DNA of 33,970 nucleotides from Acidocella sp. (lineage in GTDB: Bacteria > Pseudomonadota > Alphaproteobacteria > Acetobacterales > Acetobacteraceae): the NCBI GenBank assembly GCA_026224875.1, contig JAMFRU010000052.1, forward strand, positions 1 to 33,970, read 5' to 3'. The translations under genes were made by a program, and so were the position numbers. Positions 1 through 33,970 of the stretch are shown one piece after another (position 1 is the stretch's first letter; each line of letters opens with the position of its first letter). The notes below the pieces were generated by a model. That model searched no databases. It saw only the letters and a program-made list of their open reading frames with translations, and was not told the DNA's origin.

Positions 1-41
1 GCCCATTGTTTTTCCGAAAGCTCGTAGCGTTTGGGGGCCAT
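1..41 (-). CDS. IS5-family transposase, N-terminal fragment (runs off the left edge)
   Basis: Reading leftward from an ATG at 41, the first 13 codons give MAPKRYELSEKQW, which matches the usual opening of IS5-family (IS427-like) transposases, where KRYEL(T/S)..QW is the common N-terminal pattern. A GGAG ribosome binding site lies 8 bases upstream. Only the start is inside the window, so whether the element is intact cannot be judged. It faces away from the IS3-type remnant at 221-526, so at least two unrelated insertion sequences meet here. The assignment rests on 13 residues only. Confidence 0.6.
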   Translation of the reverse strand, partial: MAPKRYELSEKQW

Positions 42-45
42 AGAA

Positions 46-71
46 AACTCCAGATCGTTGAAGCTGGAGTT
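46..71 (-). promoter_or_regulatory. Hairpin covering the ribosome binding site of the IS5-type transposase
   Basis: AACTCCAG at 46-53 and CTGGAGTT at 64-71 are perfect 8-base inverted arms with a 10-base loop. On the minus strand the second arm contains the GGAG that would serve the transposase ATG at 41. Sequestering the transposase ribosome binding site in a stem is a known way for insertion sequences to stay silent when read through from outside. The function here is inferred. Confidence 0.45.
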
Positions 72-202
72 CTATGAATCACAAAGCCTACCCGCGCCGG
101 AAGTCCCGAATGTCGATTGCTCCTAGTTGAAACTTTCGTGGATGCCCGTCCGTGTTGATTTCCACTGAGATTTGACCCGGGGGGATGCGGACAAAAACTT
201 GG

Positions 203-218
203 ACTACCAGGAGGTAGT
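203..218 (+). promoter_or_regulatory. Hairpin embedding the ribosome binding site of the IS3-type OrfA remnant
   Basis: ACTACC at 203-208 and GGTAGT at 213-218 form a perfect 6-base stem with a 4-base loop. The strong ribosome binding site AGGAGGT (209-215) lies across the loop and second arm, 5 bases before the ATG at 221. As with the IS5-type gene nearby, this would reduce translation from read-through transcripts. Confidence 0.4.
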
Positions 219-220
219 TC

Positions 221-526
221 ATGTATTCGTACGAAGACAGGATTCGATCGGTCGAGCTCTTCATCAAGCTCGGCAAACGCGTCAGGGCGACCATTCGTCA
301 GCTGGGTTACCCAACCAATAATGCCCTGGAGGGCTGGCACCGCGAATACGAGCAGCGCCTCGATTTACCTGTGGGCTATGCGGGCTGGGGTCCCAAGTAC
401 TCGCAGGCACAGAAGGAGGCGGCTGTTGAGCACTACGTCACTCACGATCGCTGCGTTTCTGGGTCGCAGGACCAAACGGGAAAAGGGATCCCTGCAACAA
501 GCCACTGCGGGTCGGCCTTCTACTAA
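221..526 (+). pseudogene. IS3-family transposase OrfA remnant, truncated or frameshifted
   Basis: The first ~75 residues carry the paired helix-turn-helix pattern of long IS3-type OrfA proteins: EDRIRSVELFIKLGKR..ATIRQLGYP, then WHREYEQRLDLP, then a second repeat starting KYSQAQKEAAVEHY. The second repeat stops after HDRC and runs into residues (VSGSQDQTGKG...) unlike the family, ending at residue 101. Intact relatives continue with the rest of the second repeat and a coiled coil before OrfB. No OrfB integrase (DDE) follows. The element's left end is probably near 171-200, where the upstream sequence has an IS3-like TGACCC...GGACA pattern. It is a dead remnant; the exact break needs alignment. 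Confidence 0.6.
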
Positions 527-713
527 CCGTGCGAAGCCAAGCATCCGATAACTATTGAAACATCTTTTTGATAAGCTCACAGGAAGCACGTCAGGTTTTT
601 TGCTGCGATTATTGCCGATTACACTCAAAACCTACGCGCTGGAAGAAGTTCTATGCCGGGATGGGGTATCGGAGAGGCCCCGGCCCCCATTAATATTGCG
701 CCGGTTTACGCCT
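527..713. other. Intergenic stretch after the transposase remnant
   Basis: No gene is supported here. It lies between the end of the IS3-type remnant and the stop codon of the last gene of the minus-strand operon. A GC-rich run (GGCCCCGGCCCCC, about 677-689) sits where an operon terminator would be expected, but I see no convincing stem followed by a T-run. Confidence 0.4.
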
Positions 714-1424
714 CTAGAAGGCCCCTTTGGGCAGCTGAAAAATATCCGGATGCTGCGGGGTTGCGGCATATACTAGGGTAAGAGCGGCCGGCGTAAGCAC
801 GGTTTTGCCCGGCGCCTTGGCATCTTTGGCGAGGGTACCGGACAGCACCAGCAGAACGGCATTCTGAGCGGAATCGGAGGCGCGGAACAGGATGATGCCG
901 CTGCCCGTCGCGATATTGCCGCTGCTGCGGTCCGGCGGAAATCCTTCACCGGAGAAATATTGCTGCAGGCTTTCACCATTCTGGTACAGCATTTGCGGCG
1001 TCATGCCGGGGTCGCTCTGTTTCGACCAGAAGACGCTGACCTGTATCAGCTGATGGCTCTGATAGCCGAAAATATAGGAGACATTCGCCGCACCGCTGCC
1101 AGGGAACAGTTCGGGCACCTGCACATTCAGCACCGCCGTATGCTGAATATCATTGGCGGTGGCGGTAATGGCGCTGACCGGGAGTTTGAATTCGCTTTCG
1201 ATGACCTGCCGGACCTGCGCCTGCGTCATACCGAAATCCGCCCCCCTGAAGCCGGTGATGGATGGCCCAGCATTTTCAGGCGCGGTTTGCGCGGTGTTGG
1301 AGGCCTTGCCGGAATCCGCTGCTTTCGCCGCAACGCCACCACCGGTGCATAGCACCAGTGCCGCCGCGGTGGTCAGCAGGATGCCGCGGCGAAAAGGTGA
1401 GAGGGAGGGAAGTTGTGTCGTCAT
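714..1424 (-). CDS. Exported protein of unknown function, last gene of the TPS-TonB operon
   Basis: The product has 236 residues. The N-terminus (FRRGILLTTAAALVLCTGG, about residues 11-29) is a signal peptide with a double arginine, followed by a low-complexity linker to about residue 55. The mature part begins GFRGADFGMTQAQVRQVIE, which looks like a compact periplasmic domain in which a substrate- or partner-binding helix follows a short strand. It ends ...HPDIFQLPKGAF. I do not recognise a named family. The start at 1424 has an upstream GGAACTGGAAC that can serve as ribosome binding site. It lies 38 bases after the small exported protein at 1463 and is read in the same direction as the whole block, so it probably serves the secretion or TonB module. 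Its function is not known from sequence. Confidence 0.75.
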   Translation of the reverse strand: MTTQLPSLSPFRRGILLTTAAALVLCTGGGVAAKAADSGKASNTAQTAPENAGPSITGFRGADFGMTQAQVRQVIESEFKLPVSAITATANDIQHTAVLNVQVPELFPGSGAANVSYIFGYQSHQLIQVSVFWSKQSDPGMTPQMLYQNGESLQQYFSGEGFPPDRSSGNIATGSGIILFRASDSAQNAVLLVLSGTLAKDAKAPGKTVLTPAALTLVYAATPQHPDIFQLPKGAF

Positions 1425-1462
1425 GTTCCAGTTCCAATCGTTTCAGAAGATAAATATAAAAG

Positions 1463-1828
1463 TTAATGCACCGGGCTGTTGAAAACCGGCGCCGCGGGCC
1501 GATAAGGCGTTACGGACTTGCCGTAATTCTGTCCGTATTGCTGTTTCAGGCTTTGCTCGTTGAACGTGCCGGTTGCGTTGGACGGCGATGTCGAGCCGAG
1601 GGGAATCGCGGGGACCGCCCGGCCTGTGTCTTGCACTTGCTGCTGCAATTCTTGATTGAGACAATTATAGGGCAATGGCTGCTGGCCGGCGATGACGGCC
1701 TGCACGCAGGTATGGCCGGCCGGTGCGGTGGCAGGCGCGTTTTGCGCCGCGGCCGGTATAATCCCGCAACATGACCCCAGAACAATGGCGAGCAGCCGGC
1801 CCGGCAGTTGAGCGGCAGGTTTTCCCAT
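1463..1828 (-). CDS. Small exported protein with one cysteine pair, function unknown
   Basis: About 121 residues. It opens with a signal peptide (LLAIVLGSCCGIIPAAAQ), and the mature part has two cysteines (HTCVQAV and PYNCLNQ) about 15 residues apart that could form a disulfide in the periplasm, then a proline- and glutamine-rich tail. The ATG at 1828 shares one base with the stop of the upstream gene (TGATG), so translation is probably coupled; a GTG at 1831 is an alternative start. I do not recognise the family. Its position between the coiled-coil protein and the last exported protein implies a role as an accessory of the same envelope machine. Confidence 0.65.
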   Translation of the reverse strand: MGKPAAQLPGRLLAIVLGSCCGIIPAAAQNAPATAPAGHTCVQAVIAGQQPLPYNCLNQELQQQVQDTGRAVPAIPLGSTSPSNATGTFNEQSLKQQYGQNYGKSVTPYRPAAPVFNSPVH

Positions 1829-2526
1829 CACGGGTTGACCTGATTTTCAAATAATTTGTCCTGATCATCCTGGACGATGTTCTGCAGTTTTACACGCGCG
1901 AAGCCTATGAAGGGCTCGTGATTCGCAAAGGCGCTAAGACCGTCATCCTTATGCGCATAGGCATCGAGAATCTGATTGCCGAGCGCGTATAATGCGGCAT
2001 TTTTGGCATCGCAACCGTTGGTCTTCGCCTTTTCCGCCGCGAGTTGCGCTGTCAGCTGTGCATTCGCCGCGGCCGCGGCCTGCGCGGCACCGGCGGCCTG
2101 GGCATATGCTGTCCTGGTTTTGCCGAGTTCTAAAGTTTCTGCTGCCAATTGCCGTTTTTGCGCGGCGGCCTGAGCGGTTGATGCCGCCGTGGCGGACGGA
2201 GATGATGGTCCGCCCTGCTGCTTCAGCCTTTGCAACTCGGCCTGCAGCGTATTGACCATCGCTGCATTCGGTGCCTGGCTTGCCTGCAGATTGGCGAGCT
2301 GGTCTTCGAGCTGCGCGTTCTGCGCCGTAGCCTGCTGCAAAGCAGTCCGCAATTGCGCTTCGGTTGTGGCATCGGCAAGCGCTGCGTGCCAGGGCATGGG
2401 CGCCAGCAGGAGCAGCAAAAGCATGTGCTTGCGCAAGCGGGCTGAATGCGCTTGCTTGCTACGCGGCGACGGCTTTTTGGCGCCCTTTTTCAAGAATAAT
2501 CGCTCTGCTGTGCTGATTCTCTGCAT
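1828..2526 (-). CDS. Periplasmic coiled-coil protein, function unknown
   Basis: 232 residues. A long basic N-region precedes a leucine-run signal segment (HMLLLLLLAPMPWHAALA, about residues 34-51). The central part (about 55-170) is Ala/Gln/Leu-rich heptads typical of a coiled coil (QLRTALQQATAQNAQLEDQLANLQ). A globular C-terminal part follows (NGCDAKNAALYALGNQILDAY...FIGFARVKLQNIVQDDQDKLF). Its ATG is only 3 bases after the porin stop codon, and its own stop overlaps the next start, so it is firmly in the operon. Such proteins next to a TonB-ExbBD set may bridge the periplasm or hold the complex, but this is inference. A start at the Met just before the leucine run is also possible. Confidence 0.75.
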   Translation of the reverse strand: MQRISTAERLFLKKGAKKPSPRSKQAHSARLRKHMLLLLLLAPMPWHAALADATTEAQLRTALQQATAQNAQLEDQLANLQASQAPNAAMVNTLQAELQRLKQQGGPSSPSATAASTAQAAAQKRQLAAETLELGKTRTAYAQAAGAAQAAAAANAQLTAQLAAEKAKTNGCDAKNAALYALGNQILDAYAHKDDGLSAFANHEPFIGFARVKLQNIVQDDQDKLFENQVNP

Positions 2527-2529
2527 GGC

Positions 2530-4383
2530 TCAGAACTTCGCATTGAGGTCGAATTGAAAGACATCGCTCTTGTAGGGCGGCCCGACGATTTCATCGGCGC
2601 TGAGGTAGCGCAAGCGCACCCAGACTTTCGGGCTGAGTGCTACATTGCCGCCGGCGATATAGCCTTTCAGATTGGTGCCGCCGAGGCCGAAATCGGAATC
2701 GGTCAGCCCATCCACCACGGCATCGGACTCCAGGTATTTATAGCCGAGGAAAGCATTCCAGTCCCACCGCTTTTTGAGGTCCTTGTGGCCAACCGATGCG
2801 GTTATGAAGAAACCCTGGTTGCCGCCTTCATAGCGTGCCACGGTGCCGGACGGCGCATTTGCGGCCACACCGCCAAAATTATTGAAGGCTCTCGACGCGA
2901 CGCTGTTTTTATTGAACGCGAGATTCCGCACATATTCGGCGATGATCCAGCTGTCGGTCGGGGGCAGACCCGTAACATCGAACCGTCCCGTGAGTGCCAG
3001 CTCCTGGAACGGCGATGCCAGACCGAAATATTGATATTGGGTCGTGGTCCCCTCGGTATTCGCCGCCGTGGGTACGATATTGCGCAACAGCATATAGGTA
3101 TTGCCGTTCTGCGCGAATTGCGGACGGTCGTCATCCGTATCGCAACTGGTCGAAGCGCTCAGCACCGTACACGGGCTCGAAAGCTGACCTTCCATGTTCG
3201 TGAAATAATAATAGGCGGCACCGAATTTCAGCGCGAAATTATCGTCGATCTTATAATCCGTGCCGGCCTGCACCGCATAGAGCCATTTGTCATGGCTTGG
3301 AAATTTAACTGAATTCGTTGAGCCGAAATTGAAATCCGTGTTGTAGACCGGGAACGCGCCAAGCGTCAGGAACGGCACGACGCCGTTTTCGAAATCGTAA
3401 GATCCCTGAGCGGCCACGCCATCGAAATTCAGATCGTCGGCCCAGATCAGATTCGTGGCGAAGAACGGATTCTCGAACCGTCCGACCTCGAGTTTCACCT
3501 TCGTATCCCCGTCTATATCGGGCTGGTAGGCGATATAGGCGCGATCCAACCAGATAGCATATTTCGAGAAATCGCCGCCCTGGGTGCCGCTCGGCGCAGC
3601 ACCCAAGACCTGGTTCTCGGAGACGGGCGAATCATTGCTCCCGGTGGCAATCCTGAAGCCCGTCGAAAAGCCATCCCCAAGGTCGGCATCAACACCCAGA
3701 CGCGCCCGGAGTTCAAAAACCGCTCTGTCTTCATTCACGTTGAGCGAGGGCGGCTTAGTGGTGGCCAGGCCCGCTTGCGAGACATCGAGCGGGCTGCCGG
3801 TGTTGATGGCGTTGTAATTGTCGAAAATGCCGTTATCTGCATTACCGTGCGGGAAATTATCCATCTGGTAGCGGGCCCGGACATCGCCGTAGAAATGCAG
3901 CCTGTTGACCCAGTCCGGCACCTCGAACGGGGCTGCGTTGCCTTGCGCATGCTCCTGCGCCACGACCTGCTGCTGCACCTGATCCGCGATCTGGTCGCGC
4001 ACATATTTCGGTACATAGGTCAGGTGCATCGTGCCGTCCGGTGTCGTGGCGGTCGAGACCATGGTGCCGGCAGACTGAGGTGCTGCGGGCGCTGGCGGCG
4101 GGGCAGCGGCGGCTGGTTGCGCCGGCTGCGCGCCATGTTCCGACTTCGATACGGCAATGATCTCCTGTGCATCTGCGGGGGAAAGCTCGCCGCGTTTGAC
4201 CAGATCTTTCACCAGCAGGGCCAGCGGGTCGGACTGCGCCCAGGCCGCAATGGGGGTGGTTGAAAGCAGGATGGCGGTCAGGCCGTACCGGGCGAGCTTC
4301 TGGGTATGAAACATTGGATTTTGTCTTCCTGCTTTCGCTGCAACTTGTTCTGCCGTGCCACGGCCAAGGGTTGGTTTTTTCAT
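2530..4383 (-). CDS. Outer-membrane porin, Porin_5-like (putative porin family)
   Basis: 617 residues. The signal peptide (LARYGLTAILLSTTPIAAWAQ) ends near residue 50. The mature N-terminus has a short helical segment (DPLALLVKDLVKRGELSPADAQEII), then an Ala/Pro-rich linker and a coiled segment (DQIADQVQQQVVAQEHAQG), then a beta-barrel of about 450 residues with many aromatic/Gly strands. The segment VGRFENPFFATNLIWADDLNFDG is characteristic of Porin_5-type barrels, and the protein ends in the C-terminal Phe (DLNAKF) used by the BAM machinery. The ATG at 4383 overlaps the tonB stop (ATGA), favouring it; an ATG at 4314 with AGGAAG upstream is the alternative and would shorten the pre-signal region. 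Linked to tonB/exbBD, it may take up a substrate or stabilise the surface complex. Confidence 0.85.
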   Translation of the reverse strand: MKKPTLGRGTAEQVAAKAGRQNPMFHTQKLARYGLTAILLSTTPIAAWAQSDPLALLVKDLVKRGELSPADAQEIIAVSKSEHGAQPAQPAAAAPPPAPAAPQSAGTMVSTATTPDGTMHLTYVPKYVRDQIADQVQQQVVAQEHAQGNAAPFEVPDWVNRLHFYGDVRARYQMDNFPHGNADNGIFDNYNAINTGSPLDVSQAGLATTKPPSLNVNEDRAVFELRARLGVDADLGDGFSTGFRIATGSNDSPVSENQVLGAAPSGTQGGDFSKYAIWLDRAYIAYQPDIDGDTKVKLEVGRFENPFFATNLIWADDLNFDGVAAQGSYDFENGVVPFLTLGAFPVYNTDFNFGSTNSVKFPSHDKWLYAVQAGTDYKIDDNFALKFGAAYYYFTNMEGQLSSPCTVLSASTSCDTDDDRPQFAQNGNTYMLLRNIVPTAANTEGTTTQYQYFGLASPFQELALTGRFDVTGLPPTDSWIIAEYVRNLAFNKNSVASRAFNNFGGVAANAPSGTVARYEGGNQGFFITASVGHKDLKKRWDWNAFLGYKYLESDAVVDGLTDSDFGLGGTNLKGYIAGGNVALSPKVWVRLRYLSADEIVGPPYKSDVFQFDLNAKF

Positions 4384-5111
4384 TGGAATGCTGCCTGCGC
4401 CGTAATGTGGACGACGACCGGCATCGGTATGCCGGCCGGCGGCAAGCCCAATGGCAATCCCACCAGCACGTCATTTACGATGGCCGCGTCGAGTGCCGGA
4501 TTGCCTGTCGATATGCTAACAGTTGCGTGATTCACGGCACCGCCGGCATCGATCCAGATGCGCACATCCATTGCGAAGGTGGATTTTCTGGTTTTCGGGT
4601 TTTGGGCCAGAGCCTGCGAGATTTTGCTCTGCACCTGCCCGGAATAATAGTCCTGCGCATCGCCCCCACCACCGCCGCCGCCGCCGATCAGCCCGCCGCC
4701 GGCATTGCCACTGAGGTCGAAAGCATTGGTGGAGCCGTTGCTTTTGATGCTTGTGCCGAGCGCCGGTGCGGCCGGGCCCGCCGGCTTGGGCGGGGCCTTG
4801 CTCGGCGGCTGGTTCGGCACCAGCGGCTTCTGCACGGGCACGGTCATTTTCGGCTGCACAATCATTTTCTGCTGCTGCGGCGGGGGCGGCGGTGGTGGTG
4901 GTTTTTGCGGCTGGATCATGATCATGGTGATGGGTGGGGCCTGGTGCTCAGGCGGGGTCCCGGCCGTGTGCAGCATCAGAAAGGCGACGAGTGCGAGCAT
5001 CAGGAAACCACCGATGCCGACACGCAACGACATCGCATGCTGCCCGGCAAGCGCTCTCGCTTTGCCGAAGAGGCCGCGCGGCGCGCTGTGCTTCATGGTG
5101 CGATTGGCCAT
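4380..5111 (-). CDS. tonB: TonB energy transducer
   Basis: 243 residues with the three-part TonB layout. There is one N-terminal membrane anchor (about residues 31-50, GIGGFLMLALVAFLML) and a proline/glutamine-rich periplasm-spanning region with an eight-proline run and MIVQPKMTVPVQKP-type repeats (about 58-115). A Gly-rich spacer follows (about 132-150), then the C-terminal TonB domain (about 160-243, VRIWIDAGGAVNHATVSISTGNPALDAAI...LPPAGIPMPVVVHI). It would couple the proton-motive force captured by the ExbB-fusion and ExbD to an outer-membrane partner. It starts 18 bases after the exbD stop and overlaps the porin start by 4 bases. The C-terminal domain is clearly related to the C-terminal part of the STN protein at 23329-24054. 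Confidence 0.9.
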   Translation of the reverse strand: MANRTMKHSAPRGLFGKARALAGQHAMSLRVGIGGFLMLALVAFLMLHTAGTPPEHQAPPITMIMIQPQKPPPPPPPPQQQKMIVQPKMTVPVQKPLVPNQPPSKAPPKPAGPAAPALGTSIKSNGSTNAFDLSGNAGGGLIGGGGGGGGDAQDYYSGQVQSKISQALAQNPKTRKSTFAMDVRIWIDAGGAVNHATVSISTGNPALDAAIVNDVLVGLPLGLPPAGIPMPVVVHITAQAAFQ

Positions 5112-5129
5112 GCCCTTGCCCGTCCGCCG

Positions 5130-5540
5130 CTACGACTGGCCTGCCGGCTTGGTAGCCAGCCCGACCTGGGTGATGTTGAGCCGCCCGAGCAGATCGAGCA
5201 CGTTCATGACCGCCTGATACTGCGCCTGGCCGTCGCCGCTCACGACCACGGGGAAATCGGGCGTCTGGGCTTCAGCCGCCATCAATCGCGATTGCAGTTC
5301 CGCCATACTGACCGGCACGGTGTCGAGAAAGAGCCGGCCGTCGCTGGTGATGGTGATCGCCTTCGTCATCGGCTTGGCAAGGCTCTGTTGTGCGCTGGCC
5401 TGCGGCAGATTGACCTTCATGCCCTGGACAGCAGCTGTCGTCATGATGATGAAGATGATCAACAGCACATAGGCGAGATCGAGCATCGGGGTGATGTTGA
5501 TATCGTCATAGGGCTTGTTGGCATCGGGCTGGAGCTGCAT
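5130..5540 (-). CDS. exbD: ExbD/TolR-type biopolymer transport protein
   Basis: 136 residues, normal for ExbD. A short cytoplasmic N-terminus (YDDINITPMLDLAYVLLIIFIIM) leads into the single membrane helix; the aspartate in PMLDLAYVLL is the conserved proton-carrying residue of the family. The periplasmic domain follows (KVNLPQA...AITITSDGRLFLDTVPVSMAELQSRL...PVVVSGDGQAQYQAVMNVLDLLGRLNITQVGLA). It forms the proton-driven motor with the ExbB-like fusion encoded 5 bases upstream, and works with TonB 18 bases downstream. Confidence 0.93.
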   Translation of the reverse strand: MQLQPDANKPYDDINITPMLDLAYVLLIIFIIMTTAAVQGMKVNLPQASAQQSLAKPMTKAITITSDGRLFLDTVPVSMAELQSRLMAAEAQTPDFPVVVSGDGQAQYQAVMNVLDLLGRLNITQVGLATKPAGQS

Positions 5541-5545
5541 GGTTT

Positions 5546-7495
5546 CTACTCCGCCGCATTCTGGGGTTCTGCCACGCGCGGGCTATAGACTTCCGCCATT
5601 CTCGTAACGAATTCATCGACGAACACCTGCATGTCGGCGATTCCGTCGCGGATGCGCGAGTTCAGATAATTATAGCCGAACAGCGCCGGGATCGCGACCA
5701 CGAGGCCGGCGACGGTTGCCACGAGGGCCGCCGAGATGCCCGGTGCGATGGCGTTGACATTGACGTTGCCCGCCTCCGCGATCGAGGCGAAGGTGATCAT
5801 CACGCCAACGACCGTGCCGAGCAGTCCCAGAAACGGGCCGCCGGAAATGGCAATCGTCAGCAGCACCATCGATTTATTAAGCCGCTGGATTTCGCGGACC
5901 AGCCCGGCATCCAGCGAGGAGCGGATGGCCGCTATCGAGTTCGCCGACAGCAGTTTCTGCCTGTATCCCTCCTGCCCTGCGAAGCGCGACCTGATCTGCT
6001 CGGAGCCGATATGGTAAATATGGTAGAGCGGTGCCTGTTCGATCAGCTTCTGCTCGCGCTCGGTATCGAGCGACATCAGATCCAGGGAGGCGTGGCTGAA
6101 CTGATCGACGAAGGCCTCGTTCGCCTTGGTGATGCGGTTCACGTAGGAAATCTTGTCCGCCATGACGACCCAGCTGACGATCGCCATGATCATGAGAATG
6201 CCGATGATGACCCAGCCGTCGACGGTGACCGAGCCGAGGATGACGGCAAGATAGCCGCTGAACCAGCTTGCGGGTTTCTGCTCCTGCCCGTAGCTCAGCA
6301 GGCGCCCGGCGAGCGGGTTGTTGCCCTGGCCGATCGCCGCGAATTTGATGAAGCCGGCCGGGCGCGCAATGTTGGAGATTTCCAGCTCATCGATCTCGCC
6401 TATGAACCCGGTGGTTGCCGCCGCCGTGGGGGCTGCCGGCGGCGTGGCCGCCGCATCCGGCGCGGCGGGGGCTGCCGCCGCGGCAGGCGCGGTGCCCGTG
6501 GAAGCATCTCCGCCGAGATAGGCGATGCCGTTCAGCGCCGGCAACGGTGCCGCCAGCGTGCCGTAGGCGGCACCGTCGACATAAAGCGTGATGCTACTGC
6601 CGCTCACCATTGTGAGCTGGTGCCAGCTCGCGGCCGTAAGGGCGGCGCCGGCACTGCTGCGCTGCGTGCCGGACGGGGTGGTGACGGAAACGAACGGCAC
6701 GCCATTATCGATGCCGATCTGCACCGTTCTGATGCCGTCCGTGCGGCTGTAGAGCACGGCACCGGGCTGCAGCGACGCCTCATTCACCCAGGCCGACCAG
6801 GTGATGCCCTGCCCTGCCGTCCAGGCCAGGGAGGAGGAGCCGGGCAGCTGGAGCGGGGTCTGGCCATCGAGCCGCGCGCCCGGGCCGATCAGCGCGAAAT
6901 CATCGGCCTCGCTGGGGTTGAGCATATTATTGCCATGGCCCGTCCAGTCGCGTGCGGGCCGAGCATGCTCGCCGAAATGATAGACCGCGGCCATGTTCGC
7001 ATCATACGTGCCCTGGGCATTATCGCCGGCACTGGCTTTGCTATTGCCGTAATACAGATAGATGATCGTCTGCGCGCTGGCCTGCACTGCCGGCACACTC
7101 ACCCAGATGAATGCCTGGCCCAGCAGATGGTCGTATTTCTCGATGTGATAGGCGAGCGGCGTCTTATCGTCGCCCGCCACGAAGCGCAGATCGCTGCCGT
7201 CCGGATTGGCGCTGTCGAAGGTAAAATTGCTGACATCGAGCCGGATGAGAACCGGTATGGTACCTATCTGGTCGGTAATATTCGCGCCGGTGCTGGTGGT
7301 GTCGATGGTGATGGTCTTGCGTGCAGACCAGTCGCCGTTCCACCAGGCATATGCGGCACCCGGTTTGAAAACGGTGCCGACAAACAGACCCAGCAGCAGC
7401 AAACTGAAAATCTTTGCCGCCCGGCGGCCGGTTGAACCAAAACGCATTGAAGCCCCCAGAGAAATTTCGTGAAAAATTTGTTTGTTGATGCGCAT
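5546..7495 (-). CDS. ExbB/TolQ/MotA proton channel fused to DUF2341 and LamG-like domains
   Basis: 649 residues, about three times a normal ExbB. A signal/anchor segment (about residues 27-50) is followed by a DUF2341 domain (WWNGDWSARKTITID... to ..IYLYYGNSKAS, about 51-150). Next is a LamG/concanavalin-like beta-sandwich (about 175-375, with GQGITWSAWVN and WHQLTMVSGSSITLYVDG) interrupted by an Ala/Pro-rich insert of ~25 residues. The C-terminal third is the MotA/TolQ/ExbB unit: membrane helix at about 415-445, then GGPFLGLLGTVVGVMITF (from about residue 552) and a last helix (ISAALVATVAGLVVAIPALFGYNYL). The periplasmic part could bind glycan or protein. The ATG at 7495 overlaps the tpsB stop as TGATG; an ATG at 7447 after GGGGG is an alternative. 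DUF2341-ExbB fusions are known from databases but, as far as I know, have no assigned function. Confidence 0.88.
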   Translation of the reverse strand: MRINKQIFHEISLGASMRFGSTGRRAAKIFSLLLLGLFVGTVFKPGAAYAWWNGDWSARKTITIDTTSTGANITDQIGTIPVLIRLDVSNFTFDSANPDGSDLRFVAGDDKTPLAYHIEKYDHLLGQAFIWVSVPAVQASAQTIIYLYYGNSKASAGDNAQGTYDANMAAVYHFGEHARPARDWTGHGNNMLNPSEADDFALIGPGARLDGQTPLQLPGSSSLAWTAGQGITWSAWVNEASLQPGAVLYSRTDGIRTVQIGIDNGVPFVSVTTPSGTQRSSAGAALTAASWHQLTMVSGSSITLYVDGAAYGTLAAPLPALNGIAYLGGDASTGTAPAAAAAPAAPDAAATPPAAPTAAATTGFIGEIDELEISNIARPAGFIKFAAIGQGNNPLAGRLLSYGQEQKPASWFSGYLAVILGSVTVDGWVIIGILMIMAIVSWVVMADKISYVNRITKANEAFVDQFSHASLDLMSLDTEREQKLIEQAPLYHIYHIGSEQIRSRFAGQEGYRQKLLSANSIAAIRSSLDAGLVREIQRLNKSMVLLTIAISGGPFLGLLGTVVGVMITFASIAEAGNVNVNAIAPGISAALVATVAGLVVAIPALFGYNYLNSRIRDGIADMQVFVDEFVTRMAEVYSPRVAEPQNAAE

Positions 7496-9114
7496 CAGAA
7501 TTCCACCCAGACCCGGAATTCCACCCGCGGCTGGCCCGCCTTGGTGGCAACCGAGGTGACCAGCGGTAACGCCACATCCACCTGTCCGTTCAAATGATCG
7601 ATCAGCTCGATATTCGTGCCGATACCGACACTGGCCAGGTCGAAGATCGCCTGCTGCTCGGGCAGTGGATCCAATGCCGTCAGCTCGCCGCCTTCCGCGA
7701 AGGTGAAGAAGCGCCAGCTGTCGACCTTCGGTCCCAGCAGATGGCCCAGCGACGGCGTGCGCAGCTCGACGGAGCCGAGGATCGCATCATCTCCCAGCAC
7801 TTCGGATTCCAGATAGCCGCGCACCGTATCCTGGCCGCCGCCGGAAAATTCCTCGCTATTGGCCAGCGGCTCGTTAGATACCTGGCCCTGCGCCCTGCCG
7901 AAGAGTTCAAACCCCTTCGGCAGCTCCTGCGTGCGTGTCAGATTCATGCGCAAATAGAAGAAACCCCCTTCAGCATCGAAGCGCTTGGCATCGAACGCAT
8001 CGGGATTGCTGCCAAAGCCGCGTATGGAAAAAGTCGGTGTCAGGTCGAGATGCGTCTGCGCATTGTTACCCTGCCAGGAGGCACTGTAGGTCGCCGAGAT
8101 GGGATAATAGGTGAGCGGTGTGGCACCGGTGCTGCCGTTCAGTATGACGTCCTGGTCGAAATGCTTGTAATCTACGCCAGCACTCAGCGTATCGTAAAAT
8201 CCGGCGGCACCTGGCAGGGTCGCGATGCCGCGCACACCCACCACCTGCCCCTTGCCGACCACGTTGATGGCGCCGACGGTGGACACGTTGCTGTTCGAAA
8301 CCAGCCCGTAGAGCAGCAGCGTCAGCCAGTCCGCATCCGGCACCCGCGCCAGATAGGAGCCTGAAAATACCAGGGCGTTGCTCGGGTCCTGCGGTGCCGT
8401 CTGAAAATTGAAGCTGATCGTGTCGCCGCGCTGCCAGAGATTATCGTATGTCAGCGAACCGTTGATGCGCAGGGGCGTGGTGCTCTGGCTGTAGCGGTTG
8501 TCCATTTCCAGCGTCGCATGCAGCGGCAACTGATCCTTCACGTTCAGGTCCACATCCACGGTGCGCGGTACCGCACCGGCGCGCAGCGCGGGTACCACCT
8601 GCCGGTCCGGCCAGCTGTTCAGAACCACGAGATCATGCGGAATCTTCTTGAAATTCGGCACCTGGCCGGGCGCCAGGGATGGTGCTTGCTCTTTGATCTT
8701 CGCCAGGGAGAAATAGCGCGAGCCTTTGACGTGCAGCCGCCCAATCGGCTCTTCCACCACCTGCAGAATCACCACCCCCCCGGTCACATGCTGCGGCGGT
8801 ATTTCCACCGCGACCGTCTGGTAACCTTTCTGGACGAAGGCCTTCTGCAAGGCCGCGCGCGCCGCATTAACGCTGGCAACGGTTTGCCCCGGTCCGAGAT
8901 ACGGCGCGATCGCCGCATAGGCCTCGTCCTCCGATAGCAGGTGATTGCCCCGCACGGCATATTCGTCGATCTCCAGCGTCTGGCCGCCGGCCACCGCCGG
9001 TGGGGCAGGATTGGCGGCATGTGCTTGCGAAATGGCGGCGGCGGAAAAAACCATGTTCAGAACGGCAATCACGCCATGGCGCAACCGCCGCTGGGCGGCA
9101 GGCTGCATACGCAT
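7495..9114 (-). CDS. Two-partner secretion outer-membrane transporter (TpsB, ShlB/FhaC/HecB family)
   Basis: About 539 residues from this start. After the signal peptide (RHGVIAVLNMVFSAAAISQAHA), a POTRA domain begins LEIDEYAVRGNHLLSEDEAYAAI and continues to VVILQVVEEPIGRLHVKG. A second POTRA-like part follows (APGQVPNFKKIPHDLVVLN), then a 16-strand-type barrel starting near PLHATLEMDNRYSQS. The family hallmark VRGY is present (GGQDTVRGYLESE, about residues 427-439), and the chain ends with a C-terminal Phe. It should export the huge TpsA encoded immediately upstream. Start choices are the ATG at 9114 (GGAA upstream, good signal peptide), ATG 9153 (next to AAAGGTGGA) or GTG 9177; 9114 is preferred on signal-peptide fit. 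Confidence 0.9.
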   Translation of the reverse strand: MRMQPAAQRRLRHGVIAVLNMVFSAAAISQAHAANPAPPAVAGGQTLEIDEYAVRGNHLLSEDEAYAAIAPYLGPGQTVASVNAARAALQKAFVQKGYQTVAVEIPPQHVTGGVVILQVVEEPIGRLHVKGSRYFSLAKIKEQAPSLAPGQVPNFKKIPHDLVVLNSWPDRQVVPALRAGAVPRTVDVDLNVKDQLPLHATLEMDNRYSQSTTPLRINGSLTYDNLWQRGDTISFNFQTAPQDPSNALVFSGSYLARVPDADWLTLLLYGLVSNSNVSTVGAINVVGKGQVVGVRGIATLPGAAGFYDTLSAGVDYKHFDQDVILNGSTGATPLTYYPISATYSASWQGNNAQTHLDLTPTFSIRGFGSNPDAFDAKRFDAEGGFFYLRMNLTRTQELPKGFELFGRAQGQVSNEPLANSEEFSGGGQDTVRGYLESEVLGDDAILGSVELRTPSLGHLLGPKVDSWRFFTFAEGGELTALDPLPEQQAIFDLASVGIGTNIELIDHLNGQVDVALPLVTSVATKAGQPRVEFRVWVEF

Positions 9115-9185
9115 CACACGTTCCGGACAATCCTGCGGCGCAGCGCGGTCCATTCCACCTTTGCAGTAACCCAGCACGATTTATA

Positions 9186-9233
9186 TCAACCTCGCTCATT
9201 CTCTGCTGCCCGACGGCACACAATAACACTCAT
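9186..9233 (-). CDS. Possible 15-codon leader ORF before tpsB
   Basis: In the 167-base gap between tpsA and tpsB, an AGGAG lies 7 bases before an ATG at 9233. The reading frame encodes MSVIVCRRAAENERG and stops at 9186-9188, 9 bases before the earliest possible tpsB start. The spacing and ribosome binding site are good, but a short frame of this length could arise by chance. If translated, it could couple or attenuate tpsB translation after the giant tpsA. Confidence 0.25.
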   Translation of the reverse strand: MSVIVCRRAAENERG

Positions 9234-9344
9234 TCGCGAACTCCTGAGCTTTAGACTTCGATTATTGTTTTTGAACAGCCCCCGAATGTGACCGTTCCTG
9301 TAACATTTAATCATGGCGATTGCCGGAACAGAAACGATTTTGTA

Positions 9345-12300
9345 TCATTTTCGTTCCTGCCTCATCGCATCTGCGACCTGCTGTATCTGCGTCGCCGACA
9401 TCGGCCCAAGCCCCAGCACCTGAAACGGACTCCCGTAATCATAGCTGGTTTGAGTTGCAGGTTTTTTGCGTTCGCGCGGCTTTTGCCCCGGTGCATTGGT
9501 GCCGCTGCCGCCACCATAACCCAGGACCTCGACGAGGAAGATGGAGGGCTGATCCGACGGGGCCGGATGCGCCGCCGCTGCTGCCGCCGCCGCTGCCGCC
9601 GCACCGGCGGCATTATTGGCGGAGGACAGCCCGCCGATATCGGGGGCGGCCACGGTCGGCACGCCCGTCGTCGTGCCCTGCACCTCGATATTCGCCGCAT
9701 TCAGCACATGTGCCGCGGCAATGTTCAGATTGCCGGACACGCGGATACCAGCCTCGCCGGCATCCACCGTGCCGACCGGCGCCACCAGGTTGATATTGCC
9801 CGGCAGAATCTGCGGTATCGGATTCAACGTGCCGATGCCGGCCCCCGTGGAGGGCACACTCGGCGACAGGGAAACATTGCCGTAATCGTCGTAAACCCGC
9901 TGCACCGGGGCATAGACGACGGTGGTCTTGGCACCGCGGCCGGCATTGATATCGCCCTGTGCGGACCAGACCAGAACATTGCCGCCGAAGGTGGTGAGCA
10001 CACGGCTTTCGCCCAGCAGAACGCTATCCTGTGCGTAGATATCGATATCGCCGGTGCCCTGCGTAATGAAACCAGCGGAGCCGGGCGGCGTCGCCCCTTC
10101 CACGCCGACAATGGTCTCGCCGCCCGGGGCCAAGGTCTGGATGGCACCGCCGAAATCCGTATGGATGCCGGAGGGGCCGAACAAAGTGATATCGCCGGCA
10201 TAAGTGATGGGCTGGCCGTTGGCGCCGGTGGTGGGAAAGAGTGCCGCGATGGCGTCGCGGCCGAGCGCATAGCTCTTGTAGCGCACGCTGTCAGCTTCGT
10301 TGAATTCGAGGCCGGACTGGTCCAGCATATTGAAATATATGGTCAGCAGGAACAGATTCTGCTGGTCAGACGTGAGCTGCTTGAAACGGGCATAGGCGCC
10401 GGCAGTACTTCCGGTATAGCCGTAATTCGTCTGCAGATAGTTCAGCAGCGCCGCGTCGTTTTCACTGATGATCGCGGCTGCGTCCTGCAAGCCGAGAGTG
10501 CTGTCCGGATCGAGGTAGAGATTTTCGAAGCCGGTATAATCCGGGCCGGTGGTGCCTGTGCCGGCAATCACGGTGATATTGGCACCGCCATCCCGGTTAT
10601 TCGGATTAATATCGAACAGCGGCCCTACGCTTTCGAGCGCGCTGCCCGTGCCGTTTTCGCCGGTTACCGTAACGCCCGGCTCGTAGATACTCCGGCCGGC
10701 CTGCACCAGCAGCGAACCGGGGCCGGCAATGTCGAAACTGCTTTCCAGTATATCCCGGCCGGCGGTGATGCTGGTCACGTCGTTAGGGCCGAGATTGAGA
10801 AACAGGCTGGGCGTCCCCAGCGAGCCGCTGGAGACGATATCGCGCCCGGCGACAACATCGAAGGGCATCGCGGCGATATATTCCCGGTTGCCCCCTTGCA
10901 CCTGCCCGATGTTCAGCCCGACGATGTCGGTGCCGGCCAGGATGGCGGCAGGTGCCTGCCCGTCCTGGTGCAGATCCTCGGTCGGCGTATCGGCCCCGAA
11001 GGTGATGAGCACAAGCCCATTGCCCTGCGCACCGTTGGTATATTCGAACGCGCCGGTGCTGGGATCCGTCACCCGGATCAGCGGATCGAACGGCGTTGCC
11101 TCCACATCTGGATCGGCGCCCGACATGGCGATTGTGGTGCTGCCGTCGGGGTTGGCGGCGGAAGGGGTGGCGAAACCGTAAATGGAGTCTGCGGCCAGCA
11201 GGGCGAGCGTGCCATCCGCCGCTGGTGCCAGTTCGACCGTACCGCCGACAAGATCGATATTGCCGTTTTGCGCCACAACCGAGAGGCTCGGCGGGTAATA
11301 GGTGGTGGACACGATGTTCCTCGGATCCTGATAGGGGGTGATGTCGCCGCCGGCGGAATTCAACGCGACGCTGGTGGCGTCCGACCAGAGCGAGAAGACC
11401 GTTTCGCCGCCGCTGGACTGATCGATGGTCTGCCCATCCGTGGTGAAATCGACCGGTGTGGTATCGACCTGCGGGATGCCAGCGGTCTGTACGGATTGTA
11501 TGCCGGGATTCTCGACATCATTGATCACCAGATCGCCGCGCGTATCGACCGTGACCGTGCCGTCGCCAGGCGCCAGATCGATGCCGTCTGTTACCGTGGC
11601 CAGCTCCGTATCCAGGGCCGCCACGGCGCGCGGGTCATCCCCCAGCGCGTCATCGGCCTGGTAGGCCGGCACGATCATGCCGATCGAGCCGGCCGTCAGC
11701 GTGGTATCGCCGCGCAAATCCGTGATCAGCCCGCTGGAACCGGTGGTCGTGCTGAGATTGACGGCTTCGCCGACATCGGCGGTCAGATTGCCGCCGCCGG
11801 TCTGCAGCAGCGTACCGTTCGCCAGCACGCGGCCGGTGGAGGCAACGGCGAGGTTGAGGCCGGAGGCATCGCCGCCGGCGCTGAGCGTGAGATTGCCGCC
11901 GCCGAGCGTGCCGATGCCCTGGAAGCCGTCCAGTTGCGGCGAGCCGCCGGTGGGTTCGAGCGCGCCGAACTCCACCCACCAGGCCGCCGCCTGCCCCGCC
12001 CCGCCCTGCAGCCACAGCCAGGAGCCCAGCGCATCCGTATCTGTCCCGCTGGTACCGATGAAGCCGGTCAGATTGCCCTGAGCGCTGACCAGCACATTGC
12101 CGCCGCCTTCCGGATAATTCGCCTGGTAATTCTCCAGCCCAGCGAGCGAGACATAGGTATTGCCAAGCAGCGTGCCGTCCGCACCCAGGCCTTGCGGCAA
12201 CTCAAACGCCGCACTCACCCCCGGCGCCTGCGCACCCGCGGTATAAACGCCGTAATCGGAGTCTTCCGTGATATTGCCGCCGGACATCAGGCTGAGCGAC

Positions 12301-15300
12301 CCCGTGCCGGTGCGGATCACGCTGAAAGCCGGGACCGCCCCCGGCCCGTAATGTGTATCCGCCAGCATCAGATCACCGCCGTCATCCACCGCCGCCAAAG
12401 CGCTTGCCGCTTGCACCGCATGCGTGTCAGCCGCCGCCGTGTTGGCGCCGCTCACCAACCGGATGGACCAGGAGAGATCGCCCGCCGGCAGCAATTGCCC
12501 CAGCGGATAGATCTGGCCTTGGGTGCCGCCAGCCGCCGCGCGGGTGGAAACGCTGGCGCCGCCATTCGCGAAACTGATGTAGCTGTTGCCGGAAATGACC
12601 GAGCCGGGCAGCAGCGTCAGATTCTGCGACAGCACCACCACCGCGCCGGTGAGCGGGGTTCTGTTGTTGCTGGAGGCGATATCGATGGGGATACCGGCCG
12701 GCCAGACCACCGCGGCGACATTCAGCGTGAAGGGGAAACTGCCGTCGGCGGCGATGATTGTGCCGCTCAGCAGTTTTGTTCCGGCCGGGACGAGCTGGCC
12801 GGCGGTGAACAAAGTGACGCCGGCGCGGGAGATATTGCTGGTGGCGATGAAGGCGGCGCTGGTGGTCTGGGTGGCGCCGGCAAGGGTCAAGGCCACCGGC
12901 GCCACGGCGCCGCTCTCGAACACGCCGGCGCTGACCGGCACGGCATAATTGAGGCTGCTCCCCTCCTGCGCGATGGCCGAGCCCAGGGCCAGGGTAACGC
13001 TCACAGGCACCACGGTGGCCTGGAGGTTGGGGGCGGCACCCGCAGAGAGTACCCAGCCGCTGGCATAGCTGGTGCCTGCATCGCTGACCGGCGGGCTGAA
13101 GCCGTCTGTGATGCTGCCGTAGACATTCAGATTGCCGCCGGCGCGGATGACCACCACGCCGGGCTCGCCGGAGCCGTAAGCCGCGGGGTTGACCTGCAGC
13201 CCGTACCCCGCGGGATCGGAATAGCGGTAGCCGGACAGATCGAGATCGCCCTGCACGGTGAGGTCGCCATCCGCCGTGGCGCTGGTGATTTGCACGCCAG
13301 GGCGGAAATGCAGGACGGAGTCATAGGCGGCCAGCCCGCTTAGCCGGCTGGCGAGGTCGGTATTGGCGGCGGCGGCGGCCATATAGGGCAGCGTATCGTT
13401 GGTGTTGATCTGGTTCAGATAGGCCTGGGTGATCAGCGCATCCGGCGCGCCGGATGCCGTGCCGGCCGTATCGGCCAGGCCGTTGTAGGTGGCGAAGGCG
13501 TTGACCGCGATGCTTGCCGCCCCGCTGATGTTCAGCCCGGTGCCGGTGCTGATATCGGCATCGCCGGCAGTATTGCCGCCGAGCCGCGGCACGTTCAGCT
13601 CCAGATCGCCGCGCGCCACATTGTCGGCGGAGGTCATGTCGATGCTGGCGCCGGACTGCAGCGTCAGCGCGCCATCCGAGGTGGTGAGGCTGACCTCCGG
13701 CGTGTTCGCGGCGGCGATCGGCTGGCCATAGCTGTCGGTCTGCAGCACGCGCCCTTCGGCCGCCAGCACCGCGCCGGACGCCAGGGTCAGGCCGTTCCCG
13801 GCCGCCAGGCTGATGCTGCCGGCGCCGCCGAAGCTGGCATCGATCGTGCCGTCGACGGTTAGGCTGCCGTTATCGACCGAGACGCTGATATTCTGCGCCT
13901 CGACGCCATTCCCAATGGTGAGATTGCCCTGCTCGATCTCGAAGGAACGTGCGTCGAAGAAGCCGCCATTATCGAGGGAAGTGTTCAACGCCGTGAAATC
14001 CGGGACGGTCTGCGCACGCAGCGTGAACGAGCCGGATGTATCGGCAGCGGGGGCGCTCCCGTTCAGCGTGCCGTCCAGCGTCACGATACCGGCCCCGGGT
14101 GCCTCCGCCGTCAACGCGACCGAACCCGCATCGCTGCCTGCGGCCGAGACGTCGATGACCGACCCGGCCGCCTGGGTGATGTTTCCGGCGGAGGTTTCGG
14201 CCACCAGGCTGCCGCCGGCGCCATAGGTAGTGCTGCCAAGAACATTGCTGACATCGCCCTTGAGATCGAAATTCGCGGCGGCGCCGAGCGTGATATCGCC
14301 GGTTGACTGCAGGTCGAGCTTGCCGCTGGGCAGGATCACCGCGCTGTCGATATTTTCCGAAGCGGCAGTCAGGTCGATTTCCGCCCCGGCTGCATTGGCG
14401 GCAAGCGACGTTGCGGGTGCGGCACCCGCCGGTGCGGCGATGTTCAGCGCGCCGCCCGCGGTGAACGCCATGCTCGCCTCATCCGCGCCGGTCAGCAGTG
14501 GCGTATTGAGGTTCAGCACACCGCCCGTCCCCGCCGCGCCATATTGCGTCTGGCTCTGGTACACGGCCAGCGCACCCTGGTTATTGGCGGTGATCTCCGT
14601 CGTGGCATTCAGGTTGACGGTGGCGAAACCAAGCGTGAGCCGGTCGAGCGGCACGTCGCGGGCCGGCTCGTCCAGGTCGGAATAGCCGAAGACGATCGTA
14701 CCGGCATCGAAATCGAGCGTGCCGTCACCGGCGTAACCCGGCCCGTTCGCCAGCACGGCACCTGGTGCGCCGGATGCCCCGGAGGCCAGCTCGCCATTCC
14801 AGACGATGGTGCCGGCGCTGATCGTCGCGACATCGCCTGCCGAACCGAAACCGTAGATCGCAGGGCTGTCGATCACCAGCTGGACGTTGCTGCCGCTGAG
14901 ATCGAGCGAGGTGGTGCCAAAGAAATTCAGCGATTGCGACGCCGAAAGAGCCAATATCCGCGTGGCGGGCACACCGGCTCCGGGCACACCCGCGGTCAGC
15001 CGCTGCAGCACGGCCGGCGTCAAGCTCAGCCCCGCGACGGAAGCCGCACCGGCCGCGGCCGGGTCGCCGATATTGATCTCCGGCACGGAAAGGTCGAGAT
15101 AGGCGGCACCATAATTCGCATCCAGCCCGATGTTCACCGCAGCGCCGGTGGAGAGGATAATCGACCCGTCCGTATAGACCGTTGCGCCGTTGGCGATGGT
15201 GATCGGGCCGCCACTCGCGCTGCTGGTGTTCGTATAGGTGATATAGCCGTTGCCGACATCCAATATGCTGCCGCCACCATTCGTATATGGTCCGGCGTTG

Positions 15301-18300
15301 CTGGAATCGATCGGCAGGCTGCCCTGGCCCAGCGTATCGATCTCTGAGCCATCCTCCAGCGTGATGCCGCCGCTGGTGCTGGTCGAGGTCAGGATCACGC
15401 GCGCCGCCGCCACGGTGGCGCCCGGGTCCAGCGTGATACCCGCGGCTTTGATTTCCAGAATCTGCGGCGCGAAAGCGTCGATTGCCGCGGCGCTCAGGGC
15501 CGCCACACCAGCCTCGGGATCCGGCGCCGTGGCACCATCGATCGAGAGGTCGCCGCTACTGTTGATCTGCACGGTGCCGCCGACACCGCCGCTGGCCGGC
15601 ACGAAGGAGGTGACACCGGCATCACTGAGTTCAGCCGTGTCTAGGGCTGGAATGTTCAGCACCAGACGGCCGGCATCTTCCGGCAGTTGCGGACGATTGG
15701 CGCCGAACTGCGCGGCATCGGCCACCAGGAAGTCGCTGTAACTCTCGGTGTCGTAATCGGCGTAATTCTGCACGGTCGCGGCCGGGGTGATGGTGAAACC
15801 GGTGGGCAGGCTGCTTGCGACATTGGTGTTGACCACGCCCGTCTGGCCGGCGACCACATAGGAGCCGTTCGGCAGGGCCACGACCGGGGCGGCGGCGAGA
15901 TTGGCCGCACCGTCGAATTCCACGCGGTAGCCGCCCTGGCTCAGCGCATAGGAGGCCGGCAGCAGCGTGTAGCGTCCGGCGGGCAAGCCCGGAACGCCTG
16001 CGGGAATGATGATCTGCTCGCCGACCGCCGGCGTCGACCCTGTGGCGCCTGTCTCCGTATTATCCTGCACCGGCGCCACTTCCGGCTGCCCCCCGGCGAC
16101 GATGGCATAGACCGGATCCGCACTCAGCGTCGGCTGGGTGACGCCGCCCGACGCGCCGTCCTCCAGCAGCGGCGAGACCAGCACGTCGGTCGAGCCGCCC
16201 TCGCCGCTGATAAAACCCTCGCCGGCGAGGTTGCCGCCGCCGTCGAGGTCGAGCGTGGCGCCTGGCGAGACGTTGATCTGTTGCGCACCGAGCGTGATCG
16301 TTCCGGGCTGTACGGCCGTGCCGCTCGCCAGCGTAACGGCATTCAACCCGTAAATAGTGCTGTTGCCGATCGTGGCAGCCCCGCCGTTGACGTCATAGGT
16401 GACGCCATCCGTCGTGCCGCCATAGGGGATGGTCAGCCCGGCGGCGCTGACCGAGGTAAAGCTGCCCGGCAGCAGTTCGATCGTCGCCAACGGATCGCCT
16501 GAGACAGAGACGCCAAATGTGTTCCCGGGGAGTACATTACCAATCAGCGACAACGCGCCGAAGGTGATGTTGCCGAGCGGGTTCCAGACCACCCCGCTAT
16601 CGGCGATGGTGGCGGCATCGAAGGCGATGCTGCCCTGGATGTCATCGGGTGCCACCGGGTCGTTGCCCACCGGCTGGCTGATGGTCAGCACGCCGCTGGG
16701 CAGGAACGTGCCCGTGGCGCCGGAAAGCGCAGGATCGTAACCGGCAAGGACGAAGGCCGTAGCGCCATTCGCAGCGGTCGAATAGATGACGCTGGCGCTG
16801 AGATTGACATTGGCCGTGCTGATCAACGTCGTCAGCGCTGCCGTTTCGCCCGGTCCGCTCCCCGCGAGGAACCGCATGTCGCCAGTGCTGTCGAGATTGA
16901 CGTTGGAGAAGCCGCTCAGATCCTGTGTGACCGTGCCCGCGCCGGCCGTCTCGGTCTCGATGCCACCGAAGCTGACCGCACCCGAAAGGTCGATCAGCCC
17001 TGCGTCCACGGTGAACGAGCCGCTTGAATTCACCATTGAATAGCCGGTGACGGCCTGCTCCGTGATGCTATTAGAATTCGCCGCATTGACGGCCTCATTG
17101 CCGATCAGCACGACATGCGGGGCCGCTAGCACGACCGATCCATCCCCGGTGCTCTCCGCGATCCGGCCCTGGGCGAGGGTGATGGATTGCGCCGCCGTCA
17201 GCGTCACGTCACCCTGGAACATGAAGACGTCGTTGGCCGAGAAGGAGAGCGTGCCAAAGCCGCCGGCATTGATTTGTGCGGCGCTGATCTGGCCCGTGCC
17301 GCGGAGGAGCGCGGCATCGGCAACGCCCGGTGTGAGGTCCGCGGGCAATGCCGGGGCGGTGTCCGCCTGGGTGATGGTGAGGATGCGCGGCGCATCGGGC
17401 AGGTTCTGCGCATTAAGAAGCCCGTCCGTGTCCAAAGTGAGGGACAATGAACCGCCGGCGGCCCCGGCGCCGCCCGCGGGCGCCAGCATACCGCCGTACA
17501 GGAACAGCCCGTTCTGGGATCCCAGCACGATGCTGCCGCCCGTGCCGGCAAGCTCGATCGGCTGCTCGGCCGGCGTGCCCTCGGCCCGCGCCGGCGCAGG
17601 GTTGGCCAGCGGCGGCGGCAGCTCCACGGCGGAGGACCCCGCAGCATCGAGCACCGCGCCGGTCTCGGTGATGATCACCGCTTGGTTACCGGTGATGTCG
17701 ATCGTGCCGCCGGACGGGGCGATGGCGATGCTGTCACCGGCGGCATTGCTCGCCGTGAACGGCGCGGCCGCCGTGTTGAGCTGGCTGGCGGCACCTAGCC
17801 AGACCGACAAAATCTGCCCGTCCGCATAGGTGGTGACCGGGATGACGCTGGTGATCGTGGCATTGTCGGTGATATCGATCGCCCCGCCCGGCGCCGTCAA
17901 ATCGCCGTCGATGGTCATCTGGCCGTCGCCGGTCAGGGTAATCGCCTGTTTCGGATCGACCGTAATGGAGGCTCCGGCGGGGATGTCGAGAGACCCCGTC
18001 GAATTCAGGGTCAGGCTGGCGCCTGGGCGCTGGCTGATGCTGGTGAGCTGCGTGTTGGCGGTATAGAGCGGCAATAGCGTCAGCGTGGCACCTGCCGATG
18101 TCTCTCCGCCGGTCGGCACCAAAGCGCTGGTGCCGGTGAACTGCTCGGTGGGCTCCAGCACGGCAATGGACGTATCCGGGGCGATGCTGATCTGGCCGTT
18201 CAGCGTATAGGACGAGAAACCGGCATCGAAGAAATCCGGCTGCAGCGTAACGGCCGCGGCATCGGCGGTGGCCGCGAAGCTGCCGATCCATATGTTCGGC

Positions 18301-21300
18301 GCATCGAGCGTGAGGGCGCCGCCGGCGGAAAAGCCGGTGCTCTCCAGCGTCCCGCCCAGCAGCAGATCGCCTGTTTCAGGCAAAGCGCTGTCCAGATTGA
18401 CCAGGGAGAGCGATATATTACCCCCCGCCCCGCCGGTGCGCGCGCCGTTCTGCGCAATCGCGGCGCCCGCGGAAGCATCAATCACGCTGCCCGTATCAAG
18501 CTGGAGATTGGTGGCCGAAATCAGCGACACGGCGCCGCCATTGGCGAAGGCGGCATCGTCCGGCCCTGCCGGGTCCGCAGTCATATTGGTCCATACGCCC
18601 GCGGTGTCGATCGCAGCCCCGTTGGCCAGCACGACATCGCCGGTCACCGCCGTCACGGGGTCCGCCAGCACGGTTTGCGTGGTCTCATCGACATTGCCGG
18701 CGTTGACGGTGCCGGAGGGCGCGGTGATGCCGGCCGCGATCGTAACCGCCGAGCCGGACAGGCTGACGCTGGCACCTGCAGCCAGGGTGAGCGGCGCCGT
18801 CACCCCGACCGAACCTTCGGTCAGCACATCCAGCCCGCCGAGATTTGCCTGGCTGATTGCGGCGGCATCGAAATCGCTGGTGCCGGTGAGATCATCGGGG
18901 ATGCTGCTGCCCACCGCCAGGCTATCGGCGGCATCCACCGCACCTGTGGCGCCGGTGAAGTCGACGTTTGTCGTGACGGGACCGCCATTGCCGGCGGCAT
19001 CGTCAAGCACCAGCGCGCCTGGCTCGGCGACGATATTCTGCGCCAGCAGATAGGGGTCGGTCACGCCGGGCGGCGCGGCACTCGTCTGTTCGGAGCCATT
19101 CACCACGCTGGCGTCGATGGTCCCAGCGAACAGGGAAGTCGGCGAGTCCAGTGTCAGCGTGCCGGCATCGCGCCCTTCGGTATAGCCAGCCTCCTCGATG
19201 GCCGACGGATCGACCAGCGGGTTGGTGTAGACCTCGCCTACGCCCCAGGTCGCGTGATCTTCCAGGAAGCCGTTATAGACACCGGCATAGGTGATATAGG
19301 CGGGAGCTGTGTTGACGTTATAGACCTGCCCGTCCTCGCCCAGCAGATAGCTCTGATTGACCAGCCCGGCCTGGTACTGAATGGCGCCACCATCCATGTT
19401 GAAGACCGAGCCGGTCTGCGCCACAATCGCGCCGGCAGTACCTGTCTGCAGCGTGATGGCCCCGCCGGACGCGGTCCATTCGCCGATTTCATGGCCGGTG
19501 GTGGCGAGATAGCCGGAGACCTCCAGCACGCCGCCTTCGGTATAATCGCGCGCGGTGGCATAGCCGCCCGTGCCGGCCGCGACGGTGCTCAGGTCCCGGG
19601 CGTCGACATAGACCATGCTGTTGTTCAGATTGCCGGTGAGCCGGTTCTGCGCATCGTCGCGCTGCTCGAAGCCCTGGACATTGACCGCGATGTCATTGGC
19701 GGAGACCGGCAGAGCGATGCCGGTGCCGGAAACATCGATGACCGCGCCGCTGTCTGTCTGGATGCGGCTTACCGCGCTGACGGCAACCTGGCCGCCCTGC
19801 GCCATGGTCAGCGCGCCATTCTGGAATTCAACCGAATTGCCGGAGACGATTTCCACCCGCGAATCCTCCTCCTGGTCGGACAGCAGGCTGAGATCGTCAA
19901 AGCCCGGCGTGGCGACGGGGGTTTCCGCCGCCGACTGGGCGATCAGTGTGGCGCGCTGGCTGTCGAGCGCGGTCGCCGTGCTGTTCAGCGCGGGCGCGAC
20001 CATGGTCAGGCTGCCGCCGCCCAGTGTGACATTGCCATAGGGGTCCGATGCCGAGGTCAGCAGATGGATCGTGCCGCGCACCGAGACCGAGGTGGTGGAG
20101 AGCAGCACGCCGGTCTGCGCCACGCTCTCGCCGGCCAGAGTGATGTCGCCGGTATCGGCCGTGATGATGCCGCTATTGCTCACCGTGCCGCTGCCGCCGG
20201 CCAGGCTGCTGCCCTGGCTGTTCAGTTGTGGCGCTACCTCATTACCGCGGGTGGTGGAGGCCAGGTTCGCCGCCGTGCCATAGCCCGGGCGCAGCAGGAA
20301 AGAATCACCGGCGGCAAGCTCAGCCTGCCCATCGGGGGTCGTGATCGTGCCTGCATTGCTGACGCTCGTTCCCATCAGCAGCGCGAAGCCGCCGCCGGAC
20401 GTCACCGTCGTCGGCCCGGTCGTGGCGATCTGCGCCCCCGCCTGCACCGTCACCGCCCCGCCCGCATTGGTGAAGCTCGGGTTGTAACTAATCCCCGACT
20501 GCGTGCTGTAGATGCCGTTGGTCGTGAATTGCGCGTCGCTGATATCCGCCGAGGAAGCGATCAGCGCGCCGACATTGATTTGCGACGTGCCGCCGAAAAT
20601 GATGCCGTTATGATTGATCACATAGACCTGCCCGGCGCCCGCAAGCGCGCCGAGGATCTGGCTGGGCGAGCCGGAAGTGTCTTCGACACGGTTCAGCGCC
20701 ACCTCACCGGCGGTTTGGTTGAACGTCAGCGTGGTGTTTTTGCCGATGTTGAAATTCGTCCAGTTCAACGTCGCATTCGCCGCCGTCTGCTGAATGGTCA
20801 CCGCAGTTTTACCGGCATTCACGGTCTGCACCGGCGTATTGGCGCCAGTCCAGCTGGTGACGGGATTGGCGAGACCGGGGGAAGCCAGGCCACTGTCGGG
20901 CACGAGGCCGCCGGCCTGCAGCCCGTCCGCCACATTCGGCAGAGCCTGCCCCGGATGGGCCGGATCGAGGCCGAGATTATTGGCGCCCGAAACGGCTGTG
21001 GACTGGGCCGCCGCCTGGGCGGCCTGCATCGCCGTGATGGCGCGCGCGGCGGCCGCCAGATCATTCGCGGTCTGCACCGCCTGAACCTGCGTCGCTTGCC
21101 CTGCCGGGAGCGCGGACGAACTTGTTAGGGCCGGACTGCCGGTGGCGGCACTGGTCGCGGCGGTCCCCGGATTGGCCAATGCAGCGAGACCACTGGCCGT
21201 CAGCCCGCCGGCCTGCGCTGGCGCACCCGCGCATAACGCCATGCCCGCAACGATACCCCAGCGCGCCACGCCGCGCGCCGCTTTCGTAAGTCTACCGACG

Positions 21301-21374
21301 ATCACCAGCCCGTGCCCGCTGCCGGCCGGATGACTGCATCGGTCCTTACCATATCTTCGCGGGCAAGCATTCAA
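9345..21374 (-). CDS. Giant filamentous-haemagglutinin-like exoprotein (TpsA with DUF3739-type C-terminus)
   Basis: About 4000 residues. The signal peptide (GVARWGIVAGMALCAGAPAQAG) is followed by an unusual ~120-residue Ala/Gln-rich helical segment. Next comes the TPS/haemagglutination-activity domain (about residues 180-365: ATLNWTNFNIGKNTTLTFNQ, then ILGALAGAGQVYVINHNGIIFGG). The family's NPNG motif is NHNG here. Most of the rest is a Gly/Ala/Ser/Thr-rich beta-helix built of loose ~20-residue turns. The C-terminus (NAANIEVQGTTTG, an Ala run, then IFLVEVLGYGGG) is the DUF3739-type end of one FHA subfamily. The protein should be secreted by TpsB and act at the cell surface. Start: the open frame extends to a GTG at 21434, but that codon lies inside the shared promoter motif. 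A TTG at 21374 with GGAG upstream is preferred; GTG 21305 is the other option. Confidence 0.9.
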   Translation of the reverse strand: MNACPRRYGKDRCSHPAGSGHGLVIVGRLTKAARGVARWGIVAGMALCAGAPAQAGGLTASGLAALANPGTAATSAATGSPALTSSSALPAGQATQVQAVQTANDLAAAARAITAMQAAQAAAQSTAVSGANNLGLDPAHPGQALPNVADGLQAGGLVPDSGLASPGLANPVTSWTGANTPVQTVNAGKTAVTIQQTAANATLNWTNFNIGKNTTLTFNQTAGEVALNRVEDTSGSPSQILGALAGAGQVYVINHNGIIFGGTSQINVGALIASSADISDAQFTTNGIYSTQSGISYNPSFTNAGGAVTVQAGAQIATTGPTTVTSGGGFALLMGTSVSNAGTITTPDGQAELAAGDSFLLRPGYGTAANLASTTRGNEVAPQLNSQGSSLAGGSGTVSNSGIITADTGDITLAGESVAQTGVLLSTTSVSVRGTIHLLTSASDPYGNVTLGGGSLTMVAPALNSTATALDSQRATLIAQSAAETPVATPGFDDLSLLSDQEEDSRVEIVSGNSVEFQNGALTMAQGGQVAVSAVSRIQTDSGAVIDVSGTGIALPVSANDIAVNVQGFEQRDDAQNRLTGNLNNSMVYVDARDLSTVAAGTGGYATARDYTEGGVLEVSGYLATTGHEIGEWTASGGAITLQTGTAGAIVAQTGSVFNMDGGAIQYQAGLVNQSYLLGEDGQVYNVNTAPAYITYAGVYNGFLEDHATWGVGEVYTNPLVDPSAIEEAGYTEGRDAGTLTLDSPTSLFAGTIDASVVNGSEQTSAAPPGVTDPYLLAQNIVAEPGALVLDDAAGNGGPVTTNVDFTGATGAVDAADSLAVGSSIPDDLTGTSDFDAAAISQANLGGLDVLTEGSVGVTAPLTLAAGASVSLSGSAVTIAAGITAPSGTVNAGNVDETTQTVLADPVTAVTGDVVLANGAAIDTAGVWTNMTADPAGPDDAAFANGGAVSLISATNLQLDTGSVIDASAGAAIAQNGARTGGAGGNISLSLVNLDSALPETGDLLLGGTLESTGFSAGGALTLDAPNIWIGSFAATADAAAVTLQPDFFDAGFSSYTLNGQISIAPDTSIAVLEPTEQFTGTSALVPTGGETSAGATLTLLPLYTANTQLTSISQRPGASLTLNSTGSLDIPAGASITVDPKQAITLTGDGQMTIDGDLTAPGGAIDITDNATITSVIPVTTYADGQILSVWLGAASQLNTAAAPFTASNAAGDSIAIAPSGGTIDITGNQAVIITETGAVLDAAGSSAVELPPPLANPAPARAEGTPAEQPIELAGTGGSIVLGSQNGLFLYGGMLAPAGGAGAAGGSLSLTLDTDGLLNAQNLPDAPRILTITQADTAPALPADLTPGVADAALLRGTGQISAAQINAGGFGTLSFSANDVFMFQGDVTLTAAQSITLAQGRIAESTGDGSVVLAAPHVVLIGNEAVNAANSNSITEQAVTGYSMVNSSGSFTVDAGLIDLSGAVSFGGIETETAGAGTVTQDLSGFSNVNLDSTGDMRFLAGSGPGETAALTTLISTANVNLSASVIYSTAANGATAFVLAGYDPALSGATGTFLPSGVLTISQPVGNDPVAPDDIQGSIAFDAATIADSGVVWNPLGNITFGALSLIGNVLPGNTFGVSVSGDPLATIELLPGSFTSVSAAGLTIPYGGTTDGVTYDVNGGAATIGNSTIYGLNAVTLASGTAVQPGTITLGAQQINVSPGATLDLDGGGNLAGEGFISGEGGSTDVLVSPLLEDGASGGVTQPTLSADPVYAIVAGGQPEVAPVQDNTETGATGSTPAVGEQIIIPAGVPGLPAGRYTLLPASYALSQGGYRVEFDGAANLAAAPVVALPNGSYVVAGQTGVVNTNVASSLPTGFTITPAATVQNYADYDTESYSDFLVADAAQFGANRPQLPEDAGRLVLNIPALDTAELSDAGVTSFVPASGGVGGTVQINSSGDLSIDGATAPDPEAGVAALSAAAIDAFAPQILEIKAAGITLDPGATVAAARVILTSTSTSGGITLEDGSEIDTLGQGSLPIDSSNAGPYTNGGGSILDVGNGYITYTNTSSASGGPITIANGATVYTDGSIILSTGAAVNIGLDANYGAAYLDLSVPEINIGDPAAAGAASVAGLSLTPAVLQRLTAGVPGAGVPATRILALSASQSLNFFGTTSLDLSGSNVQLVIDSPAIYGFGSAGDVATISAGTIVWNGELASGASGAPGAVLANGPGYAGDGTLDFDAGTIVFGYSDLDEPARDVPLDRLTLGFATVNLNATTEITANNQGALAVYQSQTQYGAAGTGGVLNLNTPLLTGADEASMAFTAGGALNIAAPAGAAPATSLAANAAGAEIDLTAASENIDSAVILPSGKLDLQSTGDITLGAAANFDLKGDVSNVLGSTTYGAGGSLVAETSAGNITQAAGSVIDVSAAGSDAGSVALTAEAPGAGIVTLDGTLNGSAPAADTSGSFTLRAQTVPDFTALNTSLDNGGFFDARSFEIEQGNLTIGNGVEAQNISVSVDNGSLTVDGTIDASFGGAGSISLAAGNGLTLASGAVLAAEGRVLQTDSYGQPIAAANTPEVSLTTSDGALTLQSGASIDMTSADNVARGDLELNVPRLGGNTAGDADISTGTGLNISGAASIAVNAFATYNGLADTAGTASGAPDALITQAYLNQINTNDTLPYMAAAAANTDLASRLSGLAAYDSVLHFRPGVQITSATADGDLTVQGDLDLSGYRYSDPAGYGLQVNPAAYGSGEPGVVVIRAGGNLNVYGSITDGFSPPVSDAGTSYASGWVLSAGAAPNLQATVVPVSVTLALGSAIAQEGSSLNYAVPVSAGVFESGAVAPVALTLAGATQTTSAAFIATSNISRAGVTLFTAGQLVPAGTKLLSGTIIAADGSFPFTLNVAAVVWPAGIPIDIASSNNRTPLTGAVVVLSQNLTLLPGSVISGNSYISFANGGASVSTRAAAGGTQGQIYPLGQLLPAGDLSWSIRLVSGANTAAADTHAVQAASALAAVDDGGDLMLADTHYGPGAVPAFSVIRTGTGSLSLMSGGNITEDSDYGVYTAGAQAPGVSAAFELPQGLGADGTLLGNTYVSLAGLENYQANYPEGGGNVLVSAQGNLTGFIGTSGTDTDALGSWLWLQGGAGQAAAWWVEFGALEPTGGSPQLDGFQGIGTLGGGNLTLSAGGDASGLNLAVASTGRVLANGTLLQTGGGNLTADVGEAVNLSTTTGSSGLITDLRGDTTLTAGSIGMIVPAYQADDALGDDPRAVAALDTELATVTDGIDLAPGDGTVTVDTRGDLVINDVENPGIQSVQTAGIPQVDTTPVDFTTDGQTIDQSSGGETVFSLWSDATSVALNSAGGDITPYQDPRNIVSTTYYPPSLSVVAQNGNIDLVGGTVELAPAADGTLALLAADSIYGFATPSAANPDGSTTIAMSGADPDVEATPFDPLIRVTDPSTGAFEYTNGAQGNGLVLITFGADTPTEDLHQDGQAPAAILAGTDIVGLNIGQVQGGNREYIAAMPFDVVAGRDIVSSGSLGTPSLFLNLGPNDVTSITAGRDILESSFDIAGPGSLLVQAGRSIYEPGVTVTGENGTGSALESVGPLFDINPNNRDGGANITVIAGTGTTGPDYTGFENLYLDPDSTLGLQDAAAIISENDAALLNYLQTNYGYTGSTAGAYARFKQLTSDQQNLFLLTIYFNMLDQSGLEFNEADSVRYKSYALGRDAIAALFPTTGANGQPITYAGDITLFGPSGIHTDFGGAIQTLAPGGETIVGVEGATPPGSAGFITQGTGDIDIYAQDSVLLGESRVLTTFGGNVLVWSAQGDINAGRGAKTTVVYAPVQRVYDDYGNVSLSPSVPSTGAGIGTLNPIPQILPGNINLVAPVGTVDAGEAGIRVSGNLNIAAAHVLNAANIEVQGTTTGVPTVAAPDIGGLSSANNAAGAAAAAAAAAAAHPAPSDQPSIFLVEVLGYGGGSGTNAPGQKPRERKKPATQTSYDYGSPFQVLGLGPMSATQIQQVADAMRQERK

Positions 21375-21427
21375 ACTCCACTCCGGCTCGGCTGCAATCC
21401 TGACCGCGCCATGCACTTCACATGAAC

Positions 21428-21456
21428 TAGACACGCAACGGAGGCCGGAGCCGAAG
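21428..21456 (-). promoter_or_regulatory. Shared CTTCGGC-N15-GTGTCTA promoter motif before tpsA
   Basis: On the minus strand CTTCGGC (21456-21450) and GTGTCTA (21434-21428) are separated by exactly 15 bases. The same two boxes with the same spacing occur before fecR and before the Hint gene. Box size and spacing fit an ECF-type -35/-10 promoter. The -10-like box would place the transcript start near 21420, so translation must begin downstream of that. Confidence 0.6.
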
Positions 21457-21483
21457 TTAAAAGAAGCAGAAAATCAGTGACAA
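21456..21483 (-). promoter_or_regulatory. Possible housekeeping promoter before tpsA
   Basis: TTGTCA (21483-21478) and TTTAAC (21461-21456) are spaced by 16 bases on the minus strand. The -35 matches consensus well and the -10 poorly. It overlaps the edge of the CTTCGGC box, so tpsA could have basal plus ECF-driven expression, or this may be chance. Confidence 0.25.
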
Positions 21484-21592
21484 GTTTATGACGGTGCCGG
21501 ATCGCGGCAAATAATTTGCGCGCAAGCGCTGCGGGGCCGGTCCGCTGCATACTCAATTACTAAATCATGATAGAAAAAGCCCCGGCGGCGGC

Positions 21593-22627
21593 TCAGCTCA
21601 GGACGATGATACCGCCCGGCAATTCGACGGCGTGGGCGCCATAAATCTGCTGGATGGCTTCGAGCGCCTCATCCATGCTGCCGATGGGAAAACTGGCATT
21701 CAGCCGCCTGCGCCCCAGAACCTCGTTTGCGATGATCACGCGGCCGGGGCGATAACGGTTGATCTCTACAACAACGTCGGAAATCGGCGTCGACTCAAAC
21801 ACGACCTCCCCATCCTGCCAGGCCGTCACGATTGCGGTATTTGCTACCGAAACGGATGCGCCACCGGCATTCGCATAGGCGGCCTGGTAGCCCTGGGGCA
21901 CCTCCAGCACAGCATCGCGGTTATGAATCCGGATCGTTCCTGTCACACAAGTGACGCAGACCTTATCCTCGGTATATCTCGCGTTGAAAATCGCATCTTT
22001 CGCGACAATACGGCCGCCTGCCGCCGTCACGACAAAGGGCTCGCCCATCTCTCGTGATGCCGAAACCATGATTTCACCCGAGATCAGTTCCAACTGACTG
22101 CCTTGCGGCGATATATCGAGGCTGGTCCGGGTGTTCATCTCAATTTTTATATTGTCTGACAGCAATATCTGCCGTTGCTGTCCCGTCCTGGTCCGGTAAT
22201 CCGCCTGAACCTCGCTCCAGGATGGCCAGAGGCCGAATGGCGGGTTGACGGCTGAAACGGCAACGGCCGCCGATGCGCCCAGCATGCCGCCGACCAGCCG
22301 GCGACGGCCCAAAGCCTGCGTGATCAGCCTGGGCCGGCCCATATTTATCCGGCTAACATTCGATGAGCCACGGAACGATGAAAGGGGCCGCCGCAAGGAA
22401 TCCGGCTCGATGCCTCCCAGTATCTTCCAAATCCTGTACGCATCGGTAAACGCAGCCTTGCGCGCCTCACTGCGTGACGCCCAGCGCATGGCCTTTTCAA
22501 GATCAGACGAACGGCCCTTTCCCGAAACCACTCCCGAAGACAAGCGCAAAACCCACGCCAAAGCATCGCGCTCGATCCTCGACTTGGTTTTGTCCGTATC
22601 CGCATTGGCAGGCGACGCAAAAATCAT
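21593..22627 (-). CDS. FecR-like anti-sigma factor / membrane signal transducer
   Basis: 344 residues from ATG 22627, which has AGGA 8 bases upstream; the longer open frame back to 22756 overlaps the sigma gene and lacks such support. The N-terminal cytoplasmic part (RDALAWVLRLSSG...MRWASRSEARKAAFTDAYRIWKIL) is the DUF4880-type segment that binds the sigma factor. A basic stretch and membrane helix follow (GRRRLVGGMLGASAAVAVSAV, about residues 107-127). The periplasmic FecR domain (YRTRTGQQRQILLSDNIKIEMNTRTSLDI...GEIMVSA...FVVTAAGGRIVAKDAIFNAR) ends in an STN-like C-terminal domain (PISDVVVEINRYRPGRVIIANE). It should relay a periplasmic signal to the FecI-like sigma factor just upstream. A CTTCGGC-N15-GTGTCTA motif precedes it. 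Confidence 0.88.
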   Translation of the reverse strand: MIFASPANADTDKTKSRIERDALAWVLRLSSGVVSGKGRSSDLEKAMRWASRSEARKAAFTDAYRIWKILGGIEPDSLRRPLSSFRGSSNVSRINMGRPRLITQALGRRRLVGGMLGASAAVAVSAVNPPFGLWPSWSEVQADYRTRTGQQRQILLSDNIKIEMNTRTSLDISPQGSQLELISGEIMVSASREMGEPFVVTAAGGRIVAKDAIFNARYTEDKVCVTCVTGTIRIHNRDAVLEVPQGYQAAYANAGGASVSVANTAIVTAWQDGEVVFESTPISDVVVEINRYRPGRVIIANEVLGRRRLNASFPIGSMDEALEAIQQIYGAHAVELPGGIIVLS

Positions 22628-22655
22628 ACCGATCCTTTTGAGCAGTTTGACCAAA

Positions 22656-23249
22656 TCATCCGCACTCCTTGACCTTAGACACATCTGGAAGTGCCAAGCC
22701 GAAGTGCTGCGGCATTTTTTTTTCGAGCACCTGTTTTTCCAGCGGCTGTCTTTCAAGCGCCTGAGCGCAATGGAAAACGGCGCGCTGCAGATCCGTTTCG
22801 ATCGTGCGCTGTGTTACACCGAACTCCTGCGCCAGAATCTTGAGGGGAATTCCTTCGTATCGGGATCCAATCAATACTCGGCTTTGGCGCGGGGTGAGTT
22901 GAGCAATCGCGGCTCTCACCTGCTCCATCTCCTCGCGCGCGATCAGAATGCGTTCCTGGTTCGGCCCATCCTCCTGGATTTCAAAAAACTCCTCAAATTC
23001 CTCGATGCTTACACTTCCCCGGTCGCGCCGCACGCGGTTCAGGGCAATACGATATGCCATGCTCAGCAGGTAGGGTTTGGCCTGCCGGACAGGATCGATC
23101 GGCGGCCCCATTTCCAGCCTAAGCCAAGTATCCTGAAGCGCCTCACTGGCGAGGTCCGCCGAGCCCAGGCGAATGGACAGCCGACGCTTCAAATCGTCAT
23201 ACTGCGCCAAAAAAGACTGCAACAAAGCAAATTTGTCTAAAAATGGCAT
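22656..23249 (-). CDS. FecI-like ECF sigma factor
   Basis: About 197 residues. Region 2 spans DDLKRRLSIRLGSADLASEALQDTWLRL to KPYLLSMAYRIALNRVRRDR, where the -10 box would be contacted. Region 4 is LTPRQSRVLIGSRYEGIPLKILAQEFGVTQRTIETDLQRA, a clear helix-turn-helix. A ~35-residue tail after region 4 (PLEKQVLEKKMPQHFG...) is longer than usual, and its DNA contains the promoter motif for fecR. Start: ATG 23249 is preferred because a likely promoter lies at 23277-23305; a TTG at 23264 is also in frame. It stops 28 bases before fecR and follows the STN protein gene by about 80 bases. It is predicted to drive fecR, tpsA and the Hint gene. Confidence 0.9.
   Translation of the reverse strand: MPFLDKFALLQSFLAQYDDLKRRLSIRLGSADLASEALQDTWLRLEMGPPIDPVRQAKPYLLSMAYRIALNRVRRDRGSVSIEEFEEFFEIQEDGPNQERILIAREEMEQVRAAIAQLTPRQSRVLIGSRYEGIPLKILAQEFGVTQRTIETDLQRAVFHCAQALERQPLEKQVLEKKMPQHFGLALPDVSKVKECG
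22676..22704 (-). promoter_or_regulatory. Shared CTTCGGC-N15-GTGTCTA promoter motif before fecR
   Basis: CTTCGGC (22704-22698) and GTGTCTA (22682-22676) are 15 bases apart, inside the last codons of the sigma-factor gene. A transcript would start near 22668 and reach the fecR ATG (22627) after about 40 bases. Placement inside coding sequence, with the same spacing as the two intergenic copies, argues for function rather than shared coding. Confidence 0.6.
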
Positions 23250-23276
23250 CCAGCTCGCGGTCAAATACTAATCGGG

Positions 23277-23305
23277 AGTTTACCCAGGGATTGTTTTGAT
23301 GACAA
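23277..23305 (-). promoter_or_regulatory. Probable housekeeping promoter of the sigma-factor gene
   Basis: TTGTCA (23305-23300) is 17 bases from TAAACT (23282-23277) on the minus strand. The -35 matches consensus at 5 of 6 positions and the -10 at 4 of 6. It lies in the short gap between the STN gene and the sigma gene and would give a leader of about 20 bases before ATG 23249, which supports that start. Confidence 0.45.
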
Positions 23306-23328
23306 GCAATATCAGGTGAATAGAAAAT

Positions 23329-24054
23329 TCAATCCGCCGCCGCGCAACGGGGCTCATCATCGGCCGCGGCGGTGAAGATCACCATCGTGACAGGTTGGGG
23401 CATTCCTGCGGGCGGAAGCTGGCCGAATGAAAGCCCGATGATGTCCATGCCGATTTCGGCATTCAGGGCCGGATCATTATCCGGCTTCAGAATTCGCACA
23501 TCCGATATGGCGCCGGACTCATCGATCCAGAAGCTGAGGAAAATATCCCCCGGCTCGGCCTGCAGGGCCGTATCGGCACAGAGTTTCCGGCTGATCGCGG
23601 ACTGCATGACGCCAAGAAACGGCCCGAAGCTTGCCATGAGGTTTTGCGCCTTCGGCATCTGGCCTGCGCTTTTCTGCACGGGATAGGTGATGGTGAACGC
23701 ATTCTGATCCGCAAGGGGCGTGACAGCATAGCCCGTGCCGGCCAGGAGGGCCTGCAAGGCGGCACGCGGCGAGAACTGCCCCGCGACGGGGGCTGAACGC
23801 CGGTTTGCCGCCAGGCTGCTATCGTAATATAAATGGCAGCCTGTCGCCGTGGCGAATGTCTCCAAAGCCTTGACGAGGGCCTCGGCCGGAATGTCAAACC
23901 GCATTTCAGCGGTGGGCTGCTGCGCATGCGCCCGGTATGCCGTCCCCCCGGGCAAGAATAACGTCACGGAAATGACACAAAGCACCAGCCTGTTACGCAG
24001 CAGCTGATTTAAACAACTTGCTTGCCGCCCCAAGCGCCGCTTGGCGCTGCGCAA
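23329..24054 (-). CDS. Periplasmic STN-domain protein with a TonB-like C-terminal domain
   Basis: 241 residues. The signal peptide (LVLCVISVTLFLPGGTAYRAHA) ends near residue 44. Residues ~50-120 form an STN (secretin/TonB short N-terminal) domain: MRFDIPAEALVKALETFATATGCHLYYD, then FSPRAALQALLAGTGYAVTPLADQNAFTITY. Residues ~165-230 (FLSFWIDESGAISDVRILKPDNDPALNAEI...LPPAGMPQPVTMVIF) resemble the C-terminal domain of the TonB at 4380-5111, including the shared LPPAG(I/M)P turn. In Fec-type systems the STN domain of a TonB-dependent receptor touches FecR; here it sits on a soluble periplasmic protein beside fecI/fecR. The start is a TTG with no good ribosome binding site, and no ATG or GTG lies upstream in frame. 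Confidence 0.82.
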   Translation of the reverse strand: MRSAKRRLGRQASCLNQLLRNRLVLCVISVTLFLPGGTAYRAHAQQPTAEMRFDIPAEALVKALETFATATGCHLYYDSSLAANRRSAPVAGQFSPRAALQALLAGTGYAVTPLADQNAFTITYPVQKSAGQMPKAQNLMASFGPFLGVMQSAISRKLCADTALQAEPGDIFLSFWIDESGAISDVRILKPDNDPALNAEIGMDIIGLSFGQLPPAGMPQPVTMVIFTAAADDEPRCAAAD

Positions 24055-24234
24055 AACTGAAATACGCCAGATAACGACAGCGCGCTCCTATCATGCGGCG
24101 GCAACCGGCAGCGCCGGTGTACAGCACACATAATGCTTCCGCCTATGAAGCCACAAGGCAAATGCCGGGCGATGTTGATACTTTCGCGCCCGGCCGGCCC
24201 GCACCGGGACCATCCGGCATGTCTCCGCCGCAGC
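24055..24234. other. Intergenic stretch upstream of the STN gene
   Basis: A 180-base gap. It contains an AGGAG about 25 bases upstream of the TTG start, too far for that codon, and a partial match to the shared motif (CTTC...GTGTGCT with 17 bases between) that I do not count. No terminator is clear behind the AraC-like gene. Confidence 0.3.
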
Positions 24235-24663
24235 TCAGCCCTGGTTCCCGCCGGGCTTGTCCCGTGACTGCAAGCTGGGCGGCGCGTTCATATCGGTCAG
24301 CCACATCCCAAAGCGCATCTTAAAAAATCGTTGCGCCACATTAAGGGAGCCGAACCCGCATTGCAGCGCCGCCACTCTGGGCGACAGAGACACATCCGCC
24401 TCCAGACGCCGCTTCAATTCATCCAACCGCACATTCCGCAACCCGGCCTGCAGGCCCACGCCGCGGACGATGACGAACAGCCGGTTCAGCTCCTTGATAT
24501 CCACCCTGGCGTAACCCGTCAGCGTTTCCTCCGAGAACCACTCCGGCAACGCTGTCAGCACCATATGCTCAATGGTTTCGACCACCGTTTGAGCGTCTTC
24601 GCCTGGCCGGCGGAACTCACTCAGGCGCGTGAGCCTCTCCTCCGGCAACGAGGCAAGCTCCAT
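24235..24663 (-). CDS. Small protein with AraC-like helix-turn-helix at the C-terminus
   Basis: 142 residues. The first ~75 residues are not recognised (MELASLPEERLTRLSEFRRPGEDAQ..., HMVLTALPEWFSEE). Residues ~75-125 follow the AraC-family DNA-binding pattern: LDELKRRLEADVSLSPRVAALQCGFGSLNVAQRFFKMRFGMWLTDM, where a helix-turn-helix CGFGSLN..QRFFKMRFGM matches the second HTH of that family. It starts 9 bases after the Hint gene stop, with AAGG 7 bases upstream, so the two are probably cotranscribed. It is much shorter than normal AraC regulators (about 250-300 residues) and may be a reduced regulator or a remnant. It might regulate its neighbour. Confidence 0.6.
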   Translation of the reverse strand: MELASLPEERLTRLSEFRRPGEDAQTVVETIEHMVLTALPEWFSEETLTGYARVDIKELNRLFVIVRGVGLQAGLRNVRLDELKRRLEADVSLSPRVAALQCGFGSLNVAQRFFKMRFGMWLTDMNAPPSLQSRDKPGGNQG

Positions 24664-24672
24664 CCGCCAACC

Positions 24673-26979
24673 TTACGCCGCCTGCGACTGCCGGATGCGT
24701 GCCAGCGTGCCGGGGACCGCAAGCACCGCGCCGTCGCTGCTGCGCCGGACCTCGATATCTCCCAAGGCATCCGCGGCACAGGCAAACATAAACCCATGGC
24801 ATCCGCTGCCCAGTCCGGCCGCACGCAGGTCGGGGCGGTAGATATCGGCCAGCACATTGGCGATGCGCGTCCCGTTCAGCAGAATATCCAGCGCGACCGG
24901 CTCTTCCGGCGCGTCACAATCCTGCGCCCAGCCGGACACGATATGCGGCCCATCCTGGTCCACAAAGCCACGCAGCGGACCCTGTGGTGCCGCAGGCGGT
25001 GCCACGCCCGCACGTGCGGCCAGAAGCCGGTAAGCCATCTGCAGCTGCCACCCGTGGTCGGCACGCGGCAGAGCCGGCCCATCCGGTGCTGCGCCGGGAT
25101 AAAGCGCATGGAATTCCGCCGCGTTCTGGAAGAGCGCGCGCAGGCCATATTCCTCCTGCTCCAGAAAACTTTCCACCGCGCAATTTTCCGCCAGGATCAC
25201 CTCATGCCGCTCCAGCTCTACGTGGAAATACTCCACCTGCTCCACCGCCACCGCCTGGGTGACCGACACGCCGTTGACGAGCCGCCAGGCCGGCACGAGG
25301 ATGCCGTTGACGAAAATGCCATGGCCAGGCGAGACATGCAGGTCGCGGGCGGGGCTGGCAGGGGTGATCGCGCCCGCCTTGATGCAGACCGGCAGCGCCA
25401 GATGGTTCTTCGCGATCATCCGCCCGGCATAGGCACGCCGGCCGATCCATTTGACCGGTTGCATCCCACCCGCAAGTGTTGCCACCAGATCGCCGATCGC
25501 CAGCGCCTCGACCGCCACCTCGCCGCGCGAAGTGCGGATCAGCGTGCCCCGGCAGAAACATGTCACCGCCCCCACCACGATATCCGTACCGCCATTTCCG
25601 TCGCTGGACAGCGCGAAAGACGGGTTGCCGCCGAGGCCGGAGAAGTTGATGTTATAGCTCCCGGACGCATTGGAGATGGCCAGATAACCATAGCTCGGGC
25701 CGCTGACGGAAAGCTCGGTATAGGCCGCGCTTTCACCGGCGGTGAAGGTAACCCCGGTCAGGTCGAGCGTATCGCCCGTGGCAAACCCGGCAAATGTCTG
25801 CCCGCTTGCCACCGCGGCGCTGTCGCCTTCGAGCAGCCAGGAAGTGCCCGCCGCGATCTCGATCGTGTTGAAATTCTGGAAGGAAGTGCCGAGTGCGGCC
25901 GTCCCGGAGGAGGCCGCGAGGTCGAGGATATTGTTCGTAATGTTGCCGCCTCCGGAGATCGCGACAACATCTCCGTTGATCGTCGAGCCCTGATCGACTT
26001 CGAAGAGCAGATTGCTACCCCCGACGAGAACGGCATCATTTCCGCCACCAATATAGCCGGCATTGATCACAGTGCCGCCGGCGCCCAGGAAAATACCGTC
26101 ACCGGTTTTACTGACGATCGCGCCCAGATTGGTCAATGTTGCGCCGCCGTCAATCTCCACAGCAAATAGAGTTCCCCCGATCGTACCGCCAGCTGCGTTG
26201 TTGACGATACCCTGTCCACCATTAGTCGCTTGGCCCGTGATGCCTGTCGCGCCGTAAATAAACCCACTGTTATTGACTATGCCGGTGTCGCCGTACGCTT
26301 GAAAGTTTTCGAGACTAATCCCAGCACCGCTAGCCAACACTGTACCCTGGTTGGTCACGGTTCCGTCACCGTTCAGGCCAATCCCATAGCCACCGGCACC
26401 ATCGATGAAGCCACCGGCGGCATTGACGACCAGGGCATATGTGCCGGTGTCGACAACGGCAAGCGCTTGATCGTCAACGACAATGGTGCCCTCATTCGTT
26501 ACAACGTCATCGGCACCCTTAATATAATTTACTAATCGGCTTGAAATTGTGGCACCGGCCGCGTTATCGATGCTGCCCCCGGCCAGCAACTTAATCCCAT
26601 ACCCGGTAGAATCGATTAGCCCTTGATTAAGGACCGTACCCACGGCACCACTGATCTTAACCGCACCATAGTAAGACTCGACCAGGCCGGATGCCGCATT
26701 GACGACAACGCCACCATTCGTAAGCGCGATGCCGCCGCCGCCATAAGCGTATCCCGATTTATTGAAGCGGCCATCGCCGCTGGCATCGAGCGTGCCGTCA
26801 TTCTGGACCGTCCACGAAGCTGCCGCATTGACCGCATAATATGCGTAATAGGCTGGCGCCCCCAACGTGACATGGGCCCCCACCGCAATGGTGACCGGGT
26901 TGGTGTAGCTGGAGGATGTCAGCACAATGCCTGACGTGATCGTACCGTTTTCCGTGATCGTCGAGCTCGGTGCGGACAT
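24673..26979 (-). CDS. Hint_2-domain protein with beta-helix-like repeat region
   Basis: 768 residues. Residues 1-470 are Gly/Asn-rich repeats of about 20 residues (VVNAASGLV, VLNQGLIDSTGYGI, TNEGTIVV, VVNAAGGFIDG, VTNQGTVLASGAG), like autotransporter or adhesin beta-helices. There is no N-terminal signal peptide. Residues 474-606 are a Hint_2 (self-processing) domain: CFCRGTLIRTSRGEVAVEALAIGD, the His motif LHVSPGHGIFVNG, and VEYFHVELERHEVILAENCAVESFLE. C474 or C476 is the candidate catalytic Cys. The C-terminal ~90 residues (GFVDQDGPHIVSGWAQD...LDILLNGTRIANVLAD) resemble a small domain often attached to alphaproteobacterial surface-polysaccharide proteins. The ATG at 26979 has GGGGGAG 6 bases upstream. 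A shared promoter motif lies about 80 bases upstream. Export route unknown, possibly a type I system. Confidence 0.82.
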   Translation of the reverse strand: MSAPSSTITENGTITSGIVLTSSSYTNPVTIAVGAHVTLGAPAYYAYYAVNAAASWTVQNDGTLDASGDGRFNKSGYAYGGGGIALTNGGVVVNAASGLVESYYGAVKISGAVGTVLNQGLIDSTGYGIKLLAGGSIDNAAGATISSRLVNYIKGADDVVTNEGTIVVDDQALAVVDTGTYALVVNAAGGFIDGAGGYGIGLNGDGTVTNQGTVLASGAGISLENFQAYGDTGIVNNSGFIYGATGITGQATNGGQGIVNNAAGGTIGGTLFAVEIDGGATLTNLGAIVSKTGDGIFLGAGGTVINAGYIGGGNDAVLVGGSNLLFEVDQGSTINGDVVAISGGGNITNNILDLAASSGTAALGTSFQNFNTIEIAAGTSWLLEGDSAAVASGQTFAGFATGDTLDLTGVTFTAGESAAYTELSVSGPSYGYLAISNASGSYNINFSGLGGNPSFALSSDGNGGTDIVVGAVTCFCRGTLIRTSRGEVAVEALAIGDLVATLAGGMQPVKWIGRRAYAGRMIAKNHLALPVCIKAGAITPASPARDLHVSPGHGIFVNGILVPAWRLVNGVSVTQAVAVEQVEYFHVELERHEVILAENCAVESFLEQEEYGLRALFQNAAEFHALYPGAAPDGPALPRADHGWQLQMAYRLLAARAGVAPPAAPQGPLRGFVDQDGPHIVSGWAQDCDAPEEPVALDILLNGTRIANVLADIYRPDLRAAGLGSGCHGFMFACAADALGDIEVRRSSDGAVLAVPGTLARIRQSQAA

Positions 26980-27055
26980 TGAAAACTCCCCCTGGGTTGC
27001 GAATAACAGACAAGCAGACGGCCCACGGATGCGGGACGAGAAAGGCGCTCATCCT

Positions 27056-27084
27056 TAGACACATGAAACATGCCGGCGCCGAAG
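27056..27084 (-). promoter_or_regulatory. Shared CTTCGGC-N15-GTGTCTA promoter motif before the Hint gene
   Basis: CTTCGGC (27084-27078) and GTGTCTA (27062-27056) are 15 bases apart, about 77 bases before the Hint ATG at 26979. This copy and the fecR copy also share the five bases after the -10-like box (AAGG) and two before it; this copy and the tpsA copy share CCGGC after the first box. It places the Hint gene in the same proposed regulon. Confidence 0.6.
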
Positions 27085-27147
27085 CGCATTTTTTCATTGT
27101 CACAAAAATTACGCGAAAGCCGGAGCACCGGGAGCCAAACACAATAA

Positions 27148-27175
27148 AGAGCGGCCATCCTGCGATGGCCGCTCT
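27148..27175 (-). terminator. Terminator of the first pstS-like gene
   Basis: An 11-base perfect stem, AGAGCGGCCAT (27148-27158) and ATGGCCGCTCT (27165-27175), with a 6-base loop. On the minus strand the downstream sequence is T-rich (TTATTGTGTTT). It follows the stop codon of the gene at 27200 by about 25 bases. A near copy follows the second pstS-like gene. Confidence 0.75.
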
Positions 27176-27199
27176 CTTCTTCAAGTGTAAAATGAAAGT

Positions 27200-28510
27200 T
27201 CAGCGGCCGGTGAGGCCGGAGCATTCGGTGCCGTCGATGTTCAGCGGGTTCGTATAACCAGCGGAATTACTCAGGAACGTAGCCGCAATCGGCGCAACGT
27301 AGGACGCCGTGCCTGTGATGTCGTTGAGCGGTACAAAGCCATTGTTGGTGGCGATCGTGTCATCGGCACTCGAGACGGTCGCCGTGATAAAGTTGATCAG
27401 CAGCGTGCCGCGGGCCGCAGCGGAATAGCAGCTGCTGAGGTCAACCGTGGTGTAGCCGACGATGGGATAGCCCGAGGTGGTCGTGGGGATCAGCGGCACC
27501 CAATTCAGCGGGTTCTGGGCCGTTGCATTGGTCGAGGGCGCAGTCAGGTTGGTCGAAGTCGAGCCGGGGTTTTTCAGGCCCGTCTCCGTGTTCGCGACGC
27601 TCGGCTGGTAGTAGGTCGCGGTGGTCGCATTATACAGGCTGGCGACCTTGAGGCTGGTCGTGTTCGCCGAGCTCGGGGCGATCGAGGTGTAGTCCGGGCT
27701 CAGATAGCCGATGCCGCCGGAAACCGCGACCAGCTCTTGCGCAACGTTTGCGCTGCCGCTTTCGGCGATGAAATTATACGGCACGCCGCCGGGAAACAGC
27801 GATGCGAAATTCGTGGTGGCGGTGAAATTGATGCCATTATCATCGGTCGAGTCGCAGGCCGCGGCCAGATGCTGCGTGAACAGGTAGGTGGTGCCGCTGC
27901 TGTCCCGGCGATAGACCACGGAGATGGCCGTGGACGGCAGGGTGGAAACCACCTGGTTCCAGGTGGTGTAGGCGCCGGAGAAGATGCTGCAGACCTGCGC
28001 GTCGGTCAGTTGCAGGGTGGAGCTCAGCGAGCTCTGGTTATAAGCGACGGTAACCGGCACGCCCAGGGTCGGGATCTGGATCATCGGGCCATAGACAGCC
28101 GAGCCATTGGTGGAGGTGCCATAGGCGTCATAGCTGCCGTCCACCGCCGTGGTGAGCTGCGATGAAACGAGCGGCGCGTCGCTGGCACCGAAATCGACCT
28201 GGGTCCCGGCGATTGTGCCATAGGTGAGCGTTTTGTCGTTATAGCCATTGGCATAGCCGATGGTGTTAGTGCTGGAAACCGGCTCGAAATAGTTGATGTT
28301 GTTGGTCAGAAATCCGTTCTGCCCGGCGCCGCTGCCGGCGGCGGCATAGCTGAACAGATCGGCCGAATGGGCCGAGGTGTAGGCCGCAAACCAGGCGGCA
28401 TAGGTCGGGTAGGCAAGGCTGGAGCCACCGCCGTTGAGCGTCGGGGCCGCGTGCGCGATGCCGAGTGACAAAGCAGCGGATAAGAGAGAACAAGCCAATT
28501 TGCGTATCAT
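27200..28510 (-). CDS. PstS-like periplasmic phosphate-binding protein (copy 1)
   Basis: 436 residues from ATG 28510, which has GAGG 9-11 bases upstream. An earlier in-frame start at 28606 would read through the neighbouring terminator and is rejected. The signal peptide (CSLLSAALSLGIAHA) is followed by the mature N-terminus APTLNGGGSSLAYPTY, the PstS/DING opening. Further family motifs are AAGSGAGQNGFL, VDFGASDAPLVS and VVYRRDSSGTTYLFTQHL, all from the phosphate-binding cleft. Four cysteines could form two disulfides. It is very close to the gene at 28649, differing most in the 200-240 region (DSTDDNGINFTATTNF). No pstC/A/B follows, so it does not lie in a classic Pst transport operon. Phosphate scavenging is inferred from family. 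Confidence 0.88.
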   Translation of the reverse strand: MIRKLACSLLSAALSLGIAHAAPTLNGGGSSLAYPTYAAWFAAYTSAHSADLFSYAAAGSGAGQNGFLTNNINYFEPVSSTNTIGYANGYNDKTLTYGTIAGTQVDFGASDAPLVSSQLTTAVDGSYDAYGTSTNGSAVYGPMIQIPTLGVPVTVAYNQSSLSSTLQLTDAQVCSIFSGAYTTWNQVVSTLPSTAISVVYRRDSSGTTYLFTQHLAAACDSTDDNGINFTATTNFASLFPGGVPYNFIAESGSANVAQELVAVSGGIGYLSPDYTSIAPSSANTTSLKVASLYNATTATYYQPSVANTETGLKNPGSTSTNLTAPSTNATAQNPLNWVPLIPTTTSGYPIVGYTTVDLSSCYSAAARGTLLINFITATVSSADDTIATNNGFVPLNDITGTASYVAPIAATFLSNSAGYTNPLNIDGTECSGLTGR

Positions 28511-28597
28511 AACAATATCCTCTGGGGTTGGGTGGATGAAAGCATCAATCCGCGCGCCGGCCGGTGGCCGGGTGGGGCGATGCCAAGCGCAATAAAA

Positions 28598-28621
28598 AGC
28601 GGCCATCTCACAATGGCCGCT
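28598..28621 (-). terminator. Terminator of the second pstS-like gene
   Basis: A 9-base perfect stem, AGCGGCCAT (28598-28606) and ATGGCCGCT (28613-28621), with a 6-base loop. On the minus strand it is followed by a T-rich run (TTTTTATT). It has the same sequence and spacing as the terminator at 27148-27175, so the terminator was duplicated with the gene. Confidence 0.75.
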
Positions 28622-28648
28622 CTCTTCTTCAAATGTAGGAACGAAAGT

Positions 28649-29944
28649 TCAGCGGCCGGTGAGGCCGGAGCATTCTGTACCGTCGATGTTCAGCGGGTGC
28701 GTATAACCGGCGGAATTGCTCAGGAACGTGTCAGCAATCGCCGTGACGAAGGACGAGCCGCCGGTGATGCCGGAGAGCGGCGCGAAACCGTTGTTGGTTG
28801 CGGTCGTGTTGTAGGCAGTCGTGGCGGTCGCCGTCATGAAGTTGATGAGCAGCGTGCCGCGGGCCGCGGCAGAGTAGCAGCTGCTGAGGTCAACCGTGGT
28901 GTAACCGACGATGGGATAGCCCGAGGTGGTCGTCGGGATCAGCGGTACCCAGTTCAGCGGATTCTGGGCCGTCGCGTTGGTCGAGGGCGCGGTCAAGTTG
29001 GTCGAGGTGGAGCCGGGGTTTTCCAGGCCCGTCTCCGTGTTGCCAACGGTCGGCTGGTAGTAGGTCGCGGTGGTCGCGTTATACAGGCTGGCGACCTTGA
29101 GGCTGGTCGTGTTCGCCGAGAGCGGGGCGATCGAGGTATAGTCCGGGCTCAGATAGCCGATGCTGGCAGCAGTCGCGACCAGCTCACTGGCAACGCCGCC
29201 GCTGCCGCTTTCACCAGTGAAGTTGGACGGCACGCCGCTCGTAAACTCCGACGCGAAAACCTTCTGGGCCGTAAAGGTCACGCCATTAACCGTACCGCAC
29301 ACAGAAGCCAGATGCTGCGTGAGCAGATAGGTCGTGCCGCTGCTGTCCGTACGATAGACCACGGAGATGGCCGTGGACGGCAGGGTGGAGACAACCTGGT
29401 TCCAGGTGGTGTAGGCGCCGGAGAAGATGCTGCAGACCTGCGCGTCGGTCAGCTGCAGGGTGGAGCTCAGCGAGCTCTGGTTATAAGCGACGGTAACCGG
29501 CACGCCCAGGGTCGGGATCTGGATCGCCGGGCCATAGACGGCCGAGCCGTTGGTGGAGGTGCCATAGACGTCATAGCTGCCGTTGGCCGCGGTGGTGAAC
29601 TGCGATGAAACGAGCGGCGCATCGCTGGCACCGAAATCGACCTGGGTACCGACGATCGTGCCATAGGTAAGCGTGCCGCTGGCATAGCCAACGGTGTTGG
29701 TGCCGGAAACCGGCTCGAAATAACCGATGTTGTTGGTCAGAAACCCGCTCTGCCCGGCGCCGCTGCCGGCCGCCGCATAGCTGAACAGATCGGCCGAATG
29801 GGCCGAGGTGTAGGCCGCAAACCAGGCGGCATAGGTCGGGTAGGCAAGGCTGGAGCCACCACCGTTAAGGGTGGGGGCCGCATGCGCGGCGCCAAACGAC
29901 AGTGCCGCGGCCATGGCCAATGAGGCCAAACGTGTGCGTATCAT
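28649..29944 (-). CDS. PstS-like periplasmic phosphate-binding protein (copy 2)
   Basis: 431 residues. The signal peptide is MIRTRLASLAMAAALSFGAAHA, and the mature protein again opens APTLNGGGSSLAYPTY. The binding motifs AAGSGAGQSGFL, FGASDAPLVS and VVYRTDSSGTTYLLTQHL match copy 1, with a shorter central loop (GTVNGVTFTAQKVF). Both proteins end NIDGTECSGLTGR. A strong promoter lies ~110 bases upstream and an AAGGGAT ribosome binding site before the ATG. Copy 1 lies directly downstream, behind the terminator at 28598-28621, so most transcripts should cover copy 2 only. The gene is divergent from gspE, which lies about 950 bases away; the pair could be type II secretion substrates, as is known for some phosphate-binding DING proteins, or soluble scavengers. 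Confidence 0.88.
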   Translation of the reverse strand: MIRTRLASLAMAAALSFGAAHAAPTLNGGGSSLAYPTYAAWFAAYTSAHSADLFSYAAAGSGAGQSGFLTNNIGYFEPVSGTNTVGYASGTLTYGTIVGTQVDFGASDAPLVSSQFTTAANGSYDVYGTSTNGSAVYGPAIQIPTLGVPVTVAYNQSSLSSTLQLTDAQVCSIFSGAYTTWNQVVSTLPSTAISVVYRTDSSGTTYLLTQHLASVCGTVNGVTFTAQKVFASEFTSGVPSNFTGESGSGGVASELVATAASIGYLSPDYTSIAPLSANTTSLKVASLYNATTATYYQPTVGNTETGLENPGSTSTNLTAPSTNATAQNPLNWVPLIPTTTSGYPIVGYTTVDLSSCYSAAARGTLLINFMTATATTAYNTTATNNGFAPLSGITGGSSFVTAIADTFLSNSAGYTHPLNIDGTECSGLTGR

Positions 29945-30053
29945 GGTTTATCCCTTTGTGCTGTGAGTCATTTAACGAATGATAGTCACTCTGCCTTCGA
30001 ACAAGGCGGCAGCTTTATAGCAGGGACCACGGCGAGAATATAACTTTAGGTTA

Positions 30054-30081
30054 AGAATATTTCGAGGCAGTTGCATGTCAA
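30054..30081 (-). promoter_or_regulatory. Strong sigma-70-type promoter of the pstS-like genes
   Basis: TTGACA (30081-30076) is a perfect -35 box and TATTCT (30059-30054) a good -10, 16 bases apart on the minus strand. The transcript would start near 30047, giving a leader of ~100 bases with a small GC hairpin (CTGCC...GGCAG, about 29993-30014). I see no convincing pair of Pho boxes upstream, although phosphate control would be expected. Confidence 0.65.
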
Positions 30082-30900
30082 GGTTGCGAAGTTTTTCCGA
30101 CAGTAACATTTCATCAAAGCAAGGAAGCTTTCGGAGAATCCGCCGAACATGACTGTAATGTTACGTAACGACGGATTTATTACAACGCTACGGCATCGAG
30201 ATAAATATTTAAAAAATCGAATATATACAGCTATTTTTTAAATCTGTGCCATTCATCCTCGGCACTGGCGCACATCGCTTCGACCGAAGCCGAGTATCGG
30301 AGGCGGAGCACTTCTCGCCAGATGATCCATATCTAAACCAGAAATAAATTCGACGGCATTTGAACCATCACCGGGCGGCTCACGTGAGTTATAACATGCG
30401 CAAGCACTTCGCTGATCGATTTGCCCACTGATGACCTGCCGCTGTGACCATGCGATGCTGAGGATTCCGCATCGGCCCGGCGATGAAAACGACTCTGAAA
30501 CGGCATGGTCCGTAAATCGGCACTGCGTTGAATTACGTGCCTACAGGACGCCGGCCCAAATGACAAAAAATTTAAGCCGGAATGTATCATTACCAATTCC
30601 AATTCGTATTTATATTCCCGGCTGAATGCCGTACCATTCACCCCTTTTCCCTGTTTGCTGCAATGGTCGAGAGCGTCGATCCCTTTAACCGAGCGAATGC
30701 ATTTGCGTGTTAGGCATCCGTGATTCGACGCAGGATTGACAATCAGAACAATTCAAACAACCAATAAAAATTGGTCGCATTATCAACGCGCCCGCGGACT
30801 TCAAGTCATTTCTCTTCGTATTTTTAATGCTGAGATATTTCCACTAAACTTTCACAATGATAAAGCTCGCGGCTTGCTACAATTCCACCTGCACGAATGC
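30082..30900. other. Low-GC intergenic region between the pstS-like pair and gspE
   Basis: No gene is supported in this stretch; the short open frames lack ribosome binding sites and known motifs. It is clearly richer in A and T than its neighbours. It holds a 10-base palindrome GTTACGTAAC (30160-30169), a long AT inverted repeat (30207-30243), a nested repeat CTCGGC...GCCGAG around GCTTCG-AC-CGAAGC (30258-30294), and CCAAT-AAAA-ATTGG (30761-30774). A TTGACA at 30736 has no -10 box at a normal distance. It probably carries control regions for both directions and may include decayed or foreign DNA. Confidence 0.5.
30207..30243. repeat. Perfect 11-base AT-rich inverted repeat
   Basis: ATTTAAAAAAT (30207-30217) and its exact reverse complement ATTTTTTAAAT (30233-30243) flank a 15-base AT-rich spacer. 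The arms are each one turn of the helix long and their centres are about 26 bases apart, which suits binding of a dimeric protein; the stem could also act as a weak terminator. Confidence 0.5.
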
Positions 30901-32673
30901 ATGTCGGCGGCGTCGCCGCGCGACATCGTTCTGCCAGTGCCCATCCCTGACGTGAAAGAGCGTGTCATCGATCATTTGCCGGCGGGCCTCGACACCACGA
31001 CACAAAGTTTTTCAATGACGGCGGAAGAGGCGCTCGACCGGCTGACGGCTGCCGGCCTGTGCGATGCGCTATCGCTCGAACGCGCGCGGGCGGTTGCGCG
31101 CGAAAGCGGCATCGCCAGCGCCCAGGCGCTGGTGCAGCTCGGGCTGGTTTCTGAGCGTACGCTGGCCGAAAGCTGGGCTGCGATGTTTGGCATGTCGATG
31201 ACAGCAGTGAGTGATTACCCGGCCGAACCGATTTTACCGGAGCGTCTGCGGCCGCGTTTTCTGCGCGCGCAGCGTGTGCTGCCGGTGGCGGTTTTGCCGG
31301 GCAGTGGTCTCACAATCGCCATGGCCGATCCGTTCGACCGTTTTGCCCCGGCCGCCATCGGGCTTGCCACCGGGCTTACGGTGCGAATCGAGGTGGCGGT
31401 GCCGATCGAGCTGGAAGCGGCACTCGACCGGCTATATCCGGAGGAAGAGGCGCTTCCGGAGGCGGAGGCGCATGGCGATGCCAATGAGGATGATGCGGAG
31501 CGGCTGAAGGATCTGGCGAGCGAGGCACCGGTGATCCGCCTGGTCAATCAGATCATCGCCAAGGCGGTGGAGACTTCCGCCTCCGACATCCATATAGAAC
31601 CGTTCGAAGACCGGGTACGGATACGGTATCGTTATGATGGCGATCTGCAGGATGCGGAAACGCAGCCGGCGCGGCTGGCGCCGGCCATCATCTCGCGCCT
31701 GAAAATTCTGGCGAAACTGGACATTGCCGAGCGCCGGCTGCCGCAGGACGGGCGCATACGGATCGCGGTGCGCGGGCAGGATATTGTGTTCCGAATCGCC
31801 ACCGCCCCCGGGCTGTATGGCGAGATCATCGTACTGCGCGTGCTAGACCGCAGTTCCGTGTCTTTCGACTATGCGGCGCAGGGGCATGATGAACAGGTGA
31901 TCGCGCGGCTGAAAACGGCACTCGCCGCACCCAACGGCATCATGCTGGTCACCGGCCCCACCGGCTCGGGCAAGACCACCACTCTCTATACTGCACTGCT
32001 CTCGCTGAATGCCGAAGGCGTCAAGATCATTACAGTTGAGGACCCGATCGAGTATCAGCTGTCCGGCGTCAATCAGATTCAGGTGAAACCGCAAATCGGC
32101 CTCGGCTTCGCGACGCTGCTGCGCTCAATCGTCCGGCTCGATCCGAATGTCATCATGGTCGGCGAAATCCGCGACCTGGAGACGGCGGAAATATCTGCAC
32201 GCGCGGCGTTGACGGGGCATCTGGTGCTGTCCACGCTCCACACCAATTCGGCGGCGGCGGCCATCACGCGGCTGCGGGACATGGGACTCGAGGATTATCT
32301 GCTGTCGGCCGTGCTGCGCGGCGTGCTGGCGCAGCGGCTGGTCCGGCGGCTGTGCGATGCGTGCAAGGCCCCCGCCCCTGCCCCGCCCGAGATAGCGCGG
32401 CGGTACGGGTTTGTCTCCGGCACTCTATGGCATGCGCGCGGGTGCGCGGGATGTCGCAATACCGGCTATCGCGGGCGCCAGGCGATTGCGGAGTTTCTGC
32501 TCCCCGATGCAGAGATCGAGCGGCTGATCGTCACGGGCGCGGACCAGACGGCGATCGAGCGCGCCGCCGTGGCGGGCGGCATGAAGACGATGTTAACCAC
32601 CGGCATGGAGGCGGTGGCACGGGGCGAGACGACCATCGAAGAAATTCTGCGCGCCGTGCGGGCGGAGGAGTGA
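30901..32673 (+). CDS. gspE: Type II secretion ATPase GspE
   Basis: About 590 residues, normal for GspE. The N-terminal domain (about 38-185) starts MTAEEALDRLTAAGLCDALSLERARAVARESG and carries GLVSERTLAESWAAMFG. The ATPase half has the Walker A box GPTGSGKT (residues 352-359), the Asp box EDPIEYQL, Walker B NVIMVGEIRD (from 416), the His box LTGHLVLSTLHTN, and the GspE zinc-binding cysteines C485/C488 and C515/C518 (CDAC...CAGC). It powers pseudopilus assembly at the inner membrane. Start: ATG 30901 gives the right length; the frame continues upstream to 30736 but that extension looks non-coding. An ATG at 31015 is also possible. Its stop overlaps the next gene (TGATG). Confidence 0.92.
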   Translation: MSAASPRDIVLPVPIPDVKERVIDHLPAGLDTTTQSFSMTAEEALDRLTAAGLCDALSLERARAVARESGIASAQALVQLGLVSERTLAESWAAMFGMSMTAVSDYPAEPILPERLRPRFLRAQRVLPVAVLPGSGLTIAMADPFDRFAPAAIGLATGLTVRIEVAVPIELEAALDRLYPEEEALPEAEAHGDANEDDAERLKDLASEAPVIRLVNQIIAKAVETSASDIHIEPFEDRVRIRYRYDGDLQDAETQPARLAPAIISRLKILAKLDIAERRLPQDGRIRIAVRGQDIVFRIATAPGLYGEIIVLRVLDRSSVSFDYAAQGHDEQVIARLKTALAAPNGIMLVTGPTGSGKTTTLYTALLSLNAEGVKIITVEDPIEYQLSGVNQIQVKPQIGLGFATLLRSIVRLDPNVIMVGEIRDLETAEISARAALTGHLVLSTLHTNSAAAAITRLRDMGLEDYLLSAVLRGVLAQRLVRRLCDACKAPAPAPPEIARRYGFVSGTLWHARGCAGCRNTGYRGRQAIAEFLLPDAEIERLIVTGADQTAIERAAVAGGMKTMLTTGMEAVARGETTIEEILRAVRAEE

Positions 32674-32912
32674 TGCAGTTTCGCTATCGCGCGGCACGCG
32701 GGCACGCCATTGCGCAAGGCCAGCCGGTGGCACTTACGCTGCCGCGCCTGCCCGGCTGGCTTGCCGTTTCCATTCAGGCACCGCCGGGCGGCTTCCTGTT
32801 CGCGCTGGATGGCAGTTCCAGCGGCGGTGCAGTGCGGCTGGATGGCGACGGGCTGGATTATGCCGTCAGCGCCGGCTGGCTGACCGGGCAGGCGCGCATC
32901 AATGCGAACTGA
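32673..32912 (+). CDS. GspH-like minor pseudopilin lacking its N-terminal helix
   Basis: 79 residues. The chain begins FRYRAARGHAIAQGQPVAL, which in normal GspH proteins follows the N-terminal hydrophobic helix, and continues with the GspH C-terminal signature (FALDGSSSGGAVRL...AGWLTGQARI, like the FYPDGSSSGG and DWLTG motifs). The prepilin signal GFTLxE and helix are missing, and no upstream in-frame sequence supplies them. The ATG overlaps the gspE stop (TGATG), so the short product should be translated by coupling. Either a deletion removed gspF, gspG and the 5' part of gspH, or this lineage uses a shortened form. It ends overlapping gspI by 11 bases. Confidence 0.7.
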   Translation: MQFRYRAARGHAIAQGQPVALTLPRLPGWLAVSIQAPPGGFLFALDGSSSGGAVRLDGDGLDYAVSAGWLTGQARINAN

Positions 32913-33261
32913 CGAGGCCGGCTTCACGCTGCTGGAGGTGATGGCGGCGTTCGTTATCGCCTCGCTCGCGACGCTCGTGCTGTACCAGGCCGGCTTCAAC
33001 GGCGCGGCCGCGGCGGCGGCGGCGGCGCGCACGCAGGAGGCGGTGGTGCGGGCGCAGTCGCGGCTGGCCTCCATCGGCACGTTGACCAGGATGCAGCCGG
33101 AGCAACTGACGGGCGACGATGGCGGCGGGTTCCACTGGCAACTGAACATCGCGGTCGATCAGGCCGCCGGTAATCTGACGCTCTACGACGTGCAGGTGAC
33201 GGAGATTTTCGGCAACCGGCACGTGACGCTGACGACGCAGCGGCTAGGGCCGACGTCATGA
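32902..33261 (+). CDS. gspI: Type II secretion minor pseudopilin GspI
   Basis: 119 residues. The prepilin signal is EAG-FTLLEVMAAFVIASLATLVL: cleavage after Gly7, then Phe as first mature residue and the conserved Glu at +5. The remaining part is a short soluble domain (AVVRAQSRLASIGTLTRMQPEQLTGDDGGGFHWQL...VQVTEIFGNRHVTLTTQRL), close to the family length of ~120. With GspJ and GspK it forms the pseudopilus tip. It overlaps gspH upstream by 11 bases and gspJ downstream by 4 (ATGA). Confidence 0.88.
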   Translation: MRTDEAGFTLLEVMAAFVIASLATLVLYQAGFNGAAAAAAAARTQEAVVRAQSRLASIGTLTRMQPEQLTGDDGGGFHWQLNIAVDQAAGNLTLYDVQVTEIFGNRHVTLTTQRLGPTS

Positions 33262-33839
33262 GGGATGCGGGCTATACGCTGCTGGAGATGATGGTGGCGC
33301 TGGTGGTGTTCGGCCTCGTCATGGCCGGCATCGCACAAAGCTTCCAGTTCGGCCTCACCGCCTGGTCGGCAGCGCCCCGCACGATCACGGGGCCGGAGAA
33401 CCTCACCGCCGTTGATGCCGCGCTCACGCGCATGATCGGTCAGGCCCTGCCCGGCAGCCTGACAGGCGGGCCGGGCGGCATGGTCTTCACCACCCGCCTG
33501 CCGCCGGGCGCGGGCCTGCCGGACAATCTGGCTGATGTCGCAATCATTCCCTCGGGCGGCACGCTGGTCCTGCGCTACGGCCCGCACCCGGCCGGCGTCG
33601 TTCTAGGCGCCATGCCGCGGCCGAAGACCGAGCCGCTGGTGCCGGGCCTCACGGGCCTTACCATCTCCTATCTCACGCCGCAGAAAAGCGGGCCGGTATG
33701 GGCCTCCTCCTGGACAGGCAAGACCACGCCGCTGCTGATCCGCATCCATATGCGTTTCGCCGACGGCCGGGACTGGCCGGACCTCATCGCCGCCCCGGTG
33801 GATGACGACCCCGACGAGGGCAAGGCGCCGCCCAGTTGA
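33258..33839 (+). CDS. gspJ: Type II secretion minor pseudopilin GspJ
   Basis: 193 residues. The prepilin site is DAG-YTLLEMMVALVVFGLVMAGIAQSF, with Tyr in place of the usual Phe at +1 and Glu at +5. The soluble domain (AVDAALTRMIGQALPGSL, then GMVFTTRLPPG, then LVPGLTGLTISYLTPQ...WASSWTGKTTPLLIRIHMRFADGRDWPDLI) has the GspJ layout. It starts within the gspI stop (ATGA). The next expected gene, gspK, is not visible in the ~95 bases that follow. Confidence 0.88.
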   Translation: MRDAGYTLLEMMVALVVFGLVMAGIAQSFQFGLTAWSAAPRTITGPENLTAVDAALTRMIGQALPGSLTGGPGGMVFTTRLPPGAGLPDNLADVAIIPSGGTLVLRYGPHPAGVVLGAMPRPKTEPLVPGLTGLTISYLTPQKSGPVWASSWTGKTTPLLIRIHMRFADGRDWPDLIAAPVDDDPDEGKAPPS

Positions 33840-33933
33840 CCCTAAAGCTTCATTATCTTGGCCCTGTCGAAAAGGTTAATCAGGCCCCCACCATGAATTT
33901 GTCGCCATCCGGAATGAACTGGGTTAGGCGCTG

Positions 33934-33970
33934 ATGCTGGCGGAATTCGCCCATTGGTGGATGAGCCAGA
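33934..33970 (+). CDS. Start of an unidentified gene at the right edge
   Basis: An ATG at 33934 overlaps a TGA (TGATG) and opens a frame of 12 codons reading MLAEFAHWWMSQ before the window ends. A hydrophobic/Trp-rich start of this kind would fit the N-terminus of a membrane-associated GspL-type protein, but 12 residues do not prove it, and the preceding ~95 bases do not look like gspK. Confidence 0.3.
   Translation, partial: MLAEFAHWWMSQ

Follow-up and report, generated by a model that had tools for sequence, protein, structure and literature searches.

A repeated bipartite motif in an Acidocella surface-signalling locus as probable promoters of the adjacent VreI-like sigma factor

Genes of the locus

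The window (the whole stretch of 33,970 nucleotides analysed here) carries on its minus strand a gene for a VreI-like ECF sigma factor (22656..23249), recognised with Pfam Sigma70_r4_2 and our profile A1 and listed as an open reading frame from TTG 23264, ATG 23249 being the likelier start. A FecR-like anti-sigma gene (21593..22627, minus strand; Pfam FecR) lies directly downstream of the sigma gene, and we chose its start at ATG 22627 within a longest ORF that begins at 22756. Also on the minus strand are a VreA-like periplasmic protein of 241 residues (23329..24054), with an STN domain over the Pfam cut-off, a TonB-like C terminus (TonB_Cterm 22.6 bits, under the cut-off of 27.1) and no barrel, the giant TPS/DUF3739 exoprotein gene tpsA (9345..21305, assigned by domain match, start chosen in this analysis), the transporter gene tpsB (7495..9177; Pfam ShlB and POTRA_2), and ExbB (as a DUF2341 fusion), ExbD and TonB (4380..7495, domain matches). 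A Hint_2 domain protein (24673..26979, minus strand; Pfam Hint_2), a putative regulon member, is adjoined by an AraC-type HTH_18 protein (24235-24663), and two PstS-like (PBP_like_2) proteins were found by domain matches at 27200..29944 (minus strand). Type II secretion is represented by one ATPase gene and one pilin-like gene, after which the contig ends.

Profile A1, built with the window sigma among its members, retrieved one outstanding sigma per genome in 9 genomes with a related tpsA (E 1e-56 to 1e-70), the next-best sigma in these genomes reaching E 3e-29. When 369 genomes of another class were searched with the sigma profile at E 1e-42, only two gave a match (G528 and G499), both already in the set. 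Against the FecI equivalog model NF041727 the window sigma scored 36.9 bits, far under the cut-off of 260. The assignment as VreI-like was made through profile A1.

Distribution of the motif

The motif CTTCGGC-N15-GTGTCTA was found exactly at 21428-21456, 22676-22704 and 27056-27084, in all cases on the minus strand and with 15 bases separating the boxes, just as the preliminary description had reported. Its argument that 14 fixed bases would hardly recur by chance overlooked the after-the-fact choice of the word: some triple of the form 7-N(12 to 20)-7 was present in 13 of 60 dinucleotide shuffles of the window, and the real window holds 39 listed triples of this kind (mirror strands counted twice), several of them in the duplicated PstS-like genes. 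A triple picked post hoc is weak evidence by itself and comparison has to decide; because shuffles also yield triples, the claim is carried by genome-wide confinement and conservation.

In the genome itself (3,866,373 bases) the exact motif occurs nowhere beyond the three copies, and at ≤ 1 mismatch there are four matches, all within the window, while the motif read backwards as a control gave six. The fourth match (7875-7903, with GTATCTA as -10) lies within tpsB; considered as a further promoter, it is absent at the counterpart in the sister species G013 and was for this reason taken as chance. Among 61 genomes, 27 matches were obtained at ≤ 1 mismatch (four in the genome under study, three in G013 and 20 spread across the other 59), and exact copies only in the genome under study (three) and in G013 (one). 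A close sigma gene (90% identity) is present in G013 alone among 36 other genomes of the genus. All three G013 matches are within the sigma locus, at orthologous places, and none is found elsewhere in that genome. The two box changes in G013 hit positions that are also variable in distant relatives. A chance repetition of a spaced word in a GC-rich window, to which the triples in shuffled sequence lend some colour, is scarcely credible in view of this threefold conservation and of the fixed spacing in distant loci described below.

Predicted promoters of tpsA and the Hint gene

The predicted tpsA promoter (21428..21456, minus strand; -35 CTTCGGC, N15, -10 GTGTCTA) matches exactly, its boxes are identical in G013, and the same architecture is seen upstream of distant tpsA genes. 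The distance of 40-80 bases to a start codon given in the preliminary description holds for fecR (48 bases to the chosen ATG 22627) and for the Hint gene (76 bases to ATG 26979), but not for tpsA as listed, where GTG 21434 falls within the -10 box. Likelier starts are ATG 21370 of a 22-codon leader ORF (21302..21370, minus strand), 57 bases from the motif and present in G013 too, and GTG 21305 for tpsA itself, which is overlapped by the leader's stop.

A pho-box-like direct repeat (21477..21494, minus strand), kept in G013, lies upstream of the tpsA -35 box at a distance of 20 bases, in a position that differs from that in the relatives of family f196, and is the sole site in the window at 1 mismatch to the pho consensus. 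At ≤ 3 mismatches, 21 such sites were counted against a chance mean of 14.5, a mild excess only. Own-genome sites at ≤ 1 mismatch numbered 14 (3 in the control); among the 10 proteins flanking 8 of the 13 other sites none had a clear link to phosphate, an ABC-transporter ATPase being ambiguous, and the consensus is on this account uncalibrated for this genome. Input from PhoB to tpsA through the upstream box is probable.

The predicted Hint promoter (27056..27084, minus strand) is an exact match and has a counterpart in G013 whose final base is T instead. No strong pho box was found upstream of the Hint gene or fecR; a weak pho-like half site noted by eye (27097..27114, minus strand) precedes the Hint promoter in a 38-base stretch identical in G013. 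Among the loci fetched, the Hint gene was found in this genus alone.

Promoter grammar in distant relatives

Upstream of tpsA, relatives carry nTTCGGy-N15-nnnnCTw, with the spacer constant at 15. TTCGG-N20-CT[AT] was found there in 7/21 dereplicated loci, four of the seven belonging to the single family f196, and other gaps from 12 to 25 gave 0 or 1. The form TTCGG-N19-TCT occurs in only 3/19 loci, as the -10 box varies. Counting spaced words in the tpsA regions put TTCGG-18-GCC first (9/21; maximum in 30 shuffles, 6), above TTCGG-20-CT[AT] (7/21), and CCGCCT-type -10 boxes of f196 account for some of the nine cases.

A maximum-similarity comparison of tpsA regions with the 3' tails of the sigma genes gave no signal above background. 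When it was narrowed to at least 12/14 matches at gap 15, pairs within a locus matched in 8/20 cases and pairs across loci in 37/380 (P 6e-4), an excess that spans gaps 10 to 21 and therefore supports sharing, not the exact gap. In genome G391 alone, 3/7 own pairs matched against 2/42; one of its paralogous cassettes has TTCCTAT-N15-CGTCTAT twice, and another has AGTTCAG-N15-nnCGTCA twice.

The boxes could instead be the operator of a DNA-binding regulator, either the HTH_18 protein, whose gene adjoins the Hint gene, or PhoB. AraC-type proteins often bind direct repeats. The HTH_18 protein, however, was unmatched beyond the sister species in the stretches fetched (partial, mostly tpsA-centred), yet the motif recurs there; the spacing is constant at 15 in a register that fits the mapped sigma-VreI promoters, and a pho-like box lies separately upstream. 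We consider an operator highly improbable.

A predicted promoter within the sigma gene

The copy that the preliminary description had placed in a coding region falls on the final codons of the sigma gene, where the predicted fecR promoter (22676..22704, minus strand; matched in G013) encodes the FG-x6-S of the sigma tail. This C-terminal tail, spelling the promoter, is present in 14/21 sigma genes and lacking in 7/21. Near the sigma stop codon, TTCGG-N19-TCT was found in 9/19 loci, and other gaps from 14 to 26 gave 0 or 1.

It might be argued that FG-x6-S is kept for the protein and matches a promoter incidentally. The tail RFGPGAGKQS is indeed identical in four genes (L095, L092, L151 and L152), and the loss of VreR in a vreI deletion (see below) may be plain polarity. 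However, the residues separating FG and S vary (LALPDV, PRLPKG, PKARKE, TGRSAS), yet the Gly and Ser codons are biased toward those that spell the boxes: of 12 dereplicated genes, 9 use the rare codon TCT for the tail Ser (4/98 other Ser codons; P 3e-8) and 10 use GGT for the tail Gly (12/94 other Gly codons; P 1e-6), with the sigma genes alone as background and P values that are overstated because related sequences are not independent. By comparison, TCT encodes the conserved RLGS-motif Ser, elsewhere in the same genes, in only 1/12. Moreover, in L093 a site matching that of tpsA (12/14) lies entirely past the sigma stop codon, and in L149 the site, judged by eye, spans it. A purely protein-level explanation appears very unlikely; the codon bias suggests that selection acts on the DNA to keep a sigma-dependent promoter for the anti-sigma gene. 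Dependence of this promoter on the sigma would imply a built-in negative feedback.

Discussion

We consider it quite likely, from sequence comparison, that the three copies are promoters of the adjacent VreI-like sigma, driving tpsA, the Hint gene and its own inhibitor fecR. The FecR-like anti-sigma would release the sigma, which could then start transcripts at tpsA, reaching the genes behind it by presumed read-through and with PhoB adding its input through the pho box just upstream, and at the Hint gene. From the promoter in its own gene's last codons the sigma would also transcribe fecR and so raise the amount of inhibitor. The ECF-type -35/-10 elements, tied to the neighbouring FecI-like sigma, and the local regulon joining fecR, tpsA and the Hint gene that the preliminary description had proposed thus gain support from the confinement, from G013 and from the distant loci. 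The relation to PUMA3, the pho box before tpsA and the fecR copy as a conserved predicted promoter inside the sigma gene go beyond that description.

More generally, the chances appear even that in the VreI family a sigma's promoter code stands in its own last codons, is selected as DNA and drives the anti-sigma, with the sigma-tail and tpsA promoters of a cassette matched and the codes of paralogous cassettes in a genome differing. If true, sigma specificity could be read from the sigma's own gene, and the cassettes would constitute naturally insulated sigma-promoter pairs. What was noticed by eye as a motif can in this way be predicted to be a sigma-VreI-type promoter whose grammar is constant across distant Proteobacteria; regulatory DNA appears to constrain a protein-coding tail, and promoter specificity may be legible there.

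To judge from its genes, the locus is a relative of PUMA3/VreAIR of Pseudomonas aeruginosa. The sections covered of the PUMA3 papers (PMC2729926, PMC4971064, PMC7035377) describe a barrel-less STN-TonB protein (VreA), an ECF sigma (VreI), a FecR-type anti-sigma (VreR), a two-partner exoprotein, ExbB/ExbD/TonB, and PstS-like and type II secretion genes, as well as pdtA and phdA promoters with a register like the one proposed here, but for the misfit described below, and a pho box upstream. In comparison with that system, the present locus has sigma, fecR and tpsA side by side and an added Hint gene, the pho box is further upstream and in opposite orientation, and the -10 is GTGTCTA. According to PMC4971064, mutagenesis of the pdtA promoter found -5 to -11 essential, the spacer length critical and -33/-34 needed. 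Positions -30 and -29 of that promoter are C and G, and changing -29/-30 in PAO1 raised activity; this is a misfit, both positions falling in TTCGG, the most conserved core, in the register used here. With a constant 15-base spacer and a register that agrees with this mutagenesis but for that one misfit, the motif probably represents a sigma-VreI-type promoter and not the new type of recognition sequence envisaged in the preliminary description, the fit being one of architecture and numbering.

Within the sections covered, the PUMA3 papers make no mention of a vreR promoter inside vreI, and a literature search over these three and PMC9249621, likewise in part, found no anti-sigma promoter inside a VreI- or FecI-type sigma gene. 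The published P. aeruginosa data, so far as covered, are compatible with feedback and partly ambiguous. VreR is not produced in PAO1 without vreI although it is stable, and supplying the sigma in trans apparently did not restore it, which the authors term polarity; our alternative reading of this effect fits only if the deletion removed the tail promoter too. Overexpression of vreI raised vreR more than 100-fold and vreA 10.3-fold (PMC2729926, Table 1), to which we give little weight because part of vreR may be present on the plasmid's 1.4-kb insert.

In SigH-RshA of Corynebacterium glutamicum (PMC3489674) the anti-sigma gene is likewise transcribed from a sigma-dependent promoter of its own that lies in the coding sequence of the sigma; the sigma family and the stress differ from ours, and in the present case the arrangement is found in many loci and can be recognised in the tail codons. 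FecI-FecR-FecA of E. coli shares the sigma, the FecR-type regulator and the STN signalling domain, whereas our locus lacks an iron receptor and its sigma stays under the FecI model cut-off. PMC9249621 describes fecIR as under Fur control and free of autoregulation; the feedback proposed here would be built into a signalling family that, in its textbook example, is said to lack it.

Motif copies in the window and in related genomes

The bipartite motif CTTCGGC-N15-GTGTCTA (putative −35 and −10 boxes) was recovered on the minus strand before fecR (22676-22704), tpsA (21428-21456) and the Hint gene (27056-27084), with both 7-base boxes identical and a gap of 15 in each copy. The preliminary description had argued from simple chance, which is insufficient: the motif was picked only once the sequence had been read, and some 7-gap-7 triple turns up in 13 of 60 shuffles. 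The genome searches that it proposed were run with ≤ 1 mismatch: four matches were found in the own genome, every one within the window (vs. six for the motif written backwards), and 27 in 61 genomes (4 in the own genome, 3 in the sister species G013, and 20 scattered over the other 59, none of them exact). The fourth copy in the window (7875-7903, inside tpsB; one mismatch, GTATCTA) is not kept in G013, and a tandem pair of closely similar PstS-like genes (27200-29944) is the source of several repeated spaced words.

Among the 36 other genomes of the genus, a close sigma factor (90% identical) was encoded in G013 only. The three G013 sites align with those of the window. Their boxes differ at two bases, the final one of the fecR −35 and the final one of the Hint −10, both at positions variable in distant relatives.

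Gene order and distant relatives

On the minus strand, genes for two PstS-like proteins, a Hint_2 protein, an AraC-type HTH_18 protein and an STN protein are followed by those for the ECF sigma factor, FecR, the giant TPS/DUF3739 exoprotein and TpsB, then ExbB (with DUF2341 and a laminin-G domain), ExbD, TonB and a porin; the plus strand carries a type II secretion ATPase gene and a pilin-like gene. The DUF2341/laminin-G-like fusion (5546-7495) places a large extra domain on the proton-channel subunit. The short HTH_18 protein (24235-24663, 142 residues, between the Hint and STN genes) was matched, among the loci fetched, in the sister species only.

Of 385 genomes searched in the class, 5 encode DUF3739 exoproteins above the cut-off, as do 19 of 397 across the phylum (own genome counted in both); sets of 14, 20 and 14 stretches were fetched. 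The 7.4 Mb genome G391 (loci L047-L055) has nine DUF3739 exoprotein genes; the order STN-sigma-fecR-tpsA was seen in seven of these loci, the other two being interrupted by contig ends, and the seven sets have apparently different promoter boxes. Seven loci from G623, G604, G707 and G570 share this order. In family f196 (probably Pseudomonas relatives) and genus g381, each of nine genomes has one outstanding sigma relative, which lies within ~30 kb of tpsA in five, with STN and fecR adjoining in the five loci examined; a PstS-like gene precedes tpsA in all eight of these nine genomes from which a stretch was fetched. Other stretches hold tpsA without a sigma gene (e.g., L086, L094, L096, L098, L099, L100, L102, and L103).

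The putative promoter upstream of tpsA

Related boxes precede tpsA in distant loci: TTTCGGT-N15-GTATCTA (L055), TTTCGGT-N15-GGATCTA (L104), GTTCGGT-N15-CCGCCTA (L091), GTTCGGT-N15-TCGACTT (L107), and GTTCGGT-N15-CCGCCTT (L108, L109, L111). The tpsA frame of L108 (G868) has 1298 residues vs. ~4200 in relatives and thus looks broken. TTCGG-N20-CT[AT] occurred in 7 of 21 dereplicated upstream regions, with 0 or 1 at each of the other gaps between 12 and 25; f196 contributes four of the seven, which makes the independent support smaller than seven. Comparison supports the kind of element proposed in the preliminary description, which is probably wrong in taking the recognition sequence for a new type. 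Numbered with the last −10 base as −5, the boxes span −33 to −27 and −11 to −5. In the mutagenesis study of pdtA, an exoprotein-type gene of the P. aeruginosa PUMA3 system, −5 to −11 were essential, −33/−34 needed and spacer length important (PMC4971064), a match in numbering only. However, changing G/C at −29/−30 gave stronger activity (PMC4971064), and these positions fall here within the conserved TTCGG.

Within 21302-21434, the listed tpsA start (GTG 21434) falls inside the −10 box, and a 22-codon leader ORF (ATG 21370, also in G013) overlaps GTG 21305, the likelier start.

A single pho box with 1 mismatch was found in the window, 20 bases ahead of the tpsA −35 box, and G013 has it too; before Hint a half site only is visible, and none was seen before fecR in the window. 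The pdtA pho half sites occupy −40 to −45 and −50 to −56 (PMC4971064), and f196 relatives carry ATGAACT-TTGC-ATGACAA at about this position. Genome-wide, 14 such sites were found vs. 3 in the control, and among the neighbours of 8 of the remaining 13 sites there was no clear phosphate gene. Judged from these sites, phosphate control of the locus is plausible but unproven.

A putative promoter inside the sigma gene

New in this analysis are a conserved putative promoter within the sigma gene and, with less certainty, promoter codes that are private to individual paralogous cassettes. An FG-x6-S tail ends 14 of 21 sigma genes, the DNA reading nTTCGGn-N15-nnnTCn: CTTCGGC...GTGTCTA in the window, ATTCGGT...GGATCTC in L104, GTTCGGT...CGGTCTT in L097, and GTTCGGT...CCGTCTT in L144 and L147. 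The residues between FG and S vary (LALPDV, PRLPKG, PKARKE, PKSQQA, TGRSAS, PGAGKQ). In 12 sigma genes (near-duplicates L059 and L152 left out; background, other codons of the same genes), the tail Ser was TCT in 9/12 vs. 4/98 other Ser codons (Fisher P 3e−8) and the tail Gly GGT in 10/12 vs. 12/94 (P 1e−6); the conserved Ser of RLGS was TCT in just 1/12. Around the sigma stop, 9 of 19 loci carry TTCGG-N19-TCT, compared with 0 or 1 for each other gap between 14 and 26; it is present in the tpsA regions of 3 of these 19 loci. Tail-less L049, L053, and L093 match their own tpsA region at 14, 13, and 12 of 14 box positions (~11 being reached by chance); visual inspection gave candidate sites for L101, L090, and L149, located at the stop codon or beyond it, and no trustworthy one for L054.

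Proposed feedback and comparison with known systems

The tail site would act as a sigma-dependent promoter of the anti-sigma gene, by which freed sigma would lead to more of its own inhibitor. In the PAO1 work, VreR is not produced without vreI, its stability being unaffected, and the authors infer polarity; the same picture would arise if vreI contained a vreR promoter that was lost with it. Against the tail promoter, the vreI mutant continued to behave like a strain lacking VreR after complementation, which would fit only if the deletion also took the promoter. The promoters tested there were PvreA, PpdtA, and PphdA, with PvreA not under VreI (PMC4971064).

The gene set of the window resembles PUMA3, which comprises VreA, VreI, VreR, pdtA/pdtB, exbB2D2, tonB4, and hxc type II secretion genes, VreA being a periplasmic STN and TonB-like protein without a barrel (PMC2729926, PMC4971064). 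E. coli fecIR is described as not autoregulated (PMC9249621), and the closest precedent for the proposed arrangement is SigH-RshA of C. glutamicum (PMC3489674).
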